From Desarmillaria ectypa (taxonomy: Eukaryota; Basidiomycota; Agaricomycetes; Agaricales; Physalacriaceae), in the NCBI GenBank assembly GCA_030407005.1, contig JAUDYN010000010.1:248001-312000 (forward strand): DNA of 64,000 bases. Direction: 5' to 3'. A program made the position numbers and the translations under genes. The notes under the pieces were generated by a model. That model made no database searches and was not told the DNA's origin. It saw nothing but the letters and a program-made list of their open reading frames with translations. This document shows, one piece after another, positions 1 to 64,000 of the stretch; within the stretch, counting starts at the first letter, position 1; every line of letters starts with the position of its first letter.

Positions 1-3000
1 TTGAGTCGTTGGGAATATAGACTTGTCCGTCGTACCACAGGATTTCGCTTTCCTGGGTGATTCCTCGTTCGTGGTTAAGGGACTTCTCGATTCCCTGGTC
101 CCACTGTTCCTTCTGCTTCATTGCGTCTCTTATACGCATGATCCTTTCTTCCGTGGTTGGTAGTACCAATGCTCGGAAGTGCTCCGGGGATAGAACGACA
201 ATGTTTTGATTGTCTTCTTTTCCCTGATCATGATCGTCTCGTCTGCTGAGAAGATCAGCCTTTTGATTAGCGGTTCCAGCTTTATGTTGAAGAATAAAGT
301 GGTACTCCGCTAGTTTGGTGACCCACCGAGCTTGTCAGCGATTCAACTTCTGGGGTTTCTGGAAGTATTGGAGATTCTGGTGGTCAGTCCAGATCTCAAC
401 GGTCTCTTTGGCGCCCATGAGATAATGGCGCCATTCTTCTAATGCCAGCATGATTGCAAGCAACTCCTTGTCGTAAATTTCGTAGTTGCGTTCAGTAGCG
501 GTGAGCGCTTTTGACATGAAGGTGACAGGCCTCCATTTGCCTTCCTTTTCTTGGCTTAGGACGGTGCCAATGGCTCCGTCACTGGCATTGGCTTCTACTC
601 GGAACTTTCCATCATCCGAAGGAATCGTAAGAACTACGTTTGTCGTCATTAGCTTCTTGAGCTGATTAAATGCTTGTTCTTGTTCTGGTCCCCACGTCCA
701 GTCTACCTTTCCGGTTAACTGGGTAAGGGGATGCACTATCTTGGAGTAGTCCTTGATGAACTTCTGGTAGAAGTTTGTGAATCCTAAGAATGACTGTAAC
801 TCCTTTTTCCTTGTCGGGGTTGGCCATTCCGCTATTCCTGCAATCTTGACTGGGTCCATGCGAATGGCATCTTTGCTGATGATAACTCCTAGGTATTCGG
901 TTTCGAGTACTTTGAACTCGCATTTTTCTGCTTTGAGGAACAGCTTGTTCTCTCGAAGTCTTTGGAGTACTTGTCATACTACATTCCGGTGTTCTGACAA
1001 GGATTTGGTGAAAATAAGTATGTCGTCAAGGTAAATAGTGACTTTTCCTCCGGCGATCAAATCCTTAAATATGTCGTTCATCATCCACTGGAATGTGGCT
1101 GGTGAATTGGTGAGTCCAAAGAACATAACTGTAGGCTCAAAGAGTCCTTGGTTAGTTCTAAACACTGCTTTTTCTTCATCTCTGTCTCGAATACGGACAT
1201 TGTTGTAGCCCCATCGTATGTCCAGCTTGGAGAAGTACTTGGCTCCCCGTAGCTTGTCAATTAGCTCAGAAATGAGTGGAAGGGGATAACGATTCTTGAT
1301 CATCATTTTGTTCAACTTCCGGTAATCCTGAACCAGTCATAGGGAGCCGTCCTTTTTCTTGACGAAGAAGAAGGGGGACTTCGAGGGATGAATTCATCCT
1401 GAGTCTAAGTTCTCATCCAAGAACTTGTCCAACTGTTCCTGCTCATTGCGATTGAGCAGGTACACCTTGCAATCCAAGGTAGATTTCGTGTTGGGGACCA
1501 GCTCAATCGTGTGGTCCCAGGGTCTTCTTTCCGGTAACTCGTCAAAGCTTTCTTTAGAGAATAAATCTCTAAAGCTTTGATACTGAGGAGGCACGAGCTC
1601 CTCAAACATCTGTTTCGGCTTTTCAGCATTGGCTGCTGCAGCCAACTTGTTCGCATGATGGATGGCACGAAGTATGATTTCTTCTTGCATGTTGACGGCA
1701 AGAATACTTTCTCCTTCCTCGAGCTCTTTGTCCCATCGGTCCTCTTCATCTGCGTCAGGCAAGGCGAAATAGTTTTGAACGCAATGACATCATCTGAATG
1801 TCAAGGTTCCTGCCTTCCAGTTGATGAAAGGATTGTGGCATTTAAGCCAGTTGTGGCCCAAGTACATGGTCTTGGAACTGAGGTCTGTGACTGCGAGATT
1901 GATTCTCTTGCTATGTCCTCCAATTGTCATCCGGAGTTCTACGAACTCGGTGATGTCCCCTGCCTTATTGCACGTTCCATCGGCATTATAGACTGGTATA
2001 GGGGCTGCAGCCTTCCTGGTGTCCAACTGATGTTGTTGGACATAAGTTCGATTCATAGAACTGCCCATGCAGCCACTATCCAACAACGCTCGGGTTGTCA
2101 ATATCCTTTTTCCTGTACATGGGGAAAGTTGGATGTCTACCAAGAAGTCCCATCCAGAACTCTTGGTGCTGCGAATGTAACGAATGGGTTCGTGTAATTC
2201 ATAGAGCTGTTCCCAGGCAATGCTCCCTCCCATCTGTAAGCTTCAAATAAGCTTGTCGTCGATCTCTCCAAGTTGTTTGGGATGTACCCAAATGGAGAGA
2301 GCTGCTTTGGCATTTGCCAAGTTCTTGGAGTCGCATATTGCATGCATTGTCCAGTCAATTCCGAATGGTTTAAACCATTGGAATCTGTCCTGCTTCCCCA
2401 TGTGTTTGGAAGACTTGTTCTGCTTCTCCATACATTCAGAAGCGTTTGATACCCCCTTGTTAGGATAGGTGTCAGGTTCGATGCTTCCCTGTACATTCGG
2501 AAGGTCAAGGTTCTGTGTTTCCGGTGTTCTGGATATCGGGGTACTGGCTTTGGATTGGCTGACTTGCCACATCCTAAAAGCCATATCATCTTCTTCGTCG
2601 GGTACTTCAACGACGGTAGTTCTGCTGAAATGCCCCCTTTTTACCACCTGGGTGCTAGCGGGATCCTGTCCCTTTTCCTTGGCCGGCACCACTCGCGACG
2701 GAGTTTGAATTCCCTTGGTCATTGACTCCCAGTTAGTGCCTAAGGCGACCTTCACACATTTTTTGACCCTTTGACTTGCCAGCCTGGTTTGGTACTCAGC
2801 TTCGTCAAGTTTTCCACTCCCTGGACCGGTTTGTCTGGGTCGTTGGTCCTGGCCTTGGTTAGAGGCACTGTCCTGGTCCTCTGCTGACCCTGGCGGAACT
2901 GGTGAGCTTGCCCCGCCACTCGAGGCAGGTACTGGGACGGTTGGACTTCTGGGAGGCCCAAAGGAGTCCCGCCTACTGGTCCCTGCTCGTCGCTGTGCGC

Positions 3001-3265
3001 TCAGCAGCATATCTGGTGAGCACTGCTCGTTGGACTTTGTTGTGGCACCAACACCACTTGGCAAGTCCTGCTCCAGTTTATCGGAGGCTTGGGATTTGTC
3101 ACTACAGATACTAGTGTCAGCGTCTTCTAAGAGGATGACGTACCTGTTTGTTCTTGCTGATTCTTTCTTGGTCTTCGGCTTCGGTGAAGTCATAGATATA
3201 TTTGTTTTCATATGTATTTTTCTATTTTCATAATAATTAGTCTGACCCATGGAAACTGAGAACAC
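1..3265 (-). pseudogene. Broken pol of copy 1 (protease, RT, RNase H, start of integrase)
   Basis: Pieces of one pol frame match the intact pol at 7406-12175 in order: N-terminal linker (3265-2243), aspartic protease around DSGCMGSS (about 2070), RT with YLDDILIF (about 1030), RNase H (about 600) and the beginning of the integrase zinc region at the window edge. Stops interrupt it near 338, 974, 1337 and 1792. At each of these the intact copy has CGA where this copy has TGA. The protease, RT and RNase H would be functional types of the Ty3/gypsy family, but this copy cannot make a full polyprotein. I infer an old, methylation-decayed insertion. Confidence 0.92.
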
Positions 3266-3277
3266 ACCTTGAGACTT

Positions 3278-3310
3278 GGGCGTGCAAGGGGAATCGAACC
3301 CTTGATGCCC
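3278..3310 (-). promoter_or_regulatory. Gag-pol junction hairpin, copy 1
   Basis: Same 33-nt stem-loop as at 12188-12220. The inner stem CAAGGG/CCCTTG and loop TTCGATTC are intact. The outer stem is GGGCAT against ACGCCC, with one A-C mismatch that a CpG-to-CpA change would produce. Here four extra bases (GGGA) separate it from the gag stop (3316-3314). Confidence 0.75.
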
Positions 3311-3313
3311 TCC

Positions 3314-5828
3314 CTACTCTTTTACCTCCTCGATCTTGGAGGTGCTCGGCACCACTGCGTCAGTGGGCCCCACGTATCTCACAACATTCTTCTCTTTTCT
3401 TGTAGGGCAATCCCTGCTCAGGTGACCCTTTTGGTCACACCTGAAGCAGCGCCCCTTGGCCTTTTGCTGGTCTAGGTCCATGGGCTTCCCCGCCCCCCCA
3501 TACATCATCCACTTACTGGTTCCAGCATCGCGACTGGTTCCTCCACTCCCAGCAGTCGACTTTGGAGCCGAGGAACTTGTCGCCCCAGCGGTGTTCTTGC
3601 TGCTGGGCTGCTGTTGTTGGGGACGCGGGCCCTGCTTCTGGCTGTCCTGAGGTGTACTAGTGGTCTGGTCAAAGACCCATTTCTGCTGTCGCTCTTCATA
3701 CATCTGGAGGATGCATTCCTTCCACTCCAGATATGAGCGTGGAATACTCATGCCCATATTTGATATGAAGGTCGTGTATGAACTAGGCACTCCTAGTCGC
3801 ACTGCCTTCACCATTGCTCCACGTTCCGCCTCATCGGATCTCTGGCCCGCTAGCTTGGCTTCTTCTTCCAGCTTCTGGAAGTAGTGGGAGGCGGGCTGTG
3901 CTCCCATGTGCAAGTCGAACATGCACTTTTCATGGATTTCCTCAATTGCGGGATCTCGGAATTGTCACGTGACTAGGTCGATGAAGTCGGCCCAGTCAGG
4001 GTATCGGAAGTGGGCGGCAGTGCTGTCGAAGGCATCGCCTACCCAGTATTCAGGTCTCTTGTAGACCCACCAGTCCTTGGCGGCACCCTTGAAGTGGGAC
4101 GTCGCGAATAGCACCAGGTGCGACGGTACCTGGAAATAGTGTCTGAACACTTCAAAATAGGCGATGCAATCACCTATGAAGTGCTCGATATCATCATGGT
4201 CCCCCTTGAATGGGGCGGGGACCTTGATGAGGGTTGGCTTGATGCCCAGATAGGGGGCATCAGCGGCGGCATTCCCGACTGGATTCAGGATTGGGTCAGG
4301 GGGTCCCTGACCAGGGGGCAGCCTTGGGATCAAAAATCGATCCAGCCTATACCCCAGGTAACCTCTTGGTGGCCCCGGCGGTCTTCCCCTCTCCAGCTCC
4401 TTCTCCTGCTCTTGGACTTGGAGGTAGTCCACCAATGTCTTGCGGGCAGAGTCCTCCTTGTCGAGCTCTTTGCGCATTTCTGCTATGCGCTGCTCTTTCT
4501 CCAGCAGCTCATTCTGCATCTGCTGCCGGGTTTCTTCTGCTGTGGCAGGGGTTCTTGTCGCCCCTGCAGTGGCGTTTCCTGCAGGGGCTCCTTCGGCTTC
4601 CATTTCTTCTCCCGCCCCTGCAAAGAGAAGACTACTGCCCTGATAGGGGTGGTATCCTTGGTGACATGCCCTGTGATGAGGGGGCGAGTCAGGAAGTGGT
4701 CGTGGGCTTACGACCAGGGTATCCGGTGGGTGGTCCGGATAGATTTCATATTGGGGATGGTGGTATTCCATCCCGCCGTAGTAACCTGTATTGTAGGTTA
4801 ACGTATTGTACTGGGGCTCTTGCCCCCACTCATTCCTCTCTAGCCACCTCCAGCCTCCATAAGTGCTGGAGGGTCCACTCCAGTTCCCGCTGCTCCTCAA
4901 TGGTCCAGGGTTGTAACCCTGGAAAACGATCCCCTGCAGAGGGGCGGAAAATTGACCAGTCGCGATTGGTGCAGATCCGGTGATTGACGATGTTGGCCCT
5001 GTAGTTACTGGGCCCATCGAATGGGACTCGGATGGGGTCACCCCTGTTAAGGGCGAGCCACTCATCCATGTCGACTCTGGGCTCTTCCCAGAGGTCGCGG
5101 GCTTCGACGTCCCTTTGTCGAACCTCCCATGCTGCGGTCCTGAATGGACCGAATATTCTCCAGTCGACCTCAGAGAGGTCTGGCCAGATGAAATCATCCC
5201 CATGTGGATTGAAAGGGTCATCGGCAGCACGGGGAGCAGCTGGGACTGGGGCGTCGTTTCCGACAATGTCATCGTCAGACTCATCATTGGAGATTTCGAT
5301 GACGGGGAGGGAGGAGAGCGAGATGGATTCTCCCCCCTCAGGCCACTGCTCGTGGCCCCAGGGGCCATAAGGGTGGTTTCAATCCATGCCGGGATCATCA
5401 GGGTGACAGGGTCCAGAATGGCCGGACCCTCTACTGTTGTCGCTGTCGGGCAATGGGGAATCGGATCTCTGCTGGGATATGCAGAGGGCGGGGGTTCTTG
5501 GACGAGGGGGGGGGCCGGGGTTCATCCAGTGCAAGCCGTACGTCCTGTGCATATTCTTGGGCCTCTGTAGGGATGCCTGTTGGTCGCTCCAGTGCAATGG
5601 TGGGTCATTCCATCTGGTAATGGAGGAGGACGGCTCTCGCGTTATAGGCGCGAGCAGATTGGGCAATCTGGGCCTGAAGTTCTGCGATCCCCGGAGACGG
5701 GGGTCGCGAGTTATCACTCTCCTCGGAGGAGGAGGTAGGGCCGATGATGAATCGGGCCTGGGGACAAACGAGTGAAATTGCTTCTCGTTCTCCCAGTCTT
5801 GCAGGGGGTAACCCCCTGGGAATGTCAT
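3314..5828 (-). pseudogene. Broken gag of copy 1
   Basis: Starts at the ATG of the MTFPGGYP motif (5828) as in the intact gag. The gag-frame protein reads to about 5500. A frameshift then carries the open frame into ORF A sequence up to 5379. The gag frame resumes at 5398 and continues to about 3965, where a TGA breaks it. The last segment (3922-3314) has the capsid-like region and a CCHC zinc knuckle (CFRCDQKGHLSRDC). The stop at 3314-3316 aligns with the gag stop of the intact copy. Gag would form the particle core and bind RNA. This copy is dead by at least one indel and one nonsense change. Confidence 0.9.
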
Positions 5829-6018
5829 TGGTGGTGGGTGGGACGGGGTGGGGTTCTGGGTCAGGTCGTCAGGGCTCCCTTCTGAGCAGAGCCCGGATTT
5901 CTTCCTCGTATATTAATACAGCGAGGACCGTAAAAAACGACAATAGTATGGCGCCGCCGATGGCAATGCCGAGGGATATGGTTCGGGGTTCTTGGTTGTT
6001 TCTATCTTCTCCAGGCAT
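4830..6018 (-). pseudogene. Broken ORF A of copy 1, overlapping gag
   Basis: The ATG at 6018 begins a counterpart of the intact ORF A (13733-14935), with a hydrophobic segment followed by YEEE near the N-terminus. The C-terminal part is open from 5069 to its stop at 4830. It keeps the conserved stretch IFGPFRTAAWEVRQRD and the motif MDEWLALNRGDPI, and ends LWRLEVAREE. It lies in the frame for which gag is +1, as in the other copies. Function unknown. The family-wide conservation of this C-terminal block argues that ORF A is a real protein. Confidence 0.78.
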
Positions 6019-6063
6019 GAAGAAGATCTTCTATATGACTAGCATAATAGAAGTGAGGGGATT

Positions 6064-6076
6064 ATCTCTTGTTTAA
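6064..6076 (-). promoter_or_regulatory. Self-primer binding site, copy 1
   Basis: The 13 bases directly inside the 5' LTR (minus strand TTAAACAAGAGAT) pair with LTR bases 6229-6217 (ATCTCTTGTCTAA) at 12 of 13 positions. The mismatch is a C/T difference. Confidence 0.75.
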
Positions 6077-6498
6077 TGTTATGTACCAACTTGGGCACAT
6101 GACTTGGGGCAGTCAGCTGATCCCTCTGGGCCGTTATGCATTCAAACGATCACCCAAGTGAGAGAAGAAGCCAATAGCCTTCTGTGTTGTGCAAACAAGA
6201 AGTATATAGTTTTAATTTAGACAAGAGATAGAGTACAACAGTCTAGTTTACTCTGTTTATATAGTATTTCTACGGCATGTATATTTAGGTGAAACACTAC
6301 AGTCCATGCACAAACAGTGTCAAAGTTGGACAATCCGGAAGGATCATAGAACCAATAGAAAGTGTCTGGGGTGACAGACGGTGAGAACAAGGGTTGTAGC
6401 CAGTGAATAGCTGGATACAAGTCAGTTTTTGGATTAGATTAGGCGGATGAGTCATGGATATGACTCAGATAAGATAAGATAACGGAAAAATCATAACA
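6077..6498 (-). repeat. Family-B 5' LTR of copy 1
   Basis: 422 bp bounded by TGTTA...TAACA. It matches the family-B LTR at 62127-62549 (other orientation) and, less closely, the family-A LTRs. A TATA box reads TATATAAA on the minus strand at 6263-6256, with the presumed transcript start at 6229. Confidence 0.9.
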
Positions 6499-6950
6499 GT
6501 ATACATCATCATCACGTGGTCTTCCATGCCAGTCAATTGGGATGAGTCAAGTTGGGATTGACTACCATCTCACCTTGGAGTGTGCACACTATCAGGAGGA
6601 CCATGTGTCTGTGCCCACAAAGGATCTTCAGTTCCTCAGGCTGCTTGGTAAGCTCCTTCCCCTACTGACCCTGGCAAAGTATGACTTGGCTCCCTAAGTG
6701 GAGGCATGGGGGTTTTCAGCTTTAGAGGCCCTAGGGTGTCCCATCTACTTGCCCCAGTCCACAGTTTTACCTGCATATCCAGTGAGCTTACCAGAGTAAG
6801 CTCATTAGACTTTGTGGGACTATCAGTACTACCTGACAGTTCTATTACTTTGTCAGAGGCTCAGGATTCACTATAGATAGTTGTGTCAGCTTCTTCTAGA
6901 AGTGTGACATACCAGTTTTTGTTTGATTCTTCAGAGATCTTTGGTTTCAG
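6499..6950 (-). pseudogene. Pol N-terminal fragment of copy 3
   Basis: The minus strand reads the start of a pol frame similar to the intact element's, with the YVTLLEEADTTIYS motif and then a proline/serine-rich linker, broken by TGA and TAG stops. It is the continuation of 15420-15555: joining 6950 to 15425 restores the sequence once the family-A insertion and its TTCAG duplication are removed. The rest of copy 3 pol would lie beyond copy 1, outside the window. Confidence 0.8.
6946..6950. repeat. Target-site duplication TTCAG (left)
   Basis: Identical to 15420-15424 on the other side of the intact element. Five bases is the usual Ty3/gypsy duplication length. Confidence 0.95.
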
Positions 6951-7373
6951 TGTTAGGCACCGCCTTGGGCACGTGACTTGGGACGGTCAGGTGATCCTCT
7001 CTGGGCCGTTACGCGTTCGAACGATCACCCAAGTGAGAGAACTACGCTAATAGTCTTTAGTGTAGTGCGAGTAAGGAGTATATGATGTTAATTAAAACAA
7101 GAGATAAAGTACAATGGTCTAATATACTCTGTTTATATAGTATTCCTACGGCGTTATATTTAGATGAAACGCTACGGTCCATGCACAAACGGTGCTGAAG
7201 TAGGACGATCCGGGAGGATCATAGAGCCAATAGTAGTTGTCTGGGGTGACAGATGGTGAGAATGAGGGTGGTTGTCGGCGAATATCTGGATACGAGTCGG
7301 TTTCTGGACTAGATTAGATGGATGAGTCATGGATATGACTCGGATAAGATAAGATAACGGAAAAATCGTAACA
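6951..7373 (-). repeat. 3' LTR of the intact element
   Basis: 423 bp, TGTTA...TAACA. It contains a minus-strand TATATAAA at 7139-7132 and the 13-mer ATCTCTTGTTTTA at 7105-7093 that mirrors the primer site. It differs from the 5' LTR at 7280 only. Confidence 0.97.
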
Positions 7374-7375
7374 TT

Positions 7376-7385
7376 ACCCCCTTGT
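7376..7385 (-). promoter_or_regulatory. Polypurine tract
   Basis: Minus strand ACAAGGGGGT lies two bases from the 3' LTR, the expected place for plus-strand DNA priming. Confidence 0.8.
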
Positions 7386-7389
7386 TAAA

Positions 7390-7406
7390 GCAGTCGTCCC
7401 GACTGC
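7390..7406 (-). other. Perfect small hairpin after the pol stop
   Basis: GCAGTCG, three loop bases (minus strand GGA), CGACTGC: a 7-bp perfect stem. Its first base is the G of the pol stop codon TAG (7408-7406). It lies between the stop and the polypurine tract. Role unknown. Confidence 0.6.
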
Positions 7407-10400
7407 TAAGGCTCTTCTAAAGGGGTATCGTATTGTGTTGCGATTTGATTGACCCAGTACTGATCAATCAGCTTTTTCCATATTTCCTCGTCTGGATTGA
7501 TGATCCATTTGACGCGTCCATCTGTTCTTTTGGCGAGATAGGCTACGTCGCCGTGTTCCGAATATTCGTGGTCCAGTATTTTGACCACTATTTTCCTGGT
7601 TGCGATTTTTGGAGCATATACGGCGCGGTTTACGCTGGCCTTATACTCTTGGATCGCTTCCGAGGCGTTCTTCATTTCATTCTCTCGGACCCATGAATTG
7701 TGTTCATGAGTCCATCCCTTCCATTTGACTAGGTAATCCGTGACTTCCCTAGATGGTTGTCCTCGCTTAGACCGTACCTTTCTGGTGCGCGAGTCTAAGA
7801 CTTCTTCGATTTCATATTCTTCTTGACCGTCTATGAGATCCGGGGAAGGAGGAGGCGGTTGTTCTTGGTTTTCAAATGAGGGTGCAACGTATGGAGTTAA
7901 CAGTTTCTCATTGAATCGGGGATGAATTTTCCAATGGGGGGGCAGTTTCAGTTTGTACGCTGCTGCTCCCGACTTTTCGATGATTTCGAACGGTCCCGTT
8001 CGTTTGTCGTCAAGCTTTTTCTTTGGTCGTGGAAGGTGAAGGTTGGCAGTATCCAGCCATACCTTTTCTCCGATTCGATATTCTCGTTGAGTCTGCTTCT
8101 TTTTGTCGTATTGCGCCTTCATTTGTGTCGCCGCTTTTTCTAATGCTTCGTGAACCTCCTTATGGACTTTGGCCATGGTTTCTGTAAAGTCAACGGCTGT
8201 AGGGTTTACAAAGCCCGTTTTCTGTATTGACTCGGGTATGAGTCGGGGATTTCGTCCGTATAGGACCATGAAAGGACTCTTGCCCGTGGCCGAGTGGATT
8301 CGGTTATTGTGGGCAAATTCGGCGAGTGGTAGCCATGCTACCCAGTCGGTCTGTCTATGGTTGACAAAGATACGAAGGTATTTTTCAACCTCCTGGTTGA
8401 CTCTCTCTGTTTGTCCGTCTGTCTGCGGGTGATAGGCTGTAGACGCATTTTGAGTGATATTCAGCATTCGATATAGTTCTTTCATGAATGCTGAGACGAA
8501 TTGAGGTCCTCTGTCAGAGATGACCACTTGTGGCATTCCATGCTTCGCATATACTTGGTTGCGAAGTATTAACGCCCATCCTTCTGCTGATAGTTCCTCA
8601 TTGCATGGAATCAAAAGGATATTTTTGGAGAAACGGTCTACGATGACTAGTAGAGCGTCAAATCCATCTGACTCTGGGAGTCCGGTGATCATATCGGCTG
8701 AGATATGTGTCCATGGCGTATCCGGAATTGCATTGGGGTGAAGAGGAGCGGCTTTGGCCTGCGTGTCACTCTTCGTCCTTTGACAAGTCTCACATCCTTT
8801 GATGTAAGATTCTACGTCCTTCTTCATCTTTGGCCACCAATACTCTCGGAGTATGAGTTCCTTGGTTTTGGCGATTCCAGGATGTCCAGCGGTGATATGA
8901 TCATGGAATTGTGCAATGATCTCACCGCGCAACATTGAGTCATTGGGAATATAGACTCGTCCATCGTACCACAGGATTTCGTTTTCCTGTGTGATTCCTC
9001 TTTCGTGGTTGAGGGATTTTTCAATTCCCTGGTCCCACTGTTCCTTCTGTTTTGTCGCGTCTCTTATACGCGTGATTCTTTCTTCCGTGGTTGGTATTAT
9101 CAGGGCGCGGAAGTGTTCTGGGGATAGAACGACAATGTCTTTATTGTCTTCTTTTCCTTGATTATGATCATCTCGTCTACTGAGAAGATCAGCCTTCTGG
9201 TTAGCGGTTCCGGCTTTATGCTGAAGGATAAAGTGGTATTCCGCTAGTTCAGTGACCCATCGTGCTTGTCGACGATTCAACTTCTGGGGTTTTCGGAAGT
9301 ATTGGAGATTCTGGTGGTCAGTCCAGATCTCGATGGTTTCGTTGGCGCCCATGAGATAATGACGCCATTCTTCTAATGCTAGCATGATGGCTAGCAATTC
9401 CTTGTCATAGATCTCATAGTTGCGCTCGGTAGCGGTGAGCGCCTTGGACATAAAGGCGACGGGTCTCCATTTGCCTTCTTTTTCTTGGCTGAGTACAGCG
9501 CCAATGGCTCCGTCACTTGCGTCTGCTTCTACTCGGAACTTTCCATCGTCCGAAGGAATTGTTAGAATTACGTTTGTTGTCATCAGCTTCTTGATCTGAT
9601 CAAACGCCTGTTCTTGTTCTGATCCCCAGGTCCAGTCTACTTTTCCGGTCAACTGGGTAAGGGGACGGACTATTTTGGAATAGTCTTTGATGAACTTTCG
9701 ATAGAAGTTCGTAAATCCTAAGAAGGATTGTAATTCCTTCTTTTTCGTTGGGGTTGGCCATTCCGCTATTCCTGCTATCTTGACTGGATCCATGCGAATG
9801 GCGTTTTCGCTTATGATGACCCCAAGGTATTCCGTTTCGAGTACCTCAAACTCGCATTTCTCGGCTTTGAGGAATAGCTTATTTTCTCGAAGTCGCTGGA
9901 GTACTTGTCGTACTATGTTCCGGTGTTCTGTCAAGGATTTTGTGAAGATAAGTATATCGTCTAGGTAAATGGTGACCTTTCCTCCAGCGATCAAATCCTT
10001 GAATATGTCGTTCATCATCCACTGGAATGTAGCTGGTGAATTTGTGAGCCCAAAGAACATTACCGTGGGTTCAAAGAGCCCTCGGTTTGTTCTGAACGCG
10101 GCTTTTTCTTCGTCTCCGTCTCGAATACGGACATTGTTGTAACCCCATCGTACATCCAGCTTAGAGAAATATTTGGCTCCTCGTAATTTGTTGATAAGCT
10201 CGGAGATGAGCGGGAGGGGATAACGATTTTTGATCGTCATTTCGTTCAGCTTTCGATAGTCCTGAACTGGTCGTAACGAGCCATCCTTTTTCTTGACGAA
10301 GAAGAAGGGAGAGGCGAACGGGGATTTCGAAGGTCGAATTCGTCCTGAGCTTAAGTTCTCATCTAAGAACTTATCTAGTTGTTCCTGCTCATTGTGATTG

Positions 10401-12175
10401 AGCGGGTACACTTTGCAATCTAGAGTAGATTTTGCGTTGGGAATTAGCTCGATGGCGTGATCCCAGTTTCTTCGTTCTGGTAATTCATCAAAGCTTTCCT
10501 TAGAGAATAAATCTCTAAAGCTTTGATACTGAGGAGGCACGAGCTCCTCAAACGTCTGCTTTGGTTTCTCAGCATTAGCTGCAGCTGCTAATTCATTTGC
10601 GTGATGGACGGCTCGGAGGAGAATTTCTTCTTGCATATTGACGGCAAGAATACTTTCCCCTTCTTCAAGCTCTTCGTCCCATCGGTCTTCTTCATCTGCA
10701 TCTGGTAGAGTAAAGTAGTTCTGGATACAATGACATCGTCCAAATGTCAAGGTTCCTGCCTTCCAGTTGACGAAAGGGTTGTGGCGTTTAAGCCAATCGT
10801 GTCCCAAATATACAGTTTTGGAACCTAAGTCGGTGACTGCAAGGTCAATGCGTTCACTATGTCCTCCAATTGTCATTCGCAATTCTACAAATTCGGTAAC
10901 GTCTCCTGCTTTATTGCGCGTTCCATCGGCATTATAGACTGGTATAGGAGACGCGGCTTTCCTGGTGTCCAACTGGTGTTGTTGGACGTATGTTCGGTTG
11001 ATAGAGCTGCCCGTGCAGCCGCTATCCACCAACGCTCGGGTTGTCAGTACTTTTTTCCCGGTGCATGGGGAAAGTTGGATATCTACCAGGAAATCCCGAC
11101 TGGAACTCTTGGTGCTTCGAATATAACGAATGGGTTCGTGTAATTCATAGAGCTGTTCCCGGGCAATGCTCTCTCCCGTTCGTAAGCTTTGGATAAGCTC
11201 GTCGTCGATTTCTCCGAGTCGTTTAGGGTGTACCCAAATGGAGAGAACCGCTTTGGCGTTTGCCAGATCCTTGGAGTTGCGTATGGCGCGCATCGTCCAG
11301 TCAATTCCAAATGGTTTGAACCATTGGAATTCGTCTTGCTTCCCCGTGCATTCGAAAGCAATTGATACCCCCTTGTTAAGATTGGTATCGGTTTCGACGC
11401 TTCCCTGTGCCTTCGGAAGATCGAGTTTCTGTTTTTCCGGTGTTCTGCATATCGGGGTACTGGCTTTGGATTGGTTGTCTTGCCACATCCTAAACGCCGT
11501 ATCATCTTCTTCGTCGGGTACTTCAACGACGGTAGTTCTGCTGAAATGCCCCCTTTTTACCGCCTGGGCGCTAGCGGGATCCTGTCCCTTTTCCTCGGCC
11601 GGCACTACTCGCGACGGAGTTTGAAATTCCTTGGTCATTGACTCCCAGCTAGTGCCGAAGGCGACCTTCGCACGGTTGTCAACCCTGCAACTTGCCGGCC
11701 CGGTTTGGTACTCAGCTTCGTCAAGTTTTCCACTCCCCGGACCGGTTCGTCCGGGTAAAGCCTGGCCTTGGTTAGAGGCACTGTCCTGGTCCTCCGCCGA
11801 CCCTGGCGGAACTGGTGAGCTTGCCCCGCTGCTCGAAGCGGGTACTGGGATGGTCGGACTTCTGGAAGTCCCGGAGGAGTCCCGCCTACTGATCCCTGCT
11901 CGTCGCTGTGCGCTCAGCGGCGTATCCGGTGAGCACTGCTCATTGGACTTTGTTGCGGCGCCAACACCACTTGGCAAGTCCCGCTCCAGTTCGTCGGAGG
12001 CTCGGGATTTGTCACTACAGATACTAGTGTCAGCGTCTTCTAGTAGTATGACGTACCTGTTTGTTTTTGTTGATTCTTTCTTTGTCTTCGGCTTCGGTGA
12101 AGTCATAGATATATTTTTTGTAGGTAATTGTCTGTTTTCATAGTAATTAGTCCGACCCGCGGAAACCGAGGACAC
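7406..12175 (-). CDS. pol: Pol polyprotein (protease, RT, RNase H, integrase, chromodomain)
   Basis: About 1589 residues counted from a GTG at 12175. That GTG is only the edge of the open frame, which continues upstream through the gag stop in the -1 frame, so I expect a Gag-Pol fusion by -1 frameshifting. Segments by approximate residue: Ser/Pro-rich linker 1-360; aspartic protease with VDSGCTGSS near 380; RT with YLDDILIF near 737; RNase H with EADASDGAIG near 882; integrase zinc region (H-H, CETC) 1090-1135; catalytic D, D, E near 1163, 1219 and 1257; GPY/F-like KRTGPFEII; chromodomain with YLVKWKGW 1451-1510; then about 75 extra residues. All catalytic motifs are present. The product would process the polyprotein, copy the RNA and integrate the cDNA. 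Confidence 0.97.
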   Translation of the reverse strand: MSSVSAGRTNYYENRQLPTKNISMTSPKPKTKKESTKTNRYVILLEDADTSICSDKSRASDELERDLPSGVGAATKSNEQCSPDTPLSAQRRAGISRRDSSGTSRSPTIPVPASSSGASSPVPPGSAEDQDSASNQGQALPGRTGPGSGKLDEAEYQTGPASCRVDNRAKVAFGTSWESMTKEFQTPSRVVPAEEKGQDPASAQAVKRGHFSRTTVVEVPDEEDDTAFRMWQDNQSKASTPICRTPEKQKLDLPKAQGSVETDTNLNKGVSIAFECTGKQDEFQWFKPFGIDWTMRAIRNSKDLANAKAVLSIWVHPKRLGEIDDELIQSLRTGESIAREQLYELHEPIRYIRSTKSSSRDFLVDIQLSPCTGKKVLTTRALVDSGCTGSSINRTYVQQHQLDTRKAASPIPVYNADGTRNKAGDVTEFVELRMTIGGHSERIDLAVTDLGSKTVYLGHDWLKRHNPFVNWKAGTLTFGRCHCIQNYFTLPDADEEDRWDEELEEGESILAVNMQEEILLRAVHHANELAAAANAEKPKQTFEELVPPQYQSFRDLFSKESFDELPERRNWDHAIELIPNAKSTLDCKVYPLNHNEQEQLDKFLDENLSSGRIRPSKSPFASPFFFVKKKDGSLRPVQDYRKLNEMTIKNRYPLPLISELINKLRGAKYFSKLDVRWGYNNVRIRDGDEEKAAFRTNRGLFEPTVMFFGLTNSPATFQWMMNDIFKDLIAGGKVTIYLDDILIFTKSLTEHRNIVRQVLQRLRENKLFLKAEKCEFEVLETEYLGVIISENAIRMDPVKIAGIAEWPTPTKKKELQSFLGFTNFYRKFIKDYSKIVRPLTQLTGKVDWTWGSEQEQAFDQIKKLMTTNVILTIPSDDGKFRVEADASDGAIGAVLSQEKEGKWRPVAFMSKALTATERNYEIYDKELLAIMLALEEWRHYLMGANETIEIWTDHQNLQYFRKPQKLNRRQARWVTELAEYHFILQHKAGTANQKADLLSRRDDHNQGKEDNKDIVVLSPEHFRALIIPTTEERITRIRDATKQKEQWDQGIEKSLNHERGITQENEILWYDGRVYIPNDSMLRGEIIAQFHDHITAGHPGIAKTKELILREYWWPKMKKDVESYIKGCETCQRTKSDTQAKAAPLHPNAIPDTPWTHISADMITGLPESDGFDALLVIVDRFSKNILLIPCNEELSAEGWALILRNQVYAKHGMPQVVISDRGPQFVSAFMKELYRMLNITQNASTAYHPQTDGQTERVNQEVEKYLRIFVNHRQTDWVAWLPLAEFAHNNRIHSATGKSPFMVLYGRNPRLIPESIQKTGFVNPTAVDFTETMAKVHKEVHEALEKAATQMKAQYDKKKQTQREYRIGEKVWLDTANLHLPRPKKKLDDKRTGPFEIIEKSGAAAYKLKLPPHWKIHPRFNEKLLTPYVAPSFENQEQPPPPSPDLIDGQEEYEIEEVLDSRTRKVRSKRGQPSREVTDYLVKWKGWTHEHNSWVRENEMKNASEAIQEYKASVNRAVYAPKIATRKIVVKILDHEYSEHGDVAYLAKRTDGRVKWIINPDEEIWKKLIDQYWVNQIATQYDTPLEEP

Positions 12176-12187
12176 ACCTTGAGACTT

Positions 12188-12220
12188 GGGCGTGCAAGGG
12201 GAATCGAACCCTTGACGCCC
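12188..12220 (-). promoter_or_regulatory. Gag-pol junction hairpin resembling a tRNA top half
   Basis: It starts on the G of the gag TAG. Outer stem GGGCGT (12220-12215) pairs with ACGCCC (12193-12188). Inner stem CAAGGG (12214-12209) pairs with CCCTTG (12200-12195). The loop is TTCGATTC, with one bulged C at 12194. The same 33-nt fold occurs in all four copies that reach this point, with compensatory changes. It lies where a frameshift or readthrough stimulator would act. The gag codons just before are GTA AAA GAG TAG, so an A-AAA slip into the -1 frame is possible. The 12-bp stack and T-loop-like loop look like an acceptor/T-arm minihelix. Confidence 0.8.
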
Positions 12221-14745
12221 TACTCTTTTACCTCCTCGATCTTGGAGGTGCTTGGCACCACTGCGTCAGTGGGCCCCACGTATCTCACCACGTTCTTCTC
12301 TTTTCTTGTAGGGCAATCCCTGCTCAGGTGACCCTTTTGGTCGCACCTGAAGCAGCGCCCCTCGGCTCGTTGCCGGTCTACGTCCATGGGCTTCCCCGCC
12401 CCCCCGTACGTCGTCCACTTACCGGTTCCAGCATCGCGACCGGTTCCCCCACTCCCAACACTCGGTTTTGGAGCCGAGGAGCTTGTCGCCCCAGCGGTGT
12501 TCTTGCCGCTGGGTTGCTGTTGTTGGGGACGCGGGCCCTGCTTCTGGCCGTCCCGAGGCATACTCGTGGTCTGGTCAAAGACCCACTTCCGCTGTCTCTC
12601 TTCATACATTCGGAGAATGCGTTCCTTCCACTCTGGGTATGAGCGCGGAATGCTCACTCCCATGTTCGAGATAAAGGTGGTATAGGAGCTGGGGACTCCT
12701 AGTCGTACCGCCTTTACCATCGCGCCTCTTTCCGCCTCGTCGGATCTCCGGCCCGCTAGCTTTGCTTCCTCTTCCAGCTTCTGGAAGTAGTGGGAGGCGG
12801 GCTGTGCTCCCATGCGCAGATCGAACATGCGCTTTTCGTGGATTTCCTCGATCGCCGGATCTCGGAATTGTCTTGTGACTAAGTCGACGAAGTCGGCCCA
12901 GTTGGGGTATCGGAAGTGGGCAGCGGTGCCATCAAAGGCATCGCCTACCCAGTATTCGGGTCTCTTGTAGACCCACCAGTCCTTGGCGGCTCCCTCAAAG
13001 TGGGATGTCGCGAATAATACCAGGTGCGACGGTACCTGGAAATAGTGTCGGAACACTTCGAAATAGGCGATACAATCGCCTATGAAGCGTTCGATGTCGT
13101 CATGGTCCCCTTTGAACGGGGCGGGGACCTTGACAAGGGTTGGCTTGATGCCCAAGTAAGGGGCATCAGCGGCGGCATTCCCGACCGGATTCGGGATTGG
13201 GTCAGGTGGTCCCTGACCAGGGGGTGGTCTTGGGATCGAAAATCGATCCGGCCTGTACCCCGGGTACCCCCTTGGTGGTCCCGGCGGTCTTCCCCTCTCC
13301 GGCTCCTTCTCTTGCTCTTGGGCTCGGAGGTAGTCCGCTAGTGTCTTGCGGGCGGCGTTTTCTTTGTCGAGCTCGCTACGCATCTCCGCTATGCGCCGCT
13401 CTTTTTCCTGTAACTCGGTTCGCATGTGCTGCCGAGTTTCTTCTGCCGTGGCAGGATTCCTTGACGCCCCTGCAGTGGCGTTTCCTGCCGGCGTTCCTTC
13501 CGCTTCCATTTCTTCTCCTGCTCCTGCAAAGAGAAGACTGCCACCCTGATAAGGGTGGTATCCTTGATGACGCACCTGATGATGAGGAGGTGAGTCGGGA
13601 AGTGGTCGTGGGTTTACGACCGGGGTATCCGGTAGGTAACCCGGATAGATTTCGTATTGAGGGTGGTGGTATTCCATCCCTCTGTAGTAACCTGTATCGT
13701 AGGTAAACGTATTATATTGAGGCTCTTCTTCCTCAATCTTCTCGTGCCATCTCCAGCCTCCAGAGATGCTGGAGGGTCCTGTCCAGCTCTCGTTGCTCGC
13801 GTGGGGTCCTGGGTAATAACCCTGGAAAACGATCCCCGGCGGCGGGACCGAAGATTGACCGGTCGCGGTTGGAGCGAATCCGGTGATTGACGATGAGGGC
13901 CCTGGCGTTGCTAGGGCCTTCCATCGGTACTTGGATGGGGTCGCCCCTGTTAAGGGCGAGCCACTCATCCATCTCCATTCTGGGTTCTCCCCAGAGATCT
14001 CGGGTTTCGACGTCCCTTCGTCGAATTTCCCATGCTGCGGTCCGGTATGGACCGAATATTCTCCGATCGTAGTCGGAGAGCTCTGGCCACGTGTAATCGA
14101 GCCCGTCGGAGTTGAAGGGATCGTCGGGGGCGAGGGGAGCGGTCTGGGTGTGGATTCCGACGAGACCGTCGTCGGATTCGTCATCGGAGATTTCGATGAC
14201 GGGGAGGGAGGAGATGGAGATTTCCTCTCTGCTTGGCCACCGCTCACGGCTCCAGGGTCCGTAAGGGTGGTTCCGATCCATTCCGGGATCGTCGGGGTGT
14301 CGGGGTCCGTTGAAGTTGGACCCGTTGCTGCTGTTGCTGTCGTCGCTGTTGGACGACGAGGAATCGGACCTTCGCTGGGATTGGCGAAAGGTGGGGTTTC
14401 TTGGACGAGGGGGGGGACCGGGGTATGGGGGCGGGGGTTCATCCCCGTCAGACCATACATCCCTCTCGTGTTCCTCGGTCTCCTCAGGACCGATTGTTGG
14501 TTGCTCCATTGCTGCGGTGGATCGTTCCAACCGGCTCCGGAGGAGGAGAACCCTTGCGTTGTAGGCGAGGGCATTTCGGGCAATTCGTTCCCGAAGTTCT
14601 GCGATCCCCGGAGACGGGGGCCGCGAATTAGTACTCTCCTCGGAGGAGGAGGAGGGCCCGATGATGAATCGGATCCGGGGACGAACGAGTGGAATCTCCT
14701 CTCGTTCTCCCAGTCTTGCGGGGGATATCCCCCTGGGAAGGTCAT
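12220..14745 (-). CDS. gag: Gag polyprotein
   Basis: 841 residues from the ATG at 14745, the second AUG of the predicted mRNA. The N-terminal third is rich in Pro, Ser, Gly and Arg and is read in the +1 frame over ORF A (overlap 13733-14745). The middle has a Glu/Arg-rich, probably coiled-coil stretch (about residues 415-475). A capsid-type region with HFEGAAKDWW and a downstream GRCFRCDQKGHL zinc knuckle of C-x2-C-x4-H-x4-C form (about 790-810) follow. It ends in EEVKE and TAG at the junction hairpin. It should build the virus-like particle and package RNA. The capsid and knuckle are typical of Ty3/gypsy Gag. The long N-terminal part has no relative I recognise. Confidence 0.93.
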   Translation of the reverse strand: MTFPGGYPPQDWENERRFHSFVPGSDSSSGPPPPPRRVLIRGPRLRGSQNFGNELPEMPSPTTQGFSSSGAGWNDPPQQWSNQQSVLRRPRNTRGMYGLTGMNPRPHTPVPPLVQETPPFANPSEGPIPRRPTATTATAATGPTSTDPDTPTIPEWIGTTLTDPGAVSGGQAERKSPSPPSPSSKSPMTNPTTVSSESTPRPLPSPPTIPSTPTGSITRGQSSPTTIGEYSVHTGPQHGKFDEGTSKPEISGENPEWRWMSGSPLTGATPSKYRWKALATPGPSSSITGFAPTATGQSSVPPPGIVFQGYYPGPHASNESWTGPSSISGGWRWHEKIEEEEPQYNTFTYDTGYYRGMEYHHPQYEIYPGYLPDTPVVNPRPLPDSPPHHQVRHQGYHPYQGGSLLFAGAGEEMEAEGTPAGNATAGASRNPATAEETRQHMRTELQEKERRIAEMRSELDKENAARKTLADYLRAQEQEKEPERGRPPGPPRGYPGYRPDRFSIPRPPPGQGPPDPIPNPVGNAAADAPYLGIKPTLVKVPAPFKGDHDDIERFIGDCIAYFEVFRHYFQVPSHLVLFATSHFEGAAKDWWVYKRPEYWVGDAFDGTAAHFRYPNWADFVDLVTRQFRDPAIEEIHEKRMFDLRMGAQPASHYFQKLEEEAKLAGRRSDEAERGAMVKAVRLGVPSSYTTFISNMGVSIPRSYPEWKERILRMYEERQRKWVFDQTTSMPRDGQKQGPRPQQQQPSGKNTAGATSSSAPKPSVGSGGTGRDAGTGKWTTYGGAGKPMDVDRQRAEGRCFRCDQKGHLSRDCPTRKEKNVVRYVGPTDAVVPSTSKIEEVKE

Positions 14746-14935
14746 GTGTGGCGGGCGAAACGGGACGGGGTTCTGGTTCTGGTCTCCGGGGTTGTCTTCT
14801 TAGCAAGGCCCGGAGTTCTTCCTCGTAAATAAGTACGGCGAGGACCGTAAAAAAGGATAATAAAATGGCGCCGCCAATGGCAACGCCGAGGGAGACGGTT
14901 CGGGGTTCTTGAGAGTTTCTGTCTTCTCCGGACAT
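13733..14935 (-). CDS. ORF A: membrane-segment protein overprinted on gag
   Basis: 400 residues from the first AUG of the predicted transcript (14935; bases CTC precede it, a weak context). Residues about 16-38 form a hydrophobic segment ending VLIYEEE, then basic residues, so a membrane anchor with a cytosolic tail is likely. The middle is Pro/Ser/acidic. The C-terminal 130 residues contain WPELS, IFGPYR and MDEWLALNRGDPI. These recur in the family-B copy (4830-5069), copy 3 (18549-18869) and, in part, family C (59259-59447). Gag is +1 relative to it in every copy. No domain is recognised. It could help assembly at a membrane, or be fused to Gag by frameshifting. It is not an env placed after pol. 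Confidence 0.85.
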   Translation of the reverse strand: MSGEDRNSQEPRTVSLGVAIGGAILLSFFTVLAVLIYEEELRALLRRQPRRPEPEPRPVSPATHDLPRGISPARLGEREEIPLVRPRIRFIIGPSSSSEESTNSRPPSPGIAELRERIARNALAYNARVLLLRSRLERSTAAMEQPTIGPEETEEHERDVWSDGDEPPPPYPGPPPRPRNPTFRQSQRRSDSSSSNSDDSNSSNGSNFNGPRHPDDPGMDRNHPYGPWSRERWPSREEISISSLPVIEISDDESDDGLVGIHTQTAPLAPDDPFNSDGLDYTWPELSDYDRRIFGPYRTAAWEIRRRDVETRDLWGEPRMEMDEWLALNRGDPIQVPMEGPSNARALIVNHRIRSNRDRSIFGPAAGDRFPGLLPRTPREQRELDRTLQHLWRLEMARED

Positions 14936-14983
14936 GAGTTCTTCTATACGGCTAGCGTAATAGAAGAAGAGTTGGTTGGAAAT

Positions 14984-14996
14984 ATCTCTTGTTTTA
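14984..14996 (-). promoter_or_regulatory. Self-primer binding site of the intact element
   Basis: The 13 bases touching the 5' LTR (minus strand TAAAACAAGAGAT) are the exact reverse complement of ATCTCTTGTTTTA in the LTR (15151-15139). The match runs to 14 bases. No tRNA-type TGG primer site is present. Confidence 0.9.
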
Positions 14997-15419
14997 TGTT
15001 AGGCACCGCCTTGGGCACGTGACTTGGGACGGTCAGGTGATCCTCTCTGGGCCGTTACGCGTTCGAACGATCACCCAAGTGAGAGAACTACGCTAATAGT
15101 CTTTAGTGTAGTGCGAGTAAGGAGTATATGATGTTAATTAAAACAAGAGATAAAGTACAATGGTCTAATATACTCTGTTTATATAGTATTCCTACGGCGT
15201 TATATTTAGATGAAACGCTACGGTCCATGCACAAACGGTGCTGAAGTAGGACGATCCGGGAGGATCATAGAGCCAATAGTAGTTGTCTGGGGTGACAGAT
15301 GGTGAGAATGAGGGTGGTTGTCGGCAAATATCTGGATACGAGTCGGTTTCTGGACTAGATTAGATGGATGAGTCATGGATATGACTCGGATAAGATAAGA
15401 TAACGGAAAAATCGTAACA
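14997..15419 (-). repeat. 5' LTR of the intact element
   Basis: 423 bp, TGTTA...TAACA, identical to the 3' LTR except A at 15326. Confidence 0.97.
15151..15185 (-). promoter_or_regulatory. LTR core promoter and inferred transcript start
   Basis: TATATAAA on the minus strand at 15185-15178. The base 34 nt downstream (15151) begins the sequence complementary to the primer site. The same spacing (33-35 nt) is seen in the family B, C and D LTRs, so I place the mRNA 5' end here. Confidence 0.75.
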
Positions 15420-15424
15420 TTCAG
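15420..15424. repeat. Target-site duplication TTCAG (right)
   Basis: Matches 6946-6950. Confidence 0.95.
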
Positions 15425-15555
15425 AGTCTGAAATGGAATTGTATTTTTTTGTGTTTTTAATTGTCCTAATGCATGTATGTAAGTCTGACCCATGGAAACC
15501 AAGGACTCACCCCTGGAGGTATGGGTCAAACAAGAGGAATCAAACCCTTGTTGAC
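15425..15555 (-). pseudogene. Pol start of copy 3
   Basis: The pol frame directly after the copy-3 gag stop. It reads SMGQTYIHAL and then runs into the family-A insertion. It is in the -1 frame relative to gag, as in the intact element, and continues at 6950. Confidence 0.75.
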
Positions 15556-15556
15556 C
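15524..15556 (-). promoter_or_regulatory. Gag-pol junction hairpin, copy 3
   Basis: Starts on the G of TAG. The outer stem is GGTCAA/TTGACC (fully paired but different in sequence from family A). The inner stem is CAAGGG/CTCTTG with one G-T pair, and the loop is TTTGATTC. Confidence 0.78.
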
Positions 15557-16796
15557 TACTCTTTTACCTCCTTGATCTTGGCCATAGGTGGCACCACTTC
15601 ATTAGTGGGCCCTACTGATCTAACATTCTTGAAGTCTTTTCTTCTAAGATAATCCTTGGCCATGTGGCCCTTCTTATTGCACTGGAAGCATCTTCCTTCT
15701 GCCTTTTGTTGGTCTACCTCCATCAGTTGTCCTGATCCCCCATATGTTATCCATTGGCCCATTCCCAAATCCTGACTGAGACTAGTATTGGCTATCAGCT
15801 TTGGAGCTGAATGACTTGTTGCCCCAGCAGCAGCTTTGCCACTGGGTTGATGTTGTTGGGAATCGGGATGGGAGTCCTTTTTCTGCCCATCCCAGAGAAT
15901 TCCCGCCATCTGGTCAAATACCCATTTATGCTGTCTCTCCTCATACATGTGTGATATTCTCTCCTTCCACTCTGGATATGTGTGTGGAATATTAATGCCC
16001 ATATTGGAGATAAATGTCATATAGGAGGTTGGTACTCCTAGATGTATGGCCTTTATCATGGTGCCATACTCATGCTTATCAGTTTGTTGGCCTGCCAATT
16101 TAGCCTCTTCCTCCAGCATCTGAAAGTAATGGGAGGTGGGCTGCATTCCCATCTGGAGGTCAAACATCCTCTTCTCATAGACTTCCTTGATGGCAGGGTC
16201 TCTAAATTGTCATGAGACCATATCAATGAAGTCTTCTCAAGAAGGATATCTGAAGTGGGCAAGGGTGCTGTCATAGGCATCCCCAACCCAAAATTTGGGT
16301 CTCTTGTAGACCCACCAGTCCTTGGTGGTCCCCTCAAAGTGGAAGGTCATGAATAGTACCAGATGCAATGGCAACTGGAAGAAATGTCAGAACACTTTGA
16401 CATAAGCAATGCAATCACCTATAAAGCACTTGATGTCATCATGGTCCCCCTTGAATGGCTTGGAGGGCTGGACAAGGATTTGCTTGATCCCCATGTATGG
16501 GGCATTGTCAGAGGCATTCCTGACAGGATTGGGTAAAGGGTTGGGGGGACCCTTTCTGGGGAGCAGTCTTGGGATTGAATAGCAATCTGATCAGGGAGGC
16601 TCTGTTGGCCTCCCATGCTTGGGTTCCTTCCCTTTGTCATTTTTGCAGAGATAGTCTGCCATCTCCTTTTGGACAGCTTCTTTCTTTGCAAGTTCTTCAT
16701 GCATCTCCTTGATGCATTGTTCCTTCTCAGCTAACATGGTGTTTGTCTGTTGCTGGAGTTCCTCCATTGTGGCAGAGGATAGCCCTGCAGGGGTGG
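15556..16796 (-). pseudogene. C-terminal two-thirds of copy-3 gag
   Basis: An open segment (16167-15556) carries the region that aligns with the intact gag C-terminus, with MFDLQMGMQP, then a zinc knuckle CFQCNKKGHMAKDY in which the last cysteine is replaced by tyrosine. It ends EVKE and TAG. Upstream pieces (16337-16056, 16700-16419, 16815-16591) cover the capsid and coiled-coil parts in broken frames. The N-terminal part continues at 18159 beyond an E LTR. Arg-to-stop changes (for example near 16210) fit CpG decay. Not expressible as Gag. Confidence 0.85.
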
Positions 16797-18158
16797 TGAT
16801 ATGCCATCTATGCATTCACACCTAGATTTTGTGATTTTGTAATAATACTATTGAACATCTATCCTATACTAGTGATACATAGAGGACTATAGCTGAGGCT
16901 TCAAGCTGATAGTTAAAAGCAGTAAGCAACTGGTAGAGCCAGGACTTAGATGCAACACCATTAGTGGGTTAAATCTACCAGCCGGCCAGACTAGTAACTC
17001 GAATGCTAGCAGGACTAAGTGAAATACAGCCACTAGCAAATGAAGGATGCTACTAGCACACCAAAACCAGGAGCAGAGTACACAGATCTCATAAAGTTCT
17101 GTCACTAGCAGCCCAGACTGGGCATAAATGCCTAAGTCAGGATAACTAGTCACATGGCAATCTTGAAACAGGACTTAGAAATAAATTAGGAATGGATTAA
17201 CCTTGAGCCCAGATCCAACTATTGTGATATAGATCTCTTATGATCAATACTAGTGGAGCTGGACTGCACCCTCAATCATGATTGGATAGCTGTTACAGGT
17301 ACCAATATCCGGATATTCATATAACCGCATTACTAGGGCCTGTAGTTGTGCCAAGGGTGCGGAAAGACCAACTGTGGAGTCTCTAGACCGAATATTTGAA
17401 AAGAAAACAGACTAGACCAACTATTGTGTGATTATTCACCATTATTCATGACTAGCCAAGAAATCCTTACCAATATACCCTATACCCAGATGATATTTAT
17501 AGTTCTGCCTCAGTAGTATATAAGTAGTGGGATGGGCAGTCATGCAAAGCAGGCAAGCCATCTCCACAGTTGAGCCCTCACTGGTAGTAACTGGTGTCCC
17601 CAATTAAAGGCTTTTGTGCTTAACCTCGATGAAGTGATTAATAGTCGCTAAGTCACCCTTAGAATTACATTGAATTGAAGTCCCTTAGAGTCACTGTTGT
17701 GTCCTGCAAAGGTCCAGAGTGTTTTGAAGTTAGTTCAAGCAAAGTTCTTGGAGTTATAGTATTATTCTTAGGCCAAGAGCACCACTAGTTAGCCAAGAGC
17801 GTGACTAGTCAAATGTTTATCACTTGTAGGAAGCAGTATAGGGTCAAGAGAGCCACTAGTTTGAAGCAGTTTCAGTCAGAACAAGCGCAGTAGCTCAAAC
17901 CAAGTCACTCTTTACCCAATTGCGTCTTACCAACCCCATTAGTGTGATTAGTACTTTGTATAAACTCACTAGTAATGAATAAAATATCTTCAAGACAATT
18001 GTACTTGATTATTGAAGTCTGCAGAGTGCTTCCATCATACTCGAAACTGCCCAAATTCAATATTGGTGATTAAGTGTAGAGTAGTAAGAGGTTTAGTGTG
18101 ATTGGTGTTCATTGCCATTCCCTAATTCTTTTGTCACTCACCATTACCAAGCACATCA
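16797..18158 (+). repeat. E-family LTR (1.36 kb) inside copy-3 gag
   Basis: Bounded by TGATATGCC and AAGCACATCA. TATATAAG near 17518 gives a plus-strand orientation. It splits copy-3 gag at a point corresponding to the CCTGCAG region of the intact copy. Compared with the 1430-bp E copies it lacks about 70-80 bp covering most of the small ORF after the TATA box. The flanks are GTGG and GCGG, possibly a C-to-T-altered target duplication. Confidence 0.8.
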
Positions 18159-19095
18159 GCGGTGCTTCCTTCAGGATCTTCTCCTGCTCCTGTGAATAAA
18201 AGACTACTACCCTGATAAGAGTGGTATCCTTGTTGATGTGCCCAACTGTATGATAGTGAGTTGAACATGGGTTGTGGCTGTTGAGCTGGGGTTTCAGGGG
18301 GGTAGTTGGGAATGTTCATATATTGGGGCTGGGCATATCCCAGCACACTGTAGTAGCCTGTCTCATAAGTAAAATTATCAAAATTAGGTGTTGCACCCAT
18401 CCTCTGCCTCTCTGTTGACCTCCAATTGCCATAGCTGTCAAAGAGAGTGATTTAGCTCCTATCACTCCTTTGTTATCCAAGGGTGTAACCCAGGTACCAG
18501 GTCTCCTGTGGCCAGGGGGAAAAGGGTCCAATGTCTGTTAGCATGTATTCAGGCCCAAATGGTGGTGCCTGGGTTGGGACCCCATATAAGGTCGCCTTGG
18601 TTGAGTGCCAACCACTCATCTATATCAGGTCTGGCCTCAGGCCAGCCCATGTGTGCCTCGATGTCAGCTTGTCGAAGGTTCCAGACAGTGGCCCTGAAGG
18701 GGCCAAATAACTCCCAATCAACATTGGAGAGTTCAGGCCATATATAGTCAGCCTCATCAGGGTTGAAGAGGCTGTCAGGAGGGAAGGGAGTGGTTGGGGT
18801 CATGGGGTTGAGTTCCCCATTGCAGTTGTGAGAGAGCTTGATGATGGGGAGCAATGAGGAGGACTTCATCCCTCCTCTCAGCCAGTGTTCTCTGTTATGG
18901 CCCCAGGGGCCAGAGGGGTGGTTTCAATCCAGTCCTGGATCATTGGGGTGTCGGGTCCTGAAGTGGGGCTGGAACAGGGTTGGGGAATGGGGATGGGGAT
19001 GTTGGAGAGGGGAATACATGGGTGGGGGGTCCTCAAATGTAGCCTGTACATTCCTTGCATATTCTTGGGTAGGAGTGGGAGATCATTCCACCTGG
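18159..19095 (-). pseudogene. N-terminal part of copy-3 gag and ORF A
   Basis: Both overlapping frames are recognisable. The gag frame has ITRWNDLPLL, GYHSYQGSSLLF and TGAGED. The ORF A frame (18869-18549) has DYIWPELSNVDWELFGPF and IDEWLALNQGD. Gag is +1 relative to ORF A. Stops and indels break both. The segment is cut at 19096 by a minus-strand E LTR, and the primer-site end is not seen. Confidence 0.8.
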
Positions 19096-20525
19096 TGATG
19101 TGCTTGGTAATGGTGAGTGACAAAAGAATTAGGGAATGGCAATGAACACCAATCACACTAAACCTCTTACTACTCTACACTTAATCACCAATATTGAATT
19201 TGGGCAGTTTCGAGTACAATGGAAGCACTTTGCAGACTTTAATAATCAAGTACAATTGTCTTGAAGACATTTTATTCATTACTAGTGAGTTTATACAAAG
19301 TACTAATCACACTAATGGGGTTGGTGAGACACAATTGGGTAAAGAGTGACTTGGTTTGAGCTACTGCGCTTGTTCTGACTGAAACTGCTTCAAACTAGTG
19401 GCTCTCTTGACCCTATACTGCTTCCTACAAGTGATAAACATTTGACTAGTCGCACTCTTGGCTAACTAGTGGTGCTCTTGGCCTAAGAATAATACTATAA
19501 CTCCAAGAACTTTGCTTGAACTAACTTCAAAACACTCTGGACCTTTGCAGGACACAACAGTGACTCTAAGGGACTTCAATTCAATGTAATACTATAGGTG
19601 ACTTAGCGACTATTAATCACTTCATTGAGGTTAAGCACAAAAGCCTTTAGTTGGCGGATGTCATGTTCGATATCACTGGCATTATGTTCAGGAGATATGA
19701 TAACACCACCCAAAACTTTGCCTTCAAAAACACAAGTTACTACTAGTGAGGGCTCAACTGTGGGGATGACTTGCCTGCTTTGCATGAGCACCCATCCCAC
19801 TACTTATATACTACTGAGGCAGAACTATAAATATCATCTGGGTATAGAGTATATTGGTAAGGATTTCTTGGCTAGTCATGAATAATGGTGAATAATCACA
19901 CAATAGTTGGTCTAGTCTGTTTTCTTTTCAAATGACTGGTCTAGAGACTCCACAGTTGGTCTTTCCACACTCTTGGCCCAACTACATGCTCTAGTAATGC
20001 AGTTATATGGATATCTGGATATTGGTGCCTGTAACAGCTATCCAATCATGATCGAGGGTGTAGTCTGGCTCCACTAGTATTGATCATAAGAGATCTATAT
20101 CACAATAGTTGGATCTGGGCTCAAGGTTAATCCATTTCTAATTCATTTCTAAGTTCTGTTTCAGGATTGCCATGTGACTAGTATCCTGACTTAGGTGTTT
20201 ATGCCCAGGCCTGGTTTGCTAGTGACAGAACTTCATGAGATCTGTGTATTCTACTCCTGGTTTTGGTGTGCTAGTAGCATTGTTCATTTGCTAGTGGCTG
20301 TATTTAGTCCTGCTAGCATTCAAGTTACTAGTCTGGCTAGCTAGTAGATTTAAGCAACTAATGATGTTGCATCTAAGTCCTGGCTCTACTAGTTGCTTAC
20401 TGCTTTTAACTATCAGCCCAAAGCCTCAGCTATAGTCCTCTATGTATCACTAGTATAGGATAGATGTTCAATAGTATTGCTACAAAATCACAAAATCTAG
20501 GTGTGAACACATAGATGGCATATCA
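19096..20525 (-). repeat. E-family LTR (1430 bp), minus orientation
   Basis: Near-perfect reverse complement of 27966-29395 and the same length. It contains the same small ORF (19785-19603). No matching 5-bp duplication at its ends (CCTGG against GCATG), so it is probably the end of a larger rearranged element or a recombinant. Confidence 0.85.
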
Positions 20526-20895
20526 GCATGACAGAGATGTGTTTGAGATTTCTCATCTGAAAAATACATCCTGGAGTTCATCAGTGTTGCTAGAGAGATC
20601 AGAATATGATACCTTTCTGCAAAGATTGGGAAGTTGAAGGTTCATTTGAGATAGCATCACCTCAAAGTTCAAATTCAAAATTCAAGAGTCAAAAATTCAA
20701 GCTCAAGAGTGATCATTTGACCCAAAATGACTGCTAAATTGATGGCCTATATAAAATGGTTGACTGGAGAGTCTAATCTTAAGGAAAGTGGTGTACTGCA
20801 TGGACAGACTGGCAGGAATCTGTTGAAGACAAGTTAAAGAAGGTAAGTCAAATCTCTCCAGCTGGTTGCAGAGGGTGAAATACAATTAAAAAACT
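20526..20895. other. AT-rich stretch, no gene seen
   Basis: Contains short TTCAAG/TTCAAA repeats (about 20660-20710). No coding signal or known repeat recognised. Confidence 0.4.
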
Positions 20896-21123
20896 TGTTG
20901 TAAAATGGGAGATCAGTTTGTTTCCAGTTAATACATGCACAGTGTTAGGCCAATAGTATTGCACTTGACTGAGCCCTGCAAATGCATGCAGATGTACACT
21001 ACTGTACCTACTCATATACTAAATGCTAATTTACTACACTTTTCCTAATACTTCTCCCTTAATCAGCAAGTTGGGCATGATGCCAGATTGCCATCATCTC
21101 AGCTCAACTCTAAAATCCCAACA
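20896..21123 (-). repeat. Decayed F-family LTR
   Basis: Reverse complement resembles the solo LTRs at 40300-40548 and 49567-49814 (TGTTGGGATTT...ACAACA), but with many changes, mostly loss of CpG. No clear target duplication. Confidence 0.75.
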
Positions 21124-22850
21124 AAATAAGATCATAAAAATATCAAACACACCTAGATATAATGATTAAAATCTAATATCACAAAAATATCAGAAGTGAC
21201 CAAAAGCTAAGATGGTTCAACTGAAGTTGAATGCAAATATGACACATCCATCACACTTGTGAGCTTGTTTCTTCTTGCTTGCATTTAATTTCCAACTGCA
21301 TACATGTATCATCTTAAGGCTTGCATTTAGTTATGCATGCATGACTTCTCTGTGAGATGGGTAAGCAAGTCCCATGGATTTGAGAAGTGACCAGTTTATC
21401 CAAAGTTCAAAAAAGGTAAGATTTTTCAATCATTGACATGAAATGGTGCTGTGATGAGAGGATCTCTTTTTAAATCAATATCTATGTGTTTATAGCCTTT
21501 CCATAGTATTCAATGCCTTCCCTGAGTCACTGCAAGCAACAGTGACCTGCTAGTACATGTTCAGGAACTCAGAAAAAGTCAAGAAAATACTGCTTACTAG
21601 TATCCTTAAAATGGAACTAAATATTAATAGGCCATATAAGGGAATGCATCCATACACTTGCAAACACATGTAAGTTGAATGCAAGTGAATGTAGTTGAAT
21701 ATAGTTGAATGTATGCTCACAAAATTCTTCTGGCCCTTGGATAATGCTTGCTGATATTTGTTTGTGTGGCTATCATCCTTCTAGGCTCCAATGTAGCCAT
21801 ACCAATGACTCACAGAGCACCAATGCAAGTCTGTGCCATCTTGATGACAGTTCACCCATGGAAATGTTATGCACATGTTGCTTGACATGTTCAAAGCTGG
21901 CTAAGACTGCCTGTGGAGTGAGAAAATAATGGCTGGAATGTTGTTGATTTAAGTGGACCAAAATCTAGGGATTTGATTTACTTTATAAAGTGAAGACCAT
22001 ATAGTCTGGAAATAAGTAGAAGCTTGATTTGTTTGGATGGCTCATATTAGTTTGTCTCTTGCATATAGGCTAAACTGAATGTAAGATCTTTGAAGATAAT
22101 TATTGAGTTCCAGTGGTATAAGCTCATTCCAAGTTGGTATAACTTTCTCTATGAATTCAGAAATGAAGAAAATAATAGGGGTGAAAAGAGGAAAGGTTGT
22201 GGATGATGCAGTGGATATGACATAGCATATAGAATATTTTACGAATTCTTAGATATATAGAGGGCAGACTGTATATCAATCATTGAGAGTAAGTTTGTCA
22301 TCCTAATGTTGATTGGTTGTAGAGGACACTTGCAACATTTGGCAGTCTAATCCTGCAGTAAGAAAAATCTGCATACCTATATGCAAGTGGGAGGATTATA
22401 TAGGCCCATAAAAGAGGAATAGGCTGTGAGAACATGTAAAATATAAATTATGTTGCAAAAATATGCCATACTTAGATAGTATTGTACTTTTCATTGAATG
22501 CTTTGGTGTTTATATGCACTAAAAGCAAGGATGAGGCAAATGGAACTAGTGGTGAGAAAAATTCTTTGAAGCTGTTCTTCAGTCACTATAGGATCTATCT
22601 CATTGTTCTGTAGCAGAAAATAGTTTCTCTAAAATACAGAAAACTGTCAAAATAAACATATCTAGACAAGTAAAGTGTCAGATTTTTTCCTTTATACTAT
22701 CATGTTGATTGTGGCAAAAATGGCAGATTTCCACTAAAACTGAGTCTAGTGCATATAACTGAAAGCTGCTGTGAGGATTGTCTTGACCTGATTGACTTTT
22801 TGCATTGAACACTACCTTGCTTGGTGATTCATATTCACCAGCAATATAAC
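21124..22850. other. AT-rich, CpG-poor region, no gene seen
   Basis: No frame with protein-like content found. A short GTAGTTGAAT-type repeat lies at about 21670-21710. Probably old TE sequence mutated beyond recognition. Confidence 0.4.
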
Positions 22851-23694
22851 TGTTATAACTATTGCAGTGAGAGGCTTGCTGAGTAGAGAATACTAAATTG
22901 TTAGCTACTAGAGTTTGAGATGAGCTTCTTAAATACTATAGAATGTATCTTGAATGTTCTACTAAAATAAACTAATTATATCCTAGTATTATGTCAAATC
23001 AATGATACTGAAGTGCTAGTGACCAACTTAACAAACAAGGTCAAACACCTAGGCTACTTTGCATTTAGGCAGTCACCTATAGTATCATCATTAATCTGTA
23101 TGAAGTATAGCATCTAATATCTTAGTGCATAAAGAAAGAGAATAGAGCAAGTCTAAGTCAGAAGATACTTTGAGAAGAAGTATAGGATTAAACTTTAGTC
23201 TAAAGCTGGGGCTTAAGGTTACAGCTGCATCTACTTATATACCAAAGGTTAGGTGCTAATAATAAGTATATGAGTCAGATTCCAATGCATACTATGTGTG
23301 GTTTTCATGCCTAAAACCCTAAGATCATCAGAGTCTATATCATCAGAGTCAAACAGCTCTGGTCAGTCTGGTTCTGATGCATTAAGCAGACTAAAAGAAA
23401 GTACAGAACCCTGCCTTCAGGCATTTCAGCCATCATGCATGAAATTCCTGGTCAGAAATGTGGAGGAGTCATGGAGAAGTCATGCATATAGCAGATGTGC
23501 CATTGTGAGTCACCTTGTGTGACTGTATATGAGTTGTGATGATGTAAGCAATCCAGATGCCTAGATCATGGATTAGATAAGGAGTATTGCCTAGATAAGA
23601 TAATATAGTGATAGATGTGATGAAGTTGAGAGAAAATTATAATACAAAGATTCAGGAATCTTTAGCCACATGCTTGAAGTTGTAAATTCCAACA
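22851..23694 (-). repeat. G-family LTR split by an insertion
   Basis: The left part (22851-23013) and right part (23650-23694) together match the G LTR at 54361-54567. About 0.63 kb (23014-23649) of unrelated sequence lies between them. Flanks ATAAC and ATAAT suggest a once-perfect 5-bp duplication of the LTR. The inserted piece is not identified. Confidence 0.7.
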
Positions 23695-24176
23695 ATAATT
23701 GTGATTGCTCAAAAAAGTATTATGATGATGTGTATCCAATATTCCTGAGATTATTGAGCAATGACTGACCAGTTTTTCTGCAGTCTAAGAAGATAATGAC
23801 AAAACAACTATTTCTTTTTCTGCTTATTACTCTCATATACCTGGCCCACTGCTTTCCTGCTTTATTTTCCACCATCTTGAGAATAGTCTCTTGAGCATAC
23901 ATTCAAGTTCTAGGCCCTGCTGGAGAAGAATTCATAGTGATTAACAATTTCATGAAAAAGATGTTGACAATAATGCTTGGCAAGGCTAATTAAATGGTGC
24001 AAGAGTTCTAAAGAGCAGATTCAAGATATAGATATGTTGTGGATTTCATATTGTGCTCTCTGTTGCTTATTGCAGACTCAAGGCTATTCACCATGGAGTG
24101 ACTTTACACATGCAGGCAACTCTCTGAGGACCAGAGAGTGCTGATGCTTACTCTTCATCCTCATAATATAGGTTAT
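23695..24176. other. AT-rich stretch, nothing recognised
   Basis: Between a G LTR and the D element. No supported ORF or repeat. Confidence 0.35.
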
Positions 24177-24624
24177 TGTTATGATTTCTCACTATTTTAT
24201 ATTTATCTTATCTTTCTCTTAATCTAGGCACTGATCTTATCAACATCTAATCTCAGTGCCAATCACAGATCACAGACTGGTCACCTCATTGTTACCAAAT
24301 GACAACCAGCCATTGTACTACAGCTCATGACAGTTGCCTTGTTCCCTCTTTGTTTTCATTGTTTCATGCACAGACACATCATTTCACTCTCTATTATTAG
24401 ACCCCATACTTTAGTATATAAGTAGGATAGCTCTTGCTGTATATTCTCCAGCTTCAAGCTAAGTTTAATGTATAGCAGACTTTCTTGTTGACTCCTTCTC
24501 TCACCTAAAGCTAGTCTTTAGTCGCAACTCTAGTTGACAGTATTTCAGGACTCATTGGGTGATTGTACAAATGCAATACAGTCCAGTGTTTACCTTTGTT
24601 GTCTAATAGAATTTGGGTCTAACA
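24177..24624 (+). repeat. Family-D LTR (left)
   Basis: TGTTA...TAACA, 448 bp. TATATAAG at 24415-24422. Predicted transcript start AGCTTCAAGCTAA at 24450-24462. The adjacent primer site (TTAGCTCAAAGCT, 24626-24638) now matches at 11 of 13. Confidence 0.8.
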
Positions 24625-24685
24625 ATTAGCTCAAAGCTTCCAGCCTTCTCTTTTCTCCAGTGACTCTTATGCTGTTGAAAACCAA

Positions 24686-24805
24686 ATGCCCTCATACTCA
24701 GAAATCACAATCTGCACTTTCTATATTCTAGTTATGATCATTGGAATCATTACTGGGATCTTCACTCTAACCCTCTTATATCACTGCTATCAGTATGAAC
24801 TATAA
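24686..24805 (+). pseudogene. ORF A N-terminus of the D element
   Basis: 39 codons from ATG to TAA. Most of it is one hydrophobic segment (FYILVMIIGIITGIF) followed by a short charged end. Position right after the primer site and the membrane segment match ORF A of families A, B and C. The downstream body is deleted. Weak on its own but supported by position. Confidence 0.5.
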
Positions 24806-24879
24806 ATGTTTGTAAACTGTATCAATCTATTCCAATGACCCCAAGCCCAAAATCCCATCCCACACATTTACTTACCCTA

Positions 24880-26677
24880 TTATTGTCTCATTATCTCATG
24901 GGTGCTGCTGTAGACTTTGAGATCTGAACAGATCATCAGGACTTGCAGTACTTCCAAAAGCCTCAGAAACTCAATCACTGACAACTGCAATAAGTAACTA
25001 AGCTTGCAGAGTATTATTTTACTCTCCACCACAAGGCTGGTACTGCCAACAAGAAGATGAACCTTCTCAGTTGATAAGCAGATCATGAGCAAGGCAAGAA
25101 TGACAATAAGGAAGTGATTGTTCTTAAAGCTGAGTTTTTCAACACCATGATCATACCCACCATAGAAGAAGCCCATGAGCATATCAAGAGCACTATCCAT
25201 GATCATCAGAAGTGGGATTAAGAAATTGCTGATTCACTTAATCATGAAAAGGGAATCCAAGAGAAGAATGGTCTTCTCTATTATGAGCAGAGAATCTACA
25301 TTCTCTAAGATTATGCTATATGAGGAGAAATCATTGCCCACTGCCATGATCACATGACAGTAGGACACCTAGGAGTGAAAAAGATAAAGGAGTTAGTCTT
25401 AAGAGACTATTGGTGGCCAAAGATGAAGAAGGACATTCAAACCTATATCTAAGAGTGTGAGACTTGTACAAGGATCAAGTCAAGCACTCAGGCCAAACAG
25501 GCACCACTTTACCCTAATGAAGTACTATTGAAGCCATGGACACATATCTCAGTTAACATAGTTACTGGACTGCCCATCTCCAATAGCCATGATGCAATCC
25601 TAGTCATTATTGATTAATTCTCTAAGGCAATAATTCCTATTGTCTGTAGCACAGAGCTTTCATCTGAAGGATGAGCTCAAATTTTATGTGACAAAGTATA
25701 TGCCAAATACAGTATGCCCATAACTGTTATATCTGACTGAGGACCACAGTTTGTATCTAAGTTCCTCGCAGACTTATACAATATGCTCCAAATCAAGGGA
25801 AATGCATTAACAGCATTTCATCCACAGACTAATAGAGAGACCAAGCATGTCAACCAAGAGATAGAAAAATATCTTAGAATATTTATCAACCACTGACAAA
25901 ATAACTGGGCTAAATAGTTGCCATTGGTAGCTTTTCAACACAACAACTGAGTACACTCCACAATAGGCAAAAGCCTATTTCAAGTGAACTATGGCTGAAA
26001 TCCTCAAGTCACCTCTGACTCAAATATGCATTCTTCTCTTCAAACCCTGACATCAGAATCATTTCAAAACATGATGAAATGCATCCATGATAAGACTAAG
26101 GCTGTCCTACAAAAAGCAGCTGAGCAAATGAAGATTCAATATGACAGAAAGAAGAAAGTAGCAGTCAAGTACCAGATTGGCTAAAAAGTTTGGCTCAACA
26201 CTAAAAATCTACATTTGCCACATCCCAAGAAAAAGCTTGATGACAAATGAGTCAGACCTTTTCTCATTCTGGAAAAATGCAGACTCTTTGCCTACAAGTT
26301 GAAACTTCTCCCAGCTTGGAAAATCTATCCAGTCTTCAATGAGACTCTTCTTATAGTGTATATTCCTTTTGTCTTTCCCAATTAGGAACAACCCCCTTCT
26401 TCTCCACCAGACATCATCCATGGTGAAGAAGAATATGAGATTGAATCCATTCTTAATGACAGACTCTGCAAAGTCCAGGAAAGAAAAGGCCAGCTGCCAA
26501 GAATGGTTGCCAACTATCTTATCAAATGGAAGGGATATAGATTTGAAGAAAACCAGTGGATTGCTGAGAGAAGCTTAGGTAACACAAAAGAAGTGATTGC
26601 CAAATATCTCAAGAACAAGAGAGCAATGGAGATACAAGTGGTAGTTGTCACTCCTACTAATACTACTGTCATCATCA
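24880..26677 (+). pseudogene. Pol remnant of the D element (RNase H end, integrase, chromodomain)
   Basis: Reading with stops: RNase H end (TDHQDLQYFQKPQKLNH near 24930), integrase zinc region (DYWWPKMKKDIQTY, CETCTRIKS near 25410-25480), core with ISD-stop-GPQF near 25740, the TERVNQE counterpart mutated to TKHVNQEIEKYLRIF, GPY/F part near 26250, and chromodomain NYLIKWKGYRFEENQW near 26510-26550. At least ten stops, mostly TGA or TAA in place of Arg, Gln or Trp codons. Non-functional. Confidence 0.88.
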
Positions 26678-27119
26678 TGTTATGATTTTTCCAGTTATCT
26701 TATCTTATCTTATCTTCAGCACCTATCTTATTGCTGGCACCTATGGTTATCACTATCTTCTATGGCTATCACCATTGTCTTGCTCACATTGAACAACCTC
26801 AGCAATTGTATTGTAGCTCACAACAGTCACTCACCCAACAGACAGTTCTTATTGTTATCCACATGGACTACCTGACTATTATATCTGCATTCTGACTCAT
26901 AGTTTTAGTATATAAGTAGGATAGCTCTCACTGTATAACCCCAGCTTCAAGCTAAAGTTTATCTATACCATCTCTTCACTCTAGAACTCAGCTAGGACCT
27001 TAGTCTCTCTTTATTGGATCAGAAGACCATAGCTACAGATCTTTGGGTGACTGTCTAAACATGAGGCAGCCTAGAGATCTAGCACATGTCTGCAGATCAT
27101 ATGGAGTATGGGTCTAACA
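26678..27119 (+). repeat. Family-D LTR (right)
   Basis: 442 bp, TGTTA...TAACA. TATATAAG at 26909-26916. Transcript-start 13-mer AGCTTCAAGCTAA at 26943-26955. TTAGCTTGAAGCT follows the LTR at 27121-27133 (one base off the edge), an exact complement. Confidence 0.82.
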
Positions 27120-27548
27120 ATTAGCTTGAAGCTTTCTCACAGTTTCTTTACTGCCAGCCATGAAGATACTATATGTATGATCCCAAACTTGAACAACAAA
27201 CAAACATTTGCCATTAATACCACCCTCAGAGATGCTATTCTAATCTTTTTCTTTACCACTCTCATCTTTCTTATATGAGGAGAACAAATCAAGAACTACC
27301 TACACTGATGACATATTCTCTATTCCCAACCACCACCTCTCTTTCTCCTTCACTATGTACTCTCCTATGGAAACCCTGCCACCAGGATGGATACAGCAAG
27401 TCTGGCATCCACTCAGATGGAGAACTTCTCAACCCACTGCATCCTCTTTCCCTATCAATCCTCTGATGAATTCCTATCATATATGGAGGAACTTATTTGC
27501 ACCCCAACCTTTGGACCCAGACAGTCAAGGATGGAATGACTCTCCACT
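27120..27548 (+). pseudogene. D-type ORF A and gag beginning
   Basis: After the primer site comes a broken ORF A start with a hydrophobic stretch and LYEEN (about 27170-27290). A gag N-terminal relic then ends QGWNDSPLF, equivalent to the WNDPP motif of other copies. It is cut at 27549 by an E fragment. Confidence 0.6.
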
Positions 27549-27916
27549 GTTTCAAGATTGCCATGTGACTAGTATCCTGACTTAGGTGTTTATGCCCAGG
27601 CCTGGTTTGCTAGTGACAGAACTTCATGAGATCTGTGTATTCTACTCCTGGTTTTGGTGTGCTAGTAGCATTGTTCATTTGCTAGTGGCTGTATTTAGTC
27701 CTGCTAGCATTCAAGTTACTAGTCTGGCTAGCTAGTAGATTTAAGCAACTAATGATGTTGCATCTAAGTCCTGGCTCTACTAGTTGCTTACTGCTTTTAA
27801 CTATCAGCCCAAAGCCTCAGCTATAGTCCTCTATGTATCACTAGTATAGGATAGATGTTCAATAGTATTGCTACAAAATCACAAAATCTAGGTGTGAACA
27901 CATAGATGGCATATCA
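27549..27916 (-). repeat. E LTR fragment, 368 bp
   Basis: Same length as, and nearly identical to, 20158-20525, ending in the same ATATCA terminus. Confidence 0.85.
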
Positions 27917-27965
27917 ACAGTAGTGTGGATGGCAGTCTATTAGCCCCTGGTTCCTGGTCTGGTGG

Positions 27966-29395
27966 TGATATGCCATCTACATGTTCACACCTAGATTTTG
28001 TGATTTTGTAGCAATACTATTGAACATCTATCCTATACTAGTGATACATAGAGGACTATAGCTGAGGCTTTGGGCTGATAGTTAAAAGCAGTAAGCAACT
28101 AGTAGAGCCAGGACTTAGATGCAACATCATTAGTTGCTTAAATCTACTAGCTAGCCAGACTAGTAACTTGAATGCTAGCAGGACTAAATACAGCCACTAG
28201 CAAATGAACAATGCTACTAGCACACCAAAACCAGGAGTAGAATACACAGATCTCATGAAGTTCTGTCACTAGCAAACCAGGCCTGGGCATAAACACCTAA
28301 GTCAGGATACTAGTCACATGGCAATCCTGAAACAGAACTTAGAAATGAATTAGAAATGGATTAACCTTGAGCCCAGATCCAACTATTGTGATATAGATCT
28401 CTTATGATCAATACTAGTGGAGCCAGACTACACCCTCGATCATGATTGGATAGCTGTTACAGGCACCAATATCCAGATATCCATATAACTGCATTACTAG
28501 AGCATGTAGTTGGGCCAAGAGTGTGGAAAGACCAACTGTGGAGTCTCTAGACCAGTCATTTGAAAAGAAAACAGACTAGACCAACTATTGTGTGATTATT
28601 CACCATTATTCATGACTAGCCAAGAAATCCTTACCAATATACTCTATACCCAGATGATATTTATAGTTCTGCCTCAGTAGTATATAAGTAGTGGGATGGG
28701 TGCTCATGCAAAGCAGGCAAGTCATCCCCACAGTTGAGCCCTCACTAGTAGTAACTTGTGTTTTTGAAGGCAAAGTTTTGGGTGGTGTTATCATATCTCC
28801 TGAACATAATGCCAGTGATATCGAACATGACATCCGCCAACTAAAGGCTTTTGTGCTTAACCTCAATGAAGTGATTAATAGTCGCTAAGTCACCTATAGT
28901 ATTACATTGAATTGAAGTCCCTTAGAGTCACTGTTGTGTCCTGCAAAGGTCCAGAGTGTTTTGAAGTTAGTTCAAGCAAAGTTCTCGGAGTTATAGTATT
29001 ATTCTTAGGCCAAGAGCACCACTAGTTAGCCAAGAGCGCGACTAGTCAAATGTTTATCACTTGTAGGAAGCAGTATAGGGTCAAGAGAGCCACTAGTTTG
29101 AAGCAGTTTCAGTCAGAACAAGCGCAGTAGCTCAAACCAAGTCAATCTTTACCCAATTGTGTCTTACCAACCCCATTAGTGTGAGTAGTACTTTGTATAA
29201 CTCACTAGTAATGAATAAAACATCTTTAAAACCACCTTACTTGATTATTGAAGTCTGCAGAGTGCTTCCATCATACTTAAAACCACCCAAATTCAATATT
29301 GGTGATTAAAGTGTAGAGTAGTAAGAGGTTTAGTGTGATTGGTGTTCATTGCCATTCCCTAATTCTTTTGTCACTCACCATTACCAAGCACATCA
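27966..29395 (+). repeat. E-family LTR (1430 bp), plus orientation
   Basis: TGATATGCC...AAGCACATCA. TATATAAG at about 28681. With 19096-20525 it forms long near-identical inverted arms around a 7.4-kb AT-rich block. The right flank starts the gene-bearing region. Confidence 0.85.
28706..28888 (+). CDS. Small ORF just after the E LTR TATA box (60 aa)
   Basis: ATG about 25 nt downstream of TATATAAG, within the E LTR. It encodes 60 residues ending LNEVINSR, with a hydrophobic-acidic composition and no recognised domain. The same ORF is intact in the minus-strand E copy (19785-19603) and mostly deleted in the E copy at 16797-18158. It lies close to the predicted transcript start, so it could be a uORF, the first exon of an element protein, or chance. 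I cannot assign a function. Confidence 0.35.
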   Translation: MQSRQVIPTVEPSLVVTCVFEGKVLGGVIISPEHNASDIEHDIRQLKAFVLNLNEVINSR

Positions 29396-30205
29396 ACGCT
29401 CATGCACGCAAAATTCTACTTGCCCATTATCTTACCCAAAGCCGAAGTACGGCATATTGACCAATGCCTTCCAATCTGACTGATGGACAAGGACAGAATC
29501 AACGATGGCGAAAAGGAATTCAGAATGTATTCACTTGTCGCCTGTTCTTTTGGCATAGATAGAATTTGATCAGCGTCGATGCAAGCAGAAGCTCACGCAG
29601 GTATCCCCAATCCTAAGAACTAGGATGCGACGTCGGTTACTCATTGAACACAAGCCAGCCCATCTGATATGTAGCTCTCGAATCTTAGATTTACTAAGAG
29701 TGCCGTGACCATAACCAGGACGCTTTCGAAAAAGGTGTGTGCTTGTAAGATATGCATGTAATACCCAATCTCAAACACCAGTAGCGTGCAAGGCAATGTA
29801 GGCTCGTGCAGGAACTGGAGTGTCAGACTCGTCGCTTTTGTGAAGGCTAGTGATCGTATTGTTTTCTATTATTCAAAAATCCTTTCAAACGTGGTCAGAC
29901 GATCCAATTCACGTTGCCCTGAATTTGAAAATGCCCAGCAGTGAATGCCTCTTTAAGATTTCATATAGGATTTACTTCCGCGGAGGCTTCCTGGGCACTG
30001 GACGTGTCTAAAAAACCCTCAATATCCTACAAACCGCACCGGATATGACAGCTAATTATCGCCTCTAACGGAAATAATATTCAACTATGGATGCATATCA
30101 CTACTATAAATTCATGATATCTTAACGAACGCCTATGTAGATACTTGAAAAAAAAACAACCTCGAAGAACAAATTCTCCATCCCATCCTCCCATTCAGTC
30201 ATTCT
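29396..30205. other. Downstream flank of SSP1 (duplicated intergenic unit)
   Basis: No gene seen. About 700 bp resembles 46870-47450 and 52080-52790, the regions after SSP3 and SSP4, so it is part of the duplicated unit. Confidence 0.6.
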
Positions 30206-30861
30206 TCAAACTGAGAAACGAAAGGGCCCATTCCCCTGGCTGGGGCAAGCAGTCAGGTCCAACTGACGGCCGGGTCCAGTCAGCCAGACGCAGAGCCCGC
30301 TGGTGTTTGGAGCAGCCGAAGAGATCATGCATCCCCAAGCGACGGTGCCAGTCTGGTGGGAGATATCCGTAGCACACGTCGAGCATTCAATTTTCCATTT
30401 CTGGTTCCTGTATATCGATCGGGTCGGTCAGTCGTGAGAATATATAAAGAAGCGAGACAAAAACATACACATTGCTACCTGACCAGTCGATATTGTTCAT
30501 GATCAACTCCGTACCGTTGAGTTCGACCGCAACATTGAGGTTATCCACGTTCCTGTGAAATTCTTGTCAGAAAAAAACTCAGGAACACAAGGTAAAAAGA
30601 CGCATACTTGATAGTGTAGGTGGGATCGTAATCTCCGTTCTGCTGGACTAACCACCTTGAAGGTAAAGTACTGCTGATAACGGGTGAGCCGGCGGCAGCG
30701 TTGGATGCCCACGAGAGTGTGCCATAAGGCCTGCCAACAAAGGTCCACATAGTAAGGTCAGCACCCTCAAAGTTGGGGTGACAGGTGCTCCGGGCTTCCA
30801 AGGGCGACGCGGTAGCAGCAGAGAAGAGGAGAGCAGCGAAGAAGATTATCGAAGAAATCAT
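30206..30861 (-). CDS. SSP1: small secreted cysteine-containing protein
   Basis: Three exons on the minus strand: 30861-30608, 30552-30469, 30407-30206, giving 179 residues. The introns (about 55-61 b) have GTATG donors and ACAG acceptors. The N-terminus (MISSIIFFAALLFSAATA) is a signal peptide followed by CHPNFEG. Six cysteines are conserved across the family: CHPNF, C-x2-C in exon 3, WGC, LC and AC. The end GRQLDLTACPSQGNGPFRF weakly recalls the Q-x-W repeat of ricin-B type beta-trefoil lectins. That is only a suggestion. I do not recognise a named family. Neighbouring copies are SSP2-5. Confidence 0.85.
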
Positions 30862-30967
30862 TGGGAATAAAGTTGAAAAATAAGAGGTTAAAATGATCAA
30901 CTTTCAATAAGATGAAGATCAGAATACTTCAAGTAGAAGTTGAGGTGTGAAAGCGAAGAGACCATAG

Positions 30968-30975
30968 CTTTTATA
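30968..30975 (-). promoter_or_regulatory. TATA box of SSP1
   Basis: Minus strand TATAAAAG about 107 bases before the ATG, inside a block CCACTATAAAAGCT conserved before most SSP copies. Confidence 0.75.
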
Positions 30976-32548
30976 GTGGTTTCGTAACCATCTGTCAAGA
31001 TCTTGGCACTCTGGGTGGTGAGTGATGAATAGCCTGAGGCTGCACTAGATTGGCAAGGACCACGAGAGAGGTAATGAAGAAGTCTAGGACCGACTGTACG
31101 GAATATGGCGCGTGGGACCAACTCCGAGAATAAGTAAGGCCATTGGCTGCAGTCACGCGCCCCTCAGCATGGTTTGTACACACCGAAGGCCCCGTTCTAG
31201 TCAATCTCCCCCCGACTTATCCGGGTTCGATCATTATCAGCGGCCACTCTTCCGAAAGAATTCACAACAAAATGTCAGACGAAAGTCAGGAGCAGTCAAG
31301 TCTAGCAAGTGCTATGAGGTTCTACTCATTGAAATTAGAATATTTGGAATCACTGAAAGAGCACAGGCATCCCTCGAAATGGTATAGTCTGAAGCAGTTC
31401 ATGGGCAGAAGATTTTCCGAAGGCAAACGGGGATGAACAGGTTTCATAATAACATAGGGTATTTCCAGTCTCGGTAAACCCTCAGTAGGAATCATCGGAA
31501 TGGACTGAAGATCCGGTATGTACATGTACGTAGTCGAACTATACATAACATCGGTCTCGATTCGCTCGATTCGCACAGGTTTGTTTCATCGATCCCGAAC
31601 CGTACGGAAACTGGATACAGTATAGACACCATGACTTGACCGCCTGAAAAAAGGACAGTAGGCAATGATCACTGTGTTTCAGATAATAAAGGTGATTTCT
31701 CACAGCCGTCTAACAAAAATATCGTCAAACCCGGAAAACCAGGTAGTACTCATGGAAATCAGGTCTTCGTGAATAGTCGAAGGGGACAAGGCATAAGAGT
31801 CGGCGAAAGAGTCACAAGCATGTTGTCGTGCGACAAAGGGTGGAGCTTGGGATTTTAACTGGCTATGTCCGTGAAATTTGGCTCCGCCTAGAGAACCAAG
31901 CCCGAGTTACGTGGTTTCTGCGAGAATGAGACGGTCAGAAGTTCCAGAGCAGTAGAAAAGATATCGTCAATCTCAGAAAGCTGGGTCAGATTTATCAAGT
32001 CAGATTTTGTTTTGGAATCGTTGGAGAAAGAAAATGGACTGGGATACGTACCATGAACAGATCGTCCGAACCCCACGAGCCTTCACCCATGTTTCTGAAA
32101 AGTATAGCCATAACGAACAGATAGTTATTGCGGAGCCCAGCGTACGGAAGGCAGGATGGTGATGAAAAAAGACACATGATGAGCACCCCTGGCAGAGCAA
32201 GAAATTGATCTGCTGGATGGCTGGCCCGCTACGGCGACCCGCACTGTTGGCCCCTTCCGCTTAGCTGGAGAACGACAGGAGTACTGGTAAGCTAAACTTC
32301 CAGTACGAGCCTACGAGAATAGGATGTCCGAAGTCCATGCAACCTCTGATCGACTACCTTTCGTTTCTGAAGATGGGAGGGCGAACAAGGACTTCCAAGT
32401 GTTGCACTTCGGAGAAGCGAATTTCAACTTACTAACTTGAACTTAATCTCGTCGACAAACGACGAGCACGGAGTCGACTATGGGAATACAAGTGTTCATT
32501 GTCAGGTCGTAAGAGAGGTCACGATATCGTGTTTTAGCCCTTTTTACA
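30976..32548. other. Upstream region of SSP1, duplicated elsewhere
   Basis: No gene supported. Blocks match upstream DNA of SSP3, SSP4, SSP2 and SSP5 and of the truncated copy (45336-46000). Short frames here are shared repeats rather than genes. Confidence 0.55.
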
Positions 32549-32631
32549 GAGCCCAGTCCTACGTTGGCGGAGAGAAGCGCGAGAACGCTAATGAGGGGTC
32601 CTTCATCCAGTCCACGATCTTCACTGGTTAG
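32549..32631 (+). pseudogene. Aldehyde dehydrogenase exon fragment
   Basis: About 27 codons read AQSYVGGEKRENANEGSFIQ and then STIFTG, clearly homologous to [20 protein letters not shown] in the aldehyde dehydrogenase at 41020-43230 (there near 41480-41540, minus strand). No flanking ALDH exons are present. A stray duplicated fragment. Confidence 0.7.
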
Positions 32632-32861
32632 AATATGACAGCAATCAAGAGGAGATTTTCGGGCCCGTGACTGCGTTAATAAAGGGGTAGACTGAAGAAG
32701 GCGGGCAAATTTCACGATCTTAGACAGACACCATATGGCATGAACTATGAAACCAAATCTGCACCGAATCGGTTTCTTGAAAAGGCCAGGATGACGATGG
32801 CAAATGACGCGTCGTCTTTCATCACCGATATAATGTACATTCATCAAAAAATGGGGGAACC

Positions 32862-34157
32862 TCAAGCCTTCGTCAGATACGCTTTGGCCACCTCCGAGAC
32901 CTTGGGATCAATTCGACCTAAAATCTCCAGCATCTCCTCCTAAACGCAAACAAATCAGTAATGCACCTCACGATTTGCTCAGCAAAGAGTCACTTACCCA
33001 AACCTTATCCTGCACGATCTTCCCATCCTCGCTGATCACAAAGTCGCTCTCTTCTACGACCTCAGACAAATGAATATATTTCCCACGAACCTTCTCCTCG
33101 TTATCCAGAGACCCTACGGCACTGTACACCAGCTGTCGGCTCCCTTCTTCGGTAGTGAACGCAAATTCCTCTCGCATCTTTCGCAGCCGTTCCGCCTGCT
33201 CTGCAGAGGCCCCAGATCCTAGGCCCGAGAAACAGAGTCCGGGGTTAACGGAGTTGACGGTGATTGCTGGCGAAGACGGGACATGGAGTTGCAGAGCTCG
33301 AGCAAACAGGACGTTCAATACTACAGCAGTATCAGGCCTGCCCATGTGAAGAGGAGGACTCAACTTGTTACGCACATTTACTATCATAATATCGGTGCTC
33401 CATTACCCTGTTCACACGTCAGTGACACAAATGGTAGGTAGTAAAGAATCGAGACATACTCTTTTGTGCAATACTCCTCGTCTGAGAGCTTCGCAAGGAT
33501 GCCTGCGGAAGCGATGACGTCCTTTTCTATCTTTGTCCAATAGTGCACGTCACTCGCCACGACCACTAGTCTCGGATTGACTGAATACTTGCGTGCGGTC
33601 TCGAGCATCTTCGGTATCATACGAATAGCGAGTAAGCCGGGACCGAGGTTGTTCGTATGTATACTAAAGATAGCAATGAGTTTTTGTCACCAAGAAATCG
33701 TCGTCCCGTACGTTTTCTCCCAACCCTCCACTTGTTCGTAGTACTGTGTCGCAATACCAGCATTTTCGACGAGGATATCCAATCGGTCCAGTTCTCGCTC
33801 GGCCCTATCAGCGAACGCAACGATGCTGTTGAAATTAGCAAGATCGATGATCCATAGCTCTGCCTTGGAGTAGCCAGTGTCATTTTGAATCTCTATGGTG
33901 AGCAGGATGAGTCGGTCTCGTAGATCCGATCATCGGATGAACGTACCGGCCAGAGCATGCTTTCCCTTTGCTTCATTTCTTGCAGTGAGGACCAGTCGGG
34001 CAGGGTTCATCCTAGCGAAATGTTTTGCGGCTTCGAAACCTAGACCAGCATTGGCACCAATCAGGACGAGTGTCTTCCCGCTCAAGTCGGCAGTGACGAC
34101 AGCGGGCACGGGTCCGGTCTGGTCTGCGACCCATTGATCATGAGTTCTGGGAGCCAT
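32862..34157 (-). CDS. Short-chain dehydrogenase/reductase
   Basis: Starts at the ATG at 34157 (MAPRTHDQWVADQ) and ends at TGA 32864-32862 (AKAYLTKA). Several exons: exon 1 is 34157-33947; exon 2 starts at 33892; later junctions lie near 33710/33660, 33445/33400, 33370/33310 and 32997/32940. Motifs: NAD(P)-binding GANAGLG near residue 34, LVENAGIA (the NNAG counterpart, with E for the first N), and catalytic YYDSK completed across an intron at about 33370. About 330 residues, usual for the retinol-dehydrogenase-like SDR group. Substrate unknown. Splice sites are plausible GT-AG and I saw no disabling stop. Its 3' end is duplicated at 54771-54961. Confidence 0.85.
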
Positions 34158-36314
34158 TGTGAGGGATAACGAGAAGCCGTCTGTGGTTTGCTACTTTATA
34201 TGTGATCAAGGGAGGATGTATGGGAGAGAAACGTGTTCTCAAATGCCGATAGCCTACGCGGACGCCGATATTTACAGTGACCATAACGGCAGACGTCAAG
34301 GTGCTTAGTAAAATAAGTCCTCCACGTTGTGACGAAATAATGACTGTAAGATATTATGTTCATGCTGGACACCAGAATGTTAGTCGTATGTCGGCCGGCA
34401 TAGTATAATATTATATAATACAGATGTCGTTATGTCCAGTGGTGAGATCCGATGAAGAAAGAGAGCATAGTCACATGATCGCTAGACACATAGAGCACCG
34501 GCTAAATCCGGTCCATCGCGCAAAAATTGAGTGGTCAGGATCTTGGGCATATCATATATGCTGAGCAGGGGGCGATGTGTAAAAAAATCACTTGGGAAGC
34601 TTTTCATGCAGTCCAGCTGGAAACTGAGAAAGTGAGTCCTAAGAAGGTAAGGATTACGGCAGTGGGTCGCAGGTGGGTTTAATATGAGATAGTACGATGA
34701 CAGAGGCGAACTCTGGCAAGAAATGGCGCGCGTCTAGGATCCAAGCAAAAGCTAGAAAATGCGGGGTCTCTGTAATTCCACGCCTATTTTTAAATCTAGA
34801 CGGTCTTGATTGGAGAGTCTGCCTGAGGGAGACTACAGGCCTGGGAGTGGTGGTGCAGGTATACTGAACAGGTTCTTCCGCACGCAATTCCAGTAATAGT
34901 GTCCATTTCGGTCCAACGATGCTTTGAAATCCTTTGATACGCGACTGAATCCAACGGTGAGTACTACTGCAATATTTCAGTAAGTCAATTAGATGCGCCT
35001 TTTCAGCAAGAAGACAAAAATGAAGAGACTAGTCTCTGAAAAGGAAATATGTGGCGCTACAAAGTATGGTCGACGACGACCATCGTTTTCGAGTCTTAAG
35101 ATTGACGATAGGAAGGTCAGGAATGGCTGATAGTGTAAGGAATGGCTGATAGTGTAAGGAACGGGCAGGGGTTGATGGTGTGGGTAGGAGAACTCAGAAG
35201 CGCATATACCCAGCTAGAAGACTGCAACATTTTCTGGATTCATCGTGCCGCGCTGGTCCACGCAAACATCCAAGCAGAGAATTTGGACAGAACCGCACCT
35301 CGAGGCTTGAAGACCTCAAAAGTTAAAATGTCGTAAGCCAATACGTCATTGATCTTATCGATATAATAAAATAATAAAATAAGTAATTGTAACTCTTACC
35401 GACCATGACCATCGATAATGCTGCATCGTCGACTGGCATGGGCCGTCTCGTGATTTATGTGAGTAAAGCACCTTGTCTTCGTTGATTCTGGCCTGACCTC
35501 CATCCTACAGTCGATGTAAAAGCCGTCGGTAGGGATTGTGTTTGTATTGCTATCGGGGGCGCCAATTAGTTATACAATATCTTATGAGGATCACTGGTAC
35601 GCACGTATTCCGTATTGGCCGCTGTCGTCCATCTAACCATTTACTTAGATATAGATTGATTTGGGTGATGTACTCGGCGATTGAAGGTGGTCATGAAGGG
35701 TATCTGGCATGCGCGATATGAAGCGATTGTATGCATCTTGGTACGGCTTGATATGGCTTGGCTGGTGCGTAAATTCTCCATGTTCGTCTCCACCCCTGTT
35801 CTGACCGAATAAAGCTCTACTTACAGGCGATATTGCGGATTGTACAATACAAGCACAACAATAGAAGGCCGTCATGACTTTCACCTGAACATTGTCAATG
35901 CAAGGGAAAGGGTGGAACAGATAAACGTGACTCACCAACAATACATACCAAGTCATACTTAATAGCCGACGGTGCCTTCACGCATGTCCACCACCTGATG
36001 ATACCGTCCGTACATGCACTCCCGCCACGACCAGTATCAAATTCCAAGAATCCAGCTTCAAAGGTCAAGACAACCGTGGACGACTTGATTGTGTTGGCAC
36101 TCCAGGATATGTGATGCGAGTAAAGGTCCGATAGGTGGGTCAACGATATTTTTCTTCTGGATCATGTTGTTGCTACCTCAAGTACCGGAGCAATGTTCGC
36201 TCATACAGGATGATATTGGAGTTGGTAGTGGCTTCTAACGTGCGAAGAAGAGCATCAAAGTCCCGACGCCTTCAGCTGGGACGAAAGAGGCAACAATTAT
36301 CGCGACTCCGCTCC
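34158..36314. other. Intergenic, no gene identified
   Basis: 34870-35210 is a diverged duplicate of about 50740-51060. A short duplication (AATGGCTGATAGTGTAAGG, twice) lies at 35121-35159. The minus frame 36143-35895 is open, but I cannot support it as a gene. Confidence 0.4.
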
Positions 36315-37178
36315 ATGAAGTACATCAGATCAGCCAGCGCTCTCTCCGTTTGGCCAGTCTCTAACCCAGGAATTCCAGGAATTCTCTGTGCATACTCGAA
36401 TAAAGGTATACAGCTACAAAAACGTCAAACGCGACAAGAAGCTGTTCCAGTCGGTCGAGAATGTCTACAAGGACGAAGCAGCCCAAGTTCCCTCTTGGCT
36501 CTCTCGTAGATGACACCTTTCGAGGCCATCGACAAACATGCGTCACAGAAGACACTCTACTTCCTCATTGTTACCCTCGATATTGCCTTTCCCGACTACG
36601 AATCTTCGGATGTGCGACCTGGGCATTTCGACAAAGAAGAAAGCGGTGCGGCGGTGATCAATGCCCTCAGCACGACGCTGGCTGCGGCACACTGGGACGG
36701 CGTCAGCGCACCGCGCATGTACTCATTCTACCCGCCCACGTCGTCCGACTTCGTCCCCGAGCCCAAACCCACACTCTCGCCCGTCAATAGCGTCCTCCAA
36801 AGCCCCATGTGCACCGCCCCTGATAGAGTCTGGTACCCACCTGTTTATTTACCGCTCCTCGATGATGTGATAGGCCTCTCCATAGAGGCTGATCCCCATA
36901 CCAGCAACTTGAGCGACGACGATGAGTATCCTGCCAGTGATGATGACGAGTTGACAGACGAAGAAGTGCTGTTCGAGTTTGACGACTACAATGTCAATGA
37001 GGCCAAGTCGACACTTATACCTATATTGCCATGCAGTAGGTCGGATGGCAGTCTCGAGTCCGGCTTCATGCGGAGGCGCCGCGGGGCGCAGTTGTGGTCC
37101 TCCCATTGGTTCTTTCTGAATCGCAAGCAGAAACGTATATTGTGTATCAATTTGCGGATAGCTGGGGAGCAGAGGTGA
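36315..37178 (+). pseudogene. maf1: MAF1-like gene (RNA polymerase III repressor), apparently frameshifted
   Basis: The C-terminal frame (36510-37178, 222 codons) has the MAF1 hallmarks KTLYFLIVTLDIAFPDYESS, DVRPGHF, an acidic loop (SDDDEYPASDDDELTDEE), and WSSHWFFLNRKQKRIL. The N-terminal block (VHTRIKVYSYKNVKRDKKLF near 36390-36450) is in a different frame and ends in a stop (36509-36511) overlapping the next frame's ATG. A start MKYI lies at 36315 in a third context. The usual CEVFSY-type stretch before the acidic loop is missing. MAF1 represses Pol III in the nucleus under stress. Here at least one frameshift and a deletion suggest a pseudogene, unless an unusual intron is involved. Homology is sure, intactness is not. 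Confidence 0.75.
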
Positions 37179-38840
37179 TTGAGCTCGGTGGATACTTGTT
37201 TGAAGAGGTTTTCGGGCTGGGGGGTGCTCTTGGTGCAGGTGCCCATGCTCTGGGGTTGACGACTTCGCTGTGAACGTTTTCGCCTGTGTATTTATGCACA
37301 TTCGTTACACCATTATCTATGCTAACAATGTGCTATTGTACTTGTATATTGCTACGAGCCTTAGAATCCATTAGACCTGACTTTGTATGTTGATTTACTG
37401 TATAAGACGGTCTGTCGTAAGAAATCTCCACTCCCCCACGCTGACTTTGCAACGTCCAACATGACGGCTTCGTAAGTCTTTTTTTCGCTGTCTTATAGGG
37501 TTAGTGGATCCGAGCTCGCATAGACTTAGAATTTCCTATTCTCGTACACTCATACTGAGAGATGCGCCTACTAGCCAACGGTGCAGGTCGCCATAGCGGA
37601 CGGGCCAGCGGATAAACCTTTTTCTCTGTCAGCTCTGCCCATCTTTTGCTGAGACTTTTATCCTTGCTGTATAGTGACCACGTCGCTCATCGTCTCATTT
37701 TCGCAGACACTACATACCTCGGGCTTCTCGCTAGCCCAAATTTCACGAACATAGCCACCTAAATCCCAAGTTCCGCATTGTCATGGTGCGTGTGGCTCTT
37801 GACCGATTCTTACGCACCTTCAATGATTTTCAAAAACTGGTTTTAATGAGTACGACCTGAAAGTTTGCTAGCTTTGATGATATTTTCGAAACGACTCTGA
37901 GAAGACTCTCAATCCCTTCTATTATCTAGAACGCAGTGATCATTGCCTACGGTCCTTTTTCAGGCGGTGGAGTCATGACATCTAGTACTGCGTCTAATGT
38001 CCGTACGTTTCGGAATCGAGGATATAAGCCTGTGCGTATTGAAAGATTCGAGACCGACATTCTTCAGACCTTAACTGCATGTACATACCGGATCATGAGT
38101 TCATGTCGATGATCCCCAGGTTTACCGAGACTGACGACATCCTATACATCCTATGTTCTTATGGAACTGGTTCATCTCCTTTTGCTTCCGTCAGACTTGT
38201 GTACTCAGGGTCTGCTTCAGCTGCTCTCTTGGCAGATGACTAACTCGAGCCGGTAAAAATGCAAGAGAAACAGTTGGAATAGAGATGAAATTTTGACTCG
38301 GGATTTTATGTGCTATCCACTCATTTTTGCTGGTGAAGAAAATATATCTGAGCGAGCTTGGCTCTTCGTCTTGGCGAAGGTAAATTGGCCAGATTGCTGC
38401 CCTGAAGTTCTTCCAGACCCGAATCAGCTGCCTCGAAGAACTGTCATATTGTCCCGTTTAGGGATATGTCCCTTAATGCAATGGTCCCTTTGAACTCGAA
38501 GAACTGCGAAATGACTCCAAAAATTCTGAATTTAATGAGTACAACCTAAAAACACTTGCTAGGCCTGACAACCTTTTGTTACTGACTTTCGTCTTACATT
38601 TTGCTGTGAATTGTTTTGGAAGAGTTCCGCTGTAGGGAACCCGGATAAGTCAGGGAGAGATGGACTATAATGGCGTCTTCAATGCGTATGGGCCATGCTG
38701 AGCGGCGATGGTGATACCTCCAACGGCCTTACTTACCCTTGGAGTCGATCCCACACCCTATCTCTCATACCTAGGCCGGCTTCATATTGATCACTTACCA
38801 CCAAAAATTCCGAGATCTTTTCAACTGGTCACAAAACCAC
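37179..38840. other. Upstream region of SSP2 (inverted copy of the SSP unit)
   Basis: No gene supported. Segments (for example 37590-37620 and 38030-38240) match, in the opposite orientation, DNA upstream of SSP1, SSP3 and SSP4. Confidence 0.5.
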
Positions 38841-38848
38841 TATAAAAG
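38841..38848 (+). promoter_or_regulatory. TATA box of SSP2
   Basis: TATAAAAG in the conserved CCACTATAAAAGCT block, 113 bases before the ATG. Confidence 0.75.
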
Positions 38849-38953
38849 CTGTCGTCTCTTCGCTTTTCATACCTTGCACCCTTTTGATCTTTATCGATCA
38901 ATTATCCTTTGAAAACTGATCGTTTCGATCTCATATCTTTCGGCTTTATTCTA

Positions 38954-39585
38954 ATGTATCCTCCGACGATCCTCTTCTTCTTTACACTCTTCTTCACTGC
39001 CGCGCCCTTGGCTGCCTCGGGCTGGTGCACCCCAAACTTTGAGGACACTGCCGTCACCGTGGTCTGGAATGGCACACTCTCGTGGTCAGCCAACCCTGCC
39101 ATCGGTGCACCCATCGTTTCTAGTACATCGCCTTCCGAGTTCTTCTTCCAGCAGAACGGGGATGATCCCGATGTCACCTACACTGTCAAGTACACGTCTT
39201 TCACCTTTGTTCAGGAGTTTTTGCTAACGAGAATTTGACAGGACCGCGGCTAACGTCAACTTTGCCGTCGAATACGACGGTCAGCGAATGTTCATGGACA
39301 ATGTTGACTGGTCAGGCAGCAATGTGTATGTTCTTGTCTCGCCTTTTACATATTTCTTGATTGACTGACTTGATATACAGGAACCAGAAATGGAAAGTTA
39401 TATGTTCGGCGTGTGCTACGGACATCTCTCAGCAGAAGGGTGTTGTTGCTTCGAGATGCGAAATCACATCCAAAACCGATGGGTGGTGCGTCACGGAGGG
39501 AACTGAACCCGGCCCTTTGACATTATATTATTGTGTCGATCATGGAGGCCACGGGCCGTATCTATACTTTGATTTCTCGGTTTGA
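38954..39585 (+). CDS. SSP2: small secreted cysteine-containing protein
   Basis: Exons 38954-39189, 39242-39325 and 39381-39585, 174 residues. The ATG aligned with the other copies is chosen. An in-frame ATG at 38909 would lengthen the leader. Signal peptide YPPTILFFFTLFFTAAPLA, then WCTPNF in place of CHPNF. The six family cysteines are present. Exon 3 starts NQKWKVICSACATD. It lacks the QFxF ending of SSP5 and ends YLYFDFSV. Same exon phases as the other four. Plus orientation, opposite to SSP1, 3 and 4. Confidence 0.84.
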
Positions 39586-40299
39586 CGGATGACCGAAGGG
39601 GAAGGCGGGCCGGAAGATTCGTTCCTTTTGGGTTTGTTTTTCCGATTCTTTGTTTTATGTCTTGAAATTCTGAAATTTCTTCGACGAAAAGACAAATTTC
39701 CTTTTTCATCATAACTTACAGATAAATAATATGTTGGAACCGTATCGCCGGGTTCGCTAGGCAAAATTGGATGTGATAGTGCAAAAGTAAGATACGAACG
39801 GGAAAGTACGGCGAAACCTCCGAAACCTGCCCCATAGTGCACGTGATTACGGATGGACCGGACCGGACCGAATGTTATTCGATTAACCGTCAAATCGACC
39901 ATGAAGTGTACAGGAAACAACAGGCCTGGGTATTTTCAGCGTGTCGAACTGATCGAGAATTAACCTCAAATATATCTGAAATACGGTCTAGTACTGTGGA
40001 ATCATACAAAAATGTGATGTTCTCGATGGACTTTCATAGTGCCAACCGTGTTCAGTTCGAGTCGATGGCATCAGAGATAATCCAGCGATCATATGCTATG
40101 CATTTCAGGGGATACTGTGTCTGTCTTCTCTGATACAACTTGCGTAAAATCAGCGAGCATGCTACACAGCACCCCTTCAGAGTGTCCCAAGACCAAATCC
40201 AGCCTTTCGACTATTTCAAAGCTAGCTAACCCCTAAAAGGCAGGCAAGCTATGTCAATCAAACAGACAAAGTCAAGAAAATTGCCAGATGTTAAGTTTC
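39586..40299. other. Downstream flank of SSP2, no gene
   Basis: Nothing beyond short chance frames. Confidence 0.45.
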
Positions 40300-40548
40300 T
40301 GTTGGGATTTGAGAGTTGAGCCCGAGATGATGGCAATCCGGCATCATGCCGAACTTGCTGATTAAGAGAGAAATATTAGGAAAGTTGTAGAACATTCTAG
40401 TAAATTAGTATTTAGTATATAAGTAGGTACAGTAGTGTACATCTGCATACGTTTGCAGAGCTCAGCCAAGCGCAATACTATTGGCCTGACACCGCGCATG
40501 TACTAACTGGGAACGAACTGATCTATTCATCCCCCGTTTTTCACAACA
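40300..40548 (+). repeat. F-family solo LTR
   Basis: 249 bp, TGTTGGG...CACAACA, with TATATAAG near 40419. Flanked by perfect GTTTC duplications (40295-40299 and 40549-40553). Near-identical to 49567-49814. Confidence 0.93.
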
Positions 40549-41019
40549 GTTTCATCTGGACGAAACTGACTTAATTTCGGTTCTGATGGCTGAATATATT
40601 GGGCTTCGTGACACGACCTCCCGTGTGGCATTGTCAAGTGCAGAAACAAGAAAATAAATAGGTGTGAGACTGGGAAAGGTCGATGTTGTGGCGTTTACAA
40701 TGTGCTGAACTAGGGCAGATAGAACGTCCGAGTATGATCCCTGGGACATATAGAGGGAAAACATTATCCTGGAAACTCCGCTGCGTCATTGTGGTGGAAT
40801 ATATCACGCGCGTAAGTGCAGTATATCGGGAATGAATGACAACACGTCCTCTCTTCATTTTGGTAACTCTAAGGAAAGCGCGTCGGCGCAAATCTGGTTG
40901 CATAAGTTCAAGCCATACACAACTATGTGTCGCACATTTACTAAGAGTAAATCAAGACACTCAACAAACTAACCATACACTCGTTCAGCACATGACATTC
41001 CATACGTACAGCTCACTAC
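40549..41019. other. Intergenic, nothing recognised
   Basis: No supported gene between the F LTR and the aldehyde dehydrogenase stop. Confidence 0.4.
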
Positions 41020-43230
41020 TTATATCTTCGTCCCGACATTGATATGCACGGCCTTGACTTGCGTGTACCTAGGAATGATGTCAGTTCCGCATTGCAAAAT
41101 GTAACACCCACACTAACGTGTCCAGTGCATATTCGCCACCCTCTCTACCAATACCAGATTGCTTGTAGCCTCCAAATGGTATACTAGGTCCCAGTGTACC
41201 GTAGCAGTTAACAAAGGCAGTACCAGCCTCCAACGCATGAGTCACTCGGATAGCTCTACTCGAACTCTCTGAAAATACTGCCGCGGCTAGGCCGTAAGAC
41301 GAGTCATTCGCCAATTCGATCGCCTCTTCACTCATTGTCAGTACTTGTTCATATTCGACTCCCATGGTGTGTGCCCACCTTCCTCAGTCTTGAACTTGAT
41401 TAGCGCAGCCACAGGCCCGAATATCTCCTCTTGAACTGCCCTCATATTGTTTTCGCCCGTAAAGATGGTCGGCTGGATGAAGAACCCTTCCTTAGCATCC
41501 TCGTGTTTCTCTCCACCAACGTGGAACTGGGCCCCATCCTCCTTCGCGGAGCGGATATAGCTCAGGACGCGCTATGTCACGGATGAGTTCTCCGCGCACT
41601 GATATAGGATATAAGGCGCACATCAAATTGTGTCTGTGAGACTTGAGGCCCGTGCTGAGTCTCGGCAGCAAAGGGATCGCCGGTTACCTGTTGTAAACTC
41701 TTGGCAACCGCTGTGAACTTTTCGACAAACGTATTATAGATGCCTTCTTGGAGGAGGATCCGCGATGAAGCTGCGCATATTTGGCCCGCGTTAAAGCTTT
41801 GGATAGCAACGCTCAATTAGCAAAGAACAGAGCAGTAGTCAAACGATAGACGTACAAAATACTCGAGGCCGCCCATTTCACAGCCTGTTCGATGTTCGTA
41901 TCATCAAAGACGATACACGGACTCTTCCCTCCGAGCTCAAGAGTCACCGCTTTCAAATTCGATTTCGCTGATGCTTCTTGGATCTTTCTTCCTACCAGGG
42001 TACTGCCAGTGAAAGCGACCTTGGAAATCTGAGGATGCTCGCTGATCGCCTGCCCAACGATATGACCTATCCATCTTTCAGTATTGTTTTATAAGGATGT
42101 TCACATAATGATTCGTCTTACCGTAGCCATTGATGACGTTAACAACGCCGGGCGGGAATCCGGCCTCAATAATGAAGTCGCAGAGGCGCTGAGCGGTCAA
42201 TGGTGTTATTTCGGATGGCTCCAAGATAGTTAATATTAGTCTGCGAGCATAGGAGAGAAGATCACCTTCAGAACGACCGTGTTTCCTGTAGCCAGTGCAG
42301 GGCCAAGTTTCCACCCTACCATCAACTGTGTGGTGATAAGCGTAGCTTCGAATCCGTGGTAAGAAACCAGATTACCAATGGGAAGTTCCACGGAACAATT
42401 TGGCCCTGCGAATGATGTGAGCACATGTGTGGAAGGACTAGATGCGTCCACGCACAACAACACCGTAAGGTTCATGACGAGTATAACTGAGTTTGTCCTC
42501 GGTAGTCTGGTAAGATTGACACTTAGCTAGAAAATAGAAAAATTCGGAACTGAATATCTCACTTCAATCACTTTTCCGTGAACCTTGTCCGCCCATCCTG
42601 CAAAGTACCTCAGAACGTCAACTGTACCAGTAATATCAACGTTTTTAGCTGCCATAAATGGTTTTCCTGTAGACAGCTCAATGGGCTTTTGTGTTGCAAA
42701 TCCAAGGAAAGTAGGCACCTACCGACATTCAGAGCCTCTAGGGCAGCCAATTCGTCAGCATGTTGTTCTACAAGATCTGCAAGCCTTGAAAGGAGCCTTC
42801 CCCGCTGAGGTCCAGGGCATCTGAGGCCCCATGAAGTTTTATAAGCCTGTTTAACGCCAGCGTAAGATCATGCAATCGAACCTGCGTAACAGAATTCTTC
42901 ACCTCTTTAGCCGCTTTGACTGCAATATCGACGTCCCTTTTTGTGCCTCCAGCGACGGATGTAATCGTTTCACCAGTGGCTGAAAGGTCCTTTTGAATAC
43001 GGTATGGGGCATCATGAGTAAGGTTCGTCATACCTGGGTTGGTTATGCTGGGAAATAAAGTGCTTCTGTCAGTACCCCTCATAATAGACAGAAGAGCTAA
43101 ATAATCACTCAATAGAGCCGCCTTCAATGGGTTCGACAAATTTTCCATTGATGAAGAGACCAGTATGGACATTGGTCGTGCCCTTGAAGGTAGGCTTATC
43201 AAAATTGTAGGTGAATATCTGCGATGACAT
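41020..43230 (-). CDS. NAD(P)-dependent aldehyde dehydrogenase
   Basis: From ATG 43230 ([10 protein letters not shown]) to TAA 41022-41020, with about ten exons. Introns I can place include those splitting NP-ATGET (near 43050-42985), the one before [12 protein letters not shown] (about 41852-41810), one after TQFD (about 41620-41573), one before [13 protein letters not shown] (about 41380-41330) and the last before [15 protein letters not shown]. Catalytic features are kept: LELGGKSP (general-base Glu) and GQICAASS (nucleophilic Cys). It also keeps FTGST, an EIFGP-type site and [12 protein letters not shown]. It oxidises aldehydes to acids, probably in the cytosol or mitochondria. All breaks I examined are explained by GT-AG introns, so I read it as intact, but I did not prove every exon. 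Confidence 0.88.
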
Positions 43231-45136
43231 GGTTTCGGATAAAGAAATCTGGAAGATTATGTGAGCTCATATAGCGTCTGATGGGTCTCAATCGGGCTTT
43301 GTGTGCACCTAAAAACATCGAGAGCGTGAAGTCGTGTCCATCAACTGATAGGGTCATCTTGGACACGAAACCTTTCTTCGGCCGAAGAAGAGAGAAAAAA
43401 AAAACAGTCATTGCCAAGGAATTGCTAGCAAATAATTACCATGACATTAGTTGTCAAATTGAAGTTCCCTAACATTAATGTGGAGGCAAGTTGGAAAAAG
43501 CGCTCAGCTGAAGTGCTCGTTCACTGTCACGTGTCAGCCATTCCGAACGGTCCGGCCCGTTCCAACTCCAGATCCCTTCTTTTACCCCCGCCAGTGCAGC
43601 AACCACCCACCCCCCGGTCCATAGCATGGCTTATCATTTATTTCAAGAAAGGTGGCTAATTTTTACTATAGGAAAGGAGAACAAAGCGAAGCGATGAGGA
43701 TACGAGTCCATTCGGATTCGCAATCACCGAAACTGAATACGGCTGCCGATGAGGTGTAAAACCAATCGACAGATAATGTCCAAAGGGCCACGCACGTCGC
43801 CTCGCAGCCCGGCGAGGTACGTCAAAAGCTTGTTGGCGTGGTGTTTATGCTTGGATTCCATATCTTCGATCGCTCAAAACCCTTTGCTTGAGGACTCCAC
43901 GCACGCTCTTCCTGACCAGGACGTGGTGGTAGCGTTGGCACGGTCCGGTTACTCCGTGATCATGTGTACATCAGAATGTGATTTCCGTAATTCTCCGTTG
44001 TTCGTAGCTACATCCGCGACTATCACTAGCCATCCGGCATTCTCTCTCTTGGACCCAACGATATGGCTCCACTGGTACACAGTCTTGCAGTATAGTCAAC
44101 CCTTGTGGCTATATCAGATAACCAGTTACAACATTGATCTATTGGGTCTGTCAAAATGCTGCAGTACTTTGACATGGTAATACAAATCACTTATTGGTTC
44201 CGAACCGCTTGACTTATTCATCCCACGTACGACCAGGCTCGCCAGTGGGAAAAATGGTACATGTACACTGACCCTCAGTGAGAAACAGAGGCCTTGCAAA
44301 TCAGAAGCTCTCGTTGACATTCCTTATAATTATTGGTCAGCCGAACTGACACGTTCCCAAGGGTACCCCACCATGCCTATCCTGGACTGCGAGTGATGCT
44401 GTCATCGTCGAATTCAAGGAGGATTTCATGCTCCAGACCGATTGGCCTGATAACAACCAGACCAACTCGAGCCCGGAGAATGTCTCATCAATCCGGAGTA
44501 CTTGGGGTGCTGAATATACTTCTAGCACAACACCAGAATCCCAACATCAATAAACTCTTTAGCGCAGAAAGTACCGTCATCGACTTTCCTCCTATGGCAA
44601 GCACCTTTCTCTGGATAATTCCATGACCGGTGTGGTGTTCGTGTTCGTCGCGCTTGTGGCGTGAGAGAATGTAACGGCCCGACATGTACGAAGACTGAAA
44701 CGGAAATCAACCTTAATTTGAAATAGCCTTCTGCCTCTTCACCGTCGATTTTGTACCGTCCTTAAGTTCAAGCTTTGGGTTATTTAATAATGGGGAAGGA
44801 ACGATCTCTGATAGATAAAAACTGCTGAGGAAGGTGAGTACACGTTGGCATCTTTTCTTGACTGAGATTCGGTATAGGACTTCGCAGGGTACTCTGACCA
44901 CAAAGATGGTGCTACTACTACCGAAAATCCTTCGTATTGTTGAAAGTGGCAGATGATGTAGTTGTGGCGCATGCTGTGGTGCCTCCACAGCTCCGACGGC
45001 TGCCGTCAAGATGGTCTCAGTGCCGCTACAGACTGTCAATAGTACGCTAATGTCATTATCAGAAGTCATTCAAATAACGTGCTCAGCAATTTACACTCGT
45101 GCAGAAACTAGCATTGGAACCCTAGCTTCAGACTCG
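43231..45136. other. Intergenic, no gene identified
   Basis: Several short frames on both strands (for example minus 44685-44488 and plus 43749-44180) have no recognised motif and no supporting splice pattern. Confidence 0.35.
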
Positions 45137-45230
45137 CCGGGTGACAGGTGCTCCGGGCCTCTAAGGGAGACGCGGTAGCGGCAGTGAAGAAGAGAGCGGA
45201 GAAGAACAAGGGGATCGTCGAAGAAAACAT
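45137..45230 (-). pseudogene. Truncated SSP copy (signal peptide only)
   Basis: ATG at 45230, then a signal peptide almost the same as SSP1 and SSP4 (TIPLFFSALFFTAATASPL), then STCHP, where family similarity stops. The frame then runs 19 unrelated codons to a stop. Its promoter block is kept. A duplication breakpoint probably removed the rest. Confidence 0.8.
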
Positions 45231-45335
45231 TGGGAATAAAGTTGAGATGAGGATAATTACTTTTCAAGAAGACAAATATCAAAACATTGCAAGTAGATGC
45301 CGAAGGTGATGCCGTATTAAAGTGAGGAATAATAG

Positions 45336-45343
45336 CTTTTATA
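45336..45343 (-). promoter_or_regulatory. TATA box of the truncated SSP copy
   Basis: Minus strand TATAAAAG in the conserved block, about 106 bases before the ATG. Confidence 0.65.
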
Positions 45344-47450
45344 GTGGTTTCGTGACCAGCTGACAACTTCATCTTGGCGTTCTGGTGATGGTACGCCGGA
45401 GTAGCACCAAGTGTAAATAAGACCTTTATCGGCAGTCATATACTGCCCGAAACAGCTGATACACATCGAAGACCCAGCTCTAGTCAATCCCTCCCGCGCG
45501 GACATATCTGAGCCCCTCCCTGAAAAGAATCTCACCAGCGGCACTCTCCCATCACCCACCGCAAATTGTAAGACGAAAGTCTCTGTGACAAAAAGTCGTT
45601 GTCAACACTATTAGGTCGTACTCGTTATCATCTGAATTTTTGAATTCACCGAAGGAGCGGGGTTCTTCATCGCCATCATCCCTCGAAACGGTGTAGTCTG
45701 AAGCAGGCCATGAGCATACAAGTTTGACGAAGGCAAAAGGAGATGAACGAGTCTCATAAGAACATAGGACGCCATCAGTCCTGGAATGGCCAGAACGGAA
45801 CCAAGATCCGAGTACGCATAAGCGGAACATTGGTCTCGAATCTTTCAATACGCACAGAAGCGTACGGAAGCCAGACGTAGTACTAGACCAGACAATCGTA
45901 AGCAATGATCACTTCATTCTTGACCATAGAAGAGTAACACGATAACCTGGATGTCATATAGACATGATGGTGATGGTACGAAGCAGCAGAGGAAATCGAC
46001 TGAATTTCGAAATCAACTCGACTCTCGTGTTATGCTCCATATGGTTTCCCTGTTAGCGGGGACGTGGAAGAGTGTCCTCCGGGTTATTTCATCGTACTTG
46101 GAACGACTTCGAAGTTTTTGCATTCATTTTCGGAACGTTTATGTACACACAAGGGACTCCATCGGAACTAATGTTATGGATATCAGTCAGGTAACATTAG
46201 TCAACAGTCACCGACCACTTACTGTACCAATTATCACAAATATTATATAATTTTCGTTATTTCTCCTTTCTTTCTTTTTCTTTCTTTTTCCTTCTTCTAC
46301 CTTCTTCGATACTCTTCCAGTATATTTTTGTGACTATTATCTTCCAGAACCTTCACTCAAGTACAATATATATTCGAGTATCGTAGTACGCCCAAAGGAT
46401 ATCTAATTTTTACTTTTTGAACTCCACGACCTAGTGTGAACCTAAGTGAAGAAGGTCGGTTACACCCAGCGCTTGCCGAACATCTCGCTTACCGACTACG
46501 CCAAGCGCTTTTCGGATCTTCTTAGCTACGCCTAGCGCTTGCTAAACTCTCGGTCGGAGCCTTCTTGGTAAAACTGAACTCATTATTCTACATTTGCTTT
46601 TGGCATAGTCCTTGAACTAGTACTACAAAGTAAATGCCTGGATTTTGGCCTGCTCGGATCGACGACATCCCTGCCATCGTTCCCTCGCTCCCCAGGCAGT
46701 CTTGGCCTCTCCAGTGACATGCGTATAATCGTTTCTTCGACGCCGCACGGATTCGAGTTGAGTCATTAGTACGGCTGCATTGGGGGCTACCAAGATGCCT
46801 CCTGCGTATGTTTTCTATTTTATATTCCACTCATACACTTAATAAGCCTCATTGTCTCGGTAGGCCTGAAGGACAACAACCCAAAAAATGAATATCGGAA
46901 AAAATTATTCAATCTGAAGCCAAAGTTACTGTATATCGACTAACGCTTTCTAATCTGACTGATGTAAAAGTTCGGAGTCGACGATGACGAAAAGGAATTC
47001 AGAATGCCTTCAGTCGCCTGCTCTTCCAATCCCAAGAACTAGGATGTCGGTTACTTGTTTTTCTTCACTCAGAAGCCAGCCCATCTGTGACCTAGCTCTC
47101 GAATCTAAAACTTCGGTGACTATTATTAAGACACTTTCAAAAAAAAGATGGGTTTTTGTAGTGTCAGACTCGCAGCCAACTCGCAGCTTTATGAAGGCCA
47201 GCGATGTCTTATTTTCTACTGGTCAAAATCCTTCCGACGCTCTACCCTGAATTTGAAAATGCTGAGTGGTGAATGTCAGTGAATGACTCTTTAGGATCTC
47301 ATATAAGATTTGCTTCCGAGGCTTTCTAGGCGCTGGACGTGTCTAAACCCTCGGTATCCTACAAACTGAATCGTATATGACAGCCGAATTATCGGTTCGG
47401 ACCGAATACTGTTCAATTAGAAAACAAATCCTCCAGCCTACCCTATCCCT
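45344..47450. other. Duplicated SSP upstream block, then intergenic DNA
   Basis: 45344-45960 matches SSP upstream DNA. A C/T-rich tract is at about 46258-46320. Three AGCGCTT motifs (46468, 46504, 46534) lie in an imperfect repeat. 46620-47450 resembles 51690-52790, downstream of SSP4. No gene supported. Confidence 0.5.
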
Positions 47451-48108
47451 TCAATATGGAACCGAGAAATAAAAGGGCCCAGACACCTCGATGGGGCAAG
47501 CATCCACGACCAACTGAGTATCAACTCCAGTATGTCTGACGCATAACCCGTTGGAGCTGGGAGAGGCCGGAGAGATTGTGCATCCCGAAGCGACAATGCC
47601 CTTCTGCTGGGAGATGTTCGTATCACATGACGCGCATTCAATTTTCCATTTCTGGTTCCTGTACATAGAGTCAGTCAGTCATGGAAATGTATAGAGAAGA
47701 CGAGACAAGAACATACACATTGCTACCTGACCAATCGATGTTGTCCATGATCAGCTTCCCACCATCGAGTTCGACGGCAAAGTTGAGGTTATCTACGTTC
47801 CTGTGACGTTCTCATCAGAAGAAACTCTGGAACAAAAGGTAAAAAGACGCGTACTTGATAGTGTAGGTGGGATCATAATCACCGTTCTGCTGGACGTACC
47901 ACTTCGAAGGGGAGTGAGTAACAATAACGGGTGAGCCGACGTCGGGGTAGGACGACCACTTGATTGAGGCGTAATGTTTGCCAATATAGGTGGATACAGT
48001 GAGAATAGCACCCTCAAAGTTGGGGTGACAGGTGCTCCGGGCCTCCAAAGGCGATGCAGTAGCAATAGAGAATAAGAGAGCAGAGAGGAAGATTACTGAA
48101 GAAAACAT
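47451..48108 (-). CDS. SSP3: small secreted cysteine-containing protein
   Basis: Exons 48108-47855, 47800-47717 and 47658-47451, 181 residues. Signal peptide MFSSVIFLSALLFSIATA, mature start SPLEARSTCHPNFEG as in SSP1. Exon 2 reads FAVELDGGKLIMDNIDWSGS. Exon 3 begins NQKWKIECASCDTNISQQKG and ends FYFSVPY. The six family cysteines are present, with one further Cys in VDACPIE matching the last conserved position. Splice phases are the same as SSP1. No frame damage seen. Confidence 0.86.
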
Positions 48109-48201
48109 TGGCAATAAAGTTGAAAATGATCAGCTTTCAACAGGACGGGGATCAGAATGCTTCAAGCAGAAGTTGAGGTATGAAAGCGAAGAGACCATAG
48201 G

Positions 48202-48209
48202 CTTTTATA
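48202..48209 (-). promoter_or_regulatory. TATA box of SSP3
   Basis: Minus strand TATAAAAG, 94 bases before the ATG. Confidence 0.72.
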
Positions 48210-49566
48210 GTGGTTTTGTGACCAGTTGCCAAGATCTTGGCACTCTGGATGGTGAGTGATGGACAAGAGGCTGGACGAGATCGGCGGAGACCACGAGATA
48301 GGTAATGATGAAGTCTAGGATCAGCTGTATGAGATGGCTCGTGAGAACGACTCCGAGGGCAAGAAGGACGCCAGTGGCAGTCATCCGCCGCTCACAACGG
48401 CTGATACACACCGAAGACCCCGTTCCAGTCAATCTCCCTCGACTAATCCAGGTTCCTTCCAGTGGTAGGTACTTCTTTGAAAATCATTCACGACAAAATG
48501 GAAGATGAAATTAAGTAACAAAGGGTCATAAAGCTTAGCAAGCGTTATTAGGTCGTACTCACCAAAATCACAATATTTGGAATCACTGAAGGAGCTGGGT
48601 TCTTCACCGGCGTCATCCCCCGAAATGGTATAGTCTGAAGCAGGCCATGAGCATACAAGTTTGACGAAGGCAAAAGGAGATGGACGAGTCTCATAAGAAC
48701 ATAGGACGCCATCAGTCCTGGAATAGCCAGAATGGAATCAAGATCCGAGTACACATAAGCGGAACATTGGTCTCGAATCTTTCAATGCGTACAGGCTTCC
48801 CCACGAGCCCGAAGCGACGGAAACTAGACGAGTACTAGACACCGGTGACTCGACCGCCTGAAAAGATGACCGTAAGTAGTGATCACTGCATTCTCGATCA
48901 TACAAGGAATTAAGAGCCGTACATATGCGAAAATATGGCATACCCAGCGGACCAGGTCGTACTGATGAAACACAGTTTTTTGGGGTTTTCGTTGAAGGGC
49001 GCAATACGTAAGGGTCGGAGTAAGAATCATACGCAACGCAGTCGTCGTGCGTCAAGAATGGAGCTTTGTATTATAGCTAGTTATGTCCATGAAACTCAGC
49101 TCCGCATAGAGCGAAGCACGCTGTAACAGCTTCGTTAGATCGGATGGCGATAGACTAAGAGAGGTTTTTCGCCTGCTTAGGATTCCAGAGGATCAGGAGT
49201 ACGTAGTGATCCCGTTGACCTCTGAATTGTTTTCAAAAAACGTCTAGAAAGCTATTTCCATGGACTTCTGCTCCGGTGGTATCAGAATCCCGCCTATTAA
49301 GATAATATATTCTGAAGGTTTCATAACATATAGGGTACGAGGTACGGGAGTGGCGGCATTAAAGCCTAAGGACCTGCCCGTGGCTTTAGTCAAGGTAATA
49401 GAAAGCAGACCATGACGCACCTTACAGTACGAATATAGCCCTTGTTGGAAGAGAAGCGGACTGGCAGGAATAAGTAAAACACCGTGGTACTACAAGAGAA
49501 ACAGTTCGCACTACCAAAACACCTGGCCTTCTACAATAGGCAGCAGTTTTCAAAGACAATCAAGTC
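48210..49566. other. Upstream region of SSP3
   Basis: 48210-49130 matches other SSP upstream blocks. Beyond that nothing is recognised. Confidence 0.45.
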
Positions 49567-49814
49567 TGTTGGGATTTGAGAGTTGAGCCGAGATGATGGC
49601 AATCCGGCATCATGCCGAACTTGCTGATTAAGAGAGAAATATTAGGAAAGTTGTAGAACATTCTAGGAAATTAGTATTTAGTATATAAGTAGGTACGGTA
49701 GTGTACATCTGCATGCGTTTGCAGAGCTCAGCCAAGCGCAATACTATTGGCCTGACACCGCGCATGTACTAACTGGGAACGAACTGATCTATTCATCCCC
49801 CGTTTTTCACAACA
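49567..49814 (+). repeat. F-family solo LTR
   Basis: 248 bp with perfect AAGTC duplications (49562-49566 and 49815-49819). It differs from 40300-40548 at only a few bases. Confidence 0.93.
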
Positions 49815-52793
49815 AAGTCAAGGTCTCTTGAAAAAAAACTCGTGCGCATACCGGTAGTCATTCAAGTCCGAGCTGACAGTCGTCTTCCCCTTCCTAGCTA
49901 CGAAAGCAATATGAAGCCCCGCACGTTTGTGAACGAGACCACTCACTGAGTCTCCTCACAAAGTTATAGAATCGGGTTGTCCTTGCTTCGACTTGCTGCG
50001 TTGACATCTTGACACCAAATTTCTGTTCGTGAAGCACATGGGACGCAAAGTGCAGTTCTAAAGTAGGGAACATATCGAGCGAGTGAAACTCGTGGCTCAT
50101 GATGTATGGGAAAGAAGTCTGCTGGCGAGTGATCCACATAATGCCACATGCGTGTTGGCCTGCGTTCGGATGACGTGGAAAGTTAACAGCGAAAATGCTT
50201 GGAGCTCACGAGGACTGGCAGTTCCTGCCCGCTTAAAGCAGTTGAGATGACGATAGCAGAAGTGCTTCATGGTATGCGTTTTCTAGCACGCGCACATTGG
50301 GCATAATTAAATAGTTGGATTATTTTCGGGGCAGTGAAACGTACCTGCATATTGTGTCAACTTGAATATCCCACTCAGAATCCGACGATTGATAGCGGAT
50401 AAAGGACTAGGTCATTGGGACTGTTGATATGGTGAAGACTAGAGGTGCAGGAAATGACGGCTACTAAACTTCTGCTCAGTCATATAATAAGAAATGTCAA
50501 GACATAACTCACACCGGCCCAAGGATGTATTCTGAACGCCAGGTTGGAGTTCGCGTCTTCGACGAAAGGCCTGCAGCACTGAAGAGGTGTCTGTCAGATG
50601 TCCTGACGATTGAGAGAGGCAGGTGCTGGCGAAACATAGTGTGCCTTCGGAATTAAAGTAAATTCTAGCGAAGACGGGCTCGCTGTGAGTCCAAAGCGAG
50701 TGGTGGCGGCGCAAGCCTGCTGAACAATTCCTCTCACGCGCGACCCCCAGCAAGAGAGACTTGTCCAACGTCATTTTGAAGTCCTTGATGCACCTCGAAG
50801 AACGACCAAACCCAATGCCTAGCACTAATACAAATCTCTGCAAGTCAACTAGACAGGCTTTTTCAGCAACAAAGACAAAGTTGCCTACATGAAGAAACAG
50901 TCGCTAGAATTGAAAGTGGCCGCACTCCTGGGTACGGAAGAACATCCTTTTTTGAGCCTTGAGTTTGACAATAGAAAGCTGGAAAGGGCGGTAGTGTGAG
51001 GAACCGAAAAAGGTTGATGGTGGTGGTAGGAAGAGAAGCGCATATACTGGACTGGGTCGTAGCTGATGACGGAGTTGATTCTGCCGTCACCATCGTCGCT
51101 GGCTACAGTCACCTGGTCTGGCCTCTTCCGTCGATTAGCTGAGGTGCATTTCTTTGCTCAAATTATTGGCCGCAGCGATAACAATATTATCCAGAATCAC
51201 GAAGCAACGCGTTTCCCGGACTCCAGGATCTATCAACATCGTCAACGACTCTGTCCGCGCTGATACTTTGGATGGCGGGCCAGTCGTCCGGGGGTATAGA
51301 GGAAAGAGGAGGAGCACCATCTTGATTATGTTGTCCAACATCTTACTTAGCCTGGTACGCTTACTTCACGGCTTTCCGCGTTCTTGAGTAACCGTCTCTG
51401 CTAGACAGCGATGGGCCCGACTCTACGGACTACAGAAACGTCTTGAAATGCGGAGTACAGCATAAGGATAAACCACCGCAACTCACTGTTGCATTGCCCT
51501 CATATCCTTGCTCCCATTACGCAGCGCGCACAAGAAAATCCATCTTCGGAACAATTAGCTACACGCAAGGGACGAATTAATGCCAGTCATCGAGACAAAT
51601 CTTACAAAAATCGAACCGCTACTCATTACTGAGCTACGTGGATCATAACGACTCAAAATCCTTCTCCACTTCATAAAGCAAATCCCCTGATGTTGGTCCG
51701 CTCGGATAGACCTTCTCGATGATATCTAAGCTATCATATCCTCACTCTGCGGCTCATTGCAGGCAGTCTTGGTGCTTGCTTTGAACACCTCGAGTGGCAT
51801 GCGCATAACACGCTCACTCATTTCCTTGACATGGATTGGGTAAACTGCCATTGAGGCCTCACGGACTTGCTTTGGTGCTTGCATGACACCTGTGAGTCAT
51901 TGGTACGGCTGCATTGGCGTCTATGTGTACATACCAAGATGCCAAGGACCCTTCCTGCGTATATTTCCTAAAAATATTCTACTTGAAGGCTTTATGAACG
52001 ATGTTTGCACCGTAGGCCCGATTTCTGAGAGACGACAACCGAACAAAGGATGTTTGTCTCGGATATCGGCAACCACTATCCCGTCCAAAGTATGGCATAT
52101 CAGCTGCTAGATGCAATGCCATCCTCGCTCCTGCACCAACCCGACCGATGCAGAATTTCGGAGTCGACGATGACGAAAAGGAATTCTGTATGTCTTCAAT
52201 CACCCTTTCTTTTTCCACATATTGATAGAACTCCAGTTGCGACCGGGTAGCAGTACGCTGGGTCATCGATGCACGCCGAAGCTAGGGTCGCATCCTACAC
52301 ATTACGATACAACGTCGGCTAGTCACTCTTTAGGTAGCCTTCCAGCCAACACATCTATGAACTAGCTCCGAACATGAAAACTTGCCTTTTATTGCAGTTA
52401 CTCAGATATTCTCAGACTTCCGAATGCCAGCAATGATTATCTTATTTCCTACCTTTTTAAAGCCCTTTCAGACGTCATAGGACGATCCTATTCACAGATA
52501 CTCTCGTTACCCTGAATTTGAAAATCCCGAGCGGTGAATGCCTCTTTGGGATCTCATATTGGAATTATTCCCGCGGAGGTTTCCTGGGCGCTGGATGCAC
52601 CTAAACACCCTCGGTGTCCTACGAATTGCACCGTATACTACAGCTAAACTATCGCCTCGAACCGAATACTACTCGATTATGCGTGTGTACCCCTACTGAT
52701 GTAATGTAGATACTTGAAGACAAAAAAATAATCACAAAAAAACAACCCCCCAAAGAACGAATCCTTCAGTCCACCCTCCCATTCGGTCATTCT
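49815..52793. other. Long intergenic stretch, no gene assigned
   Basis: The minus frame 50139-49894 (MWITRQQTSFPYIMSHEFHS...) has protein-like composition but no recognised domain or partner exon. The 134-codon minus frame 50843-50439 overlaps a duplicated block shared with 34870-35210. 51690-52790 is the SSP4 downstream flank shared with SSP1 and SSP3. Confidence 0.35.
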
Positions 52794-53443
52794 TCAACTT
52801 GAAACCGAGAATACAATGTTCCCGTTCCCGGGGCCTGGGCAAATAGCCAAGTCCACCTGACGGCCAGGTCTACTCTCCCTGACGCAGAACCCGTCCGTGA
52901 TGGGATCTGCCGAAGCGATTGTGCATCCCGAAGCGACGACGCCCTTCTGCTGGGAGATGTTCGTCGCGCATGTCGTGCATTCAACTGTCCATTTCTGGTT
53001 CCTGCATATCAAGTCAGTTACGGAAATATGCAAAAGACGAGACAAGAACAAGAACGTACACATTGCTACCCTGACCAGTCGACGTTGTTCACGACCAGCC
53101 CCCCACCATTGCGTTCGATGGCAAAGAGGTTATCCACGGTCCTGTGAACTACTCGTCAGGAGAATCCCAGAACGAAAGGCCCAAAAGATGCGTACTTGAT
53201 AGTGTAGGCGGGATCGTAATCGCCGTTCTGCTGGAAGAGGAACCTGGAGGGCGAAGTGCTGGCAACGACGGGTGAACCTACGGCGGGGTTGGTTTCCCAC
53301 GAGAGTGTGCCGTATGATACGCCACTGTAGGCGGACACAGTGAGAATAGCCCCCTCAAAGTTAGGATGACAGGTACTCTGAGCCCCCAAGGGAGACGTGG
53401 TAGCGGCAGTGAAGAAGAGAGCGGAGAAGAACAAAGGGATCAT
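52794..53443 (-). CDS. SSP4: small secreted protein with altered start and splice site
   Basis: Exons 53443-53196, about 53141-53070 and 53001-52794. The family ATG has become ACG, and translation would start five codons later at MIPLFFSALFF, still a signal peptide. Exon 2 has one extra G that puts TAG in the usual frame just before the normal donor. The same G creates GTAGCA, and splicing there would give an in-frame 175-residue protein lacking the SNV residues. Cysteines and the exon 3 start NQKWTVECTTCATN are kept. It is either a working variant or a new pseudogene. cDNA would decide. Confidence 0.65.
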
Positions 53444-53561
53444 GGAAGAGAACGTTGGGGATAAAGTTAAGATGAGAGTGATTACTTTTTAAGATGACAA
53501 AGGTCAAAACGGTACAAGTAGAAGTTGAAGGTATTGAGGTATGAAAGCGAAGATACAAGAG

Positions 53562-53569
53562 CTTTTATA
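53562..53569 (-). promoter_or_regulatory. TATA box of SSP4
   Basis: Minus strand TATAAAAG, 119 bases before the ATG. The flanking conserved block is partly changed. Confidence 0.65.
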
Positions 53570-54360
53570 AAGGTTTATGATTAGCTGAAAAGAATTTGGC
53601 ACTCTGGGGATGGCGCGTGTGAACGACTCAAAGGGTAAGTAAAACTGTTGGCGGCATAGTCATCAACTGCCCTAAATGGCTGAGACACATCGAGGACGCA
53701 GTTCTAGTCAATCTACCCCGACATATCCAGTTTCTTTCCTGAGAAGAGTATCACGAGCGGGACTTTTCCAGACTTTACAGAAAAACATAAAACGAAAGTA
53801 TCAGTAACTAACAGGAAGTCATCGTCAAGCCTAGCGAGCGCTATTAACACCGGTCTTCCGACGAAGGCAGTAGGAGATGAACAAGTTTCATAAGAAGATA
53901 GGACGTCATCAGTCTCGGTGAACCTAGGAATCATCGGAGTGGGCTCGAGACCCGTTTATGTACACATTATGCAGAACGTCGGTCTCGAATCTTCCAATAC
54001 ACACAGGTTTGAAGCTTCTCTCGTCAATTCCGAAGTGTACGGAAATTAGACGCATTAGTAACCTGATTGCCTGAAAGGGGACTAAGCAATGATTACCGCA
54101 TTCAAGGTAATACAAAGGACTAAGAGTCGTCTGCGAATATATGTTAAACCCTTGGAACTAGGTCGCACCTATGAAGATCAGTTTTGGGGCAGTGTGAGAG
54201 TCGGGGTAAGACACACGCATCATGGCCGTCGCGCGACAATGGGCGGAGCTTGGGATTTTAGGCGGTTATGTCCAGGAATTTGGGCTCCGCCTAAAGAGCT
54301 AAGCCCGAGGCACTTAGTGTCTACGAAAACGAAGCGGTGAACGACATTTTTACTTCAGAG
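53570..54360. other. Upstream region of SSP4
   Basis: Matches the SSP1 upstream DNA up to the GCTCCGCCTAAAGAG block (about 54285). No gene. Confidence 0.5.
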
Positions 54361-54567
54361 TGTTGTAACTATTGCAGTGGGAGGCTTGCTGAGTAGAGAA
54401 CACTAAATTGTTAGCTACTAGAGCTCAAGACGAGCTCCTTAAATACTACAGAATGTATCTAGAATGTTCTACTAAAGTACCTAATTATATCCTAGTATCG
54501 TGCCAAATTGATGGTACCGAAGGTTCGGGAATCTTCTGGCACATGCTTGAAGTTGCAAATCCCAACA
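54361..54567 (-). repeat. G-family solo LTR
   Basis: 207 bp, TGTTGTAACT...ATCCCAACA. Flanked by perfect CAGAG duplications (54356-54360 and 54568-54572). Minus orientation is inferred from similarity of its TGTTGGGATTTG end to the start of F. Confidence 0.9.
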
Positions 54568-54770
54568 CAGAGCAATATAAAACATATCGTCAAGCCCAGG
54601 AAGCCAGGTCAGGCTCATTATATCAGATTTTTTTTTAGGAATCATCGGAGAGAACCATGAACAGGTCGTCTGAACCTCACGAGACTTCACCAGAACGATG
54701 ATGGTAAATCGACGCATCTTCATTCATCACTGATATAATGTACGTTCAAGTACGCGAATCTCAAGCCTTC

Positions 54771-54961
54771 GTCAGATACACTTTGGCGACCTCTGAGACC
54801 TTGGGATCAGCTTTACCCAAAATCTCCAGCATTACCTCCTAAAGCAACAAATTAACAATCGGCCCCCCACGATTTTCTCAGCAACGAGCTACTTACCCAA
54901 ACCCTATCCTGCATGATCTTCCCATTCTCACTGATCACAAAGTCACTCTCCTCCACGACCT
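54771..54961 (-). pseudogene. 3' end of the SDR gene, duplicated
   Basis: Matches 32862-33062: the C-terminal exon with its TGA, the last intron and the start of the preceding exon. Similarity stops at 54961. A TTA (stop on neither frame tested) and several silent changes show divergence. It sits in the same position relative to SSP4 as the real SDR gene does to SSP1, so it travelled with the SSP unit. Confidence 0.85.
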
Positions 54962-55757
54962 AGGCTGAGCCAAATTTTCGGGACATAGCTACCTAAAGTC
55001 TTGAGTTTCACCCATTGTCGCATGACAACCATGGTGCGTGTGACTCTTATCCCAACTTTTACTCCTTGTCTCCTTCAATGATTCCCCAAACAACTAATTT
55101 TTATGAGTACGACCTGGTTCGCCGGGTTTACTATATTCTCGTATACGACTCTCAATCACTTCTATTATCTCTTTTTCAGGCGGTTGAGTCACCGATGTCT
55201 AGTATTGCATCTAATTTCCGTATGCTTCGGAACCGAGGGCAGAAATCTGTGCATATTGAAAGATTCGGGACCAATGTTCTGCATACTTCGACTATGTGTA
55301 CATACCAGATCTTAAGTCCGTTACGATGATTCCTAGGTTTGTCGACACTGACAACGTCCTACGTTCTTATGGAACTTGTTCAACTTCTTTTGCCTCCATC
55401 GGACTTGTGTGCTCATAGCCTACTTCGGCTGCACTTTTGGCGGGTGGCTAACTCGATAAGTTTTGGTATGAATTGTTTTGGAACAACACCGCTGGTGACA
55501 CTCTTCTCAGGAAGGAACCCGGATAAGCCAGGGGAGATTGACTAGAACGGCGTCTTCGATGCGTATCAGCCGTTTCGGGTGGCAGATGACTATGCCGCCA
55601 ATTACATTCAGAGCCACACCCGCGCCATCTCCCATACAGTCGATCCTAGACTGCATCACCACCTCTCTCATAGCCCTCGACGATCTAGGACGGCCTCAGC
55701 CTATTCATCACCCACCACCCAGAGTGTCAAGATCTTGGCAGCCGGTCACAAAACAAC
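54962..55757. other. Upstream region of SSP5
   Basis: Inverted counterpart of the other SSP upstream blocks. No gene. Confidence 0.5.
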
Positions 55758-55765
55758 TATAAAAG
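55758..55765 (+). promoter_or_regulatory. TATA box of SSP5
   Basis: TATAAAAG followed by the shared CTCTTCGCT 5'-UTR motif, 97 bases before the ATG. Confidence 0.72.
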
Positions 55766-55854
55766 CTATCGTCTCTTCGCTCTCATACTTCAATACATTC
55801 AGCATCTACTTGAAGCCTTTTCATCTGATCATTCTCATCTCAACCGTGTTTCTA

Positions 55855-56497
55855 ATGTTTTATTCCACGATCCCTTTGTTCTTCTCTGCTCTTTTCTTCA
55901 CTGCTACCGCCCGGGGCGCCTGTCACCCAAACTTTGAGGGTGCTGCTCTCACCGTCGGCGCCTGGAATGGAGAACTTGCGTGGACAGCCGATCCCTATGT
56001 CAGCGCACCCGTCGTTATCAGTCCTCATCCCTCCAAGTTCTTCTTCCAGCAGAACGGGGATGATCCTGATGTCACCTACACTGTCAAGTACACGTCTTTT
56101 TACCTCCAAATTATTCCGGAGCTTTGTTGACAAGAATTTCACAGGACCGTGGCTAACAACAACTATGGCGTAAAAATCAATGGTACAAGGTTGTACATGG
56201 ACACTGTTGACTGGTTGGGCACCGATGTGTACGTTCTTGTCTCTTTTTCTCTCTTTTTATTATTACATTTTCCATAATTGACTGACTGACTCGGTACGCA
56301 GGAATAAGAAATGGAAAGTCGAATGTGCGACGTGTGCTACGGATATCTCCCAGAAGAAGGGTGTTGTCGCTACAGGATGCGCTATCGCTTCTGCCGCCAA
56401 CAGGCTGTGCGTCTCGGCAGGAGATAGAAATGGTGCTCAGTTGGCATTGGCTCCTTGTGCCAGCTATGGTAGCGAGCAGTTCCAGTTCGTGGTTTGA
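55855..56497 (+). CDS. SSP5: small secreted cysteine-containing protein
   Basis: Exons 55855-56087, 56145-56228 and 56302-56497, 170 residues. Signal peptide MFYSTIPLFFSALFFTATA, then CHPNFEGAALTV. Exon 1 ends DDPDVTYTVK like SSP2, so these two plus-strand copies are closest. Exon 3: NKKWKVECATCATD, LCVSAGDR, then AQLALAPCASYGSEQFQFVV, the best match in the family to a ricin-B style trefoil repeat. That would imply sugar binding, but it is inference from one weak motif. Confidence 0.85.
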
Positions 56498-57551
56498 AGA
56501 ACGGACGAATGGGAGGGTAGGGTGGAGGACTTGCTCTTTTAGGGGTGTTTGTCGCGATTCTTTTCTTTTATCTCTTCAAACTTAAACTCCCCTGAATTTT
56601 ACTGGACAATATAACCCCCCACCCCCTAACATAACTTGTAGATAGTATGCTATATGCTATATATGATTTGACCTTCCAGATCGTTTATTAGAGGTACATG
56701 AGACAACAAGTTCGGTTATTCACGGCGCATTGAACTGACCCTATGACTCCTCGATGAGCTTTCGTAGCACCAACCGTGTCCAGTTCGTGGCGGCGGCATC
56801 AGAGTTAATTGAGTGCGATCACATGTGCAGTTTAAGGGATAATGGGTTTTTCATCTTTGGACCGTCCAAATTCTAGGATGTATAATTTGGTCATTGTTCC
56901 TGCCGAGGAAGCCTCCGCGGGAGTAAATATGATACCAGATCCCAAAGAAGCATTCACCGGTCGGCATTCTCATATTCAGAGCAACAGCAGTATCTGTGAA
57001 TAGGATAGTCCTATCAGTTCTGAAAGGACTTTGGATATCATATGATAGAGAATAAAACAACATTTGACCTGACCTACAGAAAGGCATTTGTCAGTAGCGA
57101 ATCAGTACATGGCAAGTCTGTTGCTGATTTATCCCAATCCTTGATGAATGCTGGAAGAGTTCAGTATGAATGCAATAAGATTGGGAAGTCATCTGGGAAA
57201 AATGGCTCCTCTACAGACAAACATTTTCTCAACCTTTATTCTGCTTTCTGTAAAGCATATCCTAATTTCATCATATGATGAATATTTGGAGAAGCCATTG
57301 TTATTTCTCTGCAGTCAGCTTACATGTCCAGCACAGTAATAAAGGATACAATCATCAGCAAACTGGTCAATGGGATGGTTTCCGATGCTGCCCATGGCTG
57401 GTGGAGAAAATGAACATCTCTTCTCATTGTAATCTTGACATACTCTACAATGCTGATGTGCTGGGTTCCTGCCTTATTTTCTTACTGAAATGGCGCATCT
57501 AAGGAGCACTACATGTGGCATTTCTACACATTATTCAACTCAATGGCTCAG
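56498..57551. other. Downstream flank of SSP5 and AT-rich DNA
   Basis: 56880-57050 is the reverse complement of the SSP4 downstream DNA (about 52480-52600). From 57060 it is AT-rich with a 78-codon plus frame (57042-57278) of no recognised family. Confidence 0.45.
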
Positions 57552-57735
57552 TGTTGGGATTTGCAACTTCAAGCATGTGCCAGAAGATTTCCAAACCTTT
57601 GGGACCATCAATTTGGCATGATACTAGGATATAATTAGATACTTTAGTAGAACATTCTAGATACATTCTGTAGTATTTAAGGAGCTCATCTCGAGCTCTA
57701 GTAGCTAATAATTTAGTATTTTCTACTCAGCAAGC
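57552..57735 (+). repeat. Truncated G-family LTR
   Basis: Matches the reverse complement of 54361-54567 from its TGTTGGGATTTG end, but stops before the TTACAACA end. Confidence 0.8.
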
Positions 57736-57771
57736 TGAAAAAACAAATACTGAGCTCACTGATGAGGTTTT

Positions 57772-58057
57772 TGTTACAGCCCTGTCTAACATGTGACTTG
57801 GGACATAAGCTTCTCTCTAGGCTGTCTCGCATTCGGACAATCACCCATTTAGTGAGAGGTTGGCTAGGTCTTTAGTGTAGTGCAGTAGAAGGTGTATGAA
57901 TGTAATTTAGTTGAAAGGTAGAGTACAATGGTGAAAACTACTCTACTTATATATGGAAAGTATGGCATTATTAATAGGTGAAACAGTATGGTCCATGAGT
58001 AAACAGTGTTGGAGTTGGGTGGATCATAGACCAATAAAAGCAAATGAGGGTGCTCTT
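57772..58057 (-). repeat. Family-C LTR, minus orientation, truncated
   Basis: Its end TGTTACAGCCCTG... is the complement of the end of the LTR at 58058-58452. Its U3 start is missing where it meets that LTR head to head. No primer site follows it. Confidence 0.8.
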
Positions 58058-58452
58058 TGTTATGATTTTTCCATTATCTCATCTTGTTTTATCATATCCA
58101 TGACACCACACATCTTATCTCAGTCAGTATTGACATATTCACCAATGACCACCCTAGTTTTCCTCGATTCATACCCTTGTTTACTCTTATTCACTCATGA
58201 TCCAGCCAACTTACACACTGTTCTCTCATGGATGATACCATTTCATCTATTAATAACCCTGTACTTTCAGTATATAAGTAGAGTAGTTTTCACCATTGTA
58301 CTCTACCTTTCAACTAAATTGCATTCATATACCTTCTACTACACAAAACCAAAGACTTAGCCAACCTCTCTATTAATGGGTCATTGTCTGAATGCGAGAC
58401 AGCCCAGAGAGAAGCTTACATCCCAAGTCACATGTTAGACAGGGCTGTAACA
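58058..58452 (+). repeat. Family-C LTR
   Basis: 395 bp, TGTTA...GTAACA. TATATAAG at 58271-58278, and the inferred transcript start TACCTTTCAACTAA at 58304-58317. Confidence 0.88.
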
Positions 58453-58466
58453 TTAGTTGAAAGGTA
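58453..58466 (+). promoter_or_regulatory. Self-primer binding site, family C
   Basis: TTAGTTGAAAGGTA touches the LTR and is the exact 14-base reverse complement of 58304-58317. The sequence is unrelated to the family A and B primer sites. Confidence 0.88.
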
Positions 58467-58483
58467 TCCCTCCCACATCTTCT

Positions 58484-59453
58484 ATGCCAGCTGTAAAAGA
58501 TGCACCAACCTATGTCCAAAAACAATGAGAACCAATGAACAATCACTCTTAGTGCCACAATCCTTATAATCTTCACAGCTCTTCTAGTACTAGCATACAA
58601 AGAAGAAGCACAAGTCCTTCTCTGCCAAGAAAGGTGACCCTGCCACCCGCAACTTCCACCCTGCCCTCCTCACCATCCTGAACATGTTGTTCCCAGGAAG
58701 TTATCCCCCATCAGACTGGGAACAAGAGAGGCAGCTCCATTATTCCACCCCCAGGTCAGCTTCAGGGCCCCCTCAACAGCTTCATCCTCCTCTGAGGACA
58801 CCAATCAGAATCCCACAAGAACAATTCCTGCAACCTACCAGCTGGAATGACTTGCCACCACTGAGGCTGAGGAATATGTGTGGAACATTTGGGCTCAGAA
58901 TGATGACCCTCCACCCCCATACTCCCTACCCCCTTGTCCCCACTCCCCAACCCCCACTCAGCCCTACCTTAGGGCCTTACACTCCAACCATTGCAATATG
59001 GATCGAAACCACCCTTATGGACTCTGGGCTCAAGGAAGAAACCCCTGGCCAAGAGGGAACCTGGACTCCAAGGGAAGCTCAAACTCCAAGGGCAAGTTTA
59101 TCCCACTCATCCCACTCCTCCCCCTCACTCCTGACAGTCCCTTCAATCCTGATGGGATAAGCTAAAACTGGCCTGCTCTTGCAGCCATCAACCGAGAAAT
59201 CCTTGGTCCCATCACATCCATTGCCTGGGATCTCAGGCAAGCCAATGTTGAGGCCAGAATGGCCTGGCCCAAGCACTGTTCCAACATGGATGAGTGGCTC
59301 ACCCTTGACCAGGGTGAACCAATATGGGGTCCAAACCCCAATGCCACAATTTGGGCCTGGATATATGCCAACAGGAACCAGGAACTTTATGGCTCCACCA
59401 TCAGCAATATAGTATCAGGGCTACATCCAAGGATGGCAGAGAAATGACAGGAG
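58484..59453 (+). pseudogene. ORF A of the family-C element
   Basis: Begins at ATG 58484. After early stops it has a hydrophobic segment and LAYKEEAQVLL, equivalent to the family-A membrane segment and YEEE. Open pieces 58878-59165 (NDDPPPPY, MDRNHPYGLW, FNPDG) and 59259-59447 (MDEWLTLDQGEPIWGP) match ORF A. Gag is +1 relative to it. Broken by single stops near 58526, 58559 and 59165. Confidence 0.75.
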
Positions 59454-61011
59454 TTGGGTAACTCCCTTTGACAGCTATGGTGATTAGAGCTCACCAGAAG
59501 AGAGGAGAACAGACCTGATGTCAATATTTGAGGGAGCTAGATATGGGTATAGACACTATGATGGACTGGGCTACTCTCAGTCCCAATACATAAACTATCC
59601 TGACTACCCTCCCAACACCCCGGTCACAAACCCATAACCCCTGCCTGACTCCCCACCCTATCATCAGACATGACAACCCAGCTATCACCCCTATCAGGGT
59701 GGCAGTCTTCTCTTTGCAGGTGCGGGAGAAGAGATGGAAGCCAAGAATGCCCCTGCAGAGTTATCAACTACTACAGTAATGACAGCAGAACTTCAGCAAG
59801 TGATGAAAACTACACTAGCCAAGAAGGAAAGACACATCACAGAGATGCATGAAGAACTTGCAAGAGAGGAATCTGCCAAGAAGTGGATGACAGATTACCT
59901 CCATGATAATGACAAGGGGAAGGAACCCAACAGGGGAAGACCCATGGGGCTGCCAAGAGGCTACCCAGGTCCAAGGCCAGATTGATTCTCAATCCTAAGA
60001 CCACCCTCTGAAAGAGGTCCTCCTGACCCTATCCCTAATCCCATCAGGAACACTCCTGATGATGCCCTATATTTGGGCATAAAACCAGTCCTTGTCAAGG
60101 CCTCCCTCCCATTCAAAGAGAACCACAATGACATTGAATGCTTCATAGGTGATTGTATCGCCTACTTTGAAGTGTTCTGACACTACTTCCAGGTGCCATT
60201 GCACCTGGTCTTATTCATGACCTCTCATTTTGAAGGGGCTGCTCAGGATTGGTGGGTCTACAAGAGACCTGAATTCTGGGTGGGTGATTTCTATGATGGA
60301 ACTGCTACCCACTTCTGATATCCCACTTGGGATGACTTCGTCGACCTGTTCTCACATCAATTCTGAGACTCCACCATCAAGGAAGTTCATGAGAAGAGGA
60401 TGTTCAACCTCCAAATGGGAATGCAGCCTGCATCCCATTACTTCCAGAAGCTGAAAGAAGAGGCTAAATTGGCAGGCCGATAAACTGATGGAAACAAGTG
60501 TGGCGCAATGGTGAAGGCTGTTTGTCTAGGAGTACTATCCTCCTATATGACCTTCATCTCAAATATAGGCATCAACATCCCACATTCATATCTGGAGTGG
60601 AAAGAGTGGATCTCATGAATGTATGAGGAATGCCAACACAAATGAGTCTTCGACCAGAACACCAGCATGTCCCAGGATGGGCAGAAGAAGGACTCCCACC
60701 CCAACACCCAATGACAACACCCCAGTGGCAAAGCTGCCACTGGGGCAACAAGTTACTCAGCTCCAAAGCCGACAGCTAACACAGGGGTGAGTCGGGATGC
60801 TGGAACTGATTGGTGGATGACATATGGAGGGGTGGGGAAGTGTATGGAAATTGATTGATGATGAGCAGAAGAGAGATGTTTCTGCTGTGACAAAAAGGGT
60901 CACATGAGCAAAGATTGTCCTAAGAGAAAGGACTTCAAGGACATTCAGTCAGTAGGGCCCACTAATGAAGTGGTGCCACCTACGACCAAAATTGAGGAGG
61001 CAAAAGATTAG
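58684..61011 (+). pseudogene. Gag of the family-C element
   Basis: ATG 58684 with LFPGSYPPSDWEQER, equivalent to the family-A gag start. Further gag blocks: SGSPLT (about 59290), YHPYQGGSLLFAGAGEEME (about 59690), the coiled-coil ELQQVMKTTLAKKERHI, PFKENHNDIECFIGDCIAYF, DWWVYKRPEFWVGD, and a zinc knuckle CFCCDKKGHMSKDC near 60880-60925. Ends TAG 61009-61011. Many TGA stops at Arg or Trp positions. Dead copy, but useful because both overlapping frames can be compared with family A. Confidence 0.88.
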
Positions 61012-61043
61012 GTTGACAAGGGTTCGATTCCCCTTGCTTGCCC
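61011..61043 (+). promoter_or_regulatory. Gag-pol junction hairpin, family C
   Basis: Starts on the G of TAG. Inner stem CAAGGG/CCCTTG and loop TTCGATTC are perfect. The outer stem GGTTGA/TTGCCC has two G-T pairs and one mismatch. Confidence 0.72.
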
Positions 61044-62126
61044 ATGTCTCCTAAAGGTGAGTCCTCAGTCTCTGTGGGTCAGACTAATATACATGCATTT
61101 AGACAATTACTTATGAACAATAATTATCACATGACTTCACAGACTCCAAGACCAAAGACCGACAAAGAATTGAAAAAGAACAGATATGTCACACTTCTAG
61201 AAGAAGCTGATACCATAATCTATAGTGACTCCTGAGCCCCCGATGAGGTGCAGGATTTGCCAGGTGGTGCTGGCACTGCCACGAAGTCCACTAAGTTAGC
61301 ACAGCAAAACTCACTGGATATGTGGGTAAAACCATGGGCTGAGGCTAGTAGGCAGAATGTCCTTGGACCTTCCAGAAGTCTGAATGCTCCCAGGCTCTCC
61401 TCAAGTGGGGAGACAAGTCCAACAACCTTGCCAGGGTCAGTGGAGGACCAGGACAGCACCTCTCACCAAGGCCAGGATTAGGACCATGCACTATCTGGTC
61501 CAGTTGGGAGAAACCTAGTGGCAGAGCTGACCACAATGCTGATAAGATTCACACCTGGCACCATGGCCAACTCCACTGGAACAGGTAGTAGCAGAACCTC
61601 GGAAGCATCAAGCTGAGTCCTATCTCCTCCTAAGATAGTTCGAGTTCTGAAAGCAACTCAGGCTGAAGAACAGGGGGAAGCTGCTAGTGCCCAGGCAGTA
61701 AAGGGGGGCACAGTAACAGAACCACTACCATTGTCGAAGTACCTGACAAAGAGGATGACATGGCTTTCCTACAATGGAAAGCAAAACAGTCCAAAGCTAG
61801 AACCCTGACACCTGAAATCCCACCTAACAAGGGGGTACATGATCACATGTGGTACCAACCTTTCAGAGTTGATTGGACTCTATGGGTGATTCATACCACC
61901 AAGAACTTGGCAGCTGCCAAAGCTGTTCTCTCCATTTGGGTTCATCCCAAACGACTTGGAGAGATAACTGATGAGCTCATTCAGAGCTTGAACACTGAAG
62001 AGAGCTCTGTGCATGAGCAGCTCTATGAACTTCATGAACCAATTCAGTATATCTGTGGCACCAAGAGTTCTGGTTGGGACTTCTTGGTGGATATCCAACT
62101 TGCTCCCTGTACAGGAAAGAAGATTC
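61044..62126 (+). pseudogene. Pol N-terminus of the family-C element
   Basis: The -1 frame after the gag stop reads SVGQTNIHAF, then KNRYVTLLEEADTIIYSD, a Pro/Ser-rich linker and, at 61850-62126, the conserved LAAAKAVLSIWVHPKRLGEI and WDFLVDIQLAPCTGKK block that precedes the protease. Broken by TGA and other stops. Truncated by the family-B LTR at 62127. Confidence 0.82.
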
Positions 62127-62549
62127 TGTTATGATTTTTCCATTATCTTATCTTATCCAAGTCATATCCATGACTCATCCATATAATCAATTCAAGAAAC
62201 TGACTCGTATCCAGCTATTCACCGGCTACAACCCTTGTTCTCACCGTCTGTCACCCCAGACGTTCTCTATTGGCTCTATGATCCTCCCGGATCATCCTAC
62301 TTCGACACCATTTGTGCATGGACCATAGCATTTCATCTAATTATAGCACCATAGAAATACTATATAAACAGAGTAAACTAGGCAGTTGTACTCTATCTCT
62401 TGTTTAAATTACAACCATATACTTCTTGTTTACACAACACAGAAGGCTATCGGCTTCTATCTCTCACTTTGGGTGATCATTCGAACACGTAACGGCCCAG
62501 AGAGATCAGCTGACTGCCCCAAGTCATGTATCCAAGTTGGTACATAACA
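62127..62549 (+). repeat. Family-B LTR
   Basis: 423 bp, TGTTA...TAACA. TATATAAA at 62361-62368. Inferred transcript start ATCTCTTGTTTAA at 62395-62407. Confidence 0.9.
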
Positions 62550-62562
62550 TTAAACAAGAGAT
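62550..62562 (+). promoter_or_regulatory. Self-primer binding site, family B
   Basis: TTAAACAAGAGAT touches the LTR and is the exact complement of 62395-62407. It differs from family A at one position, and the LTR partner differs in step. Confidence 0.9.
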
Positions 62563-62608
62563 TTCCTCCCTTGCTTCTTCAATGCTAGCTATCTAGAAGC
62601 ACTTCTTC

Positions 62609-63262
62609 ATGCCTGAAGAAGAACGAAACCCCTCAGAACCCCAAACCATTTCTCTCAGCGTCGCTATTGGCAGTGCCATCCTGTTAACCTTCTTTACAGT
62701 CCTTGCCGTTTTAATATATGAGGAAGAAATCTGGGCTTTGCTCCAGCAAAGGTGAGCCCGACGACCCGACCCATCACCTCGCCCTGCCCCACCACCCACC
62801 CATGTCATTCCCTGGGGGATACCCCCTGCAAGATTGGGAGAATGAGAGGTGGTATCACTTATCTGCCCCCATGCCCATTTCACGATTGCCTCCTCCTCCG
62901 AGGGGAGTGTAGATTTGAGGCCCCTGACACCCAGGCCCTCCTCCACCCGCATACATAATGCGTGAGCAGTCCTCCTCCATTACAGGATGGAATGACCCAC
63001 TGTCACACTGGAGCGACCAACAGCTGCCTGCATGGCAGCCCAAGAATACATGCGGGACATTTGGCTTGTGCTCAATGATCCCCTGCCTGCATACTCCAGC
63101 CCCCCCCCTCATCCACAAACCCCCGCCCTCCACATATCACAGCAGAGATCAGATTCTCTGTTGCCTGACAGCAATGACAGTAGAAGGTCCAGCTATTCTG
63201 GACCCCATCACCCCAACGATCCCACCATGGATCAAAACCACCCTTATGGCCTCTGGGGCCGT
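62609..63262 (+). pseudogene. ORF A and gag start of a family-B element
   Basis: ORF A from ATG 62609 has the membrane segment (SVAIGSAILLTFFTVLAVLI) and then YEEE, almost the same as family A. It reaches a stop soon after. Gag begins at ATG 62802 (MSFPGGYPLQDWENER) and stops at about 62911. The gag frame reopens from about 62958 (QSSSITGWNDP) and the ORF A frame at 63032-63265. An E LTR cuts both at 63263. Confidence 0.82.
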
Positions 63263-64000
63263 TGATATGCCATCTACACATTCACACCTAGATTTTGCGA
63301 TTTTGTAACAATACTATTGCACATCTATCCTATACTAGTGATACATAGAGGACTATAGCTGAGGCTTCAAGCTGATAGTTAAAAGCAGTAAGCAACTGGT
63401 AGAGCCAGGACTTAGATGCAACACCATTAGTGGGTTAAATCTACCAGCCGGCCAGACTAGTAACTCGAATGCTAGCAGGACTAAGTGAAATACAGCCACT
63501 AGCAAATGAAGGATGCTACTAGCACACAAAAACCAGGAGCAGAGTACACAGATCTCGTCAAGTTCTGTCACTAGCAGCCCAGACTGGGCATAAATGCCTA
63601 AGTCAGGATAACTAGTCACATGGCAATCTTGAAACAGGACTTAGAAATAAATTAGGAATGGATTAACCTTGAGCCCAGATCCAACTATTTCAATATAGAT
63701 CTCTTATGATCAATGCTAGTGGAGCCGGACTGCACCCTCGATCATGATCGGATAGCTGTTACAGGTACCAATATCCAGATATCCATATAACCGCGTTACT
63801 AGGGCCTGTAGTTGTGCCAAGGGTGCGGAACGGTATTCATGACTAGCCAAGAAATCCTTACCATGATATAGATCTCTTATGATCAATGCTAGTGGAGCCA
63901 GACTGCACCCTCAATCATGATCAGATAGCTGTTACAGGCACCAATATCCAGATATCCATATAACCATGTTACTAGGGCATGTAGTTGTGCCAAGGGTGCG
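63263..64000 (+). repeat. E-family LTR, partial at the window edge
   Basis: Starts TGATATGCC. Closest to the 16797-18158 subtype. After 63830 it has a deletion and then repeats about 138 bp of its own sequence (63693-63830 recurs at 63863-64000). Confidence 0.85.

Follow-up and report, generated by a model that had tools for sequence, protein, structure and literature searches.

A predicted membrane protein overlaps gag by about one kilobase in a Ty3/gypsy chromovirus of Desarmillaria ectypa

Introduction

In retroviruses, late domains of the PPxY type recruit Nedd4, and murine leukaemia virus (MLV) makes glyco-Gag, an N-terminally anchored Gag encoded in frame with gag. A kilobase of same-strand dual coding is, to our knowledge, long for any retroelement.

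The closest analogue of the protein described here is found in insect Ty3/gypsy elements of the MDG1 group (412, Stalker2, and others), which lack Env but encode a membrane protein, sORF2, upstream of gag (PMC11952523). In the accessible part of that report, sORF2-like proteins are 63-107 aa long and reoviral FAST proteins about 80-200 aa, and an N-myristoylation motif, MGxxxS/T, is present in four of the six MDG1 sORF2s, so that it is not strictly required (PMC11952523). The majority of surveyed fungal chromoviruses, which like the element analyzed here are chromodomain Ty3/gypsy elements in Agaricomycetes, have either one fused or two separate ORFs, and the accessible part of the survey describes no overlapping membrane ORF among them (PMC2864245).

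Here, we analyze a chromovirus in a 64,000-nt stretch of D. ectypa DNA (the window) in which a preliminary description, made from the sequence, had noted an ORF, hereafter ORF A, overprinted by gag.

Results

The element occupies positions 15419-6951 on the minus strand, as do all of its features given below. It has 423-bp LTRs (5' LTR, TGTTAC...TAACA, 14997..15419; 3' LTR, 6951..7373), and CTGAA flanks both LTR ends as a 5-bp target duplication, as expected of a Ty3/gypsy element. The LTRs differ at 1 of 423 positions, indicating that the element is young. The pol region (7406..12175), in frame -1 relative to gag and open from 12265, encodes protease, reverse transcriptase, RNase H, integrase, SH3, and, at its end, a chromodomain, the order and terminal domain that characterize chromoviruses. 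The gag gene (12220..14745) encodes 841 aa, the first 337 of which lie over ORF A; residues 578-678 match Retrotrans_gag with 21.2 bits, under the Pfam cut-off of 24.1, and a CCHC knuckle is found at residues 797-812. A primer-binding-site-like segment lies just 3' of the 5' LTR (14983..14995), and a 13-nt segment starting 31 nt past TATAAA (15140..15152) is its perfect complement. This complementarity suggests a possible Tf1-like self-priming mechanism, in which the primer-binding site would pair with the 5' end of the element's own RNA, whose start is expected near 15155.

The first AUG (AUG1, 14933..14935) opens ORF A, a frame of 400 codons (14935-13733), while the second (AUG2, 14743..14745) opens gag. 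The two are offset by 190 nt, placing gag in the +1 frame relative to ORF A, and both frames remain open over 1013 nt (13733..14745). The preliminary description had placed both start codons and the jointly open stretch exactly. This stretch is GC-rich.

Selection on the two frames was estimated as non-CpG dN/dS in 9 clean sister pairs out of 35 (95% intervals in parentheses). In the ORF A frame the ratio was 0.177 (0.08-0.32) outside the overlap, 0.311 (0.20-0.46) within it (0.303 over all 35 pairs), and 0.239 (0.13-0.41) in the C-terminal half (C-half), excluding the value near 1 that the preliminary description had regarded as speaking against ORF A. Constraint on ORF A also extends to the 190 nt upstream of the gag start. 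For gag, the ratio was 0.19 in the gag-alone region and 0.47 (0.30-0.72) over the whole overlap. Purifying selection is present in both frames of the overlap, the property that defines a dual-coding gene pair. Internal controls gave 1.13 (0.83-1.64) for the ORF A frame past its own stop and 1.99 given gag, or 1.53 given ORF A, for the third frame of the overlap; the third frame in the gag-only region was slightly below 1, at 0.82 (0.59-1.15).

The distribution of constraint changes along the overlap. In the first part it is similar for the two proteins (gag versus ORF A, 0.35 versus 0.43 in clean pairs and 0.55 versus 0.44 in all 35). In the second part, constraint is clearly stronger on ORF A, and gag is only weakly held, with a gag ratio in the C-half of 0.89 (0.49-1.71) in the 9 clean pairs and 0.68 (0.53-0.86) in all 35, and of 0.65-0.68 in the larger pair sets. 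Conservation across 14 loci displayed the same pattern, the C-half scoring 2168 bits when read as ORF A and 1203 when read as gag, with ORF A ahead at 13 of the 14. The earlier impression that the ORF A C-terminus is held more tightly than the underlying gag is thus borne out by both measures. Codon usage, examined in a single sequence, was alike for ORF A and gag in the N-terminal half (rho with pol, 0.21 versus 0.22) and closer to pol for ORF A in the C-half (0.50 versus 0.38), which, for this one sequence, hints that ORF A is the older frame there.

In the genome, at least 106 matches to ORF A were collected, with 104 of 905 candidates scored; at least 15 of these matches are full-length and stop-free. 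The window itself holds five copies, namely the focal copy and four decayed ones: family B (4833..6018, minus strand), family C (residues 150-399; 18408..19079, minus strand), family D (58512..59504, plus strand), and a copy of residues 1-230 (62609..63262, plus strand). Over the same 1 kb in the 16 least-decayed copies, the mean number of stops per copy was 0.06 for ORF A and 0.06 for gag compared to 9.5 for the third frame, indicating that the joint open frames are not due to chance. The codon-phase tests with their internal controls, together with deeply diverged families, uphold what the preliminary description had said of the +1 offset and dual coding, the weak first AUG, the membrane segment, and the conserved C-terminal block.

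Stops in young copies had also been named there as evidence against ORF A. Among 13 young copies with LTR identity of at least 98.3% (the window copy and 12 of 19 examined), four (L005, L015, L016, and L017) do contain a stop in ORF A; in two of them the loss is limited to the final three residues. In L002, which has identical LTRs, ORF A is open and gag carries a stop, so an intact ORF A alone is no sign of a working copy. Across all 70 aligned copies, 153 of 228 ORF A stops fall at codons where the window copy has CG. Certain stops recur, at codon 7 in seven and codon 57 in eight copies of the oldest group, and at codon 382 in the sister pair L019/L020.

Both start codons are conserved, AUG1 and AUG2 each being intact in 69 of 70 aligned copies. 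The weak context previously remarked on for AUG1 proved general, with a pyrimidine (T or C) at position -3 in all 69 copies with a base there; that of AUG2 is weak as well (C at -3 in 47 of 69). In the 11 young copies listed, the 215-nt leader is free of AUG in 8, and no AUG lies between AUG1 and AUG2 in 10; when the decayed copies are counted too, only 14 of the 70 have an AUG-free leader and 31 an AUG-free interval. The AUG contexts fit leaky scanning, as does the scarcity, in most of these young copies, of other AUGs before that of gag; ORF A and gag would probably both be made in this way.

ORF A is predicted to be a single-pass membrane protein. Hydropathy identified a transmembrane (TM) helix at residues 16-36 (14828..14890), and a hydrophobic N-terminal segment is present in all 70 copies; outside residues 16-36 the maximum hydropathy is 0.35, and a second hydrophobic segment is absent. 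Topology is only weakly predicted: in the window copy the net charge is -1 before the helix and 0 over the 20 residues that follow it, and two other families have corresponding values of -1/-1 and -3/-2. The tail carries an [LP]PxY motif (PPPY, residues 168-171; 14423..14434), which 68 of 70 copies share. Among 16 diverged loci it is present in 12 and absent from the expected place in the other four, including family B, and the pattern occurs by chance elsewhere in several of these loci. It was not found in the gag of the window. In 68 of 68 copies the Tyr codon begins with T, even though C there would be silent in gag, an invariance that is not unique given that equal conservation is seen at 65 of 334 gag third positions. 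Variation at x was considered as proof of selection on ORF A, but this argument is weakened because a change in the first base of the x codon is silent in gag, leaving the first base of the Tyr codon as the main informative site. A motif that we take to be SUMO-interaction-like (LPVIEISDDESDD, residues 244-256; 14168..14206) recurs in 12 of 16 diverged loci. Residues 271-400 (13736..14125) form a conserved C-terminal block containing WPEL, IFGP, MDEWLALN, and LQHLWRLE. In the predicted structural model, of low confidence overall, the better-supported parts are a helix at residues 16-46, which includes the TM and where block pLDDT reaches 96, another helix at 109-143, and the C-terminal helix. 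Structure prediction gave no confident fold for the C-terminal block, with a mean pLDDT of 38 alone and 56.7 for full ORF A.

Searches against 5.8 billion proteins returned no match to full ORF A at E up to 0.01, and none to its C-terminal region at E up to 10; Pfam yielded no credible domain for ORF A and PDB sequences no match. A profile of four ORF A sequences matched four proteins, three of them apparently in the D. ectypa genome. The fourth, P0004 (281 aa, from a 71.6-kb contig), covers about one quarter of the query, and of the 133 matches listed for it in the genome of the window, the best shows 53% identity over about 46 residues. P0004 therefore seems to belong to a different organism and is a lead only. 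The top-ranked papers of a literature search, mostly of papers outside subscription, showed no such ORF described for a fungal element. The preliminary statement that no described gypsy protein resembles ORF A holds for the sequence searches made here, but in insect MDG1 elements a possible functional analogue is encoded upstream of gag (PMC11952523).

As far as the accessible part of that report allows comparison, sORF2 and ORF A both belong to Ty3/gypsy elements that lack Env, are both encoded ahead of gag on the genomic RNA, and both have a short N-terminus, one TM (N-terminal and, in ORF A, predicted), a Tyr after it, and basic residues. In contrast with the short ORFs upstream of gag that encode sORF2, ORF A overlaps gag by 1013 nt and has an [LP]PxY motif and a long C-terminal block. 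It is 400 aa long rather than 63-107, starts with MSGED and lacks the MG of MGxxxS/T, and has 15 residues before its TM compared to an ectodomain of about 30 aa in the FAST type. The likeness is one of place and architecture, without a demonstrated sequence relation, and on size, ectodomain, and N-terminal motif we do not assign ORF A to the FAST proteins. Nor does it qualify as a retroviral or errantiviral Env, since it lacks a large ectodomain between signal peptide and C-terminal TM, residues 16-36 being its sole hydrophobic segment.

Like glyco-Gag, ORF A places an N-terminal membrane segment upstream of gag in a second product from one RNA, but glyco-Gag is in the gag frame and ORF A is in a different frame with its own end. 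As in retroviral late domains, [LP]PxY is kept while its variable residue changes; in retroviruses, however, the motif sits in Gag, whereas here it is in a separate membrane protein, where WW binding is putative.

Discussion

Based on the data presented above, ORF A is almost certainly a genuine accessory protein of a fungal chromovirus lineage. The best overall explanation, to which we give a probability of roughly 0.6, is that leaky scanning yields an accessory membrane protein, perhaps an adaptor linking particles and membranes to ubiquitin/ESCRT. Ribosomes on the genomic RNA would start ORF A at the first, weak AUG, and those scanning past it would initiate gag at AUG2, 190 nt downstream. 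One N-terminal helix would anchor the protein in the membrane, with the tail displaying the [LP]PxY motif and a helical C-terminal block. ORF A could then bring Gag particles to the membrane and recruit a WW-domain (Nedd4/Rsp5-type) ubiquitin ligase and thereby ESCRT, supplying in trans the function that late domains have within retroviral Gag. That it serves as such a membrane adaptor for Gag particles and a WW ligase is the likeliest role but a tentative one, at clearly less than even odds, the ESCRT step being read from motifs and position only. It is unlikely, though conceivable, that Env-less fungal chromoviruses use a gag-overprinted membrane protein without known relatives to let particles leave or cross membranes via host ubiquitin/ESCRT.

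Several other readings of the locus must be weighed. A GC-rich composition, RNA structure, or gag alone, which constrains the same bases, might keep the frame open and conserved without any protein being made, but the 9.5 third-frame stops per copy, the phase-specific dN/dS with controls near or above 1, and the constraint in the 190 nt ahead of the gag start leave this a negligible chance. The 1-kb overlap of frames in the right relation would also permit a +1 frameshift joining ORF A to gag, with a membrane-anchored Gag as the main product in the style of MLV glyco-Gag, a precedent for N-terminal anchoring. This is improbable given that AUG2 is retained in 69 of 70 copies and that constraint on ORF A peaks in its C-half, a part that a fusion product need not contain. 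Because of the same peak we set aside a spliced product in which the N-terminus of ORF A is attached to gag.

An accessory membrane protein could also act other than as an adaptor. If ORF A were FAST-like or sORF2-like, it would join or fuse membranes so that particles pass between cells (hyphae). Its position upstream of gag, its single N-terminal TM, and the Tyr just past the TM followed by arginines are consistent with this, as is the precedent of Env-less insect MDG1 elements in the accessible part of the report (PMC11952523); however, the missing N-terminal MG, the short segment before the TM, the length of 400 aa, and a peak of conservation in the C-terminal block, far from the membrane, make it distinctly unlikely. 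A role as a viroporin, as an ER or nuclear-envelope anchor for replication complexes, or in SUMO/ubiquitin counter-defence is possible, if on the doubtful side. The TM together with the SUMO-interaction-like motif would suit such roles, there is no homology to pin the function, and nothing specific speaks against them, but they are the least testable of the readings.

The adaptor and its alternatives aside, both proteins here have been maintained by evolution, so that a gene in a mobile element can be long and truly double-coding. Same-strand dual coding of about 1 kb persists across deeply diverged families and offers a natural system for studying two proteins in one sequence, in which one frame takes over the constraint along its length. 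Genes of this kind will escape annotation pipelines that retain a single ORF for each stretch. A fungal element that lacks Env and encodes a membrane protein ahead of Gag poses the testable question of whether fungal retrotransposons meet membranes or move between hyphae, and, if the ESCRT-recruiting reading is true, this would be a retrovirus-like spread system in mushrooms.

ORF A and gag are both coding across their overlap

The dual coding proposed in the preliminary description was borne out in the window copy: ORF A, of 400 codons, is opened by AUG1 at 14935 (minus strand); gag, of 841 codons, is opened in the +1 frame by AUG2 at 14745, 190 nt past AUG1; and both frames stay open across 1013 nt (13733-14745). 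A six-frame search of the 40.6-Mb genome with ORF A returned at least 106 match rows, at least 15 of them full length and stop-free, these counts being lower bounds from 104 of 905 candidates scored. In an alignment of the window copy with L002-L070, 70 copies in all, AUG1 and AUG2 are each intact in 69.

For the best group, whose 16 copies include L005 with its one stop at codon 398, mean stop counts per copy across the overlap are 0.06 for ORF A and 0.06 for gag, against 9.5 for the third frame. Substitution rates by ORF A phase, taken from the 6 sister pairs (of 35) that are free of ORF A stops, were 0.048/0.021/0.132 before the gag start, 0.041/0.023/0.061 inside the overlap and 0.100/0.037/0.032 past the ORF A end, where gag is the sole coder.

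We then estimated dN/dS with each change scored for its effect in both frames, CpG transitions excluded, the transition weight fixed at 3 rather than estimated, and intervals obtained by codon resampling. In the clean set (9 of the 35 pairs, with at most one ORF A stop each and a distance below 0.12), ORF A dN/dS was well under 1, at 0.177 (0.08-0.32) outside the overlap and 0.311 (0.20-0.46) inside it, and gag dN/dS was 0.47 (0.30-0.72) inside and 0.187 (0.14-0.24) alone. The corresponding values over all 35 pairs were 0.264, 0.303, 0.60 and 0.225; with CpG retained, they were 0.276, 0.29, 0.457 and 0.23 in clean pairs and 0.429, 0.348, 0.453 and 0.338 in all 35. Controls run with the same code gave 1.13 (0.83-1.64) for the ORF A phase past its stop; the third frame scored 0.82 (0.59-1.15) in that same region and 1.99 (1.35-3.17) inside the overlap. 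An NS/SS estimator limited to gag-silent changes pointed in the same direction, but has few sites and was not relied on (0.298, with a wide interval of 0.15-1.07, in clean pairs; 0.195, 0.14-0.28, over all 35). The low ORF A dN/dS and these controls show that purifying selection acts on ORF A as a protein, at a strength about equal to that on gag. The overprinting as first described and its main reading, dual coding, were right.

Constraint shifts toward ORF A in the second part of the overlap

Over the first 135 overlap codons, the two proteins are constrained about equally (dN/dS of 0.35 for gag and 0.43 for ORF A in clean pairs; 0.55 and 0.44 in all 35). Over the last 199, ORF A is strongly held, at 0.24 (0.13-0.41), and gag weakly: its values are 0.89 (0.49-1.71) for the clean set, 0.65 (0.44-0.99) for the 19 pairs at distances below 0.12 and 0.68 (0.53-0.86) for all 35. 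Comparison by tblastn with 14 diverged loci, of which 12 were fetched and the other two are window families B and D, gave summed bits of 696 for ORF A vs 846 for gag in the first part, with gag ahead in 10 loci, and 2168 vs 1203 in the second, with ORF A ahead in 13 and L100 the sole exception. The earlier impression that the ORF A C-terminus is more constrained than the gag beneath it thus holds.

Most stops in ORF A follow a pattern of post-insertion decay

Many young copies (LTR identity of at least 98.4%) keep ORF A open, namely the window copy, L002 (100%), L006, L014, L003, L009, L010, L013 and L007, as do L023 (96.0%) and L004 (95.3%). Young copies with ORF A stops were nevertheless seen, such stops in young intact copies being what the preliminary description had named as evidence against the frame: L005, L015, L016 and L017, equally young, carry one or two each, that of L005 and L016 falling at codon 398 of 400. 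L018 and L020 (97.6-97.7%) have one each. Reference-frame gag stops occur in young copies L002, L005, L006, L007, L013, L014 and L017. No 3' LTR match was found at the expected place in 3 of 19 copies (L008, L011 and L012); L011 and L012, on contigs C18 (26 kb) and C23, are 0.9% apart and possibly represent an allelic or duplicated stretch.

The 70 copies have 228 ORF A stops between them; by our count, the window copy has a CG-containing codon at the site of 153 of these and CGA at the site of 109, a pattern of post-insertion decay. Stops of old copies are mostly TGA among the matches listed, and this excess and the CG-codon stops are as methylated-cytosine deamination would give. Several copies of the oldest group have stops at codons 7 and 57 in common, and sisters L019 and L020 a stop at codon 382.

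The architecture extends to diverged families

The frame offset recurs in decayed families, as first described: spacing between the ORF A and gag starts is 172-199 nt, always +1, in the 10 loci with both starts placed (L092, L093, L095, L096, L098, whose gag start codon reads I instead of M, L100, L101, window families B and D, and the copy at 62609). Starts were placed by extending matches where no frame change intervened; L097, in which a frame change separates two ORF A pieces, was excluded, and L090, L091, L094, L099 and window family C have at least one start that could not be placed. The architecture therefore arose before these families diverged. With the 93-aa C-terminal block of family D as query, we obtained at least 150 matches, with identity down to 37% (a lower bound, 150 of 552 candidates scored), two of which, by our reading, overlap rows of the ORF A search.

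Anatomy of ORF A and its element

The described hydrophobic N-terminus is present in all 70 copies (best hydropathy window at least 1.78). In the window copy, residues 16-36 have a mean hydropathy of 2.54 and are predicted as a helix with high confidence by a structure model; no other segment of this ORF A exceeds 0.35. The N-terminus is short and acidic, with an arginine cluster after the TM helix, and because the charge difference is small (-1 before vs 0 after), an N-out topology is favoured only weakly. Residues 168-171 are PPPY; [LP]PxY, with P, T, A or L as x, is present in 68 of 70 copies; 12 of 16 diverged loci keep it too, among them as PPMY, LPAY and PPSY, and several diverged loci also have chance matches to the pattern elsewhere. 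Its Tyr codon begins with T in all 68 copies, C being gag-silent, but such invariance is shared by 65 of the 334 gag third positions of the overlap. LPVIEISDDESDD (residues 244-256) resembles SUMO-interaction motifs and is found again in 12 of the 16 diverged loci. In the 16 most diverged aligned copies, the best-kept parts are blocks within the C-terminal 130 residues, above all MDEWLALNR and the last 20 residues, along with the TM segment with YEEE. Structure prediction gave no usable fold for the C-terminus.

The 423-bp LTRs of the element (15419-14997 and 7373-6951, minus strand) differ at one site, and CTGAA flanks it externally at both ends. A domain search identified protease, RT, RNase H, integrase and a chromodomain in pol, whose -1 frame is open from 12265, and in gag a CCHC knuckle over the cut-off and a PF03732 match under it. 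The segment directly after the 5' LTR (14983-14995, minus strand) is the exact complement of 15140-15152 (minus strand), the presumed RNA start, 31 nt past a TATAAA box; this perfect 13-nt complementarity suggests self-priming of the Tf1 type, with transcription beginning near 15155.

At the gag stop codon, a hairpin (12188-12221, minus strand; GGGCGT CAAGGG TTCGATTC CCCTTG CACGCCC) resembles a tRNA T-arm and acceptor stem, and may guide gag-pol recoding. Similar hairpins lie near 3314-3369 and 15556-15611 (minus strand) and 60956-61010 (plus strand); a scan of the window by ARAGORN gave no tRNA. Across the 40 places compared (36 of the 40 loci L031-L070 and four in the window), the T-arm core hardly changes, while the outer stem varies, largely through CpG-type changes. 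The window also holds 1238-nt inverted arms, 99% complementary and 7.4 kb apart (19291-20528 and 27963-29200).

Translation, precedents and possible function

The AUG1 context is weak, as proposed, with a pyrimidine at -3 in 69 of 69 copies. Among the 11 young copies listed, 8 lack leader AUGs and 10 have no AUG between the two starts; counting old copies too, the leader is AUG-free in 14 of 70 and the inter-start region in 31. Reinitiation was ruled out as a route to gag, because the ORF A stop lies 1 kb into gag. The simplest route would be leaky scanning, in which ribosomes scan past the weak AUG1 and start gag at AUG2; less ORF A than Gag would then be made, a ratio fitting an accessory protein.

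The claim that no gypsy protein like ORF A has been described stands in part. No overlapping membrane ORF in any fungal element was found in the open-access literature searched; a survey of fungal chromoviruses, in the part available, assigns one or two ORFs to the majority of elements, and a figure legend names an additional ORF of unknown function (PMC2864245). The nearest published system among those found appears to be sORF2 of insect MDG1 elements, which are Ty3/gypsy elements that lack Env; in the available part of the source, sORF2 is a membrane protein encoded ahead of gag and co-localises with capsids at cell protrusions (PMC11952523). ORF A may be likened to it by its position upstream of gag, but misses its size, ectodomain-length and N-terminal features as given there.

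The ORF A protein is a new family, and its architecture is a variation on the accessory membrane ORFs found in Ty3/gypsy elements. Given the TM helix and the [LP]PxY motif, which was not found in the window's gag, we tentatively propose a coupling role, in which ORF A would link particles both to membranes and to ubiquitin ligases with WW domains.
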